Assembly: GCF_009649845.1 (NCBI RefSeq)
Contig: NZ_WJIE01000006.1
Location: 496,001 to 560,000 of the forward strand
Direction: 5' to 3'
Origin: Polyangium spumosum
GTDB lineage: Bacteria; Myxococcota_A; Polyangia; Polyangiales; Polyangiaceae
DNA: 64,000 nt
Of the stretch, positions 1 through 64,000 are shown in pieces. The first letter of the stretch is position 1. Every line of letters begins with the position of its first letter. The translations under genes and the position numbers were made by a program. The notes under the pieces are model-generated. The model did no database searches, was not told where the DNA came from, and saw only the letters and a list, made by a program, of their open reading frames with translations.

Positions 1-1578
1 GTGAACAACAAGGCCGTCTCGCTCGCGATGCCGATCACCTCGGACGCGCACGTCGAGCCGCTCTGCGCGTCGCACTGGGAGGGCAAGCGGGTCTATCGAG
101 CGAGCCTCGGGCTGCTCTTGCTCGCGGCGTCGCGTCGCGTCGATCCGGATGTGTTCGTGCGGCTCGGGCCCGGGGCGGGTTTTGGTCAGCCGATCGAGCT
201 GCTCCGGCCCGGCGCGCTCTCGCTCGTGTCGTGGGCCGAGCGCGTGACGGGGATGATGCGCGAGCTCATCGCGGAGGACGCGCCGTTCCAGCAGGAGCTC
301 TGGACGGTGGACGAGGCGCGGAGCCACTTCGCGGAGGGAGGCGCGCGGGACCTGCTCGCGCTTCTCCGGACGTGGCGGACGGGGCACGTGCAGCTCGTGT
401 GCGCGGGAGGCGAGGCGGTGCTGTCGATGACGCCGATGCTGCCGAGCGCCGGGCACCTCCCGCCCTTCCCGTTCCGGATCGAGGTGGACGGCGCGGCGGT
501 GATGTTGCGGTACGGAGACGAGTCACGCGTGGCGCCGGAGGGCGGCGCGGCGCCGTCGTCGTCGCGGCTGCCCGAGGACATCCAGCCGTCGTCGGCGCGG
601 CTCGGGGTGCGGCAGGACGAGCCCTGGTTGACGACGCTGGGCATCACGAGCGTGGGCGCGTTCAACGAGGCGTGCGTGCGGGGCAAGACGCCGGAGATCA
701 TCCGGGTGAGCGAGGGTCAACACGAGAAGCGGATCAGCCGCATCGCCGACGCGATCGCCGGACGCGGTACGGTGCGCGTGATCTGCGTGGCGGGGCCGTC
801 GTCGTCGGGCAAGACGACGTTCCTGTCGCGGCTGACGGTGCAGCTCCTCGTGAACGGGATCCACCCGGTGGGTTTGTCGCTGGACGACTACTACGTGGAC
901 CGCGAGAAGACGGTGCGCGACGCGCGGGGCGAGTACGACTACGAGGCGCTGGAGGCGATCGACCTCGGCGCTTTGCGGGGCCACCTCGCGCGCATCTTCG
1001 CGGGCGAGGCGGTGAAGACGGCGCGTTACGACTTCTTGACGGGCAAGAGCCACCCCGAGGGTGGGCGCGAGGTGACGCTGCGGAGCTCGGACGTGCTCCT
1101 GATCGAGGGCATCCACGGGTTGAACCCGAGGCTCCTCGACGGGATCCTCCCGCGGGACAAGGTCTTCCGCATCTTCATCCAGCCGATGACGGCGCTGCCG
1201 TTCGACCGGGTGAACCGCATCAACGTGTCCGACGTGCGTCTGCTCCGGCGCATCGTGCGTGACCGGCACGGGCGCGGGACGAACGCGGCGGCGAACATCC
1301 AGCGCTGGCCGTCGGTGCGCGCGGGCGAGCGGAGCAACATCTTCCCGTTCCTCGCGCAGGCGGACGCGATCTTCGACTCGTCGCTGGTCTACGAGCTCGG
1401 GGTGATCAAGGTGTTCGCGGACCGTTACCTGCTCGAGGTGCCGCAAGAGCACCCGGCGTTCGTGACGGCGTACCGCTTGCGGCAGCTCATCGACAAGGTG
1501 GTGACGATCTATCCGGACCACGTCCCGCCGACGTCGATCCTGCGGGAGTTCATCGGGGGCAGCGGGTTCGAGTACTAG
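1..1578 (+). CDS. Nucleoside (uridine-type) kinase, 5' end cut by window edge
   Basis: P-loop kinase of the uridine kinase/phosphoribulokinase group. The Walker A motif (GPSSSGKTTF) is at about residues 266-275, followed by the LDDYYVDRE segment that in this family lies in the nucleoside site, and the LIEGIHGLNP strand. The N-terminal third resembles the TGS and threonyl-tRNA-synthetase-like second domain fused to such kinases in many bacteria. The reading frame is open at base 1, and the GTG there encodes a Val inside the TGS part (a VNNKAVSLAMPIT-like strand is internal in relatives). I therefore read this as a 5'-truncated gene rather than a true start. By family it should phosphorylate a nucleoside in the cytosol. 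The substrate cannot be told from sequence. Its stop overlaps the stop of the convergent Uma2-like gene by 4 bp. Confidence 0.85.
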   Translation: MNNKAVSLAMPITSDAHVEPLCASHWEGKRVYRASLGLLLLAASRRVDPDVFVRLGPGAGFGQPIELLRPGALSLVSWAERVTGMMRELIAEDAPFQQELWTVDEARSHFAEGGARDLLALLRTWRTGHVQLVCAGGEAVLSMTPMLPSAGHLPPFPFRIEVDGAAVMLRYGDESRVAPEGGAAPSSSRLPEDIQPSSARLGVRQDEPWLTTLGITSVGAFNEACVRGKTPEIIRVSEGQHEKRISRIADAIAGRGTVRVICVAGPSSSGKTTFLSRLTVQLLVNGIHPVGLSLDDYYVDREKTVRDARGEYDYEALEAIDLGALRGHLARIFAGEAVKTARYDFLTGKSHPEGGREVTLRSSDVLLIEGIHGLNPRLLDGILPRDKVFRIFIQPMTALPFDRVNRINVSDVRLLRRIVRDRHGRGTNAAANIQRWPSVRAGERSNIFPFLAQADAIFDSSLVYELGVIKVFADRYLLEVPQEHPAFVTAYRLRQLIDKVVTIYPDHVPPTSILREFIGGSGFEY

Positions 1579-2213
1579 AGCGCGTCGGGATCGACGCCGA
1601 GGGCGCGGAGTTTGTCGGCGAGGCGCGCTGCGAGCTCTCGACCCGTCGGGACGAGGGCGCCTTCCTTGGTGAAGAATCGAAGCTTGCCCTGGTGCACGCC
1701 GAGGAAGAGGCCGAGCTGCGCGCTCCACAGGCGTCCGGAGGCGTCGGGCGCGAGTGGTGTGTACCGGCCGTCGACGAGGTGGAAGCCCGAGAACTCCTTC
1801 GTCTCCGGGTCGAACCAGAAGTACTCGGGCGTGCGGAAGACGTCCTGGTAAATGCGCTTCTTCGTTCCTCGATCGAACGCGGCCGTGCTCGGCGCGAGGA
1901 CCTCGACGATCACGTTCGGGTACTTCCCGCCCTCGCGCGAGATGTTCCAGGACTTGCGTGGTCCACGTTGGGCGCCGAGGACGACGAAGAAGTCGGGAGC
2001 GCCCAACGTCTCGCCCGTGCGCTCGAGGGTGCTGAACTCGATCGTCAGGTTGCCGGCCGCGAAGATGTCCGTCCGGTCCTTCCAGTGGAGTTCGAAGGTC
2101 TCCAGGAGGAGCATGAGCTGCGCGGCATGCAGGGGGGATTCGAAGCCAAGCGCTTGGCTATAGAGGTCGTCTGGCGGGAGATCGTCCGGACACTCGGGCT
2201 CCAGGGACGTCAT
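1575..2213 (-). CDS. Uma2-family (DUF820) restriction-endonuclease-fold protein
   Basis: A protein of about 212 residues with the Uma2/DUF820 layout: a proline-rich start (PECPDDLPPDDLYSQ), the AGNLTIEFS strand, the GAPDFFVVLG strand carrying the metal-binding Asp, then PNVIVEVLAPST with the conserved Glu, the KKRIYQD helix, and PEYFWFDPETKEF. These D...ExK-like elements define a PD-(D/E)XK nuclease fold. Uma2 proteins are abundant in cyanobacteria and myxobacteria and their biological role is largely unproven. I chose the ATG at 2213 because the family normally begins just before the proline-rich segment; the frame stays open to 2249. It is monocistronic and converges on the nucleoside kinase gene. 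Confidence 0.8.
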   Translation of the reverse strand: MTSLEPECPDDLPPDDLYSQALGFESPLHAAQLMLLLETFELHWKDRTDIFAAGNLTIEFSTLERTGETLGAPDFFVVLGAQRGPRKSWNISREGGKYPNVIVEVLAPSTAAFDRGTKKRIYQDVFRTPEYFWFDPETKEFSGFHLVDGRYTPLAPDASGRLWSAQLGLFLGVHQGKLRFFTKEGALVPTGRELAARLADKLRALGVDPDAL

Positions 2214-2322
2214 GCGAAAGACCCTGCATGACGATTTCCGCCGTAGCAAGCGGGCGCGATCGAGGGGGCCACGTGGCTCAGCGCCGCTGAACCCGTTCGT
2301 GCCGCACCACCACCCCCGGCGC

Positions 2323-2596
2323 GCGTCAACGGTCGCTCCTCGTCGTCGGGAGCGCCCCCTGACGGGCGTCGAGCATCGCTCCTCGTCGTGAGGAGCGCCC
2401 CCTGACGGGCGTCAACCATTGCTCCTCGTCGTGAGGAGCGCCCCCTGACGGGCGTCGAGCATTGCTCCTCGTCGTGAGGAGCGCCCCCTGACGGGCGTCG
2501 AGCATCGCTCCTCGTCGTGAGGAGCGCCCCCGGACGGGCGTCAACGGTCGCTCCTCGCCGTGAGGCGCGCCTCCTGACGGGCGTCGACGGCCGTTC
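2323..2596. repeat. 43-bp tandem repeat array, six full copies plus a partial one
   Basis: The anchor GCGTC recurs exactly every 43 bases at 2323, 2366, 2409, 2452, 2495, 2538 and 2581, giving six complete units and about 16 bases of a seventh. Inner units are nearly identical; the outer ones have drifted. Each central unit carries two abutting inverted repeats: GCTCCTC-GTCGT-GAGGAGC (7-bp stem, 5-nt loop) and CGCCC-CCTGAC-GGGCG (5-bp stem, 6-nt loop). Since 43 is not a multiple of three, the reading frames running through it shift at every copy and are not real genes. The array lies between the start of the Uma2-like gene and the 3' end of the minus-strand operon at 2691-5503. Confidence 0.93.
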
Positions 2597-2690
2597 TTCT
2601 GCTTTGCTGCCTAGTTTTGTGAGAGTGTACACACGCCGGGAGGGGCGGGGGCGGCGGGTGGGGTGGTGAAAATGGCGTCGCGGCGACGTC

Positions 2691-3329
2691 TCACCGCGCC
2701 GGGGGAGCGGCTTCGGAAGGGGAGAGCAGCCCGAGGGTGTCCTTGAACCAGCTCACCTCGAAGAGCGTCGGCGCCCGGGCAGCCTTGCGCTCGGCCGTGG
2801 GGCGCACGCCGTCGATGAGGAGCGCGAGGAGCTCGGCCGGCCTCATCAGGGGCGCGGGGACGAGGATGTCGTCCGAGCCCGGGTGCAGATGGCAGCGCAG
2901 CTCGCGCTCTTCGTTTCTGTGCGCCGGCAGGTTGAGATCGAAACGGAGGAAGGGCGCGCCCATGCCTGGCGGGAGACGGAGCTCGAAGTCGTAAGCGAGG
3001 AGCTCGAGCGCGCCCTTCCCTTTGCGCACGGTGATCGTGAAGTCGAACCACGCGCCGTCGCTCCGCTCGATGTGCGGGAGCGCGCGGTCGCGGCACTGGT
3101 TCTTCTCGCTGCCGAGGACGATGCACGAGGCCCCCTGGTGGAGGCCTTCCTTTTCGAGGTGCTTGCGAACGTGCCGTGGAGGCTCGTCGAGGAGAAGCAC
3201 GTGCTTGTTGATGTCCGCCGGAGAGGTCCTGATCTTCCTGGCGTTCGAGGCCTGGATCAGCATCGTGCGAAGGCTCCGCCGGAGCGTGATGGCGTCCGTG
3301 TGCTCGCCGATGAGGATGACCTCAGCCAT
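2691..3329 (-). CDS. Unknown protein, last gene of a P-loop ATPase operon
   Basis: I do not recognise this protein of about 212 residues with confidence. The start at 3329 (MAEVILIGEHTD) overlaps the end of the upstream gene by 8 bp; the frame extends further upstream only as antisense-type low-complexity sequence. The N-terminal half is charged and contains VLLLDEPPRHVRK. The C-terminal half has a beta-rich stretch (FDFTITVRKGKG, LRFDLNLP) followed by a CHLHPGSDDI...PAPLMRPAELLALLIDG segment. That His-x-His-x-Gly followed by a Pro-x-Glu-Leu helix loosely resembles DUF2290-type proteins; this is a pattern impression only. Overlapping ends with the two upstream P-loop genes suggest the products act together. 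Confidence 0.65.
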   Translation of the reverse strand: MAEVILIGEHTDAITLRRSLRTMLIQASNARKIRTSPADINKHVLLLDEPPRHVRKHLEKEGLHQGASCIVLGSEKNQCRDRALPHIERSDGAWFDFTITVRKGKGALELLAYDFELRLPPGMGAPFLRFDLNLPAHRNEERELRCHLHPGSDDILVPAPLMRPAELLALLIDGVRPTAERKAARAPTLFEVSWFKDTLGLLSPSEAAPPAR

Positions 3330-3912
3330 CGAGGAGATCTCCGCGGCCGAGCAAGACGAGCCACTCCGCGTATTCGGGGTCGCGCGGCAACGTTCCCTGC
3401 TCCGCGGCCCGGACGACCTCGTCGTCGCCTTTCCCGGCCCAAGCCCGGAGCGCTTCGAGGCGCTGGGATCTCTGCTCCTCGATATGCGCGGCTTCGTTCT
3501 CATGGGAGAAGACGAAGCCGCCGAGCCAGCTCGCGAGGTTGGGCGCGGTTTGCATGAGCTTCGCGAAGCTCTCGGGGGTGGTGACGAAGATCATCACGCC
3601 GTCACGACCGAGCGAGGAGCGGCGGATGTCGAGGAGCTTCCAGTCTCGTTCGTCGTAGGTGCTCGCGTCGATGAGGAGCACTTCGTCGGTGATGGAGGTG
3701 ATGTCGTGGAGCAGGTCTGCCGCGCTCGAAGGGGCGATGGTTCCGAGCGACAGGCAGTCGCCGAGGGCTTGGATTTCCGCACCAAGATCCTCGACGACCG
3801 ACGCGCCTTTTCCGGACCCGACCAGGTACGTAAAGTATGCCGACGCGCCACGGCTAGCGAGCACTCGTAGCGCGAGTTCCGCCGTGCCGATTGGCTTCGG
3901 CGTGTCGTTCAC
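3322..3912 (-). CDS. Small protein with a degenerate P-loop, middle gene of the operon
   Basis: A protein of 196 residues begun by a GTG at 3912, which forms a GTGA overlap with the stop of the upstream ATPase gene. Near residue 28 it has LVGSGKGASVV, which looks like a Walker A loop in which the Ser/Thr after Lys is replaced by Gly. It is followed by a Walker-B-like strand (DEVLLIDAS) and a FVTTP strand in the sensor-1 position. This is consistent with a RecA/AAA-like core that may bind but not turn over nucleotide. I cannot assign a named family. Tight coupling to the ATPase gene implies a shared complex or shared regulation. Confidence 0.65.
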   Translation of the reverse strand: MNDTPKPIGTAELALRVLASRGASAYFTYLVGSGKGASVVEDLGAEIQALGDCLSLGTIAPSSAADLLHDITSITDEVLLIDASTYDERDWKLLDIRRSSLGRDGVMIFVTTPESFAKLMQTAPNLASWLGGFVFSHENEAAHIEEQRSQRLEALRAWAGKGDDEVVRAAEQGTLPRDPEYAEWLVLLGRGDLLDG

Positions 3913-5111
3913 GCGGCGTCTCCGGCGCGCTCTTGCAGGAAGGGGACGATGGTCGGGTGGACGGCATACCGTGGCCGACCGTTGATGCGGTACTCGAGGA
4001 CGCGCCGGGTCATGAGCAGTGCGAGTTCGTCCTCCGACGTATGCACGAAATTCCCCGTTTGGTGTACACGCTGGAGTACTTCGAGGTCCGCTGGCCGGAG
4101 ACCTTGCATGTGCTTGCGGCCGAATGCGTCGATGGCCGTATCGGCTTCCCACAGGCCGAGTACGTTCGCACCATTCAGATATGCTTCCAGGCATGCAGAT
4201 TGTGCGAGCGCGAGAAGATCTCGCAACACACCACCAGAGTTGCGAACTAGCGCTTCGAGCCCCTGCTGATCCATCGCATCGCTCGGAATCCGTTTCTGTA
4301 GGACGGTGATGAGAAGCTCTTTCGCTGATGTTCCCGAGCTAGGGTCGATCCAGGGCTGGTAATGAAAGTTGTTGAAGCGCTGTTCTAGAGTGCGAGCCAT
4401 ACCGTATAGGGCTCGAAGGGGACCGATGAGCACAACGCCGAGACCAAGCGATTGAAGCGCATTGATGTCGTGGTCTACGATTTGTTCAAGCGCGGCCATA
4501 TCAGCCAGCCGATCGAGCCCGTCAAGCAGCACGATTGCGTGCATCCATTTGGCGCGAATCAAATTGAGGAGCAACGCAATCGGCGTTAGGATCTCCTGAA
4601 CCTTTTCTTCTTCTGGTGGGACGAGGATTCCAGGTACAAATCCCAGATCCTCAGGCGTGGGATCGTATATCTCAATCCGTTCGTAATATCCATGAGCGAT
4701 GTCACGCAGCCGCTTGAGCGCTCGGCCTGCCGCTTGTGCGTTGGAGGCGTCGTTCGTCTGGACCCATGCGCTGAGTGCTAGCCCAACCTGTACAGCGACC
4801 GCCCCGGGAACCATCTTGGTGATGTCGTGCCCCTTGCTCACGTCGACATAAAAGGCGCGCGTATCCGGTATCTGGTCGAGACGGCTTTGCGCCCTGAGCA
4901 ACTCGGTCGTCTTGCCCGAGCCCACGCCCCCGATCAGCAGGTGCGTCGAAGTCGGCGCGAGCGCCAGCTCCGCGACGAGCCGCGCGCTCACCGATCCTGT
5001 TCGCTCAACATAGCTGCCATCACTCAGCGCCCGTGCCGGATTCCCCGCTGGGTCCAGCTTCGCTCGCAACGCGCGGAAGCGCTCCAGTCGATCGACAGCC
5101 TGCTCCACCAC
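3909..5111 (-). CDS. AAA/STAND-like P-loop ATPase
   Basis: A 400-residue ATPase with Walker A GGVGSGKTTE near residues 61-70 and Walker B AIVLLDGLDRL near residue 200, followed by a helical C-terminal part ending in what looks like a winged-helix-type segment (LMTRRVLEYRINGRPRYAVHP). The overall plan (short helical lead, P-loop, DGLD Walker B, C-terminal helical domain) fits AAA-type ATPases found in conflict or signalling operons. No transmembrane segment is visible. Its start lies 2 bp after the stop of the 129-residue gene upstream and its stop overlaps the next start. The stretch around 4200-4830 is visibly richer in A/T than its surroundings, a possible sign of transfer. The substrate is unknown. 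Confidence 0.75.
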   Translation of the reverse strand: MVEQAVDRLERFRALRAKLDPAGNPARALSDGSYVERTGSVSARLVAELALAPTSTHLLIGGVGSGKTTELLRAQSRLDQIPDTRAFYVDVSKGHDITKMVPGAVAVQVGLALSAWVQTNDASNAQAAGRALKRLRDIAHGYYERIEIYDPTPEDLGFVPGILVPPEEEKVQEILTPIALLLNLIRAKWMHAIVLLDGLDRLADMAALEQIVDHDINALQSLGLGVVLIGPLRALYGMARTLEQRFNNFHYQPWIDPSSGTSAKELLITVLQKRIPSDAMDQQGLEALVRNSGGVLRDLLALAQSACLEAYLNGANVLGLWEADTAIDAFGRKHMQGLRPADLEVLQRVHQTGNFVHTSEDELALLMTRRVLEYRINGRPRYAVHPTIVPFLQERAGDAA

Positions 5112-5113
5112 GT

Positions 5114-5503
5114 CTACTTCGGCCCCTCGTCGTCCGTCATGATCCGAAACCCCGGATCCTCCTCCGTCGGCCCCTTCGGCTTTTGCCCCGGCGGGTACCT
5201 CGGCGCTTCGCGGTCGTCGTCTTTGCGCTCGTCCTCCGGGGACGGCTTCTTCTCTTTGTCCTTGTCCTTCGTCCCGAACAGCATCTCCGTCCCCAGCCGG
5301 CTCACCACGTTGTTCGCGGCGCGGTAGATCTCGCGGCCCGCGACCTCGACCTGCTTGCCCACGTCGCTCCGGTCGAGCTCCTTCTTGATCCCGCTCGCCG
5401 CCGCCGTGGCCGCGCGGAACAGATGACCGAGCCCTTGCACCAGGTGCGTCTTCGCCCGCTCGGCTTGCTCGTTGCGGTCGTCCCGATCGTCGCTTCCGCT
5501 CAT
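5114..5503 (-). CDS. Small charged hypothetical protein, first gene of the operon
   Basis: A protein of 129 residues. The first 40 residues are Asp/Arg/Glu-rich, the middle (LVQGLGHLFRAATAAASGIKKELDR) is an amphipathic helix, and the tail is Lys/Asp/Glu/Pro-rich and probably disordered. It has no signal peptide and no recognisable domain. The gene sits 2 bp upstream of the ATPase gene and is probably cotranscribed with it. I see no basis for a functional call; an adaptor or regulatory subunit is one possibility. Confidence 0.6.
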   Translation of the reverse strand: MSGSDDRDDRNEQAERAKTHLVQGLGHLFRAATAAASGIKKELDRSDVGKQVEVAGREIYRAANNVVSRLGTEMLFGTKDKDKEKKPSPEDERKDDDREAPRYPPGQKPKGPTEEDPGFRIMTDDEGPK

Positions 5504-5543
5504 ACCCAGAGTGTAGGGGTCGCGTCAGCGCGCTCGCAAGCCA

Positions 5544-7706
5544 TCACGCCGCGTGTTGCGCTTTCGACCCCGCCGCCCGCGGCAAGGACGCGTGCGCCGT
5601 GGAGCGGTTGCGCCCGCCGCGCTTCGAGGCGTAGAGGGCCTCGTCCGCGGCCTTGAACAGGTCTTCCCAGGTCTCGCCCGACTCGCCGAAGCTCGCCACG
5701 CCGATCGAGCAGGTCACCCGGATCGTGACGGGCTGGCCGTCCGGGCCGGGCTTCGGCGCGTGGAAGATCGTCTTGCCGAGCTCCTCACGCACCCGCTCGG
5801 CCAGGAGCATCGCCCCGCGCGCGTCCGTCTCCTCGCAGATCACCACGAACTCCTCGCCGCCGAAGCGCGCGATCGCGTCCGTCGCGCGGCGTTCGCGACG
5901 CAGCACCTCGCCGAGGCCCTTGATGATCACGTCGCCCGCGTCGTGACCGTAGGTGTCGTTCACCTTCTTGAAGTGGTCGATGTCCGTCACGAGCACGCTG
6001 AGCTTGCGGCCGAAGCGCTTGGCCGCCTTGATCTTCTGGTCGGCGATCTCCAGCATCGCGCGCTTGTTGTAGAGGCCCGTCATGCCGTCGAGCGTGGCCA
6101 TCTCCTCGAGCCTGCGCATCATGCGCGCGTTCGCGAGCGAGACGGCGACGTGGCTCGTGAGCACCTCGAGCGTGCTGCGCGCGGCGTCGCCGAACGCGGC
6201 CCGGCGGCGCGAGCCGAGCACGAGCGTGCCGAGGGGCTTGTCGTGCACGAGCATCGGCAGGACGATCATCGACGGCATGCTCGGGGGCGCGAGCTTCTTC
6301 GTGAAGACGATCTGGCGCTTCTCGTCGTACTCGCCGCGGTAGGGCAAGGGGTGCTTGTTCTCGAGCGCCATCGAGACGAGGCCCGCGTTTTTCTTGTACT
6401 GCTGGCCGACGAGGTTCGCCTCGTCGCCGCCGCTGACGGCGCGGATCTCGTGCGCCTTCTGCGCCTCGTCGTAGAGCGTGACCGCAGCGAAGTCGACGCT
6501 CGTGATCTCGCGCGCCGTGCGCAGGCCGGCCTCGACCACCTCGGCCTCGGTCGTCGCGGCGTTGAGGCTCTCGACCGCGCGGTAGAGCCGGCCCTGCTCG
6601 ACCTTGGCGCGCTCGAGCTGCACGAAGACACGCTCGTTCTGGATGGCGCGCACCGCGTAGCGGCAGGCCTCCTCGGCGAGCTCCTGTTCTTTGAGGCCAA
6701 ACGGCTCGTCCGTGAGGCGATCGAGGACGAGGACGCCGCGGATGGCGCCGTGTTCGAAGACCGGCAGCGCGAGCGCGGCGCGCACGGGGCAGGGGCCCGT
6801 GTAGTAGGGCAGCTTGTGGCGCGGCTCGAGGCCGCGGAGCGCGACGGCCTCGCGCTGGGTGATGGCCGCGCCGAAGATGCCGTCACCCGCGAGGAAGGGG
6901 CCCTCGGCGACGTTCGGGTCGTCGGTCGAGAGCTCGCTGATGCGCAGGTGCGTGCCGGCGTCGTTTTGCCAGAGCAGGACGGCCGTGTGCAGGTTCATCG
7001 CCTGCCGGAGCAAGCGGAGCGCGAAGAGCACCGACTGGTGGATCTCCTCCACGCCCGAGCGCACGAGCCGCTCCTCGTCGTTCCCGCGTGACGCGCTGCG
7101 CGCGCCAGCCGGCGCGCCGAGCAGCCGGTAGCTGCGGGCGTCGTCGCGCAGCTTCTCCACTTCGGCCTGGATGCGCTCCTTCAGCGCGCTGCGAGCGCGG
7201 GCGATCTCGGCGCGGAGCAGGAGCGCGTTGAACGAGGCGAACACGATCATGAAGGCGCCGGAGTAGATGAGCCGCTCGTAGCTCGACGAGGCCATCGCCC
7301 AGCGCCGCACGGAGGCGTCGAGGCCGAGCGCGAAGGCGAGGACGAGGACCGTCGCGACAGGGCGCGCGAAGGCGCTGACGAGGCCGACGCAGACGTAGAC
7401 GAGCGGGTAGAGGCGCCCGTCGAGCGCGCCGTCGCTGCGGGTCACGATCGCGTACACGAGCACGGTGAGGAGCGCGCCGACCTCGAGGTCGAGCCGGAGC
7501 GTGCCCTCGATCGCCCGACCACGCTTCGACGCGCGCGCGGCGAGCAAGCCGAGGAGCAGCGCCGACGCGGGCGCTTCGAGCAAGAGCGGGAGCGGGCTCG
7601 CCGTGGACGCGACCACGACCGCGCCGAGCGCGATCGCGGCGAGGAGCGGCAAAGCGGCGCGGCCAAGGCGACGGAGCTTGAGCACGAGGACCACGAGCGG
7701 AGCCAT
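5544..7706 (-). CDS. Membrane-anchored diguanylate cyclase with GAF domains (GGDEF)
   Basis: A 720-residue signalling enzyme expected to condense two GTP into cyclic di-GMP at the inner membrane. The first ~170 residues hold several hydrophobic helices. A coiled segment (ALKERIQAEVEKLRD) leads into two GAF-like domains (about residues 210-350 and 370-530), then a GGDEF domain from about 545 that opens with the usual DGMTGLYNKRAM. The active-site signature is GGEEF at about 615-619. Five residues upstream is RATD, matching the RxxD inhibitory site that lets c-di-GMP feed back in this family. DIDHFKKVNDTYGHDAGD supplies the metal and nucleotide residues, so the enzyme should be active and product-inhibited. 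It diverges from the histidine kinase gene across a 125-bp gap holding a strong nested inverted repeat. Confidence 0.92.
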   Translation of the reverse strand: MAPLVVLVLKLRRLGRAALPLLAAIALGAVVVASTASPLPLLLEAPASALLLGLLAARASKRGRAIEGTLRLDLEVGALLTVLVYAIVTRSDGALDGRLYPLVYVCVGLVSAFARPVATVLVLAFALGLDASVRRWAMASSSYERLIYSGAFMIVFASFNALLLRAEIARARSALKERIQAEVEKLRDDARSYRLLGAPAGARSASRGNDEERLVRSGVEEIHQSVLFALRLLRQAMNLHTAVLLWQNDAGTHLRISELSTDDPNVAEGPFLAGDGIFGAAITQREAVALRGLEPRHKLPYYTGPCPVRAALALPVFEHGAIRGVLVLDRLTDEPFGLKEQELAEEACRYAVRAIQNERVFVQLERAKVEQGRLYRAVESLNAATTEAEVVEAGLRTAREITSVDFAAVTLYDEAQKAHEIRAVSGGDEANLVGQQYKKNAGLVSMALENKHPLPYRGEYDEKRQIVFTKKLAPPSMPSMIVLPMLVHDKPLGTLVLGSRRRAAFGDAARSTLEVLTSHVAVSLANARMMRRLEEMATLDGMTGLYNKRAMLEIADQKIKAAKRFGRKLSVLVTDIDHFKKVNDTYGHDAGDVIIKGLGEVLRRERRATDAIARFGGEEFVVICEETDARGAMLLAERVREELGKTIFHAPKPGPDGQPVTIRVTCSIGVASFGESGETWEDLFKAADEALYASKRGGRNRSTAHASLPRAAGSKAQHAA

Positions 7707-7772
7707 CTGGGTGCCAGCGGTCCCGTAGCAGAGGCTGTCAGGGCGGGCCTAGTTTTGGGAGAACTCGGGGGT

Positions 7773-7808
7773 TTGGGGGCGCAGCTCGCCCGCGAGCGAA
7801 GCCCCCAA
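7773..7808. promoter_or_regulatory. Nested inverted repeat between divergent signalling genes
   Basis: The outer arms TTGGGGGC (7773-7780) and GCCCCCAA (7801-7808) are perfect 8-bp complements. Inside them sits a second perfect pair, GCTCGC (7784-7789) and GCGAGC (7792-7797), with a 2-nt loop. The whole lies 24 bp before the GTG of the histidine kinase and in the only intergenic space available to promote either divergent gene. It may be an operator, a leader hairpin or a cruciform-prone spacer; the sequence alone does not decide. Confidence 0.6.
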
Positions 7809-7831
7809 GCGTCGACTGCTACTCTGCCCCT

Positions 7832-8980
7832 GTGCGTCCTGGGATACGGCTTCAGCTCCTCCTCGCGCTCGGCACCCTGCTCGTCCTCGCCTTCCTGCCG
7901 CTCTTCTTCGCCGTCGTGAGCCTGCACCGGGCCAGCATGGCCGGCGTCATCCCGACCGCGCCCCTCGTCCGGCTGCTCGCCCTCTACATGGGCATCTTCG
8001 CCCTCGCGTTGCTCGTCTTCATGTACCTCGCGATGACGCGGCTCGTGGTCGATCCGATCGAGCGACTCTCGCGCGCCGCGGGCCGCGTGGCCGAAGGCGC
8101 GCGGAGCCTGGAGCTGCCTCGGACGGGCGCGCGTGAGCTCGCCGAGCTCGCGGGCAGCGTCGCGCGGATGACCGAGCGCCTGCGCGCCGACGAGGAGAGC
8201 CTGCGCGTGAAGATCGACGAGGCCACGCGGTACGCGAAGGAGCTCGAGCGCGCGCAGGAGCGGCTCGTGCGGTCCGAGCGCCTCGCCTCCGTGGGGCGCC
8301 TCGCGGCCGGGCTCGCGCACGAGATCGGCAACCCCATCGCGGCGCTGCTCGGCTTCGAGGAGCTCTTGCTCGCAGGCGGGCTCGACGAGGCCGACCAGCG
8401 CGATTTTTTGCAACGCATGAAGCGCGAGACCGAGCGCATCCACCACATCCTGCGAGACCTGCTCGACTTCGCGCGCCCCGCCACGAGCATGCGTGATCCA
8501 CGCGCCGCCGAGGCCTTCGGCTCGTTCTCGCAAGCGCTCGACGCGGCGCTCGCCCTCGTCAAGCCGCAGAAGGCCCTGCGCGACGTGGCCATCACGCTCG
8601 ACGTGGAGAAGGACCTGCCGCTCGTCGCGCTCTCCGAAGCGCGGCTCGTGCAGATCCTCCTGAACCTGCTCTTCAACGCGGCCGACGCCGTGCCGAAGCC
8701 GGGAGGGCGTATCGAGCTCGTCGCGCGCGCGGCGCCCGAGGGCCTGCGCGTCGAGGTCCGGGACAACGGCCCCGGCGTCGCGTCGCATGTCCGCGATCGC
8801 CTCTTCGAACCCTTCACCACGACGAAGGAGGTCGGCAAAGGCACGGGCCTCGGCCTCGCCGTTTGTCGCGGGCTGCTCGAGTCCGTGGGCGGGTCGATCG
8901 GCGTCGAGGAGGAGGCCGGCGAGGACGGGGGCGCGTGTTTTTCTTTCACGGTCCCGCTCGCCGCGAAGGACCTCAGTTGA
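7832..8980 (+). CDS. Sensor histidine kinase, NtrB-like, with HAMP domain
   Basis: A 382-residue inner-membrane kinase started by GTG. Two hydrophobic helices (about residues 7-28 and 45-67) enclose only a short periplasmic loop, then a HAMP segment (RLVVDPIERLSRAAGRVAEG). A coiled stretch leads to the dimerisation domain with the phosphoacceptor in GLAHEIGNPIAAL (His163). The catalytic domain shows an N box (LLNLLFNAADAVP), a G1 box (VRDNGPGV), an F-box region (LFEPFTTTKEVGKG) and a G2 box (GTGLGLAVCRGL). No receiver or response-regulator gene is adjacent, so its partner is elsewhere. Because the periplasmic loop is so short, sensing is probably within the membrane or by its cytosolic parts. 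Its end overlaps the end of the convergent SirB1-like gene by 8 bp. Confidence 0.9.
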   Translation: MRPGIRLQLLLALGTLLVLAFLPLFFAVVSLHRASMAGVIPTAPLVRLLALYMGIFALALLVFMYLAMTRLVVDPIERLSRAAGRVAEGARSLELPRTGARELAELAGSVARMTERLRADEESLRVKIDEATRYAKELERAQERLVRSERLASVGRLAAGLAHEIGNPIAALLGFEELLLAGGLDEADQRDFLQRMKRETERIHHILRDLLDFARPATSMRDPRAAEAFGSFSQALDAALALVKPQKALRDVAITLDVEKDLPLVALSEARLVQILLNLLFNAADAVPKPGGRIELVARAAPEGLRVEVRDNGPGVASHVRDRLFEPFTTTKEVGKGTGLGLAVCRGLLESVGGSIGVEEEAGEDGGACFSFTVPLAAKDLS

Positions 8981-9740
8981 GCGAGCGGTGCGCGCTGGGA
9001 CGGGCGAGGAGCGCGCGGCTGCCGCCGAGCCGGTCGAGCTCGCGGTGGAGCTCCGGCGACGGGGCGAGCGCGACGAGGTGTTCGAGCACGTTGCGCAGCC
9101 GCTCGTCGTCGTTCCGCGACGCGTGGATGCGGTGGAGGTTCGAGAGCATGCGGATCAGGATCTGGCGCTTGCTGCAGGGCTCGAGCAGCCGCGGATCGAT
9201 CCGCGTCCCCGCGCCCGTCGCCCGCGCGTGCAAGGCTTCGAGCTCCGACGCGCCCAGGATCCGCCCGTGGAACGGGTCGATCACGAGCCGCGAGGTTTGC
9301 TTCGGCCGCTCCGCCGCGCCGACCAGGAAATGCCCCGGGAACGAGATGCCCCTCGCGTCGATCCCCGCGCGTGTCGCGACGTCGAGCAGCACGACCGCGA
9401 GCGTGATCGGGATGCCCTTCTTCCGGTCGAGCACCTCGTTCAGGTAGCTGTTGCGCGGGTCGTAGTACTCCTCGGCATTGCCGCGGAAGCCCTGCGATCC
9501 GTAGAGCCACTCGAGCACCACGCGCACCCGCTCCTCCGTCGTCCCGTGCGGCGCGGTCTGGGCGATCCGCCGCGCGGCGGCGCGGCCGAGGCCCTCGAGC
9601 GTGGCGACGTAACGCGCGACGTCGAGCGACGGGTACTCGCTCTCGGCGAAGACGAGCGAGGCTTGCACGAGATCGAGCTCCGATTCGGGCAACGAGACGA
9701 GGTGAGCGAAGAGGGTCAGGCTCGGACGAGAAGGCAGCAT
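8973..9740 (-). CDS. SirB1/transglutaminase-like family protein
   Basis: A 255-residue cytosolic protein of the SirB1 (transglutaminase-like plus TPR) family. The middle carries the family hallmarks: EYYDPRNSYLNEVLDRKKGIPITLAVVLLDVATRAGI, then GISFPGHFLVGA and LVIDPFHGR. The position of the catalytic Cys of true transglutaminases is not occupied by Cys in the ...GIPITLAV helix, as is usual in this family, so peptidase or transglutaminase activity is doubtful. The C-terminal third (SKRQILIRMLSNLHRIHASRNDDERLRNVLEHL) is a TPR-like helical pair. The family's role is not well established. No start other than the ATG at 9740 is needed. Confidence 0.85.
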   Translation of the reverse strand: MLPSRPSLTLFAHLVSLPESELDLVQASLVFAESEYPSLDVARYVATLEGLGRAAARRIAQTAPHGTTEERVRVVLEWLYGSQGFRGNAEEYYDPRNSYLNEVLDRKKGIPITLAVVLLDVATRAGIDARGISFPGHFLVGAAERPKQTSRLVIDPFHGRILGASELEALHARATGAGTRIDPRLLEPCSKRQILIRMLSNLHRIHASRNDDERLRNVLEHLVALAPSPELHRELDRLGGSRALLARPSAHRSLN

Positions 9741-9776
9741 GACGAATCGCTCTTCGTCGTAGCGCTCTTCGAGGGC

Positions 9777-10583
9777 CTAGGCCGCTTCTTCCGCGCGTGA
9801 ACTTTCCACGAAATCCGTGACGACCACGCCGTCGAGGTTCCTCGCTCGCATGGCCTCGAGGATCCGCGGCAACGCGCCGAGGCTCGCCGGCGTGTGGGTC
9901 TCGCGCTCGGCGGCGTCGTGCAAGAGCACGATGGCCCCGTCTTCGAGGCCTCGCGCCACACGCGCCGCCACCTTCGCCGGGTCCGCGGTGGCGAGCCCGT
10001 CGAGCGCTCGCACCGACCAGCCGACCACCGTCAGCCCGAGCTCGTCCACGACCTTGGCGATGCGCGGGTTCGTGTGCCCGATCGGCGGCCGGAACAGGGT
10101 CGTTCGGCGCCCCGTGATTTTTTCCAGCACGACGAGCGAGCGCTCGATGTCCGCGCGAACGGCGGACGTGCCGAGCATGGCGAAGGCGCGCGGGTGCGCG
10201 TGGCCGTGGGAGCCGAGCGCGTGACCTCGCGCCACGATCTCGCGCACGAGCTCGGGGTGCGCCTCGGCCTTTTTGCCGATCACGAAAAACGTCGCCTTCA
10301 CGTTCGCGCGGTCGAGCAGGTCGAGCACCTTCGGCGTGTGCTCGGGGCTCGGCCCGTCGTCGAAGGTCAGGGCCACGCCCCGCGCGTCGTCCGGCCCCTG
10401 GCAGACGGCATCGACGAACATGCGGAGGCGCAGGAAGAGCACGCCTGCAAAGACGATCGCCGTGTAGGCGACGAGCATCGAGAGCGTGATCCACGCGGGT
10501 ACGGGCCCGATCAGGAGCGAACGCGCGACGAGCGCGAGGGCCCCGAACGTCGCCACGTAGAACAGGATCCGCGCGGGCGGCAC
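9777..10583 (-). CDS. Membrane-anchored polysaccharide deacetylase (NodB/CE4 family)
   Basis: A protein of 268 residues read from a GTG at 10583, 5 bp after the stop of the upstream membrane-protein gene. Two hydrophobic helices (about residues 6-27 and 29-52) are followed by a NodB homology domain with TFDDGP (73-78, metal-binding and catalytic Asp), SHGHAHP (125-131, His126 and His130 as zinc ligands) and RPPIGH (165-170). The C-terminal LLHDAAERETH segment matches the last family motif (His222). It should remove N- or O-acetyl groups from a cell-envelope polysaccharide on the periplasmic side. An MBOAT acyltransferase gene lies divergently just beyond the partner gene, hinting at opposing acyl addition and removal. 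The frame is open further upstream, but that part only overlaps the preceding gene. Confidence 0.88.
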   Translation of the reverse strand: MPPARILFYVATFGALALVARSLLIGPVPAWITLSMLVAYTAIVFAGVLFLRLRMFVDAVCQGPDDARGVALTFDDGPSPEHTPKVLDLLDRANVKATFFVIGKKAEAHPELVREIVARGHALGSHGHAHPRAFAMLGTSAVRADIERSLVVLEKITGRRTTLFRPPIGHTNPRIAKVVDELGLTVVGWSVRALDGLATADPAKVAARVARGLEDGAIVLLHDAAERETHTPASLGALPRILEAMRARNLDGVVVTDFVESSRAEEAA

Positions 10584-10588
10584 CGCTT

Positions 10589-11149
10589 CTACTTCTTCGC
10601 CTTCTTCTCGTCCGCCGAGGTGTCGAAGTCCTCGTCGAGCTCGTCCGCCGAGGGCTCGGCGATGCGCTTCTGCGGCCCGGCCTTCGCCGGCTCGGCCTTC
10701 GCTTCGTCCTTCGCTTCGCCCTCGGGCTCGGGCGTGTTGTCCGCGTCGTAGAACCCGCCGAGCAGCGCGGCGATCGTGGCGAGCGCGGTGATGGGGAAGT
10801 GGCCGAACCGGATCGTCTCGCTCTTCGTCATCACGCCGATGAGGCTCAAAGGCTCGGTCGGCAGGTACATCGTCAGCCACCTGCGCGCGGCGAACATGAG
10901 CCCCGCGCCGAGGATCGCGCCGACGACGGCCTTCATCCCGGCCTCGATACGCGCGTCCTTCGCCCAGATGGGTTTGCCCGCGATGAGGCCGATCACGATC
11001 CCGGTGATCGAGGCGGCGATGTACGCCAGCCACGCTGGCAGTACCGCGAATCCGAGCTTCACGAGCCCGAACCCGATGAGCCCGCCCACGATGAGGCCTT
11101 TGAGGATCCCTACGATCAGGCGCCCGAGCATCACCGTAATCCTTGGCAC
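10589..11149 (-). CDS. Small glycine-rich membrane protein with charged C-terminal tail
   Basis: A protein of up to 186 residues. The first ~60 residues form two Gly-zipper hydrophobic helices (VGILKGLIVGGLIGFGLVKLG and AWLAYIAASITGIVIGLIAG), with a third hydrophobic helix near 73-88 and a fourth near 115-130, then a Lys/Glu/Ala-rich tail. I do not recognise the family. It may start at the GTG at 11149 or the ATG at 11131; neither has a clear ribosome site. The gene is cotranscribed with the polysaccharide deacetylase 5 bp downstream and diverges from the MBOAT gene over about 33 bp. A role as an envelope scaffold partner of the deacetylase is speculation. Confidence 0.65.
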   Translation of the reverse strand: MPRITVMLGRLIVGILKGLIVGGLIGFGLVKLGFAVLPAWLAYIAASITGIVIGLIAGKPIWAKDARIEAGMKAVVGAILGAGLMFAARRWLTMYLPTEPLSLIGVMTKSETIRFGHFPITALATIAALLGGFYDADNTPEPEGEAKDEAKAEPAKAGPQKRIAEPSADELDEDFDTSADEKKAKK

Positions 11150-11182
11150 GGCAGCCCGCGCCGTTCAACATGCGGCCCGCTC

Positions 11183-12652
11183 GTGAACTTCATCAGCATC
11201 GAGTACGCGGTTTTTTTCGCCGTTGCGTTCGTCGGTTGGTGGGGCCTTTCGACCCTCAAGCCGTCGTTCGCCACCGCTTCCGGGCGCCTCCTCGCCTCCT
11301 GGCCGCGCATCATCTTCCTCCTCGTGATGAGCTACGGCTTCTACGCCGCCTGGAACTGGCGGTATTTGCCGCTCATCTTCGGCTCGTCCACCGTCGACTT
11401 CTTCCTCGCGCGGATCATCGCGAACGAGGCGCGCCCCTCGCGCCGCAAGGCGCTGCTGACGATCACCGTCATCCTCAACCTCGGCTTCCTCGGCTTCTTC
11501 AAGTACTGGAACTTCGGCGTCGAGAACGTCGAGCTCTTGCGCGCCTGGATCACGGGCACGACCCCGCAGACGAGCGACGCGCTGCGTGTCCTGCTCCCGC
11601 CCGTCGGCATCTCGTTCTTCACCTTCGAGTCGATGAGCTACGTCATCGACGTCTACCGCGGCGATCTGCCGGCGCACCGCAGCTACCTCCGCTACCTGCT
11701 CTTCGTCTCGTTTTTCCCGCACCTCGTCGCCGGCCCCATCGTCCGCCCGCGCGACCTCCTGCCGCAGCTCGAGGCCGTGCCGTCGCTGCCGAGCCGCGTG
11801 GGCGCCGAGGCCATGTTCCTCATCGCGACGGGGCTCCTGAAGAAGGTCGTCTTCGCCGATCAGCTCGCGATCCACCTCGTTGATCGGGTCTTCGAGCGGC
11901 CGGAGAACTACTCCGCGGTCGAGGTGCTCGCGGGCGTCTACGGCTACGCGGTCCAGATCTACTGCGATTTCTCGGGCTACAGCGACATCGCCATCGGCTC
12001 GGCGCTCCTGCTCGGCGTGCGCTTCCCGCCGAACTTCGACGCGCCGTACACGTCCTCGAACCTCGCCGAGTTCTGGCGCCGCTGGCACATCTCGCTCTCG
12101 ACCTGGCTGCGCGACTACCTCTACATCCCGCTCGGCGGCAACCGAGGCTCGAACCTCGCCACCTACCGCAACCTCATGCTCACGATGCTGCTCGGCGGCC
12201 TCTGGCACGGCGCGTCGTGGACGTTCGTCTTCTGGGGGTTCCTGCACGGGCTCGGCCTCGCCGTGACGCGCGCCGTCGAGCGCGCCTCGGGCAAGGGCGC
12301 GGGCAAGCCGAAGGGCCTCTTGCCGAAGCCGATCGGCGTCGTCCTCACGTTCCACTACGTCTGCCTCGCGTGGATCTTCTTCCGCGCGCCGAGCTTCGAC
12401 ATCGGCGTGCGCGTGCTCCGGCAGATCTCGACGGGGACCACGTTCCACCCGAACCTGCCGCCGATCGTCGCGCTGCTGCTCGCCTTCGGGATCGCCGTGC
12501 ATCACACGCCCCGGGTGATCTACGATCGGCTGCGCGCCGCCTTCGCGGCCATGCCTGCCGCTGCGCAGGGCGCCATGCTCTTCCTCGTCGCCGTGGTGCT
12601 GCACGAGGCCGCGAGTGTGAAGGCCGTGCCGTTCGTGTACTTTCAGTTCTGA
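11183..12652 (+). CDS. MBOAT-family O-acyltransferase (AlgI/DltB-like)
   Basis: A 489-residue polytopic membrane acyltransferase starting at a GTG (reads MNFISIEYAVFFAVAF). It has about ten hydrophobic segments and the AlgI-type core: the PVGISFFTFESMSYVIDVYRGD segment, the long FCDFSGYSDIAIG-type motif, FWRRWHISLSTWLRDYLYIPLGGNR, and the catalytic LWHGASW His (His342) with a second His at 355 (GFLHGLGL). AlgI-like proteins move acyl groups across the inner membrane to acetylate exopolysaccharides, usually with an SGNH-type partner, which is not seen here. The small lipoprotein gene starts 2 bp after its stop, so the two are probably in one transcript. Confidence 0.92.
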   Translation: MNFISIEYAVFFAVAFVGWWGLSTLKPSFATASGRLLASWPRIIFLLVMSYGFYAAWNWRYLPLIFGSSTVDFFLARIIANEARPSRRKALLTITVILNLGFLGFFKYWNFGVENVELLRAWITGTTPQTSDALRVLLPPVGISFFTFESMSYVIDVYRGDLPAHRSYLRYLLFVSFFPHLVAGPIVRPRDLLPQLEAVPSLPSRVGAEAMFLIATGLLKKVVFADQLAIHLVDRVFERPENYSAVEVLAGVYGYAVQIYCDFSGYSDIAIGSALLLGVRFPPNFDAPYTSSNLAEFWRRWHISLSTWLRDYLYIPLGGNRGSNLATYRNLMLTMLLGGLWHGASWTFVFWGFLHGLGLAVTRAVERASGKGAGKPKGLLPKPIGVVLTFHYVCLAWIFFRAPSFDIGVRVLRQISTGTTFHPNLPPIVALLLAFGIAVHHTPRVIYDRLRAAFAAMPAAAQGAMLFLVAVVLHEAASVKAVPFVYFQF

Positions 12653-12654
12653 TC

Positions 12655-12954
12655 ATGCGACCCATCGCCCTTCTCCTGCTCGTCCCCCTCGCCGGCTGCA
12701 TCGACAACGTCAACGGGCGCGGCGCGGCCAGGCCCGTCGTGCTCATGCACGCAGAGAAGGACCTCGACTGCCCCATGGACGACATCCGCGTGACCGAGGA
12801 GTACGGCGGGGTCTACAAGGCCGTCGGCTGCGGCCGGAAGGCGTCTTATCAGACGCTCTGCGAGCACCTCTCCTGCGAGGTGAAAGGCGAAGGCCAGGGC
12901 CCCGTCGGCTGGCGTGACCGGCCGGATCCGAGCGCGCCCGTCCAGCCGAGGTAG
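12655..12954 (+). CDS. Small Cys-containing lipoprotein
   Basis: A 99-residue precursor. A short hydrophobic signal (PIALLLLVPLAG) ends in a lipobox LAGC at residues 13-16, so the mature protein should be lipid-anchored. The remainder contains five further Cys residues (in DLDCPMDD, VGCGRKA, LCEHLSCEVK), possibly forming disulfides in the periplasm. The pattern of CPMDDIRVTEEYGGVYKAVGCGRKASY resembles short myxobacterial lipoproteins with a DLxCP...YxxxGCG core, whose function is unknown. It begins 2 bp after the MBOAT gene, probably as the second gene of that transcript. Confidence 0.75.
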   Translation: MRPIALLLLVPLAGCIDNVNGRGAARPVVLMHAEKDLDCPMDDIRVTEEYGGVYKAVGCGRKASYQTLCEHLSCEVKGEGQGPVGWRDRPDPSAPVQPR

Positions 12955-12992
12955 ACGCCGCACCAGCGCTTTGCGACAGGACCAGACGAACG

Positions 12993-13373
12993 ATGAGCGA
13001 GACGAAAGAGGGCGCCGAGCAGACGGGCGAGGCGGAAGCGCCGAGCGAGGACACGCGCCCCAGGAAGAAGCGCAAGAAGAAGGCGAAGGCGCCACGCGAA
13101 GGTGTTCCCTCGTTCGCCGCGCGTTTCCCGCGCGACGAGGCCCTCGACGCGCTGCTCGCCGCCTTCGAGCGGGGTGACTACGGCCGCGTCCGCGAGGACG
13201 GCGCGCGCCTCGTGAAGAGCACCGAGGACCCGGCCGTGCGCCGCGCCGCCGAGGAGCTCTTGCGCCGCATCGAGCCCGATCCGCTCGCGAAGTACATGCT
13301 GCTCGCCGCGTGCGTGTTGCTCGCCTTCTTCACGGTCTGGTACTTCTCCCACCGCCTCACGCCCGCCCCATGA
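12993..13373 (+). CDS. Small protein with Lys-rich N-terminus and C-terminal membrane anchor
   Basis: A 126-residue protein. The N-terminal 35 residues are acidic then strongly basic (RPRKKRKKKAKAPR). The middle holds a TPR-like helical pair (FPRDEALDALLAAFERGDY...AAEELLRRI), and the last 25 residues are a single hydrophobic helix (AKYMLLAACVLLAFFTVWYF), giving a tail-anchored layout with the bulk in the cytosol. Function unknown. Its stop overlaps the start of the next gene in an ATGA arrangement, so translation is coupled. Confidence 0.7.
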   Translation: MSETKEGAEQTGEAEAPSEDTRPRKKRKKKAKAPREGVPSFAARFPRDEALDALLAAFERGDYGRVREDGARLVKSTEDPAVRRAAEELLRRIEPDPLAKYMLLAACVLLAFFTVWYFSHRLTPAP

Positions 13374-14002
13374 CGCCGAGGCGCGCCGCCCTCGCGCTCG
13401 TGCTCGCCGGCTCCGCGGCCGCGTGTGGGCCCGCCGCGCCCGCGCCTCGGCCCTCGTTCACCTCGCCCGGCGAGGGCGCCGCCGCCGCGTCGTCCGGCAT
13501 GCCGATCGAGCGCTACTTCCCGCTCGTGCACGGAAACCTCTGGCACTACGAGACGACGAGCGACGACGGCGAGCGAGGCCTCTTGCTCGTCCGCGCCCGT
13601 CGCACGAGCGCCCTCGAGGGCGAGCTCCTCACGCCCACGGGCGCGCGCCGCGTCGCCTTCACGAGCGAGGGCGTCGCGCTGCTCGGCCGCTCGGTCTACG
13701 TCCTTCGCGCGCCGCTCGCCCTCGGCGCGAGCTGGACCGGCGAGCACGGCGGACCGACGCGGATCGTGGCGGTCGGCGCGACGGTCACCGTGCCGGCGGG
13801 CCGCTTCGAGGGGTGTGTGGTCACGGTCGAAGAGCGCGGCGGAGACGTACCCATGCGGTACACGACCACGTTTTGTCCCGATGTCGGCATCACCGTGCTC
13901 GACGTCGAGGCGCGCCTGGCTCACGAGCGAGCCGAACTCCGGAGTTACGGGCCCCCCGTGAACATCGGCCCCGAGGGCACGAGCTTCACCACGGCGCCCT
14001 GA
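13370..14002 (+). CDS. Putative lipoprotein, unknown function
   Basis: A 210-residue protein starting at the ATG of an ATGA overlap (13370). The N-terminus (RRAALALVLAGSAAACG) has a basic head, a hydrophobic core and a Cys at residue 19 in a lipobox-like SAAAC context. After a Pro/Ala-rich linker comes a beta-rich domain with the feature YFPLVHGNLWHYET and later PAGRFEGCVVTVEERGG and YTTTFCPDVGITVL. That HGNxWxYxx...PAGxFxxCxxV...xPxVGxVxxE plan is common in secreted myxobacterial and deltaproteobacterial lipoproteins of unknown role. Two remaining Cys could form a disulfide. It is coupled to the tail-anchored protein upstream. Confidence 0.75.
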   Translation: MTPRRAALALVLAGSAAACGPAAPAPRPSFTSPGEGAAAASSGMPIERYFPLVHGNLWHYETTSDDGERGLLLVRARRTSALEGELLTPTGARRVAFTSEGVALLGRSVYVLRAPLALGASWTGEHGGPTRIVAVGATVTVPAGRFEGCVVTVEERGGDVPMRYTTTFCPDVGITVLDVEARLAHERAELRSYGPPVNIGPEGTSFTTAP

Positions 14003-14119
14003 ACACGAAGCCCGACGTTACGAAACGCGCGGACGAGATCGCCCTTCGACGAGGCTGCTCGTGGCTTCCGTTTTCGCGCGCGGGAAGTAGACTCGCCTCG
14101 CGCGACGAGGAGCCGAGCC

Positions 14120-15217
14120 ATGCGAAACTACTGGGACTACATCAAGGTCGAGGAGCTCCTGTCGCTCCAGGGCGGGTTCGACAACGACGAGAGCAAGCTC
14201 TCGAACGACGAGGTCGTCTTCATCGTCGTGCACCAGGTCTACGAGCTCTGGTTCAAGCTCATCCTGCGTGAGCTCGAGACGGCGCGCGATCTCTTCCGCC
14301 AGAACCCCGTGCCCGACATGAAGCTCGCGAGCGCGGCGACCTCGCTCCGCCGCGTCGTCGCCCTCTTCGAGCAGGCCGTGCCGCACTTCCGCGTGATGGA
14401 GACGCTCACCACGCGCGACTACCTCGACTTCCGCGACCGCCTGATCCCCGCGAGCGGCTTCCAGTCGGCGCAGATGCGCGAGATCGAGATCCTGCTCGGC
14501 CTCGACGACAACCTGCGCATCCCGCTCGGCCGCGAGGGCAGCTACATGGCGGCGCTGCGCTCCTCGGACGGCTCGGCCTCGACGGCGCTCGCCCGCGTCG
14601 AGCAGCGCAGGGAGAGCGGCCCGAGCTTGAAGAGCGTGCTCTACGAGTGGCTCGCGCGGACGCCGATCGACGGCCCCGCGACGCCGGAGTCGGCCGATCG
14701 TTTCGCGAAGGCGTTCATCGCGGGGCACGAGAAGGAGATCGAGAACCGCATCCGTCTCGCCAAGCAGAACGCGCTCACGGCGGACGACATCGCGCGGCTC
14801 GAGGAGCGTTACCGCAACGAGATCAAGTTCGCCGAGCGGTTCCTGCGGGCCGAGGACGAGGAGGGGCTCGACGAGGAGGCGCGCGCCTTCCGCCGTCGCG
14901 TGCGCGCGGCGATCGTGTTCCTGGAGAGCTACCGCGAGCTGCCGCGCCTGGCGTGGCCGCGCGAGGTGATCGACCTCGTGATCGCGGTCGAGCAGCAAAT
15001 GATCATCTGGCGCCAGCGCCACGCGCGTATGGTCGAGCGCGTGATCGGCCGCCGCACGGGCACGGGCGGGTCGGCGGGCGTCGACTACCTCGATCAGACG
15101 GCGCTCCGGTATCGCATTTTCAACGACCTCTGGGCCGTGCGGACGATCTTGCTCCGCAAGCCGAGCGTCCCGCTCATCGAGCACGAGGACGAGTACCGAT
15201 TCCGTGTCGAGGACTGA
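14120..15217 (+). CDS. Tryptophan 2,3-dioxygenase
   Basis: A 365-residue heme enzyme of the TDO family that opens the indole ring of L-tryptophan to N-formylkynurenine, the first step of the kynurenine route. Visible signatures are YWDYIKVEELLSLQ at the start, VVHQVYELWFKLILREL (substrate-contacting His38), LRRVVALFEQ (Arg77/78) and, near the end, IWRQRHARMVERVIGRR with the proximal heme ligand His301 just before the GTGGSAGVDYL loop that closes over the substrate. All key residues are present, so it should be active. At 365 residues it is longer than many bacterial TDOs, mostly from a variable central insert. A good ribosome site (AGGAG) precedes the ATG. I see no other kynurenine-pathway gene nearby. 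Confidence 0.9.
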   Translation: MRNYWDYIKVEELLSLQGGFDNDESKLSNDEVVFIVVHQVYELWFKLILRELETARDLFRQNPVPDMKLASAATSLRRVVALFEQAVPHFRVMETLTTRDYLDFRDRLIPASGFQSAQMREIEILLGLDDNLRIPLGREGSYMAALRSSDGSASTALARVEQRRESGPSLKSVLYEWLARTPIDGPATPESADRFAKAFIAGHEKEIENRIRLAKQNALTADDIARLEERYRNEIKFAERFLRAEDEEGLDEEARAFRRRVRAAIVFLESYRELPRLAWPREVIDLVIAVEQQMIIWRQRHARMVERVIGRRTGTGGSAGVDYLDQTALRYRIFNDLWAVRTILLRKPSVPLIEHEDEYRFRVED

Positions 15218-15218
15218 C

Positions 15219-17237
15219 GTGGGCAAACGAATTCTGTCGAGCTTCCTTCGTATCGACGCGCGCTCCCTCGGGCTCTTCCGCATCGTGATGGCCGCGGTCC
15301 TCCTCGGCGACCTCCTCCGCCGCTGGCCCTGGGTCCGCGCGTTTTATTCGAACGAAGGCGTCCTGCCGAACCACAACCACATCTTCAACCTGCGGGACCA
15401 GGGCCAGGTCTGGAGCATTCTTCACGCCTTTTCGAGCGTCGGGGAGAACCATTTCGCGTTCGCCCTGATCCTCCTCGTTTATCTCGGCTTTTTGCTCGGC
15501 TGGAAGACACGTGTCTTTCACGCGCTCTCGCTCGTTTGCCTCGTGAGCCTCGGCTCGCGGAACATCCTGCTCGAGAACCAGGGCAACTACGCGGCCGTCG
15601 CGCTCCTCTTTTTCACGCTCTTTCTGCCGCTCGGCAGCCGCTTCTCCGTCGACGCCCTCGTGAAATCGTTGTCCTCGCGCGACGAGAAGACCGACGCCGA
15701 GCTGAACGATCGCCCGAGGCCCACGGAGGCCGAGCTCGCGGCCACGCGTGGGCCCGGCTGGTCGCCGCTCTCGTTCGCGGCGCTCGCGGTCACGCTCCAG
15801 ATCGTGATCATCCTGGTCGCGTCGGCGGCCTGGCATCTCCAGGGATCGTGGCGGGACGGCAGCGGCTTGCATTATGCGCTCCACGTCGAGCGCTGGGTGA
15901 GCGACATCGGCGCGCGGGTCCAGGGCGCGCCGGGGGCCTCGAGGGGCCTCTCTTATCTGCTCCTCGCCGCCGAATGCGTCGTCCCCCTGCTCGTGCTCGT
16001 CCCCGTCGCCCGGAGGGTGTTTCGCGGGATCGCCGTGGGGCTGCTCGTCGTGTATGCCCTCACGCTCGGGGTCCTCTTTTCCCTCGGCCTTTATGCCTGG
16101 ACGCTGCTCGCCGCCGCTGCGCTCTTGATTCCGGAGGAGAGCTGGGACGCCTTCGTGCGACGATTCTCCGCCGGCCGCGCGCGCAGCGTCCTTTACGACG
16201 AGGATTGCGGCGTTTGCTTGTGGCTCGCTCGCCTCGCCAAGCGCCTCGACGCCCACCACCACCTCACGTTCCAGGGCAATGGCGACCTCGAAGGGCTCGC
16301 GCGTGGCAAGGCCGACGGCGCGGTCGAGAGGGTCGATCTTCCCGCGGGTATCACCGCCGAGCTCGTGCAGGACACGATCGTCGTCGTGGACGAGAAGGGG
16401 ACCGTCTTCACGCGGAGCCGCGGCATTGCGGAGATCGTGCGGGCTTTGCCGTTCGGCCGGCCCCTCGCCTTCGTCATGCGCCTCCCGGGCATCGGCGCGC
16501 TGCTCGACGTCTTTTACGACGCCTTCGCCAGGCGGCGCGCGGACATCAGCGTGCTCGTCGGCATGGACGCGTGTGGCCTCCCCGCGCCGAAGGACGAGCG
16601 GGACGAGGAGGCGGCCGAGAGCCTCGAGGTGCCCTCGGCCGAGCGCGCGCGGCGATTCGTGACGGGTGGCCTGCGCGAGGCGTTCGTGTTCGTCCTCTTC
16701 GTCGCGGCGCTCGCGCAGGCGGCCAAGGAGAACCCGCTGCCATTCTCGATCCCCCAGGGCAAGGCGCTCGCGGCGATCGTCACCTGGCCGCGCATGCTCG
16801 AGCGCTTCGACGTGCTCGCCGTGAGCGCGGCCGAGGACGGCGTCTTCGTGATCGACGGCCAGAACCGCAAGGGCGTGAGCGTCGATCCGCTCACGGGCGC
16901 CCCTCCCGCGGTCGACCCTTCGGCCTTCAACGCGCGCAAGCTCGGCCAGCTCTGGAACGATTACTTGAACCGCGTCCGCCAGCGCGAATACGAGCCGTTC
17001 CAGAAGGCGCTGCGTGATTACCTCGGCAAGGGCGGCCCCGCGCTCGCCGGCCGCGCGCCGGACGAGCAGCTCATGGGCTACGACGCCTACTGGGTGCGGT
17101 ACACGATCGCCGGGCCCGGCGAGAGCCCTGCGCGGGTGGAGAAGGGGCGGGACAAACTCTTCACGCATTCGCGCGGCGGGCGCCTCGCGATCGACCGCCT
17201 CCCCCTCGTGAAGCCCGCCGTCCGCCGGCAGGAGTAG
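15219..17237 (+). CDS. HTTM membrane protein fused to a DCC thiol-disulfide oxidoreductase-like domain
   Basis: A protein of about 672 residues. The first ~300 residues form an HTTM domain (several membrane helices; LRIDARSLGLFRIVMA, RAFYSNEGVLP, LLENQGNYAAVALLFFTLFLPLG), the fold shared with vitamin K-dependent gamma-carboxylase. A DCC/DUF393 domain follows with the defining YDEDCGVC (Cys330 and Cys333), and then a C-terminal domain of about 200 residues that contains WPRMLERFDVLAV. The second GTG (15219) is preferred over the one at 15204 because GAGGA lies just upstream. The Cys pair suggests redox chemistry; the substrate is unknown. A close paralogue lies 7 bp downstream. Confidence 0.83.
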   Translation: MGKRILSSFLRIDARSLGLFRIVMAAVLLGDLLRRWPWVRAFYSNEGVLPNHNHIFNLRDQGQVWSILHAFSSVGENHFAFALILLVYLGFLLGWKTRVFHALSLVCLVSLGSRNILLENQGNYAAVALLFFTLFLPLGSRFSVDALVKSLSSRDEKTDAELNDRPRPTEAELAATRGPGWSPLSFAALAVTLQIVIILVASAAWHLQGSWRDGSGLHYALHVERWVSDIGARVQGAPGASRGLSYLLLAAECVVPLLVLVPVARRVFRGIAVGLLVVYALTLGVLFSLGLYAWTLLAAAALLIPEESWDAFVRRFSAGRARSVLYDEDCGVCLWLARLAKRLDAHHHLTFQGNGDLEGLARGKADGAVERVDLPAGITAELVQDTIVVVDEKGTVFTRSRGIAEIVRALPFGRPLAFVMRLPGIGALLDVFYDAFARRRADISVLVGMDACGLPAPKDERDEEAAESLEVPSAERARRFVTGGLREAFVFVLFVAALAQAAKENPLPFSIPQGKALAAIVTWPRMLERFDVLAVSAAEDGVFVIDGQNRKGVSVDPLTGAPPAVDPSAFNARKLGQLWNDYLNRVRQREYEPFQKALRDYLGKGGPALAGRAPDEQLMGYDAYWVRYTIAGPGESPARVEKGRDKLFTHSRGGRLAIDRLPLVKPAVRRQE

Positions 17238-17244
17238 GCGCGCC

Positions 17245-19233
17245 GTGTCCGAGATTGCCGCCGAGGGCGAGGCCCCCGCCGCGAAATCGCGCGCGGGCTC
17301 CGCGAAGAGGGCCTTCGCCTGGGTCCGCGACCATTACATGACGATGGACCCGCGCACGCTCGGGTTTTTCCGGCTCGTGGTCGGGTTCCTCGTCACCGCG
17401 GATTGTATCCGGCACTGGAAGGAGGCGCGCTGGTTCTACTCGAACGAGGGCGTCCTCACGAACCATTACCACCTCTTCCGCCCGAGCAGCGGCTTCAATT
17501 TCAGCCTCTTCCACGCGTTCTCCTCGCTCGAAGAGGTCCACGTCGCCTTCGCGCTCGCGACGTTTTGCCATTTCTGTTTCTTCATCGGCTGGTATACGCG
17601 CCTCTTCTCGGTGCTCTCGTTCCTCTTCGTGACGAGCCTCGACAACCGGTTCGTGATGGTCGAGAACGGCGGGTACGTCGTGGAGAACCTGCTCCTCGGC
17701 TGGGCGATGTTCATGCCCACCGGGCAGCGCTTCTCCGTCGACGCGCTCCTGCGCTCCTTCCGCGAGCGCAAGGAGCGCTCGGCGGCGGAGCTCAACACCC
17801 GCGCGCCCTTCGCCTGGGCCGACAAGCCCCACGTCTCGCTCATCGGCCTCGTCACGACCCTGAACATCGCGGTCATTTATTATTTCAACGTCGTCAACAA
17901 ATCGGGGATCATCTGGCGGAAGGGCGACACCGTCCATTACGTCCTCCACCTCGACCGCATGATCACGGGGCTCGCCGTGCCGTTCCGCGAGCACATGCCC
18001 CTCTGGATGATGCGGCCCGTCGCGTGGAGCGTGCTCGTGGTCGAGGCGCTGCTCGTCCCGCTCATCCTCGCCCCCGCCGGGCGCCGGATCACGCGGCCCC
18101 TCGCCATGCTCCTGATGACCGGCCTGCACGGGTCGTTCGGCGTCATGATGCGCCTCGGCCCGTTCTCCTGGTTCATGATCGCCTGGAGCTTCCTGTTCCC
18201 CCAGCCCGTGCACTGGGAGCTCCTCGGCCGCTGGTACACGAAGAAGGCCCGCCGATGGGTCGTCGTCTACGACCGGCGCTCGCCGCTCGCGTTTTTCCTC
18301 TGCCGGCTCTTCGCGCGCCTCGACCTCTGCGAGCGGCTCTCGTTCGAGGAGAGCCCCGAGGACGAGGCCGCGCCGCCCCTGCTCCGCGTCCGTGATCCCG
18401 AGACGAACGAGCTGCAGGATGATCACGAGGCGCTCGCCGCCCTCGCGCGTTCGCTGCCCGCGGGCCGCTTCCTCTGGCCCCTCGCGCGTGTCTCCACGCT
18501 CGGCCTCTCGGCGCCGCTCTTCGGCTACGTCGCGCGCCGCCGTGACGCGACCGCGCGCGCCTTCGGCCTCACCCTGCCCCCGCGCGGGCAGGGTGAGGAG
18601 GCGAGCGGGACGCCCTCCCCGCTGGCCGAGCGCGCCTCACGCGTGCGCGCCGGCCTGCGCGAGGCGCTCGTCGCCTGGTTCTTCGTCTGCGCCGTGAGCC
18701 AGACGATCAACGAGAACAAGTCCGTCCCTGCGTTCCTCAAGCACCCGCAGCCCTGGCTGATGCAGGCGACGCTCGGCTACCCGCGCATGTACCAGGGCTG
18801 GGGGATGTTCGCGCCGAACCCGATCAGCGACGACGGCTCGATCACGATCGACGCCTGGACGATCGGCGGTCGCCACGTGGATCCCTTCACCGGCGAGGAG
18901 CCGGACCTCAATCTCTCGGACGCGCGCGGGCTCGGCTTGAACCAGATCTGGCAGGACTACTTCAACCGCATCCGCCTCGATCGGAACAAGGTCTTTCGGC
19001 ACGGCCTCAAGGAGTACCTCCTGCGCTGGCACGAGGAGACGGGGCGCCCCGAGGATGAGCTCGTCGCCTTCGATGTGTACTGGCTGCGGGACCAGTGCCC
19101 CCTGCCTGGACAAACGCAGCCGTACAAGCACGAAAAGATTGCGATCCTGACATACCGAAAGCCTGGATACAGGCCCCCGCCGGGTTATCGCCCGCTGCCG
19201 CCCGAACCAAAGGTCGAGAGCGCGGGGAACTGA
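17245..19233 (+). CDS. HTTM membrane protein, paralogue with degenerate DCC domain
   Basis: A 662-residue paralogue of the preceding gene, with the same order: HTTM helices (TLGFFRLVVGFLV, RWFYSNEGVLTNHYH), a DCC-like region and a C-terminal domain (YPRMYQGWGMFAPNPISDDGSI). In the DCC region the motif reads YDRRSPLA (342-349), so the two Cys are Ser346 and Ala349 and the redox function must be lost. The C-terminal WGMFAPNP segment is typical of HTTM-associated proteins. The two genes are probably cotranscribed and may form a heteromer with one active and one inactive half. The GTG start at 17245 follows the upstream stop by 7 bp. Confidence 0.8.
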   Translation: MSEIAAEGEAPAAKSRAGSAKRAFAWVRDHYMTMDPRTLGFFRLVVGFLVTADCIRHWKEARWFYSNEGVLTNHYHLFRPSSGFNFSLFHAFSSLEEVHVAFALATFCHFCFFIGWYTRLFSVLSFLFVTSLDNRFVMVENGGYVVENLLLGWAMFMPTGQRFSVDALLRSFRERKERSAAELNTRAPFAWADKPHVSLIGLVTTLNIAVIYYFNVVNKSGIIWRKGDTVHYVLHLDRMITGLAVPFREHMPLWMMRPVAWSVLVVEALLVPLILAPAGRRITRPLAMLLMTGLHGSFGVMMRLGPFSWFMIAWSFLFPQPVHWELLGRWYTKKARRWVVVYDRRSPLAFFLCRLFARLDLCERLSFEESPEDEAAPPLLRVRDPETNELQDDHEALAALARSLPAGRFLWPLARVSTLGLSAPLFGYVARRRDATARAFGLTLPPRGQGEEASGTPSPLAERASRVRAGLREALVAWFFVCAVSQTINENKSVPAFLKHPQPWLMQATLGYPRMYQGWGMFAPNPISDDGSITIDAWTIGGRHVDPFTGEEPDLNLSDARGLGLNQIWQDYFNRIRLDRNKVFRHGLKEYLLRWHEETGRPEDELVAFDVYWLRDQCPLPGQTQPYKHEKIAILTYRKPGYRPPPGYRPLPPEPKVESAGN

Positions 19234-19627
19234 GCGTGCAGGCCGCGTCACGAGGGTGGCGCACGATTCTGTCGGGCTGCGCTGCGGGCCGTCCGGAGCG
19301 CTCTTCGTTTTGGGCGTTCCGGGGCCGTGCGGGCTGGCTTGCCTCACACGTGACGAGCCCCGAACGTGCGATGGGCAAACGGGTCGTGTTCGTTTAGGAT
19401 TCCCTGGACTCTATGCCCGACGCCCTCCCTGCTTCGATGGATCTTCAGCGGGGATCCGAGGGCCACGTGCGCCGAGGCCCTCGCCGCGCGGAGGCTCGCC
19501 TCCGTGGCCCCCGCCGGGCGCTGCCTTCGCGGGCGGCGAGAAACACGCGCCACGGGCTACCTGGTGCGTCGGTTCGCCTCCTCGGGGTATATGCTCCTTC
19601 CAGGAGACGAGGTCGGGTTACGCGTCG
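19234..19627. promoter_or_regulatory. 394-bp gap upstream of the PKS genes, with two perfect inverted repeats
   Basis: I find no convincing gene in this gap. It must hold the promoter of the PKS transcript if there is one, but I cannot fix -35/-10 boxes. Two perfect hairpins are close together: GAGGGCC (19458-19464) pairing with GGCCCTC (19476-19482), and CGGAGGC (19489-19495) pairing with GCCTCCG (19498-19504) around a 2-nt loop. They could be a terminator for the HTTM genes or a leader structure. An AGGAG at 19602-19606 is too far from the chosen ATG (19628); GAGG at 19608-19611 is closer but still wide. Confidence 0.4.
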
Positions 19628-22600
19628 ATGACTCCACCCAACGTAGAGAACCTTTCGGCCTGGCTGGTCTCCCGCCTCGCCGAGCTTCGGGGGATCGATC
19701 CACGGACCATCGACCCACGCGAGCGGTTCCATCGCTACGGCCTCGACTCCCTCGGGGCCACGAAGCTCATCGCGGACCTCGCCAAGCACCTCGGGCGGAG
19801 CCTCTCGCCGACCCTCGTCTGGGAGCACCCGACCCCCAAGGCGCTGGCGAAGTTCTTGACAACGACCAGGGGTTCGTCCTCGCCGCCCGCGCTCTCCGCG
19901 CCCCGCCCTCCGGCGCAACCGGCGCGGGAGAACGAGCCCATCGCCATCGTGGGCATGGCGTGCCGCTTGCCGAAGGCGCCGGACCTCGACGCGTTCTGGC
20001 GCCTGCTGCACGACGGCATCGACGCCATCACCGAGGTGCCGCGTGATCGCTGGGACGCAGGCGAGCTCTACGATCAGGACACCGCCGCCGCGGGGAAGCT
20101 GAACACGCGCTGGGGTGGGTTCCTCGACCAGGTCGACAACTTCGACCCGCAGTTCTTCGGCATCTCGCCGCGCGAGGCGGTGCAGATGGATCCGCAGCAG
20201 AGGCTCGCGCTCGAGCTCGCGCTGGAGGCGCTCGAGGACGCCGGGATCCCGCCGCCCACGCTGAAGGGCAGCCGCACGGGCGTCTTCGTCGGCGCGCTCT
20301 TCCTCGACCACGCCCTGCTCCAGGATCGCGCGGGGCGCGAGTCGATCACCGCGCACACGAGCACGGGCGGCGCGTCGTGCATCATCGCGAACCGCGTCTC
20401 GTACGCCTTCGGCCTCCAGGGCCCGAGCATGACCGTGGACACGGCTTGCTCGTCGTCGCTCGTCGCCGTGCACCTCGCGGCCCAGAGCCTGCGCAGCGGC
20501 GAGACGAACGTCGCGATCGCCGGCGGCGTGAGCTTGATGCTCGTGCCCGAGACGACGATGGGCTTCACCAAGCTGAACGCGATGAGCCCCGACGGCCGCT
20601 GCCGCGCCTTCGACGCGCGCGGCAACGGCTACGTGCGCAGCGAGGGCGCGGGGCTCGTCGTGCTGAAGCGCCTCTCGGACGCGATCCGGGACGGCGACCG
20701 CATCTACGCGGTCGTGCGCGGCAGCGCCGTGAACAACGACGGCGCGAGCAACGGCCTCACGGCGCCGAACCCGCTCGCCCAGCATGTGATGCTCCGGGAC
20801 GCTTGCCGCGCGGCCGGCGTCGCGCCTTCGGACATCCAGTACGTCGAGGCGCACGGCACGGGCACGCCGCTCGGCGATCCGATCGAGGCGGGCGCGCTCG
20901 GGGCGGTGATCGGGGCCGAGCACGCGCCCGAGCGCCCGCTCTGCATCGGTTCCATCAAGACGAACGTCGGGCACCTCGAGGCGGCCGCGGGGATCGCGGG
21001 GCTCATGAAGGTGGCGCTCGCGATGCACCACGACGTGCTGCCGCCGAGCCTGCATTACGAGTCGCCGAACCCGAACATCGACTTCGAGCGGCTGCGCCTG
21101 CGCGTCGTCACCAAGGCCGAGCCCTGGCCCGCGCCGGAGGGCGAGCTGCGCCGCGCGGGCGTGAGCTCGTTCGGTTATGGCGGCACGAACGCGCACGTGA
21201 TCCTGGAGAGCATGGCCCGCTCGGCGGCGAGCGTGGCCCTCCTCGAGGCGGGCGCTCCGGAGGCGATGGGCGCCTCGATCGGGCTCGCGCTCGAGTCGTT
21301 CCGGGGCGAGGAGGTCATCGCGGGCCGGATCCTGCGTGGCCCCGCGGCGGGCATGGGCCAGCGGCTCGCGGTCGTGGCGAGCACGAAGAGCGGCATCGAG
21401 GAGCGGCTCGTCGCGGCCCGTGGCGGCGCCGAGGGGCGCGGGATCTTCCGCGGCGCGGCCCGCGGGTCTCGCCGCGTGGTGTGGGTGTTCTCGGGGCAGG
21501 GCTCGCAGTGGCCGGGGATGGGCCGCTCGCTCGTGCTCTCGGAGCCGAGCTTCCGCGCGGCGCTCACGCGTTGTGATCGCGTGCTCGGGCCGCTGCTCGG
21601 CTGGTCGGTGCTCGACGAGATCATGGCCGGATCGCCGCGCGTCGCGGCCGATCGTATCGACGTGATGTGGCCCGTGCTCTTCGCGTTCCAGGTCGCGCTG
21701 GCGGAGCTGCTCTCCGACCTCGGCCTCGAGCCGGGCGCGGTGATCGGCCACAGCATCGGCGAGGTCTCGGCGGCGCACGTCGCGGGTGTCCTCTCGCTCG
21801 ACGACGCGGCGCGGGTGATCGCGCATCAGGCGAGGCTCGTGCAGCGCTCGGCGGGCCAGGGGATGATGTTGCTCGCGGGCGTCGGCTGGGACGAGGCTCA
21901 GTCGCTCGCCGCGGCATCGGGCGGGCGCATTCACGCGGCCATCGCCGCGAGCCCCACCTCGACGGTCTTCTCCGGCGACGGCGGCGCGCTCGCGGGCCTC
22001 GCGGCGTCGTGTGCCTCCCGCGGGGTCTTCGCGCGTCTCGTCAACACAGGGGCGGCCGTGCATGGGCCGCAGATGGCCTACCTCGAGGGTGAGCTGCCGC
22101 CTCTGCTCGTGGGGCTCCACCCGATGAGCGCGCGCGTCCCCGTCGTCTCTGGTCTCACGGGCGAGCGGATCCGCGGCGAGGATCTCGACACGTCGTACTG
22201 GTCGCGGCAGCTCCGCGAGCCTGTCCGGTTCGCCAGCGCCATCCGGCGCCTCCTCGACGATGGGCTCGCGGTTTTCCTGGAGATTTCGCCGCACCCGATC
22301 GTCAAGCATTCGATCGAGGAGTGCATCCGCCACGTGGACAAGCAGGCCACGGCCGCGGCGGTGGCGTCGCTCTGGCGCGGCGAGGACGAGGGTCGCTCCA
22401 TCCGCGAGGCCGTGGGGCAGCTCTTCGTGAACGGCGCGAGCGTCGTCGATCGCCGCGCGGACGACGAGGCGACCGAGACGGGGCACGTGCATCTCCTGCC
22501 CGTCTCGGGTCAGACCGAGACGGCGATGCGCGAGGCTGCGCGGCGCCTCGTGCATCACATCGAGAAATCGAGCCGGATCGTCCTGCGGGACGCCTGCTAC

Positions 22601-25600
22601 ACGATGAGCGTTCGCCGCGCGCACCACCGCGTGCGTGGCGTCGTCGCGGCGCGCACGCGGGCCGAGGTCCTCGATGGAATGCGCGCGCTCGCCGAGGGGC
22701 GAGATCATCCCCTCGCGCGCGCGGGTGCGGTGCCGATCGGCGGCCCGCGTGGCCTCGTCTTCGTGTTCCCGGGGCAGGGCTCGCAGTGGGTCGGCATGGG
22801 CCGCTCGCTCTTCGTGCAAAAGCCCGTGTTTCGCGAGGCGATCGAGGATTGCGACGCGGTGATCCGGCGCGAGGCTGGCTTCTCGGTCATCGAGGAGCTG
22901 CTCGCGGACGAGACCCACTCGCAGCTCGCTCGTATCGACGTCGTACAGCCCATGCTCTTCGCGATCGAGGTCGCGCTCGCCGCATTGTGGCGCGCGTGGG
23001 GCGTCGAGCCCGACTGCGTGATCGGCCACAGCATGGGCGAGATCGCGGCGGCGCACGTCGCGGGTGTGCTCTCGCTCGAGGACGCGGCGAAGGTCATCTG
23101 CCGGCGTAGCAAGCTGCTCCGGCGCGTGGCGGGGCTCGGGGCGATGGCGCTCGTCGAGCTCACGATGGACGAGGCCGAGCGTGCCCTCGTGGGTTACGAG
23201 GACAGGCTCAGCGTGGCGGTGAGCAATGGCCCGCGCTCCACCGTGATTTCGGGCGAGCCTGCGGCGCTCGAGGAGGTGCTCGCGAAGCTCGAAGGGCGCG
23301 GTGTCTTCTGTCGCCGGGTGAAGGTCGACGTCGCCTCGCACAGCCCGCAGATGGACGTCCTCAAGCAGGACCTCTCCGCCGCGCTCGCCGACCTCCAGCC
23401 GAGGGCGGCGCAGATCGCGATGCGCTCGACCGTCACGGGTGGTCTCGTCGCGGGCGCGGAGCTCGACGCGTCGTACTGGGTGAAGAACCTCCGCGCGCCC
23501 GTCCTGTTCGGCAAGGCCGTCGCGAAGTCCGCCGAGGAGGGGCAACCCCTCTTCGTCGAGATCAGCCCTCACCCGATCCTCTTGCATTCGATCGAGGAGA
23601 CGCTGCGCGCCCTTTCGAAGGAGGGGGCGGCCATTGCGTCGCTGAAGCGCAACGAGGACGAGCGCCATTGCCTCGTGGACGCGCTCGGCGCGCTCCACGT
23701 GAAGGGCCACGAGCTCGTGTGGGGCAGGCTCTTTCCGCGCGGCGGGCGGTGCATTTCGCTCCCCACGTATCCCTGGCAGCGGGACAGGTACTGGCTGCCC
23801 GACGAGGTGAAATCGCGGATGCCTTCGTCGCGGCCATGGTTCTCCCAGGCCGCCGTCGTCGATCCCGCGGCGCACCCGCTGCTCGGCCGGCCCCTGCAGC
23901 TCTCGGTCGAGCCCACCCTCCATTTCTGGGAGCAATCGCTCAGCACGACGACGTTGCCCTACCTCGCGCATCATCGCGTGCAGAACGAGGCCATCTTCCC
24001 GGGCGCGGGGTACGTGGAGATGGCCCTCGCCGCGGTCGCCGAGGTGCACGGCAAGGTCTCGGTCGCGCTCGAAGAGGTCACCTTCGACCGGATGCTCCCG
24101 ATTGCCAAGGACCCGGATCGGCGCGTCCAGGTCGTCCTCGTGGACGAGGAGTCGGGGCGCGCTTCCTTCCAGGTCTCGAGCCGCGAGGGGGACGCGAAGA
24201 CGTGGACGCGGCACGCGGCGGGCAAGGTGCGCACGGGCGTGGGCGCGCCGGGCGCGCGCATTTCGCGCGAGCGTCCTCGCGTGCTCCAGGCGCGGTGCCC
24301 GACGGTGCTCGATGCGGAGGCATTTTATCGCCGCATGGAGGAGGGCGGGCTCATGTATGGCAGGAGCTTCCGCGGCCTCGAGCAGATGTGGCTCGGCGTC
24401 GAGGAGGGCCTCGCCCGCGTGTTCTTGCCGGCCGACGTCGCGGTGAACGTGGACCAGTATCAGGTCCACCCGGCGCTGCTCGACGCGTGTTTCCAGGTCC
24501 TCGTGGGGGTCCACGTCGCCGCGGAGGCGGAGCCGCTCGGCACGTACGTGCTCTCCGGCATCGATCGAATCCGGCTCCACCGCACGCTCGGGCAGGAGGT
24601 GTGGGTCCACGCGCAGCTCCACCCGAGCGACGACAAGGCCAACCCGGCGGGGGACGTCCACGTCATCGACGCGGACGGCCGGGTGCAGGCGGAGGTGCAG
24701 GGGCTCCGTATCAAGCGGCTGGAGAGCGGAAAGTCGGCATCCGCGAACGCGCTCGACGACGCCATTTACACGGTCGAGTGGCGCAAGAAGGATCTCGACG
24801 GCGAGTCCGTGCGGATCAAGCACGCTGGGAGCCCCGGCGCGTGGCTGTTCTTCGTGGACGAGGGCGGGACGGCGGCGTCGATGGCGTTTCTCCTGCTCGC
24901 GCGCGGCGAGACGTGCGTGCGCGTGCGCGCCGGCGCGCGATTCTCCCGCCTCGAAGCGGGCCTCTTCGAGATCGACCCGACGAACCCGGAGCATTACCAG
25001 CGCGTCTTGCGCGAGGCGTTCGGCCGCGAGGTCCATTGTCGTGGGATCGTCCACCTGTTCGCGCTCGACGCGACCCCGTGGGAGCAGACCACGAACGAGA
25101 CGATCGAGCGCGACGTGTCGCATGGCTGCCTGAGCGCGCTTTATCTGGTCCAGGCCGTCCTGCGGCAGGGATGGCGCGACGTGCCGCGGTTGTGGCTGAT
25201 CACGCGCGGTGCGCAGGCCGTCCTCTCGACCGGGACACCACTCTCCGTGGCGCAATCGACGCTCTGGGGGCTCGGCCGCACGATCGCGCTCGAGCACCCG
25301 GAGCTCGAATGCACGCGTATCGACATCGATCCGTACCGCAGCGCGGACGAGGCCTCGCTCCTGCTCCGCGAGATCGCCGTCCGGGATCGCGAGGATCAGA
25401 TCGCGTATCGCAAGGAGGGCCGGTTCGTCGCGCGGCTCGTGCACAGCTCGTTCGAGGCGGCCGATGCGGCCGGGGGCAATGCGCCGCCCGAGCCTGCGAA
25501 GGGCAGGGCGTTCCAGCTCGAGAGCCAGGAGCTCGGCGTCATCGATCGGCTCGTCCTGCGGGAGATCCCGCGTCGTCCTCCCGGTCCCGGCGAGGTGGAG

Positions 25601-27793
25601 ATCCAGGTCGAGGCGGCGGGGCTCAATTTCATCGACGTCATGAAGGCCATGGGCATCTACCCCGGCATGTCCCCTGGGCCTTTGCAGCTCGGCCTCGAAT
25701 GCGCCGGGCGCGTGGTCGCCGTGGGCGAGGGCGTCGAGCCGTTCCGGGTGGGGCAGGAGGTCGTCGCGTTCGCCGCGGGAGCGTTCAGCTCGCACGTCAC
25801 CACGCTCGCGGAGTTCGTCGCGCCAAAGCCTTCGAAGCTGAGCTTCGCCGAGGCGGCGTCCGTGCCGGTCGTCTTCATGACCGTGTATTACGCGCTGAAC
25901 AAGCTCGCGCGCCTCGGCCACGACGAGCGGGTCTTGATCCACACCGCGACGGGCGGCACGGGGCTCGCGGCCATTCAGCTCGCGCGGTTCCTCGGCGCCC
26001 AGATCTTCGCGACGGCGGGCAGCGAGGACAAGCGCGCGTATTTGCGATCTCTCGGCATCGAGCACGCCATGGACTCCCGGTCGCTCGATTTCGCCGGGCA
26101 GATCCTGGAGCAGACCAGCGGTCAGGGCGTCGACGTCGTCCTCAACACCCTCACGGGGGACGGGCGCACGCGCAGCCTCGAGATCCTCGCGCCGTATGGT
26201 CGGTTCGTCGAGCTCAGCAAGCGCGACATTTACGACAACGGCCAGCTCGCGATGACGCCATTCCGCAAGAGCCTCTCGTATGCGGCCGTGGACCTCGCCG
26301 GCATGTCGGTCGAGCGGCCTGCGCTGCTCGGCGCCCTGCTCCAGGAGGTCATGCAGCTCTTCGACATGGGCGTCTTCCAGCCGCTCCCGGTGAAGGAATT
26401 CCCGGTGGAACAGGTCCGCGACGCCTATCGCCTCATGGCCTCGGCGAAGCACATCGGCAAGATCGTGGTCACGATGAGCGAGCCGGACGTCCGCATTCTG
26501 CCCGCGGAGGAGCCGAAGCCGACCATCCAAGCGAATGCGACGTATCTGATCACGGGCGGCCTCGGCGGCCTCGGTTTGTCCCTCTCCCGGTGGATGGTCG
26601 AGCGCGGCGCTCGGCACCTCGCGCTCGTCTCGCGCGGCGCCCCCTCCGAGGCGGCGCGCGAGGCCATTTCGGCCATGGAGAAGGCCGGGGCCAAGGTGGC
26701 CGTGCTCGCTGCCGACGTGACGCGCGAGGACCAGGTCGACGCGATGCTCGCGGAGCTCGAGAAACGAATGCCCCCGCTGCGGGGGATCGTCCACGCCGCC
26801 GGTATCCTCGACGATCGGACGCTGCTCGAAATGGACGAGGAGCGCTTCTCGCGGGTGATGGCGCCGAAGGTGCGCGGGGCCTTCAACCTGCACGCGCATA
26901 CCCTCGATCAGAAGCTCGATTTCTTCGTTCTTTATTCCTCCTCGGCGTCGCTCCTCGGCGCCCCTGGGCAGGGCAATTATGCCGCGGCCAATGCGTTCCT
27001 CGACGCGCTCTCCCACGCGCGCAGGCGCACGGGCCGCCCCGCGACGAGCATTCACTGGGGGCCGTTCGCCGATGTCGGCCTCGCCGCGACGCAGGACAAC
27101 CGCGGCAAGCGCCTCTCGCATCGGGGCATCGAGAGCCTCTCGCCCGCGCACGGGCTCCTCGCGTTCGCCAAGCTGCTCGAGCGGCCGCGCGCCGAGATCG
27201 GCGTGCTTCGCCTCTCCGTGCGCCAGTGGGTCGAATATTACCCGCAGGTCGGCGACATCCCCTTCTGGTCGGAGCTCCAGCGGGACCAAAAAACGACGGA
27301 CAGGCCGCCTTCGAGCCGGGTCTCGTTCCGGAGCCTGCTCGAGCGCAGGCCGCCGCCGGAGCGGCTCCCCATGCTGGAGAAGCACATCCTGGAGCACGTG
27401 GGCCAGGTGCTTCGGCTCGATATCGCGCGGATCGATCGGCTCGCCTCGTTCACGAGCCTCGGCATGGATTCGCTCCTGAGCCTGGAGCTCCGCAATCGGC
27501 TCGAATCGAGCCTCGGCGTGCGGCTCTCGGCGACGCTCCTGTTCACCTATCCGAACCCCGCGTCGCTCGCCGATCACCTGCTCGATCGGATGAGCCTCGC
27601 GCCCGGCAGGCGCCCCACGGACACGTCGCCCCCGTCGATGGCGGCGCCGCGGGCGGAGCGCTCGTCGGCCTTGCCCGCGCGGCCGAGTGAACCGATCCGG
27701 GTGCAGTCGCCCAGACACATTACGCAGTCGGAGGCCGACATCCTGCTCGAGCTCGAGGAGGAGCTGGCCCGCTCGGAGGACTACCTGTCGTGA
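19628..27793 (+). CDS. PKS1: type I polyketide synthase, loading plus module 1 (ACP-KS-AT-AT-DH-ER-KR-ACP)
   Basis: A 2721-residue assembly-line protein. Domains in order: loading ACP (GLDSLG, Ser41); KS with Cys274, His409 and His449; loading AT with GHSIGE (Ser709); extender AT with GHSMGE (Ser1135); DH with His1449 and Asp1619; ER with the HTATGGTG nucleotide loop from 2105; KR with TGGLGGLG, an LDD motif and Tyr2451; ACP with Ser2615. The ACP-KS-AT-AT order is the known split loading arrangement of myxobacterial PKSs such as stigmatellin. The first AT has Gln734 where extender ATs have the carboxylate-binding Arg, and AAVH (His812) in place of HAFH/YASH, so it should load a simple acyl-CoA. 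The second AT has VASH (His1238), suggesting methylmalonyl. Module 1 is fully reducing. The C-terminal helix (LLELEEELARSEDYL) looks like a docking element. Confidence 0.93.
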   Translation: MTPPNVENLSAWLVSRLAELRGIDPRTIDPRERFHRYGLDSLGATKLIADLAKHLGRSLSPTLVWEHPTPKALAKFLTTTRGSSSPPALSAPRPPAQPARENEPIAIVGMACRLPKAPDLDAFWRLLHDGIDAITEVPRDRWDAGELYDQDTAAAGKLNTRWGGFLDQVDNFDPQFFGISPREAVQMDPQQRLALELALEALEDAGIPPPTLKGSRTGVFVGALFLDHALLQDRAGRESITAHTSTGGASCIIANRVSYAFGLQGPSMTVDTACSSSLVAVHLAAQSLRSGETNVAIAGGVSLMLVPETTMGFTKLNAMSPDGRCRAFDARGNGYVRSEGAGLVVLKRLSDAIRDGDRIYAVVRGSAVNNDGASNGLTAPNPLAQHVMLRDACRAAGVAPSDIQYVEAHGTGTPLGDPIEAGALGAVIGAEHAPERPLCIGSIKTNVGHLEAAAGIAGLMKVALAMHHDVLPPSLHYESPNPNIDFERLRLRVVTKAEPWPAPEGELRRAGVSSFGYGGTNAHVILESMARSAASVALLEAGAPEAMGASIGLALESFRGEEVIAGRILRGPAAGMGQRLAVVASTKSGIEERLVAARGGAEGRGIFRGAARGSRRVVWVFSGQGSQWPGMGRSLVLSEPSFRAALTRCDRVLGPLLGWSVLDEIMAGSPRVAADRIDVMWPVLFAFQVALAELLSDLGLEPGAVIGHSIGEVSAAHVAGVLSLDDAARVIAHQARLVQRSAGQGMMLLAGVGWDEAQSLAAASGGRIHAAIAASPTSTVFSGDGGALAGLAASCASRGVFARLVNTGAAVHGPQMAYLEGELPPLLVGLHPMSARVPVVSGLTGERIRGEDLDTSYWSRQLREPVRFASAIRRLLDDGLAVFLEISPHPIVKHSIEECIRHVDKQATAAAVASLWRGEDEGRSIREAVGQLFVNGASVVDRRADDEATETGHVHLLPVSGQTETAMREAARRLVHHIEKSSRIVLRDACYTMSVRRAHHRVRGVVAARTRAEVLDGMRALAEGRDHPLARAGAVPIGGPRGLVFVFPGQGSQWVGMGRSLFVQKPVFREAIEDCDAVIRREAGFSVIEELLADETHSQLARIDVVQPMLFAIEVALAALWRAWGVEPDCVIGHSMGEIAAAHVAGVLSLEDAAKVICRRSKLLRRVAGLGAMALVELTMDEAERALVGYEDRLSVAVSNGPRSTVISGEPAALEEVLAKLEGRGVFCRRVKVDVASHSPQMDVLKQDLSAALADLQPRAAQIAMRSTVTGGLVAGAELDASYWVKNLRAPVLFGKAVAKSAEEGQPLFVEISPHPILLHSIEETLRALSKEGAAIASLKRNEDERHCLVDALGALHVKGHELVWGRLFPRGGRCISLPTYPWQRDRYWLPDEVKSRMPSSRPWFSQAAVVDPAAHPLLGRPLQLSVEPTLHFWEQSLSTTTLPYLAHHRVQNEAIFPGAGYVEMALAAVAEVHGKVSVALEEVTFDRMLPIAKDPDRRVQVVLVDEESGRASFQVSSREGDAKTWTRHAAGKVRTGVGAPGARISRERPRVLQARCPTVLDAEAFYRRMEEGGLMYGRSFRGLEQMWLGVEEGLARVFLPADVAVNVDQYQVHPALLDACFQVLVGVHVAAEAEPLGTYVLSGIDRIRLHRTLGQEVWVHAQLHPSDDKANPAGDVHVIDADGRVQAEVQGLRIKRLESGKSASANALDDAIYTVEWRKKDLDGESVRIKHAGSPGAWLFFVDEGGTAASMAFLLLARGETCVRVRAGARFSRLEAGLFEIDPTNPEHYQRVLREAFGREVHCRGIVHLFALDATPWEQTTNETIERDVSHGCLSALYLVQAVLRQGWRDVPRLWLITRGAQAVLSTGTPLSVAQSTLWGLGRTIALEHPELECTRIDIDPYRSADEASLLLREIAVRDREDQIAYRKEGRFVARLVHSSFEAADAAGGNAPPEPAKGRAFQLESQELGVIDRLVLREIPRRPPGPGEVEIQVEAAGLNFIDVMKAMGIYPGMSPGPLQLGLECAGRVVAVGEGVEPFRVGQEVVAFAAGAFSSHVTTLAEFVAPKPSKLSFAEAASVPVVFMTVYYALNKLARLGHDERVLIHTATGGTGLAAIQLARFLGAQIFATAGSEDKRAYLRSLGIEHAMDSRSLDFAGQILEQTSGQGVDVVLNTLTGDGRTRSLEILAPYGRFVELSKRDIYDNGQLAMTPFRKSLSYAAVDLAGMSVERPALLGALLQEVMQLFDMGVFQPLPVKEFPVEQVRDAYRLMASAKHIGKIVVTMSEPDVRILPAEEPKPTIQANATYLITGGLGGLGLSLSRWMVERGARHLALVSRGAPSEAAREAISAMEKAGAKVAVLAADVTREDQVDAMLAELEKRMPPLRGIVHAAGILDDRTLLEMDEERFSRVMAPKVRGAFNLHAHTLDQKLDFFVLYSSSASLLGAPGQGNYAAANAFLDALSHARRRTGRPATSIHWGPFADVGLAATQDNRGKRLSHRGIESLSPAHGLLAFAKLLERPRAEIGVLRLSVRQWVEYYPQVGDIPFWSELQRDQKTTDRPPSSRVSFRSLLERRPPPERLPMLEKHILEHVGQVLRLDIARIDRLASFTSLGMDSLLSLELRNRLESSLGVRLSATLLFTYPNPASLADHLLDRMSLAPGRRPTDTSPPSMAAPRAERSSALPARPSEPIRVQSPRHITQSEADILLELEEELARSEDYLS

Positions 27794-30700
27794 CCACGAG
27801 ACGCCCCGATCCTCCCCCGAGCATGACGCAGCAGCACGACGACGATGCCCCGCCCGCGTCGGGGCTCTCGTCGATGCAGCGCGCGATCATGACGATCCAG
27901 AAGATGCGCGCGAAGATCGAGAGTATCGAGCGGGCGCGCATCGAGCCCATTGCGATCATCGGCATGGGGTGCCGCTTTCCGGGGGGCGCGAATACGCCGG
28001 AGGCGTTCTTTCGCCTGCTCGAGGACGGCGTCGACACGATTCGCGAGGTCCCGCCCGAGCGCTGGAGCCTGGAGCAGGAGGGCCAGGACATGGAGGCCGA
28101 GGCGGGCGCGCTCCGGTGGGGGTCGTTTCTCGACGGTGTCGATCGGTTCGACGCGACCTTCTTCGGCATTTCGCCGCGCGAGGCGGAGAGCCTGGACCCG
28201 CAGCAGCGGCTCCTCCTGGAGGTGGCCTGGGAGGCGCTCGAGCGCGCGGGGCAATTGCCCGAGCGGCTCATGGGCAGCCGGACGGGCGTGTACATCGGGA
28301 TCTGGGCGCTCGATTATCAGCAGCGTGTCCTCGCTCTGAGCCCGGACAAACTCGACGCATACAGCTTCACCGGGAACGCCCTCAGCACGGCGGCTGGCCG
28401 GCTCTCGTACGTCCTCGGCTTGCAGGGGCCGGCCATGTCGGTGGAGACGGCGTGCTCCTCGTCGCTCACGGCGATTCACCTCGCCTGCCAGAGCCTTCGT
28501 AATGGCGAGAGCAACCTCGCGCTGGCCGGCGGCGTCAACCTGATGCTGTCTCCGGCGACGACGAAGCTGCTCAGCAAGACGCAGGCGCTCTCGCCGGACG
28601 GCCGTTGCAAGACGTTCGACGCGCGCGCGAATGGGTTTGTTCGAGGCGAGGGTTGCGGCATCGTGGTGCTGAAGCGCCTTTCGGACGCCGAGCGCGACGG
28701 GGATCCGATCATCGCGGTGATCCGTGGCTCGGCGGTGAACCAGGACGGCCGATCGACGGGGCTCACGGCGCCGAACGTGCTCTCGCAGCAGACCTTGCTC
28801 CGCCAGGCGCTCGAGAGCGCGCGCGTCGCGCCTTCCGACGTCGGCTATGTCGAGGCCCACGGGACGGGGACCTCGCTCGGTGATCCGATCGAGGTCGAGG
28901 CATTGAAGGCCGTGCTCGGCGGACCACGGGAGAAGGGGTCGACCTGCATTCTCGGCGCGGTCAAGACGAACATCGGGCACCTCGAGGCCGCGGCGGGCGT
29001 GGCGGGGCTCATGAAGGTCGCCCTCTCGCTCCAGAACGAGCGCATCCCGGGCAACCTCCATTTTCGCTCCCTGAACCCGCGGATCGATCTCCGCGGGACG
29101 TCGCTCGAAATCGCGCAGAACCCGGTGCCCTGGAAGCCGGGGCTCCGGCCGCGTATCGGCGGCGTGAGCTCGTTCGGTATCAGCGGGACGAACGCGCACG
29201 TCGTCCTCGAGGAGGCGCCGAGGAACCTGGAGGAGATCCTCGGAAGGGAGGCGAGCGCTTATCTCTTGCCCCTCTCGGCGAAGACCCCCGAAGCGCTCCT
29301 CGACCTCGCCCGTTCGTATCACCGGTTCCTCCTGAGCGCGGATGGTCCGCGCCTGCTCGACATCGCGTACACCGCCAGCGTGCGCCGCAGCCATTTCGAG
29401 CATCGCCTCGCGCTCGTGGGCGGCACGAGGGCCGAGCTCGCCGCGTCTCTCGCCGCAATCTTGCGTGGAGATGCGCCCGTCGGTGTCGTGCGAGGCAAAG
29501 CGACGCCGGCGCGTGCAAAGGCCGTCTTCGTTTTTTCGGGTCAGGGATCGCAGTGGCTCGGCATGGGGCGCAAGCTCTACGAGGAGGAGTCGGCATTTCG
29601 ATCGGTCTTCGACTCGTGCGACGCGCTGCTCACGGGGAGGCTTGGTTGGAGCATCCTCGACGAGCTCGACTCGGTGGAGTCGATGTCGCGCATGTCGGAG
29701 ACGCACGTCGCGCAGCCGCTGATTTTTTCGCTCCAGGTCGCGCTCGTGGAGCTCCTGCGCTCGTGGGGGATCGCGCCGGACGCCGTGATCGGGCATGGCG
29801 TGGGAGAGATCGCAGCGGCCTATATCGCGGGCATTCTGTCTCTGGACGAGGCCATTCGGCTGGTCGCGATTCGCGGACGGATCATGCAAAAGGCCACCGA
29901 CGCTGCGAAGATGGTGTCCATCGCGGCGCCCCTCGACGTGGCGCGCAAGGCGATCGCCGGATACGAGGATCGGCTGATCGTGGGCGCGATCGATGATCCT
30001 GGATCCTGCGTGCTCGCGGGGCAGGTCCTCGCCATGGACGAGGTCGTCGCGCAGCTCGAGCGGCGGGGCGTCTCCTGCCGTGCCTTGCCCGCGACCTACA
30101 CGTATCAGGGCCCGCACATGGATGGAGTCGCGCAGGAGCTCATGGAGCGACTCGTGCGCGTCGACGCTCGGCGGGCGACCCTCGCCATGTACAGCACGGT
30201 GCTCGCCGAGTGCGTGGAGGGCAAGGAGCTCGACGTTCGATATTGGGGGCGAAACGTCCGGGAGACGGTCGATCTCGCGGGCGCCGTGGGAGCGGCGATT
30301 CACGACGGGTATCAGCTCTTCCTGGAGGTCGGGCCGGATCCGGTGCTCGTGGATCACCTGCGGCAATGTATTGCCGCGAAGGGCGTGGAGGGCGGCCTGG
30401 CGGTCGCTTCCTTGCAGCGGGATCGGGGCGATCGTCGGGCGCTGCTCGAGGCGACCGGCGCGCTTTATACGCGTGGCTGCTCGGTGGAGTGGTTGCGGCT
30501 GGTCCCGCAAGGCGGTCGCCCCGTCCTCCTGCCGACGTATCCGTGGCAGCAAGAGCGCTACTGGGTCGAGACGCCGCAGGGGCGGGCCGTCGGGCACGGC
30601 GCGGATGCGCGTCACGCATTGCCACGGCCGCGGCAGCGCGCGCGCGTGGTCTTCGTATTCCCTGGGCAGGGCTCGCAATGGGTCGGGATGGGCAAGCAGC

Positions 30701-33700
30701 TCCTCGCGGAGGAGCCGGTGTTCCGCGCTTCCATCGAGTCGAGCGACGCTGCGATCCAGAAAGAGGCGGGCATCTCCGTGCTCGCCGAGCTCCACGCGGA
30801 CGAGTCCAGGTCCCGTCTCGCGGAGGTGGACGTCGTTCAACCCGTCCTTTTTGCGGTAGAGGTCGCGCTCGCCGCGCTATGGCGTTCGCGCGGCCTGCGC
30901 CCCGATTGCGTGATCGGGCACAGCATGGGTGAAGTCGCTGCGGCCCACGTCGCCGGCGCGCTCGGGCTCGAGGACGCGGTCGGGATCATTTGCCGGCGGA
31001 GCCGCCTCCTCCGGCGCGTGAGCGGCAAGGGCGCGATGGCGCTCGTCGAGCTCTCCATCGAGGATGCGGTCAAGGCCCTCGCTGGGTACGAGGACCGATT
31101 GAGCGTCGCCGTCAGCAATGGCCCGCGAGCAACCGTCATCGCGGGAGAGCCCGGCGCGCTCGATATCGTCCTTTCGAACCTCGAAAAGAGCGGCATTTAT
31201 TGCCGGCGCGTGAAGGTCGACGTGGCGTCGCACAGCCCGCAGGTCGATCCGCTCCGGGAGGATCTGCTCGCTGCATTGAGCGAGCTCCGGCCGGGGAGAG
31301 CGAAGATCCGCATGTGCTCCACGGTCACCGGTGATTTCGTCGCCGGGGCCGAGCTCGTGCCGTCCTACTGGGTGAAGAACCTGCGGGCGCCGGTTCTGTT
31401 CTCCCAGGTCACGCGTATGCTCATCGACGAGGGGCACACCATTTTCGTGGAGATGAGCCCCCATCCGATCCTCCTGCCGTCCATCGAGGAAAACCTGCGG
31501 GAGAAGCGCCGCGAGGGCGCCGCGCTTCCCTCGATGCGACGGGAGGCGGACGCGCGTCGCACGCTGGAAGAGGCCCTCGCCGTATTGCGCGAGAGAGGCG
31601 CGCTCGGCGAGGCTCGAGCGGGCGACGCCGACGGCGGCGCGGCGGGCGCGGACCATGAGGCGATCCCCCTGCTCGGCACGAAATTCCGTCCATTCGCCCA
31701 AGCCTCCACGCATTACTGGGAGGGGCGTTTGGGCCTCGAAAAGTTCCCTTGGCTCGGGGATCACCGCGTGCATGACGCCGTGGTATTTCCGGGCGCAGGG
31801 TACGTGGAGATGGCGCTCGAGGCCATTTCGGATGTCTTCGGCGGGGAGCAGGCGCTGCTCGAGGGGATTTCGTTCGAGCACATGCTCGCGCTTCGTCCGG
31901 AGGTCGGGCGCGTCGTGCAGGTATCGCTCGTGGATGAAGGCGGACGGCGCGCCTCGCTCGTGATCGGCAGCCGTGAGCAAGGAGAGGATCGGTGGGTTCG
32001 GCACGCGACGGCTCTCGTGCGTATGGCAGCCACGACCGACCTCGACGAGGCGAGCCTGCCACTCCGCAGAATCGCGAGCCAGTGCGTGGGAGAGGTCGAT
32101 CCTGCCCAACATTATGCGCGCATGGGCGAGCGCGGCTTGCGCTACGGCCCGAGTTTTCGGGGTATTCGACGGATCTCCTTGGGGGAGGGGGAGGTGCTCG
32201 GGCACGTACGGTTGCCCGAGGAGCAATCGATCGGGACGTACCACGCGCATCCCGCGCTGCTCGACGCTTGCTTTCAGCTCGCCACGGCGCTCCTGCCGAG
32301 CGCGCATGCGGGGGAGACGTACCTGCCCGTGCGGATCGCGCGGATCGGCGTGCATCATCGCCTTTCCCGGGAAGCATGGGTTCATGCGCGGCGAGCGCCG
32401 GCCTCCGAGGCCGACACGGGCGTCGTCGACGTCGACCTCGTCGTGACGGACGAGGCAGGGCGGCTTCTGCTCGACGTGAGAGGCCTGCGCCTGCAGCGGA
32501 TCGACGCCCTGCCGGCCAAGGATCCGTTCGATGATTGCGTATTCGTCGTCGAATGGCGGAGGAAGGACCTGGAGGGGTCGTCTCGGCCGCTCCCCGGGCG
32601 GGGCGCGTGGATCGTGTTCCTGGACGGCGCGGGGACCGGCGCTCGCGTCGCGAAGCTCTTGCGCGAGCGCGGGGAGCGGTGCGTGGAGGTCGGGCCCGGT
32701 CTGCGCTTCGAGCACGTGGGTACGGATTCGTATCGGCTGGATGCGACGGACTCCACCCAGCTCCGGCGTTTGCTCGACGAAGCTTTCGGGAGGCAGCAGC
32801 CGTGCAAGGGCGTGGTCCATTGCCATGCGCTCGACGCTGCGCCGTGGGAGCGAACGAGCGGCGAGACGCTCATGCAGGAGATGCGGGCTGGCGCTCTGTC
32901 CGTCGTGCGGATCGTGCAGGCCTTGTTGCGCCAGGGTTGGCGCGACGCACCGCGGCTCTTCCTCGTGACGCGGGGAGCGCAGGCGGTTTGGGAGGGTCAG
33001 AAGAGCGTCTCGGTGGCGCAGGCGCCGCTTTGGGGGCTCGGTCGCACGCTCGCGCTGGAGCACCCGGAGCTCGAGTGTACGCGGATCGACCTCGACCCTT
33101 CGGGCGACGCGGGGGACGGGTCGCTCTTGGTGCGGGAGTTCTTCGACGGTGATGGCGAGGATCAGGTCGCGTTGCGCTCGGCAGGGCGCTTCGTGGCGCG
33201 GCTCGTTCGGGGGAAGATCGAGCAAGGGGATCCGTCCCTCGAGCAGCGCAGGCAGGAGGCGGCGAGGGGGAGGCCATTTCGGCTGGAAATCCACAAGCCT
33301 GGGATCCTCGATGTATTCGATCTGCGGGAGGTCGAGAGGCGACCGCCGGGTCCGGGTGAGGTGGAGATCGACGTCGAGGCGGCGGGGCTCAACTTCCTGG
33401 ATGTGCTGCTCGCCATGGGTGTTTTGCCCGACGACGTCGCCGCGCCGGCCGAAGCGGGCCTGAGGCTCGGCGTCGAGTGTGCTGGGCGGGTGGTCGCGCT
33501 CGGCGAAGGGGTGACCGATTTCGAGGTGGGTCAGGAGGTCATGGCGCTCGGCCCTGCTTCGATGGCGACCCACGTGCGGACCTCCCGTCACCTCGTCTTG
33601 CCCAAGCCCTCGCATGTACGCTGGGAGGAGGCGGCGACGACGCCCGTCGCATTTCTGACCGCATATCATTCCCTCGCGCACGTAGCGCGGCTCCGGAGAG

Positions 33701-35532
33701 GTGAGCGCGTCCTCATCCATGCCGGCGCGGGAGGCGTGGGAATGGCAGCCATTCAATGGGCGAAGCACGTGGGCGCGGAGATCTTCGCGACCGCGGGCAG
33801 CGAGGAAAAACGTGCGCTCCTCCGAGTGATGGGCGTCCATCACGTGATGGATTCGCGCTCCTTGTCGTTCGTCGACGACGTCCACCACATCACCGGGGGT
33901 GAGGGTATCGACGTCGTGTTGAACTCCCTCTCCGGAGAGTTCATCGAGGCGAGTTTCGGGCTCTTGCGGGACCACGGGCGTTTCATCGAGCTCGGGAAGA
34001 AGGATTACTACGAAAACCGGACGCTCGGAGTTCGTCCCTTCTTGAAAAACCTCTCGTTTTCGCTCGTCGACCTGCGCGGGATGATGTTCCAGCGTCCCGC
34101 GATGGTCGCGGAGCTGCTCCGAGAGGTGCGGGATCAGTTTGCCGCCGGCGTGTTCGCGCCCCTGCCTTGCCGCGCCTTTCCGGTCTCCCGAGCCAGCGAA
34201 GCGTTCGCGTTCATGGCGCAGGGGCGCCATACCGGCAAGCTGGCGATTCTGCTGCAGGATCCCGACGCGCGTATCGCGACGTCGAGCACCCGCGTGCGCC
34301 TGCGCGAGGACGCCGCGTACCTCGTCACGGGGGGCCTCGGCGGCCTGGGCGTGGTCCTCGCGCAATGGATGGTGAAGCAGGGGGCGCGGCATCTCGCGCT
34401 CGTCGGAAGGAGCGCGCCTGCCGACGTCGCGCAGGCGGCGATACGAGAGATGGAGGCAGCGGGCGCCGAGGTACGCGTCATTCGTGCAGACGTGTCGCGC
34501 CGGGTCGACGTGGATGCCTTGCTCGCGGACCTTCGCGGCGCGATGCCTCCGCTCCGGGGCATCGTCCATGCGGCGGCGGTGCTCGACGACCGCACGCTGG
34601 CCGATATGGGTGAGGAGCAATGGACGCGTCCCATCGCGCCGAAGGCGCTGGGCGCGTGGAACCTGCACGAAGCCACGCGGGGCCTCCCGCTCGATTTTTT
34701 CATCATGTATTCGTCCGTCGCGGGCCTCCTCGGCACGGCCGGCCAGGCGGGGTACGCGGGCGCGAACGCGTTTTTGGACGCGCTCTGTCAGGCCCGCGCC
34801 GCGCAAGGGCTGCCGGGGATGAGCATTCAATGGGGCCCATTCGCGGGGGTCGGGCTCGCGGCGGCGCAAGACAATCGAGGCGAGCGGTTGTCGGCCCAGG
34901 GGATGTCGAGCTTCACGGCCGAGGAGGGGCTACGGCTCCTCGGGCGCCTGATGGAGCACCCCAAGGTGGAGGTGGGGCTCGTGCGTTTCGCCGTTCGCCA
35001 ATGGATGGATTCGTATCCGCAGGCCGCGGGCACGCCATTCCTCCGCGTGCTGAGCGAAGAGAGGGCCGGGCCGGCCGCGGCGAGAGACATGCCATTCCGG
35101 GAGACCCTCGACCGTGCCCCTTCCGGGGAGCGGGCGGCGTTGCTCGAGAAGCTCGTCATCGAGCACCTCGGCCGGGTCGTGCGGATGGAGCCTTCCCGGA
35201 TCGAGCGCGCCGTGCCGTTCGCGGCCCTCGGCGTCGATTCGCTGATGAGCCTCGAGCTCCGCAACCGCCTGGAGGCGGCCCTCGGCGTGAGGCTCTCCGC
35301 GACGCTGCTGTTCACGTATCCGAACCCTGCGGCGCTGGCGGAGTATCTCCTTCGCCAGCTCGAGGCGCGTGCTTCGCCGGTGGAGCCGCCTCCGCTGCAG
35401 CCGGAGCCCGAGCCCCTCGAGCCCATCCCGGATACGGCGCGGACGGGCCATCCGATCCCCGCGCAGGATGACGATTTGATCGCCGCGTTCGATGCCTCGG
35501 TCCGGGACCTGAAGACGGAGAAATCCCCGTGA
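27790..35532 (+). CDS. PKS2: type I polyketide synthase, module 2 with a dead AT beside a live one (KS-AT0-AT-DH-ER-KR-ACP)
   Basis: A 2580-residue protein whose GTG overlaps the PKS1 stop (GTGA). N-terminal docking coil (MQRAIMTIQKMRAKIESIER), then KS (Cys222, His357, His397). The first AT reads GHGVGE, so the nucleophilic Ser is Gly670, and its second catalytic position (TYTYQG against YAFHSP) is Gln773 instead of His; it cannot act as an acyltransferase. A PTYPWQ post-AT linker separates it from a second, intact AT (GHSMGE Ser1045, VASH His1148), probably methylmalonyl-specific. DH keeps His1325 and Asp1492 but has Asp1329 for the usual Gly. ER has HAGAGGVG and Leu1879 where modules 1 and 4 have Tyr. 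KR is active-type with VLDD and Tyr2322. ACP Ser2484. Its C-terminal tail differs from those of the other PKS proteins. Confidence 0.93.
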   Translation: MTTRRPDPPPSMTQQHDDDAPPASGLSSMQRAIMTIQKMRAKIESIERARIEPIAIIGMGCRFPGGANTPEAFFRLLEDGVDTIREVPPERWSLEQEGQDMEAEAGALRWGSFLDGVDRFDATFFGISPREAESLDPQQRLLLEVAWEALERAGQLPERLMGSRTGVYIGIWALDYQQRVLALSPDKLDAYSFTGNALSTAAGRLSYVLGLQGPAMSVETACSSSLTAIHLACQSLRNGESNLALAGGVNLMLSPATTKLLSKTQALSPDGRCKTFDARANGFVRGEGCGIVVLKRLSDAERDGDPIIAVIRGSAVNQDGRSTGLTAPNVLSQQTLLRQALESARVAPSDVGYVEAHGTGTSLGDPIEVEALKAVLGGPREKGSTCILGAVKTNIGHLEAAAGVAGLMKVALSLQNERIPGNLHFRSLNPRIDLRGTSLEIAQNPVPWKPGLRPRIGGVSSFGISGTNAHVVLEEAPRNLEEILGREASAYLLPLSAKTPEALLDLARSYHRFLLSADGPRLLDIAYTASVRRSHFEHRLALVGGTRAELAASLAAILRGDAPVGVVRGKATPARAKAVFVFSGQGSQWLGMGRKLYEEESAFRSVFDSCDALLTGRLGWSILDELDSVESMSRMSETHVAQPLIFSLQVALVELLRSWGIAPDAVIGHGVGEIAAAYIAGILSLDEAIRLVAIRGRIMQKATDAAKMVSIAAPLDVARKAIAGYEDRLIVGAIDDPGSCVLAGQVLAMDEVVAQLERRGVSCRALPATYTYQGPHMDGVAQELMERLVRVDARRATLAMYSTVLAECVEGKELDVRYWGRNVRETVDLAGAVGAAIHDGYQLFLEVGPDPVLVDHLRQCIAAKGVEGGLAVASLQRDRGDRRALLEATGALYTRGCSVEWLRLVPQGGRPVLLPTYPWQQERYWVETPQGRAVGHGADARHALPRPRQRARVVFVFPGQGSQWVGMGKQLLAEEPVFRASIESSDAAIQKEAGISVLAELHADESRSRLAEVDVVQPVLFAVEVALAALWRSRGLRPDCVIGHSMGEVAAAHVAGALGLEDAVGIICRRSRLLRRVSGKGAMALVELSIEDAVKALAGYEDRLSVAVSNGPRATVIAGEPGALDIVLSNLEKSGIYCRRVKVDVASHSPQVDPLREDLLAALSELRPGRAKIRMCSTVTGDFVAGAELVPSYWVKNLRAPVLFSQVTRMLIDEGHTIFVEMSPHPILLPSIEENLREKRREGAALPSMRREADARRTLEEALAVLRERGALGEARAGDADGGAAGADHEAIPLLGTKFRPFAQASTHYWEGRLGLEKFPWLGDHRVHDAVVFPGAGYVEMALEAISDVFGGEQALLEGISFEHMLALRPEVGRVVQVSLVDEGGRRASLVIGSREQGEDRWVRHATALVRMAATTDLDEASLPLRRIASQCVGEVDPAQHYARMGERGLRYGPSFRGIRRISLGEGEVLGHVRLPEEQSIGTYHAHPALLDACFQLATALLPSAHAGETYLPVRIARIGVHHRLSREAWVHARRAPASEADTGVVDVDLVVTDEAGRLLLDVRGLRLQRIDALPAKDPFDDCVFVVEWRRKDLEGSSRPLPGRGAWIVFLDGAGTGARVAKLLRERGERCVEVGPGLRFEHVGTDSYRLDATDSTQLRRLLDEAFGRQQPCKGVVHCHALDAAPWERTSGETLMQEMRAGALSVVRIVQALLRQGWRDAPRLFLVTRGAQAVWEGQKSVSVAQAPLWGLGRTLALEHPELECTRIDLDPSGDAGDGSLLVREFFDGDGEDQVALRSAGRFVARLVRGKIEQGDPSLEQRRQEAARGRPFRLEIHKPGILDVFDLREVERRPPGPGEVEIDVEAAGLNFLDVLLAMGVLPDDVAAPAEAGLRLGVECAGRVVALGEGVTDFEVGQEVMALGPASMATHVRTSRHLVLPKPSHVRWEEAATTPVAFLTAYHSLAHVARLRRGERVLIHAGAGGVGMAAIQWAKHVGAEIFATAGSEEKRALLRVMGVHHVMDSRSLSFVDDVHHITGGEGIDVVLNSLSGEFIEASFGLLRDHGRFIELGKKDYYENRTLGVRPFLKNLSFSLVDLRGMMFQRPAMVAELLREVRDQFAAGVFAPLPCRAFPVSRASEAFAFMAQGRHTGKLAILLQDPDARIATSSTRVRLREDAAYLVTGGLGGLGVVLAQWMVKQGARHLALVGRSAPADVAQAAIREMEAAGAEVRVIRADVSRRVDVDALLADLRGAMPPLRGIVHAAAVLDDRTLADMGEEQWTRPIAPKALGAWNLHEATRGLPLDFFIMYSSVAGLLGTAGQAGYAGANAFLDALCQARAAQGLPGMSIQWGPFAGVGLAAAQDNRGERLSAQGMSSFTAEEGLRLLGRLMEHPKVEVGLVRFAVRQWMDSYPQAAGTPFLRVLSEERAGPAAARDMPFRETLDRAPSGERAALLEKLVIEHLGRVVRMEPSRIERAVPFAALGVDSLMSLELRNRLEAALGVRLSATLLFTYPNPAALAEYLLRQLEARASPVEPPPLQPEPEPLEPIPDTARTGHPIPAQDDDLIAAFDASVRDLKTEKSP

Positions 35533-38500
35533 GCAACCCGCTCGACGAGTATCGCAGCCGGCTTCGTGACGCTGTAGGGATCATCAACGAACTGAAGGCG
35601 AAGGTCGCCCACGCCGAGCGGGCGGCGGTCGAGCCGATTGCGGTCATCGGTCTCGGGTGCAGGTTTCCGGGGGGAGGCGCGGGGCCGGAGGCGTTCTGGC
35701 GTAACCTCGAGCATGGCGTGGACGCCATTCAACGAATACCGGCGGAGCGCTGGCCCGAGGATGCCATTCCGGGCGAGCGCTCGGAGGTGCTCTGGGCGGG
35801 GCTGCTCGACGACGTCGCCGGATTCGACGCGACCTTCTTCGGGATTTCCCCGCGGGAAGCGGAGACGCTCGACCCTCAGCAGCGCATGCTGCTCGAGGTG
35901 ACCTGGGGGGCCCTCGAGGACGCCAGCGTTCATCCCGAGCGCCTCGCTGGCAGTCGCACGGGCGTCTTCGTGGGCATGTGCGGCGCGGATTATCACGAGC
36001 TGGTCGTGGACGCGCGCTTCGGCCGCTACGACGCCTATTGTACCACCGGGAACCTCCACAGCACGGCTGCGGGTCGAATTGCGTACGTGCTCGGTCTGCA
36101 GGGGCCATGCATATCGGTCGACACGGCGTGCTCCTCGTCGCTCGTGGCCATTGCCCAGGCTTGCCAGAGCCTTCGTGCCGGCGATAGCGACATGGCCCTG
36201 GCGGGCGGCGTGAACGTGCTTCTGTCGCCGCGCGTGATGGCCATGCTGGCCGAGACGCAGGCGCTCTCACCGGATGGGCGCTGCAAGACGCTCGATGCTC
36301 GGGCGAACGGGTTCGTGCGCGGCGAGGGCTGCGGCATCGTGGCGCTCAAGCGGCTCTCTGACGCGCAGCGTGACGGCGACCGCATCCGGGCCGTCATCCG
36401 GGGATGGGCCGTCAATCAGGATGGTCGTTCCACCGGCCTGACCACGCCGAACGTGCTGTCCCAGCAGGTTATGCTCCGGCAGGCGCTCGAGAGGGCGCGC
36501 CTCTCTCCTCTCGATATCGGGTACATCGAGATGCACGGCACGGGCACCTCTCTCGGAGATCCGATCGAGTTCGAGGCGCTGCGAGACGTGCTCGGCGTGC
36601 AAAGAGCGGATGGCTCCTCGATCGTCCTCGGGGCAGTCAAGACGAACATCGGGCACCTGGAGGGCGCGGCGGGGGTGGCGGGGTTCATCAAGGCGGTGCT
36701 CGCGTTCGAGCACGAGCGTATCCCGAAAAACCTCCACTTCCGGCGATTGAACCCGCGAATCTCCCTGGATGAGGTGCCTTTCTCGATCCCCACGGAGCAC
36801 GTCTCGTGGCCCCGCGGTGGCAAGCCCCGCCGCGCCGGCGTCAGCTCGTTCGGCCTCAGCGGAACGAATGCACACGTAATCCTGGAGGAGCCGCCTGCGG
36901 AGCCGGCGAGAGTGCCGTCGCCGGAGGCATCCGCGTATCTCTTGCCGCTGTCCGCGAGGAGCCCGGAGGCGCTGACGGCGCTCGCCTGCTGCTATGGCGA
37001 ATGGCTGTCCCGCGAGAGCGAGGTCTCGCTGCACGACATCGTGTACACGGCGAGCGCGCGGCGGGCGCATCATGAGCATCGTATTGCCATCGTCGGGAAG
37101 ACGCGCGCCGAAATGGCGGAGCGCCTGTCGTCCTTCGCCGCCGGGGATACGAGCTCCGTCGCCTCGCGCGCGGCGGCCGCGGGCCTCGGCCGCCCGAGGC
37201 CCGTCTACGTGTTCTCCGGCCAGGGCTCGCAATGGGCTGGGATGGGCCGGCAGCTCCTCGCGGAGCAGCCGGTCTTCCGCGCGGCGGTCGAGGAAATCGA
37301 CGCGCTCCTGAGCCGGCACGCGCGGTTCTCTCTCGTGGAGGAGATGTCGGCGCACGAAGAGCGATCCCGCCTCGGCGAGACGGAAATCGCGCAGCCGGCC
37401 ATTTTTGCGATTCAAGTGGGGCTCGCGAGGCTCCTCGGTTCCTGGGGAGTCACGCCTGGGGCGTTGATCGGCCATAGCGTGGGGGAGGTGGCGGCGGCGC
37501 ACCTGTCGGGGGCGCTCTCGCTGGAGGAGGCGGTGCGGCTCGTCGCGCTGCGCGCGCGGATCATGCAGAAGGCGACCGGCCACGGCAGGATGGCGTGGGC
37601 CTCTTTGCCGCCGGAGGATGCAGCGGCCACCATCGCCGGGCGAGAAACCCGGGTCTCGATCGCTGCGGTCAACGACCCGGTCTCGGTGGTCTTGTCCGGT
37701 GAAACGGCTGCGCTCGAGGCCAAGCTCGGCGAGCTCGCGGCGCGCGGGGTTTCGACGCGCCCGCTGCGCGTGAAGTATGCGTTCCATAGCCCGCAGATGG
37801 AGCCGCTCGCCCAGGAGCTCGCGGAGGGGCTCGGGCGCGTCGACGCGAGGGTGAACTCGGTCCCCATGATCAGCACCGTGACCGGGGCGCGGATCGCGGG
37901 CGAGCTGCTCGACGCCCGGTACTGGCAGAGAAACGTACGCGAGACGGTCGATCTGTTGCGTGCCGTGGAGACGGCGCTCGCCGAAGGGTACAACCTCTTC
38001 GTCGAGCTCGGGCCCCACCCCGTCCTGGTTGCGAACCTGGAGCAATGCGTGGCGGCGCGCGGCGCGGACGCGACCGTCCTTTCGACCCTGCGGCGACAAG
38101 GGGAGGAGCTCCGCTCCATCCTGGAGACGCTGGGCGGGCTGTATGTCGACGGCGTGTCGATGGATTGGGGGGCGATTCACCCCGTCGGCGGGCGCATCGC
38201 CGCGCTCCCTCCTTATCCCTGGCAACGAAAGCGGTACTGGATCGAGGCGGCCGAGCACCACGTTCCTCGGGGAGAGCGGCCGCGCGAGTCGCTGGATGAC
38301 TTCGTGTACGAGGTGCAGTGGCGCCGCAAAGACCGTACCCCCTCCGCAAAGACGCTCGCGCCCGCCGATGGCGCATGGCTCCTCCTCGTCGACCGCGCGG
38401 GGACGGGGGACGCGCTCGCCCATCTCTTGCATGGGTACGGCATCCCCTGCGTGCGCGTCGAGCCCGGCGCGCCGTACGAGCGGCTGGACGCGACCTCGTT

Positions 38501-41500
38501 CCGCATCGATCCAGCGAGACGCGACGATTATCGGAGGCTCCTCGAGGAGGCATTCCCCAGAGGCGTCCGTTGCCGTGGTATCGTGCACATGTTCGGCCTG
38601 GATACGACGCCGTGGAACGAGGCGACGGAGGAGGCGCTGGCGTCGGACCAGCACCGAACCATCCTCTCGCCGCTCTTCCTCGCCGAGGCCGTGCAACGAA
38701 AGGGGTGGCGGGACAACCCTCGCCTCTGCTGGGTCACCCGCGGGGCGCAGGCGGTTGCTGGCTCGGGGCTGGCCTCTCCGTCGCAGGCGCCTCTCTGGGG
38801 GCTCGCCCGTACCCTCTTGCTCGAGCATCCGGAGCTCGAAATCGCCCGCATCGACCTCGATGCGGCGGCCGAGGGCGAGGACGCGCGCGCGCTCCTGGAG
38901 GAGCTCGGCGCGGCGGATGGGGAGGATCAGGTCGCGATTCGCAGCGATGGCCGTTATGTCGCGAGGCTCGCCCGCACGAGCTTCCACGCGGCTCCCGCGC
39001 GCGCATTCGAGGTTCGGCCGGACGCGGCGTACCTCCTTTCGGGCAAGCTTTCCGGGCGTGGGCTCGCGACGGCGCGGTGGATGGTTGCGCAGGGAGCGCG
39101 ACATGTGGCGCTCGCGCCCTCCCGCGCGCTGGCGGAGGACGAGCGAGGCGAGATCCGCGCGATGGAGGAGGCTGGGGCGAGCGTCCTTTTGTTCCCGGCG
39201 GACGTATCCCGACGCGCCGACGTCGAGGCATTGCTCGCGGAGATCGAGCGTCTCCTCCCGCCCTTGCGCGGCGTCGTGCACGTGCCGGACGTGGACGGCG
39301 AGAGCGCGCCGACGCTGGAGCTCGATGAGGAGCGCCTCCGGCGGACGGCCTCGAAAAGGATGCTCGGCGCGTGGCATCTTCATCGGGCGATGAGCGGCCG
39401 TCCGCTCGATTTCTTTGTTTTGTTCTCCTCGGCCTCGGCGGTGCTCGGGCTCGCGGGGCGGGCAGGATATACCGCGAGCAGCGCGTTCCTCGACGCGGTG
39501 GCGCGTCGCGGGCACGACGCAGGCCTCCCGGCGATGAGCGTTCAATGGGGCGCATTTTCGGACGAAGGCGGAGAGGCGCGGCAGAGCACGCTCGATGGAT
39601 TGACCCAGGCGCAGGGCGTCGAGGCGCTGGCGCAGCTGCTCGCGCGGCCCCGGGCCGAGGTCGCCGTGATGCGGTTTGCCGGTCGGCAAATGCTGGAGAC
39701 GTTCCCCCACCTGGCCCAGAGCGCATTTTACTCGGAGCTCGTGACGGCGGGCGGAGCGGCGGAGCGGCGGCCCGAGGGGGCGGCTCGATTCCGCCAGACG
39801 CTCGAAGCGGCGGTCGGCGCGGAGCGGCTCGTTTTGCTCGTCGCGCACGTCCGGGAGCAGCTCGGCCACGTCTTACGCATGGATCCCGCGACGATCGACC
39901 CGAGGGCGCCATTCCAGACGCTGGGCGTGGACTCGCTCATGAGCGTCGAGGTGCGCAATCGACTCGAAGCGAGCCTCGGGTCGAAGCTGCCCGCGACGTT
40001 GCTCTTCACGTATGCGAACGTGGAGCAGCTGGCGGAGAGCGTGCTCGTGAAAATCGCGGCGTCGAAGCCGTCGGTCGCGGGCGCCGCGCGTGTCGTTTCG
40101 ACCACGTCCATGGCGCCCGCGACGCCGCTCGCCGCGGAGGAGCCAATCGCCTTGGTGGGTATGGCGTGCCGGTTCCCTGGAGGGAGCACGGATCCCGACG
40201 CGTACTGGCGCGCGCTGCTCGCGGGCGTCGACGGCGTGCGCGAGGTCTCGCCGGCCCGCTGGCCCGCGGGGACCCTGCCGGAGGACAAACTCGGCGCGGG
40301 CCATGCGGCCCTGCTCGACGACATTTACGATTTCGACGCGGGCTTCTTCGGCATCTCGCCGCGCGAGGCAGAGACCTTGGACCCGCAGCAGCGCCTGTTG
40401 CTCGAGGTGACGTGGGAGGCCGTCGAGGACGCGGGGCAGCTTCCGCAGGCGCTCGTTGGCTCGAGGACCGGCGTGTTCGTCGGGTGCACCACGCTCGATT
40501 ACCAGCGCATGGTTCTGACCACGCCGGAGTATCTGGATGCTTATGGCGTGACGGGCACCGTCATGGCCACCGCGGCGGGCAGGCTCTCGTATGTCTTCGG
40601 GCTCCAGGGCCCTGCGGTGGCGCTCGATACGGCTTGCTCGTCCTCGCTGGTCGCCATTCACCTCGGCTGTCAGAGCCTCCGCGAGGGAGAGAGTGATCTC
40701 GTGCTGGCGGGCGGTGTGAATGCGCTCCTCGCGTGGGAGCCCATGGTGGCGATGGCCGCGATGCGCGCGCTCTCGCCCGACGGGCGGTGCAAGACGCTCG
40801 ACGCGCGCGCCAATGGTTACGTGCGTGGCGAGGGCTGCGGCATTTTGGTGCTCAAACGGCTCTCGGACGCGCGCCGTGACGGCGATCGGGTCCTCGCGTT
40901 GATCCGGGGATCGGCGGTCAATCAGGACGGCCGTTCGACGGGGCTGACGACGCCCAATGTGCTGGCGCAGCAGGCGCTGCTCCGGCAGGCGCTCGGGGCC
41001 GCCCGGCTCTCGCCTGCGGACGTCGGATACGTGGAGATGCACGGGACAGGGACGCCGCTCGGCGATCCGATCGAGGTGGACGCGCTGCGGGAGGTGTTCG
41101 GCGAGGCGCGGCCCGATGGTTCATCGTGCGTGTTGGGCGCGGTGAAGACCAACATCGGACACCTCGAGGGCGCGGCGGGCGTGGCGGGGCTCATCAAGGT
41201 CGTGCAGGTGCTCCGACATGGGGTCGTCCCGAAAAACCTGCATTTCCGAGCGCTCAACCCGCGCATCGAGCTTCAGGGCACCCCTTTTGTCGTCCCCACG
41301 GAGAACCTGCCCTGGCTGCCCGGCGGCAAGCCGCGTCGCGCGGGGGTGAGCTCTTTCGGGATCAGCGGGACGAACGCGCACGTGCTCCTCGAGGAGGCTC
41401 CGCCCGAGGCGACGAACGGGAGAGCGACCTCGAGCCATCTGCTGCCTCTATCGGCGCGGAGCGTCGAAGCTTTGAAGGCGCTGACGCGGTCTCATGCGGA

Positions 41501-44500
41501 ATGGTTGTCCTCGGCGGACGCCGCCTCCCTGCCGGACATCTGCTACACGGCGAGCGTACGCCGCACGCATCACGAGCATCGGCTGGTGGCCGAGGGGGCG
41601 ACCAAGGAGGAGCTCGTGGCGCTCCTGTCCTCGTGCGCGCAGGGAGAATGGCCCGCCGGCGTGTCGCGTGGACAGGTCGTCTCGGGCCGGCCGCGCCCCA
41701 AGGTCGTCTTCGTTTTTCCTGGGCAGGGATCACAATGGCTCGGGATGGGGCGAGGGCTCCTGGCCGAGGAGCCGGCGTTCGCGGCCGCGCTTCGAGCTTG
41801 CAGCGAGGCCATCGAGCGAGAGGCGGGGTTCTCGGTGCTCGACGAGCTCGCGGCGGACGAGGCGCGTTCGCGGCTCGGCGAGATCGACGTTGTGCAGCCC
41901 GTGCTCTTCGCGATCGAGGTGGCGCTCGCGTCGCTCTGGCGCTCGTGGGGCGTGGAGCCCGATTGTGTCGTTGGTCATAGCATGGGCGAGGTCGCCGCGG
42001 CGCACGTGGCGGGGATGTTGAGCCTCGCGGATGGGGCCAAGGTGATCTGCCGACGCAGCCGTCTGCTCCGGCGCATCAGCGGCAATGGGTCGATGGGGCT
42101 CGTCGAGCTGACGATGGCCGAAGCGGAGCAGGCCATCGCGGGCTTCGAAAACCGCCTCGGCGTCGCCGTGAGTAATGGCCCGCGATCCACGGTGCTCTCG
42201 GGGGACCCGATCGCGCTGGAGGAGGTGCTCGGCGGGCTGGAAAAGCGAGGTGTGTTCTGCCGTCGCGTCAGGGTGGACGTGGCGTCGCATGGCCCCCAGG
42301 TGGATCCATTGCGGGATGATTTGCTCTCCGCGACGGCGGACGTTCGTTCGTCGCCGGGCGCGATCGCGATGCGCTCGACGGTGACGGGTGCGCCGCTCCG
42401 CGGCGACGAGCTCTCGGCTGCGTACTGGTGGAAGAACCTCCGGGAGCCGGTGCGATTCTCGCAGGTGGTGCAGGCGCTGATGGTGGAGGGCCACGACGTC
42501 TTCGTGGAGATGAGCCCGCACCCCATCCTCTTGCCCTCGATCGAGGAGAACCTCGAGGAGGCGAAGGTCGAGGGCGTCGCGGTTGCGTCGACGAGGCGGC
42601 ACGCGGACGAGCGTCGATCGATGCTGGCCGCGCTGGGCACACTTCATACGCGCGGATACGACGTCGCGTGGAGCAAGCTTTACCCGGAGGGCGGGCGTGT
42701 CGTCTCTCTGCCCGCGTACGCCTGGCAGCGTGAGCGATACGCGATCGACGTCGACACGCGGAGGACGCGGGTGATCGAGGCGTCAGGGAGCCACCCGCTC
42801 CTCGGGGTGGGGCTCACCCCTGCGGCGCAGCCGGAGACGCACCTGTGGGAGCGACGGGTGAGCGTGAAGGCGTTCCCGTACCTCGCAGATCACCGCGTGC
42901 AAGGCGAGGTGGTTTTTCCGGGCGCGGGATACGTGGAGCTCGGCCTCGCGGCGGCAGCTCGAATCTACGGCCCGGGCGAGGCCCGCATCGAGGAGATATC
43001 GTTCGATCGGATGCTCGCGTTACCGGAGGGCCAGGAGCGGCTCGTGCAAGTATCGCTGGTGGAGGAGGGCGGAGGCCGTGCCTCCGTGACGATCTCGAGC
43101 CGCGAGGGAGACACGAAGGAATGGGTGCGGCACGCGTCGGGCGTGCTGCGCGTGATGGGGATGCAGCCGGTGCCTGCGGGCGGGCGGATCGAGGACGTGG
43201 AGGCCCGGTGCCCGGAGGTCATCGAGGGCGCATTGCATTACGAGCAGATGGAGGCGCGAGGTTTGTCGTATGGGGAGCGCTTCCAGGGCATTGCGCGGAT
43301 CGTGATCGGGAAGGACGAGGCCGTGGCTCGCGTGCGCCTGCCGGAGGCGATCGGCTCTGGCGGCAGCGACTACCTGGTGCACCCGGCCCTCCTGGATGCG
43401 TGTTTCCAGGTGGGCGGGGTGGCATTGCGATCGACGTGTGGCGAAGGGACGCTCGTCCCGGTTGCCGTGACCGGATTGCAGGTGTTCGAAAGGCCTGGCC
43501 GTGAGGTCTGGGTGCATGGTCGGGCTGTGAAATCCGAGAGGAGCGGGGAGCCCGCGGCGACCCTGACGGTGCACGACGAGGCTGGCCGGGTCCTGATCGA
43601 GATCGGCGAGCTTCGCGTGCAGAGGTTGGCGGATGCCGAAGCGGCGCAGAGGGATGTTTTCGCCAGCTGTGTATACGAAGTTTCCTGGGAGAGGATGGAC
43701 GTCGGGGAGCGACGCGAGGCGAAGGGGGACACCTCCGCGTGGCTCGTGCTCGTCGACGAGCGGGGGCTGGGCGCGACGCTGGCCGATCGGCTCCGAGCGG
43801 CTGGGGCGACGTGCGTGGAGGTGGCGTCGGGTGAGGGGTATGTGCGCTTCGGCCAGGGCCGGTACTGCATAGACGTGACGAACCCTTCCCACTGGGACGA
43901 CGTCCTGAGGGAAGCCTTCGGGAAGCGCGGGTGCCGAGGGGTCGTTCATTGTGGAGCCCTCGACGGGTCGCGGTGGAGCGAGACGAGCGAGGCGACGATC
44001 GCGCCGGATCTTCGGCGCGGCATCACGAGCGCGATGTGCGCGGCCCAGGCGCTGCTGCGTCAGGGCTGGCGGGACGCACCGCGGCTGTATCTCTTGACCC
44101 GCGGCGCGCAGGCCGTGGGGGATGCGCCCGAGCCTTTGTCGATTACGCAATCGACGCTGTGGGGCTTCGGGCGGGCCCTCGCGATGGAGCAGCCCGACCT
44201 CGAGTGTATCCGGATCGACCTTTCGCTGCAGGCGAGCTCGGAGGAGCCGGAGCTCGTGCTACGCGAGATCCTGTCGGGCGGTGACGAGGATCAAATCGCG
44301 TTCAGGCCGGGAGGAAGGTACGTGGCGCGGCTCGTGCGAGCGCAGCTCGGGGGTGATGGCGGCGCGCCCGAGCGGCTGGAGCCCGTGGCGGGCCGGGCCT
44401 ATCGGCTGGAGATTCACGAGCCGGGCGTGCTCGAGCGGCTCTCGTTGCGGCCGATGGAGCGCAGGCCTCCGGGGCCCGGGGAGGTGGAAATCGAGGTCGA

Positions 44501-46643
44501 GGCGGCAGGGCTGAATTTCCTCGACGTGATGAAGGCCATGGGGATTTATCCTGGAATGGATCCGAACGCCATCGAGCTCGGAGGCGAGTGCGCCGGGAGG
44601 GTCGTGGCGCTCGGGGAGGGCGTCGCGGGCGTCCACGTGGGCCAGGAGGTGATCGTGTCCGCCGCGTCGAGCCTCGCGAGCCACGTGACGACGCGGGTCG
44701 AATTCGTCAAGCCGAAATCCAAGGGGATGTCGTTCGAGCAGGCCGCGACGATCCCGGCGGTCTTCATGACCGTATACTGGGCCCTCCATCACGTAGGGCG
44801 GCTTCAGCGCGGCGAGCGAGTCCTGATCCACGCCGCGACGGGCGGGACGGGGCTCGCGGCCATCCAGTATGCCCGGGCGGTGGGCGCGGAGATCTTCGCG
44901 ACGGCCGGGAGCGAGGAGAAACGTGCGTATTTGCGCTCGCTGGGGATCGAGCACGTGATGGATTCGCGTTCGCTCGCGTTCGCGGACGAGGTGCTCGCGT
45001 GTACGTCCGGGCGCGGCGTGGACGTGGTGCTGAACTCGCTGACGGGCGACGGGCTTCGCCGGAGCCTCGAGGTGCTGGCGCCTTATGGTCGGTTCCTGGA
45101 CATCAGCAAGAAGGACATCTACGAGAACAGCCGGATGGGCATGTTGCCTTTCCGAAAGAGCCTCTCGTACACCGCGATCGACCTCGCCGGCATGGCGGAG
45201 CAGCGGCCCGAGCAATACGGCGCGCTGCTGGGAGAGGTCCTGGAGCGCTTCGAGGATGGCACATTCGAGCCCGAACCCGTGACCGTATTCCCTGCGAGCG
45301 CCGCGGACGCGGCGTTCCGGCTGATGGCGCAGGCCAGACACAAAGGGAAGATCGCGGTGCGAATGAAGGACCAAGACGCGCGGCTCGTGTCGTCGTCCGA
45401 GCGGAGGGGCGCGCACGTGCGAGAGGACGGCACGTACCTCGTCACGGGCGGGCTCGGCGGCTTGGGTTTGTCCTTGGCGAAGTGGTTGATCGCGCAGGGG
45501 GCGCGGCACCTGGCGCTCATGGGGCGAGGCGCGCCGAACGAGGCGGCGCGGGAGGTGATGCGGAGACTCACGGAGGCCGGCGCGCAGGTCCGCGCGTTGC
45601 GCGGCGATGTATCGAGGCGGGCCGACGTGGATGCCGTGATCGCGGAGATCGAGCGCTCGATGCCGCCGCTCCGTGGTGTCGTGCACGCGGCAGGGCTCCT
45701 CGACGACGCCACGCTGCCGAACCTCGACGAAGGGAAGCTGCTCCGGCCCATGGAGCCCAAGGTGTTCGGGGGGTGGAACCTGCACGATGCGACGCGAGGA
45801 TGCTCGCTGGATTTCTTCGTCACGTACTCCTCCGCGTCGGCCTTGCTGGGTTCGCCTGGACAATCGAATTATGCGGCGGCGAACGCGTTTCTCGACGCGC
45901 TCTGCCAGTCGCGCGCGTCGGAGGGTTTGCCCGCGACGAGTATCCAGTGGGGCGCGTTCTCGGAGGTGGGGCTCGCGGCGGCGTCCGACGTCCGCGGCGC
46001 ACGCGTCGCCTCGCGCGGGAGCGACAGCTTCAACCCCGAAGAGGGGAACCTCCTGTTCGGAAGGCTCCTCGAGCGACCTCGGCCGGTCGTGGGCCTCGTG
46101 CGGTTCGACGTGCGTCAGTGGGTGGAGTTTTATCCGCAAATGGCAGGAGCCCCTTACCTCGCCCAGCTCATGCGCGAGCGGGCAGACGGGCAGGGCGCTG
46201 CCGAGGCGAGCGGGCTCCGCGAAGCGCTCGAGCGCGCGGCGCCGGCGGAGAGAGCGAGCCTCCTGGAGTCGCATCTGATCGAGCAGCTGGCGCGCGTGCT
46301 GCGGCTCGAGCCTGGGCGGATCGACAAGGCCGCGCCCTTCGCGAGCCTCGGCATGGATTCTTTGATGAGCCTGGAGCTGCGGAATCGCCTGGAGGCGAGC
46401 CTCGGGCTCAAGCTCTCCGCGGCGCTGCTCTTCACGTACGCGACGACGAAGGCGCTCGCGGCGCACCTCGGCGATCGGATGTTCCCGACGCACCCGCCCG
46501 ACGCTGAAGCCCCGAGCGCCCCTTCCGCGTCGATCGACGATGGCGCGGGCATTGCTGACGAAATCGACGGTGATCTCGGCGTCGAGGAGGACGAATCGGC
46601 GCTCGTCGACAAACTCGAGGCCTTCGAGGAGTACCTGGGATGA
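35529..46643 (+). CDS. PKS3: bimodular type I polyketide synthase, modules 3 and 4
   Basis: A 3704-residue protein coupled to PKS2 by a GTGA overlap. Module 3 is KS (Cys201, His336), AT (GHSVGE Ser650, YAFH His753; malonyl-type), KR and ACP (Ser1469). Its KR has SGKLSGRG from residue 1171 where TGGLGGLG is needed for NADPH, no LDD (VPDVDGE instead), and Ser for the catalytic Asn, although Tyr1314 remains; I read it as inactive, leaving a beta-keto group. Module 4 is KS (Cys1703, His1838), AT (GHSMGE Ser2151, VASH His2254; methylmalonyl-type), DH with the canonical HRVQGEVVFP (His2455, Asp2623), ER (Tyr3007), KR (LLDD, Tyr3448) and ACP (Ser3611), fully reducing. The N-terminal coil (YRSRLRDAVGIINELKAKV) differs from those of PKS2, 4 and 5, as expected if it pairs with the odd PKS2 tail. 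Confidence 0.93.
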   Translation: MSNPLDEYRSRLRDAVGIINELKAKVAHAERAAVEPIAVIGLGCRFPGGGAGPEAFWRNLEHGVDAIQRIPAERWPEDAIPGERSEVLWAGLLDDVAGFDATFFGISPREAETLDPQQRMLLEVTWGALEDASVHPERLAGSRTGVFVGMCGADYHELVVDARFGRYDAYCTTGNLHSTAAGRIAYVLGLQGPCISVDTACSSSLVAIAQACQSLRAGDSDMALAGGVNVLLSPRVMAMLAETQALSPDGRCKTLDARANGFVRGEGCGIVALKRLSDAQRDGDRIRAVIRGWAVNQDGRSTGLTTPNVLSQQVMLRQALERARLSPLDIGYIEMHGTGTSLGDPIEFEALRDVLGVQRADGSSIVLGAVKTNIGHLEGAAGVAGFIKAVLAFEHERIPKNLHFRRLNPRISLDEVPFSIPTEHVSWPRGGKPRRAGVSSFGLSGTNAHVILEEPPAEPARVPSPEASAYLLPLSARSPEALTALACCYGEWLSRESEVSLHDIVYTASARRAHHEHRIAIVGKTRAEMAERLSSFAAGDTSSVASRAAAAGLGRPRPVYVFSGQGSQWAGMGRQLLAEQPVFRAAVEEIDALLSRHARFSLVEEMSAHEERSRLGETEIAQPAIFAIQVGLARLLGSWGVTPGALIGHSVGEVAAAHLSGALSLEEAVRLVALRARIMQKATGHGRMAWASLPPEDAAATIAGRETRVSIAAVNDPVSVVLSGETAALEAKLGELAARGVSTRPLRVKYAFHSPQMEPLAQELAEGLGRVDARVNSVPMISTVTGARIAGELLDARYWQRNVRETVDLLRAVETALAEGYNLFVELGPHPVLVANLEQCVAARGADATVLSTLRRQGEELRSILETLGGLYVDGVSMDWGAIHPVGGRIAALPPYPWQRKRYWIEAAEHHVPRGERPRESLDDFVYEVQWRRKDRTPSAKTLAPADGAWLLLVDRAGTGDALAHLLHGYGIPCVRVEPGAPYERLDATSFRIDPARRDDYRRLLEEAFPRGVRCRGIVHMFGLDTTPWNEATEEALASDQHRTILSPLFLAEAVQRKGWRDNPRLCWVTRGAQAVAGSGLASPSQAPLWGLARTLLLEHPELEIARIDLDAAAEGEDARALLEELGAADGEDQVAIRSDGRYVARLARTSFHAAPARAFEVRPDAAYLLSGKLSGRGLATARWMVAQGARHVALAPSRALAEDERGEIRAMEEAGASVLLFPADVSRRADVEALLAEIERLLPPLRGVVHVPDVDGESAPTLELDEERLRRTASKRMLGAWHLHRAMSGRPLDFFVLFSSASAVLGLAGRAGYTASSAFLDAVARRGHDAGLPAMSVQWGAFSDEGGEARQSTLDGLTQAQGVEALAQLLARPRAEVAVMRFAGRQMLETFPHLAQSAFYSELVTAGGAAERRPEGAARFRQTLEAAVGAERLVLLVAHVREQLGHVLRMDPATIDPRAPFQTLGVDSLMSVEVRNRLEASLGSKLPATLLFTYANVEQLAESVLVKIAASKPSVAGAARVVSTTSMAPATPLAAEEPIALVGMACRFPGGSTDPDAYWRALLAGVDGVREVSPARWPAGTLPEDKLGAGHAALLDDIYDFDAGFFGISPREAETLDPQQRLLLEVTWEAVEDAGQLPQALVGSRTGVFVGCTTLDYQRMVLTTPEYLDAYGVTGTVMATAAGRLSYVFGLQGPAVALDTACSSSLVAIHLGCQSLREGESDLVLAGGVNALLAWEPMVAMAAMRALSPDGRCKTLDARANGYVRGEGCGILVLKRLSDARRDGDRVLALIRGSAVNQDGRSTGLTTPNVLAQQALLRQALGAARLSPADVGYVEMHGTGTPLGDPIEVDALREVFGEARPDGSSCVLGAVKTNIGHLEGAAGVAGLIKVVQVLRHGVVPKNLHFRALNPRIELQGTPFVVPTENLPWLPGGKPRRAGVSSFGISGTNAHVLLEEAPPEATNGRATSSHLLPLSARSVEALKALTRSHAEWLSSADAASLPDICYTASVRRTHHEHRLVAEGATKEELVALLSSCAQGEWPAGVSRGQVVSGRPRPKVVFVFPGQGSQWLGMGRGLLAEEPAFAAALRACSEAIEREAGFSVLDELAADEARSRLGEIDVVQPVLFAIEVALASLWRSWGVEPDCVVGHSMGEVAAAHVAGMLSLADGAKVICRRSRLLRRISGNGSMGLVELTMAEAEQAIAGFENRLGVAVSNGPRSTVLSGDPIALEEVLGGLEKRGVFCRRVRVDVASHGPQVDPLRDDLLSATADVRSSPGAIAMRSTVTGAPLRGDELSAAYWWKNLREPVRFSQVVQALMVEGHDVFVEMSPHPILLPSIEENLEEAKVEGVAVASTRRHADERRSMLAALGTLHTRGYDVAWSKLYPEGGRVVSLPAYAWQRERYAIDVDTRRTRVIEASGSHPLLGVGLTPAAQPETHLWERRVSVKAFPYLADHRVQGEVVFPGAGYVELGLAAAARIYGPGEARIEEISFDRMLALPEGQERLVQVSLVEEGGGRASVTISSREGDTKEWVRHASGVLRVMGMQPVPAGGRIEDVEARCPEVIEGALHYEQMEARGLSYGERFQGIARIVIGKDEAVARVRLPEAIGSGGSDYLVHPALLDACFQVGGVALRSTCGEGTLVPVAVTGLQVFERPGREVWVHGRAVKSERSGEPAATLTVHDEAGRVLIEIGELRVQRLADAEAAQRDVFASCVYEVSWERMDVGERREAKGDTSAWLVLVDERGLGATLADRLRAAGATCVEVASGEGYVRFGQGRYCIDVTNPSHWDDVLREAFGKRGCRGVVHCGALDGSRWSETSEATIAPDLRRGITSAMCAAQALLRQGWRDAPRLYLLTRGAQAVGDAPEPLSITQSTLWGFGRALAMEQPDLECIRIDLSLQASSEEPELVLREILSGGDEDQIAFRPGGRYVARLVRAQLGGDGGAPERLEPVAGRAYRLEIHEPGVLERLSLRPMERRPPGPGEVEIEVEAAGLNFLDVMKAMGIYPGMDPNAIELGGECAGRVVALGEGVAGVHVGQEVIVSAASSLASHVTTRVEFVKPKSKGMSFEQAATIPAVFMTVYWALHHVGRLQRGERVLIHAATGGTGLAAIQYARAVGAEIFATAGSEEKRAYLRSLGIEHVMDSRSLAFADEVLACTSGRGVDVVLNSLTGDGLRRSLEVLAPYGRFLDISKKDIYENSRMGMLPFRKSLSYTAIDLAGMAEQRPEQYGALLGEVLERFEDGTFEPEPVTVFPASAADAAFRLMAQARHKGKIAVRMKDQDARLVSSSERRGAHVREDGTYLVTGGLGGLGLSLAKWLIAQGARHLALMGRGAPNEAAREVMRRLTEAGAQVRALRGDVSRRADVDAVIAEIERSMPPLRGVVHAAGLLDDATLPNLDEGKLLRPMEPKVFGGWNLHDATRGCSLDFFVTYSSASALLGSPGQSNYAAANAFLDALCQSRASEGLPATSIQWGAFSEVGLAAASDVRGARVASRGSDSFNPEEGNLLFGRLLERPRPVVGLVRFDVRQWVEFYPQMAGAPYLAQLMRERADGQGAAEASGLREALERAAPAERASLLESHLIEQLARVLRLEPGRIDKAAPFASLGMDSLMSLELRNRLEASLGLKLSAALLFTYATTKALAAHLGDRMFPTHPPDAEAPSAPSASIDDGAGIADEIDGDLGVEEDESALVDKLEAFEEYLG

Positions 46644-49600
46644 GCACCTTCCGTGGCTCCCCGCCGCGGCGCGAGCAGGCCGGGAGCGAGGGTACGCCGC
46701 TGCAACGCGCGATCGCCGCGCTCGAGAAGATGAAGGCGCGCATCGAGGCGATGGAGCGCGCCGCGAACGAGCCGATCGCGATCATCGGCGTCGGCTGCCG
46801 CTTCCCCGGCGAAGGCGAGGGGGACGAGGCATTCTGGCGCACGCTCGACGGCGGGGTCGATGCCGTACGGGAAATCCCGGCCGAGCGATGGCCCGCGGAG
46901 GCGATTCCAGGCCAGAGACCCGAGGCGCGGTGGGCGGCGCTCCTCGACGACGTGAAGGGGTTCGATGCGGCCTTCTTCGGTGTCTCGCCGCGCGAGGCGG
47001 AGACGCTCGATCCACAGCAGAGAATGCTGCTCGAGGTGGCCTGGTGGGCGCTCGAGGACGCGGGGCTCGCGCCGAGCTCCCTCTTGGGGAGCCGGACCGG
47101 GGTCTTCATCGGCGCGTGTTCCGTGGATTATCAGCACATCGTCTCGCAGGCGCGAGCCGGTCGATACGACGCCTATTGCGCCACCGGAACGGCCTTGAAC
47201 ACGCTGGCGGGTCGGGTGTCCTTCGTCCTGGGGCTCCAGGGCCCCGCCGTATCCATGGATACGGCTTGCTCCTCGTCGCTCGTCGCGGTGGCACAAGCTT
47301 GTCAGTCCCTGCGAATGGGGGACAGCGATCTCGTGCTGGCGGGCGGCGTGAACGCCATTCTCTCGCCGATGACCATGGCGATGCTGGTCGAGACGCAAGC
47401 CATGTCCCCGGATGGGCGCTGCAAGGCGCTGGACTCTCGCGCCAACGGGTTCGTCCGCGGCGAGGGTTGTGGTGTGGTGGTGCTGAAGCGCCTGTCGGAC
47501 GCCCTCCGCGACGGTGACCGCGTTCGCGCGCTGATCCGAGGCTGGTCCGTCAATCAAGACGGCCGATCCACCGGGCTGACCACGCCCAACGTGCTCTCCC
47601 AGCAGGTGATGCTCCGGCAGGCGCTGGAGCGGGCGCACCTCTCCCCGTCCGACATCGGGTACATCGAGATGCACGGGACCGGGACGTCGCTCGGCGATCC
47701 CATCGAAGCGGAGGCGCTGCGGGAGGTGTTCGGAGAGCCGCGGGCCGACGGCTCGTCGTGCGTGCTCGGCGCCGTGAAGAGCAACATCGGGCACCTGGAG
47801 GGGGCCGCGGGGATCGCTGGCCTGATCAAGATCGTGCTCGCCATGGAGCACCAGCGAATCCCGAAGAACCTCCATTTCCGTCGGCTGAATCCGCGCATCG
47901 ACCTGCAGGGCTCTCCGCTGGTCGTTCCGACCGAGCCCGTGCCCTGGCCGCGCGGCCACGAGCCGCGCCGAGCGGGGGTGAGCTCGTTTGGTTTCAGCGG
48001 AACGAACGCCCACGTGATCCTGGAGGAGGGCCCCGCGGAGGAGAAGGGGCCCATGAGAGAGGGGTCCGCATATTTGTTGCCGCTATCGGCGAAGAGCGGG
48101 GCCGCGCTCGCGACGCTCGCGGGTGCATATGCGGAGCGCCTGTCGAGCGAGGATGGCGATGGGCTCGCGGACATAGCCTACACGGCGAGCGTGCGCCGAA
48201 TGTACCACGAGCACCGGCTGGCGGTGGTGAGATCGTCGCGGGAGGAGCTCTCGGAAGCGCTTTCGCGGTATGCACGAGGCGAGGAAGCGGCAGGCGTGGC
48301 GCGAGGGAGGGTGGACGCCAAGGGCCCGCCGCGCGTGGTGTACGTCTTCTCCGGGCAGGGCTCGCAATGGGCGGGGATGGGGGCGAAGCTCTTCGCGGAG
48401 GAGCCTGTGTACCGGGCGAAGCTCGAGGCGTGCGATTCGATCCTGCGGAGGTACGTCCCGTGGTCGCTGCTGGAGGAGCTCGGGGCGCCCGAGGATCGGT
48501 CCCGGCTCGGCGAGACGGAGATCGTGCAACCGGCGATGGTCGCGCTCCAGGGCTCGCTCGTCGAGCTCTTGCGCTCGTGGGGCGTCGAGCCGAGCGCCGT
48601 GATTGGCCACAGCGTCGGGGAGATCGCGGCCGCGCACGTCGCTGGAGCGCTCCCGCTCGAGGAGGCTCTCCGCCTCGCGGTCCTGCGCGGGCGAATCATG
48701 CAGAAGGCGACGGGCCTCGGGAAAATGGCGTGGGTGGCGCTCTCCGCCGACCGCGCGGCGCGCCTGCTGGAAGGGAAGGAGGACCTGGTATCGATCGCCG
48801 CGGTGAACGATCCGGACTCCGTCGTCTTGTCTGGACAATCCTCCGCCATCGACGACCTCCTGGACGAGCTCGCGCAACGGCGCGTGCCCACGAGGCCCCT
48901 GCGCGTGAATTATGCATTTCACAGTCCACAGATGGAGACGCTCGCGCGCGAGCTGAGAGCTGCGCTCGGGAGCCTCGACGCGAGGCCGACCACGCTCCCG
49001 ATGTACAGCACCGTGACGGGCGAGGCGATCCGGGGGGAAGCCCTCGACGCAGCCTATTGGGGGAGAAATGTTCGAGCGACGGTCGACCTCGCCCGCGCCG
49101 TGCTCGCAGTCCTCGCGGCGGGGGAGGCGCACACGCTCCTCGAAATTGGACCCCACCCGGTGCTCCTCGCGAATTTGCAGCAATGCGCGGCCGCGTCGGG
49201 CGCCGACGTCCGCGCGCTGGGGACGCTGCGCCGGAACACGCCCGAGCGGCGCGCGATGCTGGAGGCGCTGGGAGCGCTGTACGCCCAGGGCGTCGATGTG
49301 AACTTCCGGGGCGTGAACGTCGGTGGCGGGCGCGTCGTCTCGCTTCCAGCGTACCCCTGGCAAAGAGAACGTTTCTGGATCGAATCCGATTTTCGGGCGC
49401 AGGCCAAGGCCGATGTGTCCTCCGACCCGCTGGATGAATGCGTGTTCACCGTGCAATGGCGGCGAAAGCAACACGCGTCCGCGACGGGGCGGCTCGGGTC
49501 TGTCGAGGGCGCGTGGCTCCTGCTCGTGGACCGCGGCGGCGTGGGAAAGAGGCTCGCCGGGCTCTTGCGGGAGCAGGGGGGCGATTGCGTGTTCGTGGAG

Positions 49601-51370
49601 GCGGGCACCCGCTACGAGCGCGTCGACGAGGGGTCGTGGCGGATCGACCCGTCGAAGCCGGAACACCACGAGCGATTGCTGGCGGACGTCTTCGGGGGCA
49701 AGGAGCGGTGTCGAGGCGTCGTGCATCTCTTCGGCCTGGACGCGGCGCCGTGGGAAGAAACGACGAACGAGACACTCGCGCGCGACCTCGAGCAGAGCGT
49801 GGGCGCGGCGGTCTGGCTCTCGCGGGCCATCGTGCGCCGCGATTGGCGCGACAACCCGCGCATGTACTGGGTGACCCGCGGGGCCCAGGCGGTGGAGGCG
49901 AAAGGGAGCTCGGCATCACCCATCCAGGCGTCGCTCTGGGGGCTCGTCCGTTCGCTCGTGCTCGAGCATCCCCGATTGCAGAGCGCCTGTGTCGACCTGG
50001 AGCCGGCAGGAGCGACCGATGAAGCGCGTGACCTCCTCGACGAGCTCCTCCAGGAGGACGGAGAGGACCAGGTCGCGCTACGCCAAAAGCATCGTCACGT
50101 GGCGAGGCTCGTTCGAGGCCACGTCGCCGCGGTGGACGCGCGCGAGCACGAGTTTGTCGCGGACGCCACGTATCTCGTGACGGGTGGCCTCGGTGGGCTC
50201 GGGCTGTCGCTGGCCCCGTGGATGGTAGAACGAGGCGCCCGGCACCTGGTCCTCGTCGGCCGACGCGCGCCCACGGAGGACGCTCGCGAGCGGATCCGAG
50301 CCATGGAATCGGCGGGCGCGGAGGTGCGCGTCGAGCAGGTGGACGTGTCTCGCAGGTCGGAGGTCGAGGCGCTGATGGCGTCGCTCTCGGCGACGATGCC
50401 GAAGCTACGTGGGGTGGTGCACGCTGCCGCCGTCCTCGCGGATCGCACGCTCCTCGACACGACCCCGGAGGATCTCCGTCGTGTGTTCGAGCCGAAGGCG
50501 TGGGGCGCGTGGAACCTGCACGCGGCCACGCGAGCCGCCGACCTCGATTTCTTCGTCACCTATTCCTCCGCGGCGAGCCTGCTCGGGTCACCCGGACAGA
50601 TGAATTACGCCGCGGCGAATGCCTTCCTCGACGGGCTCTGCGCTGCGCGGGCGTCCGAGGGCCTCTCGGCGATGAGTATCCAGTGGGGTCCCTTCGCCGA
50701 GGTGGGCCTCGCAGCAGCGATGGTTATCCGGGGCAAACGAATCGCGTCCCGTGGCGGGGCGAGTCTCACGCCGAACGAGGGCCTCCGCGCGCTCGCGCGG
50801 CTCCTCGTGCATCCTCGGCCCGTGGTGGCCGTGGCGCGGATGGACGTCCAGCAATGGCTCGAAGCCAACCCCCACATGGCTCGTTCGCCATTCTTCTCGG
50901 ACCTTCCGCGTCGGCCCGCTTCGCCCGAGCTCGTGAAAGGGGGAGGCGATTTCCTCGATTCATTGAGGAGCGCACCGCCCGAGGCGCGCCTCGGGCAGCT
51001 CGAGGAGCACGTCCTTGCGCGGGTGGGTCAGGTGTTGCAGCTCGATCCCTCGCGGATCGACCGAGATGCGCCTTTCTCCAGCGTCGGAATGGATTCGCTC
51101 ATGGCCCTCGAGCTACGAAATCGCCTCGAGCCCGACCTCGGGTTGAAGCTCGCGCCGACGCTGCTTTTTGCGTACCCCACCCCCGCGGCGCTGGTCGAGC
51201 ACTTGCTCGATAGGCTCGGCCTCGCGGGGGAGGCGCTGCCCTCCGAGCATGGGCCGCCGATGATCAGCGCAGGCGTGGAGGCCGCCGCGGACCCGGATTC
51301 GCCGCAGGAAGGCGACGTGGAGGCGCGGCTCGAAGCAAAACTCGCGTCCCTCGAGAAGTATTTCGATTGA
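46640..51370 (+). CDS. PKS4: type I polyketide synthase, module 5 (KS-AT-KR-ACP)
   Basis: A 1576-residue single module coupled to PKS3 by an ATGA overlap. Docking coil (LQRAIAALEKMKARIEAMER), KS (Cys210, His345, GHLEGAAG), AT with GHSVGE (Ser658) and YAFH (His761), indicating malonyl-CoA, KR with TGGLGGLG, VLAD in the LDD position (second Asp kept, B-type) and Tyr1323, and ACP with Ser1486. It should add a C2 unit and reduce the ketone to a hydroxyl. There is no thioesterase. The C-terminal helix (RLEAKLASLEKYF) resembles those of PKS1 and PKS3, so chain transfer to another protein is expected. The only remaining candidate is PKS5, whose gene converges on this one with 7 bp between stops. Confidence 0.93.
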   Translation: MSTFRGSPPRREQAGSEGTPLQRAIAALEKMKARIEAMERAANEPIAIIGVGCRFPGEGEGDEAFWRTLDGGVDAVREIPAERWPAEAIPGQRPEARWAALLDDVKGFDAAFFGVSPREAETLDPQQRMLLEVAWWALEDAGLAPSSLLGSRTGVFIGACSVDYQHIVSQARAGRYDAYCATGTALNTLAGRVSFVLGLQGPAVSMDTACSSSLVAVAQACQSLRMGDSDLVLAGGVNAILSPMTMAMLVETQAMSPDGRCKALDSRANGFVRGEGCGVVVLKRLSDALRDGDRVRALIRGWSVNQDGRSTGLTTPNVLSQQVMLRQALERAHLSPSDIGYIEMHGTGTSLGDPIEAEALREVFGEPRADGSSCVLGAVKSNIGHLEGAAGIAGLIKIVLAMEHQRIPKNLHFRRLNPRIDLQGSPLVVPTEPVPWPRGHEPRRAGVSSFGFSGTNAHVILEEGPAEEKGPMREGSAYLLPLSAKSGAALATLAGAYAERLSSEDGDGLADIAYTASVRRMYHEHRLAVVRSSREELSEALSRYARGEEAAGVARGRVDAKGPPRVVYVFSGQGSQWAGMGAKLFAEEPVYRAKLEACDSILRRYVPWSLLEELGAPEDRSRLGETEIVQPAMVALQGSLVELLRSWGVEPSAVIGHSVGEIAAAHVAGALPLEEALRLAVLRGRIMQKATGLGKMAWVALSADRAARLLEGKEDLVSIAAVNDPDSVVLSGQSSAIDDLLDELAQRRVPTRPLRVNYAFHSPQMETLARELRAALGSLDARPTTLPMYSTVTGEAIRGEALDAAYWGRNVRATVDLARAVLAVLAAGEAHTLLEIGPHPVLLANLQQCAAASGADVRALGTLRRNTPERRAMLEALGALYAQGVDVNFRGVNVGGGRVVSLPAYPWQRERFWIESDFRAQAKADVSSDPLDECVFTVQWRRKQHASATGRLGSVEGAWLLLVDRGGVGKRLAGLLREQGGDCVFVEAGTRYERVDEGSWRIDPSKPEHHERLLADVFGGKERCRGVVHLFGLDAAPWEETTNETLARDLEQSVGAAVWLSRAIVRRDWRDNPRMYWVTRGAQAVEAKGSSASPIQASLWGLVRSLVLEHPRLQSACVDLEPAGATDEARDLLDELLQEDGEDQVALRQKHRHVARLVRGHVAAVDAREHEFVADATYLVTGGLGGLGLSLAPWMVERGARHLVLVGRRAPTEDARERIRAMESAGAEVRVEQVDVSRRSEVEALMASLSATMPKLRGVVHAAAVLADRTLLDTTPEDLRRVFEPKAWGAWNLHAATRAADLDFFVTYSSAASLLGSPGQMNYAAANAFLDGLCAARASEGLSAMSIQWGPFAEVGLAAAMVIRGKRIASRGGASLTPNEGLRALARLLVHPRPVVAVARMDVQQWLEANPHMARSPFFSDLPRRPASPELVKGGGDFLDSLRSAPPEARLGQLEEHVLARVGQVLQLDPSRIDRDAPFSSVGMDSLMALELRNRLEPDLGLKLAPTLLFAYPTPAALVEHLLDRLGLAGEALPSEHGPPMISAGVEAAADPDSPQEGDVEARLEAKLASLEKYFD

Positions 51371-51377
51371 GGTGGGG

Positions 51378-54300
51378 TCAGCCGGGCTCGTCCTCGTCGA
51401 GCGCCAGCCGGAGCATGCGGGCGAACTCCACCACGGCGGGCTCGAAGAGGGCCTCGAAGTGGTTCCCCGGCATGTCCAGGATCCGCACAGGGCGAGCGCA
51501 GAGCGCCCCCCAGCCGAAGGTGGGATCGTCGGGCGAGAGTCCTGCGACGGCGATGTGATCGACCGTGTGCCGCGCGCGCAGCAGCGTGATCGCCCCGCTG
51601 TAAGGCGACGGCTCGTACGATTGCATGGCGCTGAAGTGAGCCCGGTACATCCGCAGCTTTTCCCTGGACTCACCCTGCTCGGGCGGCAACATCAAGATCT
51701 CGGCGAGGATCGACGCGAGCTCCGCGACCTGTTCCTCGTGGCCGAGCCGGCAGAACGCGTCCTCGTCGTCGATGGGCATCGAAAAGAGCCGAGCCACGCG
51801 GAGCAGGACGGTCCCTGGGTCGTCCGATTGCCGTAACACCGGCATGTCCACGAGAACGAGCTTTTCGACCAGCTCCCCGCTGCGCGTCAACATCTGGGCC
51901 ATCTCGAAGGCCACCATGGCGCCAAAGGAGTACCCGCCGAGCCGATGAGGGCCGCGGGGCCGCACTTTGCGTATCTCCTGGACGAAGCGGCTCGCGATGA
52001 GCTCCACGCGATCCGCCACGGGTTCGTCGGTATCTACGCCGGGGACGTTGAAGCTATAGAATGGGTGAACCTTCCCGAAATGGTGGACGAGCGACTGGAA
52101 GACGAGGCCGGTGCCGTTCAGCGGAGGAGCGAAGAAGAAGGGGGGTTTCGAATCCTCACGGACGAGCTCCACGAGCAGGCCCTGCCGGCCCGGCGGGCCG
52201 CTCGGATCCGCGCCCTCGCCGCCCGGGGGGTCGTCCTTGCGCAGCGTGCCGAGGACACGGCGCGTGATCGATTCGATCGTGGGGTGATGGAGCAACGTGG
52301 TCACGGGCAGGGTGACGTGCAGCGCATGGCCGACGCTGGTGAGGAGCTGGACGCCCATGATCGAATCCAGGCCGAGCGAGGACAGCTCCGCGCGGTCGCT
52401 CTGCGGCAGCTCTTCGAGGCGAGCGCCGAGGACCCGCGCGACCTCGCGGCGCACGACGATCTCGACGAGCCGCCGCGCCTGCTCGGGCTCTGCGGCGGCG
52501 ATGCGCTTGCTCAAAGCGGCGGCGCCCGAGCTCGCGCCGCGGACGGCGACGAGCCCTTCGAGCAAGGGCCGCCCCATGTGCGCGCGATGGGATTGCTGGA
52601 AGAGCTCCCAGTCCACCCAGGCGGCGATCGCAGCAGGCGTCCCCTCCGACGCCATTCGCTCCGCGGCCTGCCACGAAAGCGACGGAGGCATACCTTGAAG
52701 CCCCGCGGCCAGGATGTCCTGCTGGAGCTCCGTGCGACCGGGCCGCTCTTCGTGGGGGAACGCGATGTACGCGGTTGTCGCGGGCAGCCCGCGGCGCCGA
52801 CGATGACGCGAGATACCATCGAGGAACGCGGCCGCGACGCCGTCGGATCCGAGCCCCTCCCAGCCGAGCGCCGAGGCAGCCGAGGAAAAGACGATGAAAT
52901 AATCCAGCGCGACGTCCCTCGTGAGCGCATGCAGGGCCCAGTGCAGGAGCGTTTTCGTGCGAATCGTCTCGTGCAGGGCCTGCGTGGCGTCCCGGCTCGT
53001 GAGCCGGCACGGAGTGCTGTCTTTGGCGCCCGACGCATGGACGATCCCCCCGATGGGGAGAGGGGCGCGAGAGAATGCCAGGCGCAGCGAATCCGTGTCC
53101 GCCGCGTCGGCGTGCGCGACGATGATCTCCACGCCTTGGGATACGAAGCATCGAGACAACCTGCCGAGCTCATCAGGAGCTTGGGGGTCCGCGCCGGTCG
53201 TCGGCTCGATCCACAAGAACGAACGCGCGCCGAGCTCGACGAGCCTGCGCATGGCCTCTTGGCCGAGAGCGCTTTGCGCGCCTGTCAAGACATGGGTGCG
53301 GTCCGAACGAACGTCGAGGGGTCGAGCGACGGGGATCGGGGCCCGCGCGAGCCGCGCCACGTAGCGCTTCTCGGCGCGCAGAGCGACCTGATCCTCGGCG
53401 CTCGACGACAGGAGCGCCTGTGCCAAGCGCGTGATCTCCGCTCCGTCGGTGTCCGGCCCGGGATCGAGGTCGATCGAGCCGCCCCACATGTCCGGACGCT
53501 CCAGCGACAAGGCATTTCCGATCCCGCAAAGACCCGCCTGGGCGAGCGCCACGTCCGTATCCAGGACGGGTCGTGCTCCGCGCGTGACGAGCCAGAGCTT
53601 CGGCACCTGTACCTGCGACGCGAGCCGGTCGATGACACGAAGCGCGACGGTCGTATTTCGACACGCCTCACGCTCGAACGTCGACGGCGTGAGTGCGTCG
53701 TTGGAGGTCGCGTCGAGCGCGCCCAGGTACACCACGCCCGTGAAGGGCCCGGAGACACCAAGCACCATTTCGAGTGGCAGGACTCGTTCCTCCAGATCCG
53801 CGGCGGGCACGATCGCGGTCATGTCGCCCCCGACGTCGAGCTGCTCGGCGAGGGCGCGGCCCACGCCTCCAGCGTCCGCCACGATGAGCCATCGTCGCTT
53901 CGTCGCAGGGCGCGGCGCGGACGGTGGTGCGTCTCGCCAAACCTGTTCGACGAAGGCATGCTCGAAGGGGTCTTTGCCCGCGGCGCGGAGCGCGGACGCG
54001 GGGTCCTGCGCGCGAAGGTCGATCCGTCGCGCGGACGCGGTCACGCACCCCTCGCCGTCGACGAGCTCGGCGCTCACGCGGCCGGACCACGCGTCGTTGG
54101 TCACCCAGTTCAGCCGTAACCACGCGCGGCCATCCGCCTCGGCCGGGCGTACGGAGACACCCTCGACGGAGTCGATCATCCAGGCTCTGCCGTGCGCGGC
54201 GGGGTGGGTGATCGACGCAATGGCAGCCGCGGCACGCACGAAGGAGCTCGCGGCGCGGTTCCTCGTGATCGAGACGCGCGCGAGCGTCTCCTCGGGCTTG

Positions 54301-57300
54301 CGCCAGAGCTGGTCGATGTGCAGGGCCTCGGGGCCGAGGCCGAGCGCCTCGAGCCGCGTCTCCCAGAGGGTCGAAGGCACGCTTTGCCGTCGACCGGGCC
54401 GCATGCTGGGAGGCGCCACGTCGTCGTCCTCGTCCGTGGACGGTTTCGGACGAATGGCGCCGCTCGCCACCCGCTTCCACGCGCGTCCGTCGGACGCCTC
54501 GAAGAAGATGCCCATGGACGCCGCGCTCGTGCCCTCCGGCGTCACGATGACTTGCATCGTGGTTGTCTCGCCCTCGGCGATGATCGGAGGATCGCCGAGG
54601 GCGAGGCCGATCTCCCAGGGACCGTCGCCGAAGATTTCCCGGCCCGCGGCGATCGCGACCTCCACGAGCCCTCCTGATGAGAGCGAGGACGTCTCCACGA
54701 GGCGCTGCACGCCGAGCCCGCCGCGCCGCGCGTCGTCGAATGTCTTCTCCCATGCGCGTACGTCGGGCTGATCCGCGCGGGGGGCGAGGGGATGACCGAG
54801 GAGGGGATGGCCGTCGGGGTGGGCCTCCACCGGCGTCTCGATGGTTGGCGAGCCAAACCAATAACGTTCTCGTTGAAATGGATACGTGGGCAGCCCGACG
54901 CGGCGATAGGGGTGCGGCGCGTCGAGCTGATCCCACCGCGGCTCGATCCCCCGCACGTAGAGGCTGGCAAGGCAATCGAGGAGCGCGCGCGCGGGCGGCG
55001 CGTCGCCGTGCAAGGACGAAAGGAGCTCCGGGGCCGCGTTCGCGCGCGGCTGTGCGTCCTGGGCCGCGCGCTGGCGGCCAATCCGCACGAGCGCGACGAA
55101 CGCCGGGGACGAGAGCGCCCGGAGGCCCGCCTCGGGATCCGGCGCGTCGTGAACCTGCCGCTGCCAGTACGCGGTCGTGGCCAGGGAGGAGACGGTGCAA
55201 TCGCCGCCCAGGCTCGGGAGGAAGGTGCGCCGCGGAGAGGCGAACCTGATCTTCGAAAGCGCGGCGGCGAGCTCGCCGGTATCGCCGCCGTCGACGAGCC
55301 GAGCGCGAGCCATGGCGAGCGCGAGCGCGTCGTCGTACTCGAGCGCGCCGGCGGCCCACGCAGCGACGCACTCACCCGTGCCCACGCCGAGCACGCCGGA
55401 AGGCTCGATGCCCCACGCGCGAAATGCCTCGACCAGGGCGCATTGCAGGACGAAGAGCGCGAGCTCGCTGTCGACGGCGCTGCCCGGGGAATACGCGCCA
55501 TCGTCGCCCTCCAGCAATCTCGAGACGCTACGACCGAGCCGCGCGCGAACGGCGTCGTCACCGCGGCGCAGCGCTTCCTTCAGCGCCGGCGGGGCTTGCT
55601 CGATCGAGGGAATGGATCCCACCGCGTCGGCGGGGCTCCCCGTGAACGAGAAGCCGATGCGCCTCCGAGCCGATGCCTTCTCGAGGCGCCCCGTGAGGTA
55701 CCCGCTCCGGACATTTTTCACGAAATCGCTCAGGCGGCCGAGCGCCTCGGAATGGCTCGAAACGACCGCAGCCCAGCGATGCTCGAAATGCGAGCGTCCA
55801 GCGCCCAGGGTATGACAGACGTCCCCGAGGTGCTGCTCGGGGTGCGCCGCGAGGTGGCGGAGCATCTGCTCGGCCCGATCCCGTAGGCCCTCGGCCGTTT
55901 TCCCCGAGAGCACGAAGACGTGCGCCGGTCGCTCTGGCTTCCCTGCTTCGCGAGAGGCCGGGGGTGGCTCCTCGAGGATGACGTGCGCGTTCGCCCCGCT
56001 GAGCCCCGTCGCGCTCACGCCCGCCATTCTCGACGATGGGCCCGGCGCCCATTCTACCTCGCGGGTCGGAAGGACGAAGGGCGTGCCCTCGATCGAGGCG
56101 TGGGGGTTCAAGGCTTGGAAGTGGAGGTTCCTCGGCACGAGCCCGTGGTTGAGCACGAGCGCGGCCTTGATGAGGGACGCCATGCCGGAGGCCGCCTCGG
56201 TGTGGCCGATGTTCGTCTTGATCGAGCCGAGCACGCACGCCGAGCCGTCCTCGCGCGGCTTCCCGAGCGCCTCCTTCAGCGCGTCGAGCTCGATGGGATC
56301 ACCCATGGGAGAGCCATTGCTGGCGACCTCGACGTACCCGATACGCTCGGGCGGCACGCGCGCATCCTCGAGCGCGGCCTGGATCACGGCGGCTTGCGCC
56401 TGGACGTTCGGGGCCGCCAGGCTCGTCGAGCGGCCGTTTTGATTGATCGCCGAGCCGCGCACGAGGGCCAAGATCCTGTCTCCGCGCCGCTTTGCATCCG
56501 AGAGCCGCGAGAGCACGACGACGCCCGCCCCCTCCGAGCGGACGAACCCGTTGCCGCTTGCGTCGAACGTCCGGCAATGCCCGTCCGGGGACAAGATCTG
56601 GAGCGACACGAGCTGGCGCGAGACCTCGGCGGAGAGGATGACGTTCGCGCCGCCCACGATGGCCATGTCGCACTCGCCCCGGCGCAGGCTCTGGCAGGCC
56701 AGGTGCAGCGCGACGAGGGACGAAGAGCACGCGGTATTGATGCTCATGCACGGGCCGCGGAGCCCGAGCACGTGCGAGATCCTGCTCGCGGCGAAGGAGA
56801 CGGCATTTCCCGTGGGAATATAGGGGCGGGGTTCGACTGCCGTCGCCGTGATGCGCTGAATGTAATCGTGCGACGTGATCCCCATGAATACGGCCGTCTT
56901 GCTGCCGAACAGCCTTTCGGGCGTGATGCCCGCGTTCTCGAGGGCCTGCCAGGTCACCTCGAGCAGCATGCGGTGCTGGGGATCGGCGTCGGCAGCCTCC
57001 TGAGGGCCGAGGCCGAAGAACGACGCGTCGAACGCGTCGATGTCCTCGATTTGCCCAGCCCAGCGCTCCACGGGGAAGGGGGACGACGTTTTATGGCCCC
57101 AGCGCTCCTCCGGGATCTTCGTCACGACGTCGATTCCCGAGAGGAGTATCCGCCAGAGCGCCTCGGGGCTCTCCGCGCCGCCGGGGAATCGACAGCCCAT
57201 CCCCACGATCGCGAGGGGCTCGGTGCGGGAGCGCTCCACGGCGGCGAGCTTGGACTCCAGCTTCTCGATGGCCAGGAGGGCACGTTCGAGCGTGGAGCCG

Positions 57301-57326
57301 CCGGATGGGTGCCGCGTCGTCGTCAT
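51378..57326 (-). CDS. PKS5: terminal type I PKS with decayed module and intact thioesterase (KS*-AT0-DH0-KR0-ACP-TE)
   Basis: A 1982-residue protein on the strand opposite the other PKS genes. Docking coil (LERALLAIEKLESKLAAVER), then KS (about 37-460) with TACSSS Cys200 and the second His (GHTEAASG) kept, but VEVASNGSPMGDP replacing VEAHGTGTPLGDP, so the first catalytic His is Ala335. AT (about 555-830) reads GVGTGE instead of GHSxGE (Val648, Gly649). DH (about 840-1115) has Gln874 for His and Arg1031 for Asp. KR (about 1117-1580) has TGAQSALG and Asp1495/Ala1499 for Tyr/Asn. ACP Ser1655 (GLDSIM) is intact. TE (about 1725-1982) has GYSFG with Ser1800 and GNHFE with His1956. I infer a non-extending docking and release protein. 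The uninterrupted 6-kb frame argues that it is maintained by selection, not a pseudogene. Confidence 0.9.
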   Translation of the reverse strand: MTTTRHPSGGSTLERALLAIEKLESKLAAVERSRTEPLAIVGMGCRFPGGAESPEALWRILLSGIDVVTKIPEERWGHKTSSPFPVERWAGQIEDIDAFDASFFGLGPQEAADADPQHRMLLEVTWQALENAGITPERLFGSKTAVFMGITSHDYIQRITATAVEPRPYIPTGNAVSFAASRISHVLGLRGPCMSINTACSSSLVALHLACQSLRRGECDMAIVGGANVILSAEVSRQLVSLQILSPDGHCRTFDASGNGFVRSEGAGVVVLSRLSDAKRRGDRILALVRGSAINQNGRSTSLAAPNVQAQAAVIQAALEDARVPPERIGYVEVASNGSPMGDPIELDALKEALGKPREDGSACVLGSIKTNIGHTEAASGMASLIKAALVLNHGLVPRNLHFQALNPHASIEGTPFVLPTREVEWAPGPSSRMAGVSATGLSGANAHVILEEPPPASREAGKPERPAHVFVLSGKTAEGLRDRAEQMLRHLAAHPEQHLGDVCHTLGAGRSHFEHRWAAVVSSHSEALGRLSDFVKNVRSGYLTGRLEKASARRRIGFSFTGSPADAVGSIPSIEQAPPALKEALRRGDDAVRARLGRSVSRLLEGDDGAYSPGSAVDSELALFVLQCALVEAFRAWGIEPSGVLGVGTGECVAAWAAGALEYDDALALAMARARLVDGGDTGELAAALSKIRFASPRRTFLPSLGGDCTVSSLATTAYWQRQVHDAPDPEAGLRALSSPAFVALVRIGRQRAAQDAQPRANAAPELLSSLHGDAPPARALLDCLASLYVRGIEPRWDQLDAPHPYRRVGLPTYPFQRERYWFGSPTIETPVEAHPDGHPLLGHPLAPRADQPDVRAWEKTFDDARRGGLGVQRLVETSSLSSGGLVEVAIAAGREIFGDGPWEIGLALGDPPIIAEGETTTMQVIVTPEGTSAASMGIFFEASDGRAWKRVASGAIRPKPSTDEDDDVAPPSMRPGRRQSVPSTLWETRLEALGLGPEALHIDQLWRKPEETLARVSITRNRAASSFVRAAAAIASITHPAAHGRAWMIDSVEGVSVRPAEADGRAWLRLNWVTNDAWSGRVSAELVDGEGCVTASARRIDLRAQDPASALRAAGKDPFEHAFVEQVWRDAPPSAPRPATKRRWLIVADAGGVGRALAEQLDVGGDMTAIVPAADLEERVLPLEMVLGVSGPFTGVVYLGALDATSNDALTPSTFEREACRNTTVALRVIDRLASQVQVPKLWLVTRGARPVLDTDVALAQAGLCGIGNALSLERPDMWGGSIDLDPGPDTDGAEITRLAQALLSSSAEDQVALRAEKRYVARLARAPIPVARPLDVRSDRTHVLTGAQSALGQEAMRRLVELGARSFLWIEPTTGADPQAPDELGRLSRCFVSQGVEIIVAHADAADTDSLRLAFSRAPLPIGGIVHASGAKDSTPCRLTSRDATQALHETIRTKTLLHWALHALTRDVALDYFIVFSSAASALGWEGLGSDGVAAAFLDGISRHRRRRGLPATTAYIAFPHEERPGRTELQQDILAAGLQGMPPSLSWQAAERMASEGTPAAIAAWVDWELFQQSHRAHMGRPLLEGLVAVRGASSGAAALSKRIAAAEPEQARRLVEIVVRREVARVLGARLEELPQSDRAELSSLGLDSIMGVQLLTSVGHALHVTLPVTTLLHHPTIESITRRVLGTLRKDDPPGGEGADPSGPPGRQGLLVELVREDSKPPFFFAPPLNGTGLVFQSLVHHFGKVHPFYSFNVPGVDTDEPVADRVELIASRFVQEIRKVRPRGPHRLGGYSFGAMVAFEMAQMLTRSGELVEKLVLVDMPVLRQSDDPGTVLLRVARLFSMPIDDEDAFCRLGHEEQVAELASILAEILMLPPEQGESREKLRMYRAHFSAMQSYEPSPYSGAITLLRARHTVDHIAVAGLSPDDPTFGWGALCARPVRILDMPGNHFEALFEPAVVEFARMLRLALDEDEPG

Positions 57327-57336
57327 ACGAGACCCC

Positions 57337-57357
57337 CGATGCCGCGCTAAGGCATCG
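57337..57357 (-). promoter_or_regulatory. Perfect inverted repeat just upstream of PKS5
   Basis: CGATGCC (57337-57343) and GGCATCG (57351-57357) are perfect 7-bp complements around GCGCTAA, 10 bp before the PKS5 start codon at 57326. It covers or abuts the likely ribosome-binding stretch (GGGGG at 57333-57337 on the minus strand). It could be a repressor operator or a hairpin limiting PKS5 translation. PKS5 has its own 219-bp upstream gap and so is regulated separately from PKS1-4; I could not define promoter boxes in that gap. Confidence 0.45.
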
Positions 57358-57545
57358 CTTGTAATGATGCGTGGCGTTCTGCCAGCTTGTCCGCCGCGAG
57401 CGCCCTCGGGTTCGTCACGGGACGAGGGGGGTGGTGCGGTGTCGAATCATCCCGATGAAGGTCGCCGGGCGTGACCACGTGCGAATGATGCTCCGGCCGC
57501 GGGCCGATGCTCGGCGCGAGGAGCTCACGCGGCATGGCGCAGCGC

Positions 57546-57968
57546 TCAACCGCCCTTCGCGTACTCGAGTCCGACCGCGACGAGATCGGTATTGAACTTT
57601 GCGTACCAGTTCTGGATGAAGCTGCCGATCTTGGCTCGGTGTTCTTCACTCGCGAGGGGCACGAGCAGGTTGTAGATGACAATCGCATTCATGGTGACCT
57701 GTCCCACGAGCGCGGACAGGGGCTGTCCTTGGGACAGGATCCCGGGCACCACGGAGTTCAACCACGTATCACGAACGTCGGACCCCCGGGCCTCGAGCTC
57801 CTCCGCGATCATGGCGCCGGTCCCGTCCACCATCTGGATGAAATCCTCGAACGTGTACGACTTCACCGGCACATGCGGATTCTGCTGCAGGGCTTGCAGG
57901 GTACGCTCTGCGAGCGGAATCCTGTTTTTCTTCCACAGCTCGACGACTTCAGCAGCCCACGATTCCAT
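57546..57968 (-). CDS. Small all-helical protein, RsbRD/globin-sensor-like (paralogue of 60433-60879)
   Basis: A 140-residue protein. The start at 57968 is well marked by GTAGGAGGAGG directly upstream of the ATG. It is predicted all-helical: ESWAAEVVELWKKNRIPLAERTL, FEDFIQMVDGTGAMIAEELEARG, a TWLNSVVPGILSQGQPLSALV helix pair, then IGSFIQNWYAKFNTDLV. The pattern of a (V/I)DG..AMI.E.LE.R helix followed by a ..S.(V/I)P..L..G....LV turn recurs in the gene at 60433-60879. The shape resembles the globin-like N-terminal domain of RsbRD-type stress sensors, which is a tentative likeness. It has no membrane or signal segment. It lies between PKS5 and the PilZ/terpene-synthase fusion. Confidence 0.65.
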   Translation of the reverse strand: MESWAAEVVELWKKNRIPLAERTLQALQQNPHVPVKSYTFEDFIQMVDGTGAMIAEELEARGSDVRDTWLNSVVPGILSQGQPLSALVGQVTMNAIVIYNLLVPLASEEHRAKIGSFIQNWYAKFNTDLVAVGLEYAKGG

Positions 57969-58136
57969 GCCTCCTCCTACCACGGGGCTCCGTTGCTCAC
58001 AAGAGCCCTCGAACGCCGGGTCAGGAGCTTCCCCAGCGCCCACGCCAGGGCAGAGGAGGAGGTTCGTCATGACGGGGTGGGACGCGAAACGGGAGACCAT
58101 GTACCATATCACACGTAAACCCAAGATTGAATGTGG

Positions 58137-58151
58137 TTTGTGTCACACAAA
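58137..58151. promoter_or_regulatory. Perfect palindrome, candidate operator
   Basis: TTTGTG (58137-58142), TCA, CACAAA (58146-58151): perfect 6-bp arms and a 3-bp spacer, in one of the few AT-rich patches of the window. It is about 170 bp upstream of the small helical gene (minus strand) and about 860 bp before the PilZ fusion. The size fits a dimeric helix-turn-helix regulator site; no regulator gene is adjacent. Confidence 0.35.
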
Positions 58152-58811
58152 ACTTGGTTGACGAATGTGTCGATTTGTGGTGGCGGCGTCGACGCGTGGC
58201 TCCCGAGGTAGGGCGCTGGCACCTGCGCCGTCCTCCTCGGCCGCCAGCTTCAGCCATCAGCGCGCGGGGAGCCTGGTCGGGCTCGATCACACGGTGCCGC
58301 TCGCCATCGCCGCGACCGACACGGGGGGCCGGCAGGAGCATCTTTTCGGACCGATGCTTGGCCAGAGGCGGTCGGATTCGAAGCCGCCCCACCCCCCGAC
58401 CGCAGCGCCAAAAGCGTGTTCGTGTCGTATCGGAGAGCCCCCGTGCTCCGACCCGCAATGTGCCTGCCATTGATATCCGTCTCGGAGGTTAGGTTTTTCA
58501 CACGTCGTGACCATGAGTCATGAGATTGGCGCGGCGCCTTCACCGCCGAAATTTTGCCCAAGAGGCGCACTTGAATGTACTTGACGCGGATGTACACCGG
58601 GGAGACGCTCGTGAAGAGTCGTGAGGCGCGAGGCGCGCACCGTGGGCTCGGGCGAACGACGGGGGCCGCGCGAGCCGCGGCAGGCATCGGTCACAACGCA
58701 CCATTGCGGCGAAAAAAATCGCCCCGCAGCGAGCGGTCGGTGGTGGCATCCTGGGCGCGCTGACGGCCCGCGGGTGCGCGCGGCCGATCGGCCCCCAGTC
58801 CGCGCTTCTTG

Positions 58812-58840
58812 CTTGGCAGATCGAGACCGACTGAGATAAT
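58812..58840 (+). promoter_or_regulatory. Candidate sigma-70-type promoter for the PilZ/terpene-synthase gene
   Basis: CTTGGC (58812-58817), 17 bp, GATAAT (58835-58840). The -10 is one base from TATAAT, and such a hexamer is rare in this GC-rich DNA; the -35 is weak. Transcription would start near 58847, leaving a leader of about 170 nt before the likely start codon at 59015, inside which lies a 16-codon frame and a strong Shine-Dalgarno-like sequence. Confidence 0.4.
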
Positions 58841-59014
58841 CGTTTAAGATGGAGCGTCGGTACGAAGCGACTGCGACGGACAGGAGGAGAGGTCCGTAAC
58901 GATTGCCGGACGAGGGTCGAGGGCGACGGCGCCGAGCGCCCAGGTTCGTCCGAGCCGCGCGGATCGATTGTGCGCGCGTCTTTCCACACCGGGACGTTGT
59001 TCGAGGGCATCCCC

Positions 59015-60436
59015 ATGGGTACGCACAAGCAGAGTCGAGCGCGTTTCGATGAGCAATTCGGCGACGACCGCGGAGGCGGGCCCGAAATCATCGACCTGGA
59101 ACCCTGCTCGCACCCCGGCACCTCGGTCATAGCGCCTCCTTCGCTCGCCTGCCGCGTCCAGCACGGGCAGCAGTCGTTCGTGGCGTCGGTGTCGAACATC
59201 AACGAACGCGGCCTCTTCATCCCTGCGGCGAGTTCTCCCGCCCCCGGCAGCGTCGTCACCATTCATCTGGTTTGCCCCGGCGGCGAGGACATCGTCGCCG
59301 AGGGCGAGGTCCGCTGCCACGGCGCCGACGCGCGCCCCATCGCGAGCACGCCCGGGTTCGTACTCCGATTCACCAGGGTATCGAGCGGCGACGCGACGCT
59401 GCAGCGGCTCGGGGAGCTGCGAAACGACCTCCTGCGCCGAGCAAACGACGCGCCCTCGCGGCTCGTCCCGCTCCTGTTCCTTCCGGAGTGCTCGTTCGTT
59501 GCGATGAAGGAGCGGATCGGCAGGTATCCGCTATCACCGCTGCTCGAATCCTTCATCCAGGAGTATCAGGCGGTGGGTATGCCCCACAGGAACAAATTCC
59601 TGTGGAAGTCGACACGAATGGGGATGGATGTCGTGATGTTCCCCTCCGTGAGCCACGATCTGAAGCCGCTGGTGAACGACATCAAGACCCTCGGCGCCAT
59701 GGCCGACGTCCTGCTCGACGACCTCGCGGATGAGCAGCAGGATCGCGAGCGGCTCGAGCAGCTCATCGCCCTCTTTGGCCGCCGCCTGACGGGGCAGGGG
59801 ACGGCGCCCGTCCCCGCCGCCGATCCCTACCTCGAATTCGCCTCGTCCCTCTGGGAGAGGATGTGGGACATGATCGAGCGATTGCCGAGGTATTCCGAGT
59901 TCTGCCGGGTGCTCCAGTACGACTGGCACCAGGTCATCAATTCGATGCGATACTCGCTGCTCGTCAACCAGATTCCCGCGCTGCAGAATGCGGCCGAGCA
60001 CGACGCCTACGTGCCCCACAACATGCACATGATGTGCAATGCGACGCTCGATCTGATGTGCTCGCCCGAAGTCCCCCTGGCCGAGCTCGGCCAGCTCCGG
60101 AAGGTCGCCCTCCTGGCGCAAGAGCTCGGGCGTATCGGCAACATGGTCACCACGTGGGAGCGGGAGATCCTGAGCCGGGATTTCACGAGCGGCGTGTTCG
60201 CGCACGCGGTGGAGCAAGGCGTGCTTTCGGTCCGGGAAATCGAGAGCCAGCCGCCGCGGACGCTCGCCAGCCAGCTCCGCGACTCCGGCGTCGAGACCAA
60301 GCTGCTCTTGACCTGGGAGCGAAAGCGGGCCGAGGTGCTCGGGCTGCGGAGCAATACGAGCGTCGACCTCGAAGCGTTCGGGGAGATCCTCGACGAGATG
60401 CTGGCGATTCAGCTCGCCTTGCGGGGGATCATCTAG
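59015..60436 (+). CDS. PilZ domain fused to a class I terpene-synthase-like domain
   Basis: A protein of 473 residues from the ATG at 59015, which has GAGGG seven bases upstream; a GTG at 58970 would add 15 residues but lacks a ribosome site. Residues ~45-135 form a PilZ domain of the myxobacterial TIGR02266 kind (CRVQHG...NINERGLFIPA...PGSVVTIHL...GFVLRF); the DxSxxG box reads NINERG, so c-di-GMP binding is uncertain. The rest is all-helical with two class I terpenoid-synthase metal motifs: DDLADE (Asp235, Asp236, Asp239) and, 141 residues later, NMVTTWERE (Asn376, Thr380, Glu384), fitting NxxxTxxxE. The spacing matches bacterial terpene cyclases. I infer a prenyl-diphosphate-binding, possibly catalytic domain under PilZ control. 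The flanking helical paralogues may be partners. Confidence 0.75.
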   Translation: MGTHKQSRARFDEQFGDDRGGGPEIIDLEPCSHPGTSVIAPPSLACRVQHGQQSFVASVSNINERGLFIPAASSPAPGSVVTIHLVCPGGEDIVAEGEVRCHGADARPIASTPGFVLRFTRVSSGDATLQRLGELRNDLLRRANDAPSRLVPLLFLPECSFVAMKERIGRYPLSPLLESFIQEYQAVGMPHRNKFLWKSTRMGMDVVMFPSVSHDLKPLVNDIKTLGAMADVLLDDLADEQQDRERLEQLIALFGRRLTGQGTAPVPAADPYLEFASSLWERMWDMIERLPRYSEFCRVLQYDWHQVINSMRYSLLVNQIPALQNAAEHDAYVPHNMHMMCNATLDLMCSPEVPLAELGQLRKVALLAQELGRIGNMVTTWEREILSRDFTSGVFAHAVEQGVLSVREIESQPPRTLASQLRDSGVETKLLLTWERKRAEVLGLRSNTSVDLEAFGEILDEMLAIQLALRGII

Positions 60437-60879
60437 CGCAGCGGGCGCATGCTGCTCACCGGGCCGCCGCGCACCGTGATGATGCGGGTGACCCAGGTGG
60501 CGAAGAACTTGGAGAGCCAATCCATGCTCTCGTCGCGGATGTCGGCGTCCACGTTCCGGCCCACGTCGTCGGCGATGAGGACCATCATGCCCACGGTGAC
60601 GTGGACCATGCTGTCCACGCGCTCCCCGGCGGCCACGAGCGACGGAATGATGGCCTCGAAATACATCGTCGCGATCTCGGGCGGATCGCGGCCCTCCAAG
60701 GCCTCGGTGATCATCGCCATGTACCCGTCGATGATCTGCGCCAGCGCATCTTGATCGTATTCCGGTCGCGCGACCGGAATGAGCTCCTGAGAATTCCTGA
60801 TTGCAATCTTCAGGGCTTTAATGTAGACTTCCCTGCGAGACTGCAGGAGCGCCAGCAGCTTGGGGCCAAAGGCCAACAT
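60433..60879 (-). CDS. Small all-helical protein, RsbRD/globin-sensor-like (paralogue of 57546-57968)
   Basis: A 148-residue cytosolic protein, predicted all-helical. Core pattern: ALAQIIDGYMAMITEALEGRD, YFEAIIPSLVAAGERVDSMV, then MMVLIADDVGRNVDADI and WLSKFFATWV. It matches the helix order and key positions of the small gene at 57546-57968, so the two look like diverged duplicates on either side of the PilZ fusion. Resemblance to RsbRD-type N-terminal stress-sensor domains is tentative. A TGAGG lies about 5 bases before its ATG. Its stop overlaps the stop of the convergent PilZ-fusion gene by 4 bp. Confidence 0.65.
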   Translation of the reverse strand: MLAFGPKLLALLQSRREVYIKALKIAIRNSQELIPVARPEYDQDALAQIIDGYMAMITEALEGRDPPEIATMYFEAIIPSLVAAGERVDSMVHVTVGMMVLIADDVGRNVDADIRDESMDWLSKFFATWVTRIITVRGGPVSSMRPLR

Positions 60880-61035
60880 AGGGCCTCAGGGTAACGTTGT
60901 TAGCGCGCTCATGTCAAGCTGCTCATTCGCCGCGCACGTCGGTGCTGGCGGCGCCGGCGCGCGCCAAACCTCGCGAAATCCGGGGCGACGTCCATTGCCC
61001 TCCCCCCCTCTTCGGTGCCACAACCCTCCGCTCCG

Positions 61036-62175
61036 ATGGCCCGCCCCCAGCTCCTCTCGATCCCCGAGCGCCTCGACGCCAACCCTCGCTTCACCGGCCG
61101 CGGCGTCGTCATCGCCCTCGTCGACAGCGGCTTCTACCCGCACCCCGACCTCATGCGCCCGAAGCGCCGCATCAAGGCCTACGCCGACGCGACGCGCGAC
61201 GAGGCCGTCGCCGACGACTTCTTCACCCCGCGCGCCGCGTCCTGGCACGGCACGATGACCGCCTGCACCGCCGCGGGCAACGGTTACGTTTCGGGGGGCA
61301 GGTACCGCGGGCTCGCGTCGGAGGCCGAGGTCGTGCTCATCAAGGCGATGAGCAGCGAGGGGAAAATCACGGGCAAGAACGTCGCGCACGCGATCCGCTT
61401 TCCGTTGCGATACCCGCACCTCAATATTCGCGTGCTCAACGTCTCGCTCGCCGCGCCGTCGAACGACCCCGACCTCGCCGAGGTCGAGGCCGCCGTCGCC
61501 GAGGTCGTCGCCGCGGGGATCACCGTCTTCGCCGCCGCAGGCAACACGCCCGGCCGGCCCTCGCGCGCGCCCGCGTCCGCGCCCGAGGCGATCACCGTCG
61601 GCGGCCTCGACGACAAGGGCGAACGTGAAGGCGACGCGTCGCTCTGGCCCTCGAGTTACGGCACGGTCCGCCCGGGCCTCGACAAGCCGGACCTCGTCGC
61701 CCCCGCGATCTGGGTGCCCGCGCCGATGCTGCCCGGCACGCTCGTCGCGCGCGAAGCGGTCGCGCTGTTCCAGGTGCTCTCCGTGCTCGAAGAGCTCTCG
61801 GTCGAGCAGGGTTTCTCCGAGCAGAAGCAGCGGGCGAGCCACGAGGAGCGGAGCAGCGTGAACGGGCTCATCGACGCCGTCTCCGCGCGGATCAACCGGC
61901 AGAAGTACATCGGCGTCGACTACCAGCACGTCGACGGGACCTCGTTCGCCGCGCCGATCGCCGCGAGCGTGGCGGCGCAGATGCTCGAGGCGAACCCCGA
62001 GCTCACGCCCGCGCAGATCCGCGAGGGCCTGCTCGCCACGGCCGCGCCGATGCCGCAGTTCCCGAAGATCCAGCAGGGCGCAGGCTTCATCCGGCCACGT
62101 CAGGCCGTGATGTGGGCGCAGCAGAAGAAGCAGGACAAGTCCGTCGCCGTGGTGGAAGAAGGCGCGCTCGAATAG
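61036..62175 (+). CDS. Subtilisin-like (S8) serine protease, apparently cytosolic
   Basis: A protein of about 379 residues with the S8 catalytic triad: Asp30 (VIALVDSGFYPHPD), His71 (SWHGTMTACTAAGNG) and Ser303 (VDGTSFAAPIAASVAAQ). The oxyanion Asn lies in VFAAAGNTP. There is no signal peptide or propeptide, unlike secreted subtilases, so it is probably intracellular. Between LVAPAIWVPAPML and the Ser motif sits an extra helical segment of about 60 residues (VAREAVALFQVLSVLEELSVEQ...), longer than in ordinary subtilisins. I prefer the ATG at 61036 to the GTG at 61015, though neither has a clear ribosome site. It diverges from the small helical gene and converges on the transporter lipoprotein gene with 3 bp between stops. 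Confidence 0.88.
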   Translation: MARPQLLSIPERLDANPRFTGRGVVIALVDSGFYPHPDLMRPKRRIKAYADATRDEAVADDFFTPRAASWHGTMTACTAAGNGYVSGGRYRGLASEAEVVLIKAMSSEGKITGKNVAHAIRFPLRYPHLNIRVLNVSLAAPSNDPDLAEVEAAVAEVVAAGITVFAAAGNTPGRPSRAPASAPEAITVGGLDDKGEREGDASLWPSSYGTVRPGLDKPDLVAPAIWVPAPMLPGTLVAREAVALFQVLSVLEELSVEQGFSEQKQRASHEERSSVNGLIDAVSARINRQKYIGVDYQHVDGTSFAAPIAASVAAQMLEANPELTPAQIREGLLATAAPMPQFPKIQQGAGFIRPRQAVMWAQQKKQDKSVAVVEEGALE

Positions 62176-62178
62176 CGC

Positions 62179-63216
62179 TCACGGCTCCGCGTACACGCTC
62201 TCCCACGTGCGCGGAAAGACGCCGTCCTTCGCGAAGAGCTTCGGCTGGGCCTCGTCCCAGCCGCCGAGATCGTCGATCCGCGCGGGGGCTTCGACCTCGG
62301 GGAACGTGAGCGCGTGCGCGGCGCGCACGGCCGGGTCGTCGCTGCGGAAGCCGTACTTCGCGAGGATGTGCGCGGCTTCGTTGGAGCTCAAATAATCGAC
62401 GAAGGCCTCGGCCTCGGGCAAGAGGCCGTGCTTTTTGGCGTTCACGTCGACGACGGCCGCCATGACCTCGACGACCATCGCCCCGGGGGGGATCACCATG
62501 TCGTAGGTGCGGCCCGCGGCGCGGCCCGCGAAGACCTCGCTCTCGTAGGTGACGGCCACGTCGCCGACGCCCCTCTCGAAGGTGATGAGGCTCTCGCGCG
62601 CGCCCTTGTCCATGATCGCGACGTTCCCGAGCACGCCGCGGAGATATCCGCGCGCGGCGCCCTCGTCGTTCGCGGCGACGCCCGCATGTCCGCGGAGCGC
62701 CGAGGCCCAGAGGGCGCTGACGTTCCACATCGCGCCGCCGCTCGTCTTCGGGTTCGGCATGAGCACGTCGAGGCCGGGGCGCGCGAGATCCGAGAAGCCC
62801 GTGATGCCCTCGGGGTTGCCCGGACGAACCGCGAGGGCCACGACAGAGGTGGTGAAGGCGCCGCGCCTGCCGCGCGCGCGCCAGTCGTGCGTGATGAGGT
62901 GCTCCTTCTCGAGGCGCGTGACGTCGGGGGCGAGCGCGAGCACGACGACGTCGGCAGGAAAGCCGGAGGCGACGGCGCGAGACTGCGCGCCGCTCGCGAG
63001 GTACGAGGCGCGCACGCGGAGGCGCTTGCCAGTACGAGCCTCGTAGCGGGCCCGGAAGGCGGGGAGGAGGCCACGTTCGAACGCGTCACGCGGCGCGGAG
63101 TACGCGGCGAGGACGAGCGTGACGTCCGCCTCGGGTTCGCGGCGCGTGCTTCGGTCCGAGCACGACGCGAGCCCGAGGAGGACGACGAGCGCGAGGGCGA
63201 GGCGCGCCCAGCGCAT
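62179..63216 (-). CDS. Sulfate/thiosulfate-type ABC transporter substrate-binding lipoprotein
   Basis: A 345-residue precursor with a hydrophobic signal ending in LASC (Cys19), so a lipid-anchored periplasmic protein. The mature part has the sulfate-binding-protein plan: VTLVLAAYSAPRDAFERGLLPAF, ASYLASGAQSRAVASGFPADVVVLAL, and the family signature PNPKTSGGAMWN, followed by GVGDVAVTYESEV and the AHILAKYGFR end. It should bind an oxyanion (sulfate, thiosulfate or similar) for an ABC importer; no permease or ATPase gene is within the window on either side. The start at 63216 lies 3 bp after the stop of the upstream kelch gene, so the two may share a transcript. Confidence 0.9.
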   Translation of the reverse strand: MRWARLALALVVLLGLASCSDRSTRREPEADVTLVLAAYSAPRDAFERGLLPAFRARYEARTGKRLRVRASYLASGAQSRAVASGFPADVVVLALAPDVTRLEKEHLITHDWRARGRRGAFTTSVVALAVRPGNPEGITGFSDLARPGLDVLMPNPKTSGGAMWNVSALWASALRGHAGVAANDEGAARGYLRGVLGNVAIMDKGARESLITFERGVGDVAVTYESEVFAGRAAGRTYDMVIPPGAMVVEVMAAVVDVNAKKHGLLPEAEAFVDYLSSNEAAHILAKYGFRSDDPAVRAAHALTFPEVEAPARIDDLGGWDEAQPKLFAKDGVFPRTWESVYAEP

Positions 63217-63219
63217 CGC

Positions 63220-64000
63220 TCAGGGCAGGATCGACGGATCGAGGATGCCGCCGGTGTTGGTGACGGCGCCGCCGGGCGTGACGCCGCCCCAGATGATCAT
63301 CTTGCTGTTCGTGCTGATGGCCGTGTGGTGCGCGCGGCCCATGGGCGCCGTCGGGATCGGCTTCGCGCTCCACGCGTTCGTCATCGGGTTGTAGAGCGCA
63401 CCCGTGTTGAGGTAGGTGCCGCCCACGTTCTGGCCGCCCCACACGATGAGCCGCGGCGCGATCCACACGGCCGTGTGGTACTGCCGGAGCTCGGGCGCGC
63501 CCTCGGTCGTCATGAAGCTCCACTCGATCTTCGGCTTGTAACGCGCGCCGATCGAGGCGGGCCCGAGCATGTCGTAGCCGCCCCACACGATCATCTCGGT
63601 GCCCGTAAACTCGGCCGTGTGGCGCGCGCGCGCCGGCGGCTGGCCGTCCTTGACGACGCTCCAGACGCCGGTGCCCGGATCGAACTCGGCGCCGTCGCCG
63701 AGGTAGGTGACCTCGACGCCGTTGGAGCCGTAGCCGCCGAACACGATCATGTCCGAGCCGGTCCATACCGCCGAGTGATCCGAGCGCGCGCTCGGCGGCG
63801 TGCCGCCCGCCGGGATCGGATCCCAGCGATCCTCGGTGACGTCGTACGCGCCGCCGTCGCCGAGGTAGTTCGTCCCGTCGAACCCGCCCCACACGAGCAC
63901 CTTCGAGCCGGTCCACACCATCGTGTGCCCGGAGCGAGGCGAGGGCGCGCCGGCCGTGGTCATCGTGGACCACGTGTTCGAGATGGGGTTGAAGACGCCG
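63220..64000 (-). CDS. Kelch-repeat beta-propeller protein, 5' part beyond the window
   Basis: At least 259 residues of a kelch propeller. Five to six blades are visible, each with a HTAVW/HSAVW strand followed by an xxIVWGG turn (for example SGHTMVWTGSKVLVWGG, SDHSAVWTGSDMIVFGG, RYHTAVW-like and AHHTAISTNSKMIIWGG). The first Met at 63963 lies inside a blade, and the frame runs on in phase to base 64000 as GVFNPISNTWST, so the gene is truncated by the window end. Kelch propellers of this kind in myxobacteria are usually secreted or surface-exposed; the N-terminus that would show a signal is not available. Ligand unknown. Confidence 0.85.
   Translation of the reverse strand, partial: GVFNPISNTWSTMTTAGAPSPRSGHTMVWTGSKVLVWGGFDGTNYLGDGGAYDVTEDRWDPIPAGGTPPSARSDHSAVWTGSDMIVFGGYGSNGVEVTYLGDGAEFDPGTGVWSVVKDGQPPARARHTAEFTGTEMIVWGGYDMLGPASIGARYKPKIEWSFMTTEGAPELRQYHTAVWIAPRLIVWGGQNVGGTYLNTGALYNPMTNAWSAKPIPTAPMGRAHHTAISTNSKMIIWGGVTPGGAVTNTGGILDPSILP

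Follow-up and report, generated by a model that had tools for sequence, protein, structure and literature searches.

A catalytically dead terminal polyketide synthase module in Polyangium that may pass its chain to the thioesterase unextended

The window (the whole 64,000-nucleotide stretch of the Polyangium spumosum contig NZ_WJIE01000006.1 that was analyzed) carries five polyketide synthase proteins, PKS1 to PKS5 (Table 1). PKS5 is encoded on the minus strand (57326→51378) and is oriented convergently to PKS1-4, of which PKS4 ends at position 51370; the intact 5.9-kb frame predicted for PKS5 was confirmed and has 1982 codons. AT motifs are present in PKS1-4, so the line is not trans-AT, unlike the proven KS0 cases cited below, and no free-standing AT was found by Pfam among the 17 window proteins scanned (not every small frame). 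Tandem ATs occur in PKS1 at all six loci compared in the genus. Among the five PKS proteins a thioesterase (TE) was detected by Pfam in PKS5 only, and the chain should therefore end there.

Table 1. Features of the PKS locus, in window coordinates.
Feature	Position	Strand	Basis or value
PKS5 (KS0-AT0-DH0-KR0-ACP-TE), 1982 aa, whole gene	51378..57326	-	intact frame, Pfam domains
PKS5 N-terminal helix, residues 11-36, likely docking helix	57219..57296	-	sequence; docking role inferred
PKS5 KS0, residues 36-460	55947..57221	-	omega 0.089
Codon of PKS5 Ala335 (GCC); His in the other four full-length orthologues	56322..56324	-	
PKS5 KS-AT linker, residues 461-545	55692..55946	-	Pfam CurL-like/RhiE-like linker
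PKS5 AT0, residues 546-835	54822..55691	-	omega 0.158
PKS5 DH0, residues 838-1112	53991..54815	-	omega 0.109; structure model
PKS5 KR structural subdomain, residues 1120-1330	53337..53969	-	omega 0.183; structure model
PKS5 KR0 catalytic-type subdomain, residues 1331-1562	52641..53336	-	omega 0.224
PKS5 ACP, residues 1625-1690, Ser1655 kept	52257..52454	-	Pfam and residue check
PKS5 thioesterase, residues 1729-1968	51423..52142	-	omega 0.079
PKS4 (KS-AT-KR-ACP), proposed donor to PKS5	46640..51370	+	
PKS4 C-terminal helix, proposed PKS5 docking partner	51314..51367	+	docking inferred
PKS1, PKS2, PKS3, upstream part of line, four elongating KS	19256..46643	+	

The original prediction described PKS5 as a complete module with catalytic losses in four domains. 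Each named loss was verified: His335 to Ala in the KS; the catalytic His-Ser position of AT0 to Val648-Gly649 (Ser to Gly649); His to Gln874 and Asp to Arg1031 in DH0; and Tyr to Asp1495 and Asn to Ala1499 in KR0, whose glycine loop is indeed lost. ACP Ser1655 and the TE residues Ser1800 and His1956 are preserved as predicted, the latter two within a retained Ser1800-Asp1827-His1956 triad. The module is not complete, however. Alignment to six working ATs showed that all five KS0-AT0 proteins have lost, at a near-identical site, an AT block of 71-79 aa that includes the catalytic His (73 aa in the window protein), and the Pfam AT match in PKS5 covers only profile positions 23-121 of 319. The Ser-His dyad occurs in none of the five full-length PKS5 proteins; with Ser, His and the block missing throughout, the module would be unable to load its own extender. 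Dead AT, DH and KR domains are thus all present in one terminal cis-AT module.

The PKS locus was found in 6/6 genomes available for the genus, with a full-length PKS5 in five. Inactivation of AT, DH and KR is common to the genus and the KS His-to-Ala change is private to the window species; as judged from these sequences, the catalytic losses did not all arise together in a single recent event. In the sixth genome (G003), the intact KS-AT of PKS4, with its AT dyad, is fused directly to the dead DH0-KR0 of PKS5, followed by ACP-TE, and KS0-AT0 is absent from the fusion protein. G003 falls within the PKS5 clade of the KR tree (99/96); the simplest account is that KS0-AT0 was lost after fusion of PKS4 and PKS5, as a bridge would be. 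Bridging by a relay does not by itself explain why DH0-KR0 persists in G003 after an intact KS-AT. PKS1-4 of the window contain five elongating KSs; G003, with its fusion, also has five, whereas other species such as G001 have four. Where PKS5 is a protein of its own, the PKS4 C-termini look alike by eye.

Identity among the five full-length PKS5 proteins is 38-63%, versus 86-92% for PKS1, and Nei-Gojobori (NG86) dS is 0.56-1.67 over PKS5 domains versus 0.08-0.40 over PKS1 and a pair of flanking genes (in the identity comparison, HTTM2 was taken without G005 and the 343-aa protein without G001). In five species pairs, the PKS2-PKS5 region showed 65-75% nucleotide identity or was unalignable, between flanks of 81-96%. 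Divergent alleles have probably been exchanged across this region, and the low identity of G002 PKS5 to the other four full-length proteins (38-40%, with G002 flanks 90-96% identical to those of G004) fits the same explanation. Simple relaxed selection as the whole cause of low PKS5 identity was set aside because dS is raised too and the divergence lies between similar flanks.

An intact frame had been taken as a sign that the upstream domains are used, but ACP-TE lie downstream, where any frameshift would remove them, and codon models are the better test. Maximum-likelihood (ML) dN/dS was 0.09 for KS, 0.16 for AT, 0.11 for DH, 0.18-0.22 for KR and 0.08 for TE, with 0.058 over the codons of residues 1-35 (values based on near-saturated dS, with within-domain recombination ignored); these replaced NG86 estimates of 0.25-0.96, which saturation inflates, and the ML fit for PKS1 AT2 was run from several starts. 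Omega = 1 was rejected for every PKS5 domain (2ΔlnL 61-656). Every domain of PKS5 is therefore under purifying selection, the dead domains are not neutral, and the dN/dS near 1 named beforehand as evidence against a retained role was not observed (ML omega 0.09-0.22 across dead domains). AT0, DH0 and KR0 are ∼2-5 times looser than working domains, and the AT has lost a block and the window species one further catalytic residue, as would be expected of decaying domains kept only for lying upstream of ACP-TE in one frame. That explanation is nonetheless highly improbable and largely refuted by the rejection of neutrality in each domain; a KR fold that is predicted to be kept and derived KS changes common to all five proteins also argue against it.

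KS omega, at 0.089, is as low as in working KSs (0.059-0.078). Cys200, Lys370 and His375 are retained in 5/5 full-length proteins. The HGTGT motif has become xSNGS in all five, with the His itself lost in one; the other four keep the full Cys-His-His within a common HSNGS motif, and KS condensation with a trans-loaded ACP would be possible there. The Ala335 codon is a two-base change (GCC versus CAC/CAT). The gating Phe is likewise altered in 5/5 (F440T/S; Thr440 in the window). Eleven KS positions invariant across 27 ordinary KSs (two G023 KSs were left out) differ in all five PKS5 proteins, and changes near the His motif and gating loop comprise D297N, G302S, G336S, T337N, T339S, A380S and F440T/S. 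On the window branch, KS omega remains 0.089 (P = 0.99 versus other branches) despite the lost His, which suggests that the KS retains a task independent of that residue; AT0 omega there is 0.26 versus 0.14 elsewhere (P = 0.13).

Taken together, the sequences make it fairly likely that PKS5 closes the line as a dedicated module without elongating activity, its KS relaying the PKS4 chain to the PKS5 ACP for the TE. The PKS5 N-terminal helix would dock to the PKS4 C-terminus, its presumed partner, and Cys200 of the KS would accept the chain, in thioester linkage, from the PKS4 ACP. With a truncated and inactive AT, the PKS5 ACP would carry no extender, and the KS would transfer the chain, presumably without extension, to the ACP thiol at Ser1655. 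DH0 and KR0 would be chemically idle and serve to keep the scaffold intact, and the TE would hydrolyze or cyclize the chain. The retained structural role originally proposed for the dead module is supported in that dN/dS is far below 1, the locus occurs in 6/6 genomes and a relay is the best fit.

In trans-AT lines, KS0 domains that relay a chain without elongating it are already established (PMC8456789; PMC10952193). In hangtaimycin biosynthesis, HtmA1 KS3 is the KS0 of a type A dehydrating bimodule, and its C155A mutation abolishes product; as proposed for PKS5, this non-condensing KS passes the chain to the next ACP and needs its Cys, but it belongs to an internal trans-AT bimodule with a working DH, whereas PKS5 is terminal and cis-AT with dead DH and KR (PMC8456789). 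Mupirocin MmpA resembles PKS5 in its N-terminal KS0 with a helix, which receives a chain from the upstream ACP of another protein; it differs in being trans-AT, mid-line, tied to alpha-hydroxylation and, as described there, without a TE (PMC10952193). During PikAIV module skipping, a terminal TE module likewise releases a chain not extended there, although PikAIV is a working module skipped for part of the product and the domains of PKS5 cannot themselves extend (PMC9113145).

Direct delivery from PikAIII to the PikAIV TE has been discussed for that skipping (PMC9113145), and by analogy the PKS4 ACP might hand its chain straight to the PKS5 TE or ACP, with KS0-KR0 as a dimeric docking platform only. 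All dead domains would then be scaffold. We regard this as unlikely, since Cys200, Lys370 and His375 in 5/5 proteins and a KS omega as low as that of working KSs exceed what a platform needs. It is quite doubtful that extension is instead hidden, with the PKS5 ACP loaded in trans (e.g., by the PKS1/PKS2 tandem AT or FabD), the KS condensing and the TE freeing a beta-keto chain: the His of 4/5 orthologues, the PKS1 tandem ATs at all loci and a relative from another genus having a dead AT with AT-like genes nearby are consistent with it, but the window species has Ala for that His, neither HGTGT nor the gating Phe is intact in any of the five and Pfam found no free-standing AT in the proteins scanned.

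Among the closest known systems is CalA3 of calcimycin biosynthesis, a cis-AT module that serves solely to release the chain and in which AT, DH and KR are all dead (PMC10006239). PKS5 shares with it a place in a cis-AT line, terminal release proposed to occur without extension, an N-terminal docking domain, the KS Cys, AT Ser to Gly, DH His to Gln and a dead KR. In contrast, the same text describes CalA3 as lacking an ACP and the calcimycin cluster as lacking a TE, and PKS5 has both, with Ser1655; the CalA3 KS makes a C-N bond and keeps Cys-His-His where PKS5 of the window has Ala335; and the CalA3 AT keeps both subdomains, whereas that of PKS5 has lost 71-79 aa (PMC10006239).

The model of DH0-KR0 had a mean pLDDT of 68.9, with the KR fold predicted to be kept, and its top Foldseek match was CalA3; the prediction for KS0-AT0 (five sequences, mean pLDDT 45.9) was too poor to be used for the KS. 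VIA-align 2 placed ordinary KRs at the head of the best 50 matches listed for DH0-KR0, CalA3 not being among them. To our knowledge, few solved structures have DH-KR without ER. For these two reasons we do not claim kinship between PKS5 and CalA3 from the Foldseek match, and by sequence CalA3 ranks only 15th among the solved structures listed and is thus not close kin.

Catalysis as in CalA3, in which the rebuilt KS itself off-loads the chain (by hydrolysis or ester or amide formation) or edits it late, while AT0-DH0-KR0 form the scaffold and the TE finishes or proofreads, would accord with the KS changes fixed in 5/5, the low KS omega, the like pattern of dead domains in CalA3 and the apparent correspondence, by residue spacing in the numbering, of CalA3 Ala336 and Leu437 to PKS5 Ser339 and Thr440. 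It seems rather unlikely, given that PKS5 keeps all the active residues of an ACP and TE that CalA3 is described as lacking or doing without, that CalA3 His332, needed for amidation (PMC10006239), is Ala in the window protein and that the two lack sequence kinship.

We offer more tentatively the suggestion that the PKS5 KS is rebuilt rather than decayed: a KS class, marked by the fixed changes listed above and seen only in this genus so far, possibly dedicated to hand-over or off-loading beside a normal TE, with the HGTGT His dispensable, as the window species would show. PKS5 might then represent a release adaptor of a cis-AT line that is different from CalA3, the whole module being a scaffold around one repurposed KS and ACP-TE. 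Among 235 genomes of the phylum, a dead DH-KR profile (E ≤ 1e-90) recovered one, that of the window itself (at most four candidates per genome scored), and a DNA pattern for HSNGS, which misses TCN-coded Ser, recovered 2/377 genomes, both of the genus (G000 and G003 were sampled and lack the motif; G001 and G002 lay outside the sample). A scan of genome contigs returned 27 loci at 25-43% identity (best segment).

In the portions of the open-licence PMC literature consulted, no gutted cis-AT terminal module besides CalA3 was recognized. The claim of a new type of chain-release machine nevertheless goes too far, as CalA3 is already a gutted cis-AT release module and KS0 relays are already known from the sources cited. 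Those proven non-elongating relays are trans-AT, as described there; in PKS5 such a relay seems to end a cis-AT line. The six species lend themselves to comparison: in five the adaptor is a protein of its own, in one of these five the KS lacks its His, and in the sixth the fusion does away with KS0-AT0. Should the relay exist, PKS5 would offer module-swapping work a natural means of connecting a line to a TE with no carbon added, and a product read from module number would be over-counted by one unit here.

PKS5 (KS0-AT0-DH0-KR0-ACP-TE, with 0 marking a catalytically dead or non-elongating domain) runs convergently to PKS1 to PKS4, the upstream proteins of the same cis-AT line, all of which are on the plus strand; the ends of PKS4 and PKS5 are 7 bases apart. 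Pfam profiles recovered a KS, AT, DH, KR, ACP and thioesterase, of which the AT is partial (covering 23-121 of the 319 profile positions) and the DH weak. When 39 related genomes, plus all six genomes available for the genus, were searched, PKS5 matches were found in 6/6 genus genomes (E ≤ 1e-200), five of which encode the entire protein (the window species, G000, and its congeners G001, G002, G004 and G005; 38-57% identity to the window protein). The match in G003 starts only at residue 685. Comparison of the window's locus with the five congener loci showed PKS1-PKS4 consecutive, PKS5 convergent after PKS4 and the same far-side genes in G001, G002, G004 and G005 (upstream flanks compared for G001, G002 and G004). 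G003 instead carries a 2,059-aa fusion protein, in which the PKS4 N-terminus, KS and AT are joined co-directionally to the PKS5 DH0-KR0-ACP-TE; the PKS4-derived KS and AT retain their catalytic residues and the AT is intact.

Positions of the features discussed (window coordinates unless a contig is given)
Feature	Position	Strand	Length
Genes 5' of PKS1	14120-19233		
PKS1	19256-27793	plus	
PKS2	27790-35532	plus	
Hypervariable island, PKS2-PKS5	about 27700-57300		
PKS5	57326→51378	minus	1982 aa
G023 module (L062, L063)	G023:C3:651399-660275		

The original prediction described PKS5 as a complete module gutted of catalytic residues in four domains, and every residue it named was confirmed in the sequence; the description was largely right, but had to be corrected for strand, for truncation of the AT and for loss of the KS His, which is private to the window species. 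In the KS, the Cys, Lys and second His are present in all five full-length proteins, and in place of the usual HGTGT motif four species have HSNGS and the window species ASNGS. Among columns at least 95% constant across 27 ordinary KSs from the six loci, 19 are altered in no fewer than three of the five PKS5 proteins and eleven are altered in every one; none of the 27 shows the PKS5 residues at these eleven. Six of the eleven each have a single replacement common to all five (D297N, G302S, G336S, T337N, T339S, A380S) and two more take similar residues (A244I/V, F440T/S); several of the altered positions fall within the His motif and gating loop. The AT has lost its catalytic Ser to Gly and a 71-79-aa block including the catalytic His, deleted at nearly the same site (both 5/5). 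The DH His is absent in 5/6 (G002 retains a His at that column, with the rest of the motif lost) and the DH Asp is replaced by Arg in 5/6 and by His in G002. All six PKS5-type KRs have lost Tyr and Asn, and only that of G002 keeps the second loop glycine; the ACP Ser and TE Ser-Asp-His are unchanged in 6/6.

Selection was estimated with a codon model (GY94, F3x4, custom code) in G000, G001, G004 and G005; all ω values rest on near-saturated dS and ignore within-domain recombination. For PKS5, ω was 0.058 (docking helix), 0.089 (KS), 0.095 (KS-AT linker), 0.158 (AT0), 0.109 (DH0), 0.183 (KR structural), 0.224 (KR catalytic), 0.128 (ACP) and 0.079 (TE, for which these lines contain no working counterpart), and ω = 1 was rejected in each domain (2ΔlnL 61-656). 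Working domains gave 0.078 (KS), 0.048 and 0.035 (AT), 0.063 (DH), 0.059 and 0.068 (KR) and 0.023 (ACP) for PKS1 in the same species, and 0.059 (KS), 0.066 (AT), 0.039 and 0.054 (KR) and 0.125 (ACP) for PKS4 in three species. Constraint on the PKS5 KS is about equal to that on working KSs; on AT0, DH0 and KR0 it is weaker than on working domains by a factor of about 2-5, yet far from neutral. The window branch shows the same KS ω (0.089; P = 0.99), and hence no measurable relaxation after the private loss of His; AT0 ω is higher on this branch, at 0.26 vs 0.14 on the others, but not significantly (P = 0.13). On the G003 branch, ω of the dead DH0 and KR0 was also below 1 (2ΔlnL against ω = 1: 37.7, 13.7, 31.0).

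The five PKS5 KSs formed a single group in a tree of 34 KSs (support 100/100), as did the six PKS5-type KRs in a tree of 31 KRs (100/99). With working KRs as outgroup, G002 was outermost and G003 nested (99/96), from which the KS0-AT0 form would most simply be ancestral and the G003 fusion derived.

AlphaFold2 modeling of the six DH0-KR0 sequences gave a mean pLDDT of 68.9 (KS-AT model quality was too low for use). The KR part matched the KR of DEBS module 1 (Z 29.4, 3.8 Å, 397 residues aligned), and the best three Foldseek matches of the DH0-KR0 model were KS-AT-DH-KR chains of CalA3, the chain-release module of calcimycin biosynthesis. CalA3 is the nearest published machine to PKS5: its AT, DH and KR are dead, the sole job of this cis-AT module is chain release, and it shares the AT Ser to Gly and DH His to Gln changes; unlike PKS5 it has no ACP, and its KS forms a C-N bond using Cys-His-His (PMC10006239). 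Its sequence is not especially close (15th among the solved structures listed). Cys-to-His spacing is equal in the two, and by numbering rather than alignment CalA3 Ala336/Leu437 correspond to PKS5 Ser339/Thr440, so that both proteins would carry changes at the gating Phe and at the second HGTGT Thr. In pikromycin biosynthesis a terminal module is able to release a chain that it did not itself extend (PMC9113145). Given these precedents, this kind of module is not new and PKS5 is not the new type of release machine originally proposed. No system in the open-licence PMC literature searched was recognised as combining genus-wide occurrence, no working AT, cis-AT context, ACP-TE and a rebuilt KS.

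What survives of that interpretation is a relay or adaptor, the best reading of PKS5 and, in our judgment, a somewhat probable one. Among the five PKS proteins of the window PKS5 alone has a Pfam thioesterase, and among 30 PKS proteins (six loci plus G023, a relative from another genus of the family) the GYSFG motif is confined to PKS5 or its fusion; on these sequence grounds the chain should end at PKS5. PKS4, the proposed donor, has by eye a similar C-terminal helix in G000, G001, G004 and G005; G002 is less alike and the G003 donor terminus is unlike the others. Since AT0 is truncated, the PKS5 ACP should hold no extender, and the Cys-bearing KS would transfer the chain unextended, by analogy with hangtaimycin KS3 and mupirocin MmpA KS0. 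The former hands its chain on unextended and C155A abolishes product (PMC8456789), and the first half-step of hand-over was demonstrated in vitro for the latter (PMC10952193). A bridging role predicts the G003 state, with KS0-AT0 absent from the protein that unites PKS4 and PKS5, but a bridge alone leaves the G003 DH0-KR0 behind an intact KS-AT unexplained. The scaffold function proposed for CalA3 would by analogy account for their retention; truncated KS and KS-LD-AT forms of CalA3 were not purifiable (PMC10006239).

Elsewhere in the locus, PKS1 has an ACP preceding its KS and two ATs, both GHS, the tandem being present in 6/6 loci; its annotated GTG start probably lies too far 5', because congener frames begin closer to the ACP. 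PKS2 also has tandem ATs, the first GHGVGE (Ser to Gly, probably dead) and the second GHSMGE; the pair recurs in G005, and G001, G002, G003 and G004 have a single GHSVGE. The genes 5' of PKS1 encode a tryptophan 2,3-dioxygenase-like protein, a DCC1-like thiol-disulfide oxidoreductase-domain protein and an HTTM protein, with similar genes at the same place in G001, G002 and G004. In G023, one module has VCSSSL as its KS motif, an AT that looks dead (GHGAGEY) and apparently working DH and KR motifs, and the next two genes have free-standing-AT-like N-termini.

Between species, PKS1 proteins were 86-92% identical and the five full-length PKS5 proteins 38-63%. NG86 dS ranged over 0.56-1.67 in PKS5 domains, compared with 0.08-0.40 in PKS1 and two genes of the flanks. 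Nucleotide identity in the five profiled species pairs was 65-75% across PKS2-PKS5, where the sequences aligned at all, and 81-96% on either side, marking a hypervariable island with conserved flanks. Across species, module number and the PKS4 KR vary and the release protein is retained. The high PKS5 dS, together with this island of low identity between conserved flanks, indicates that the middle of the locus carries alleles that predate the species and were probably exchanged by recombination.
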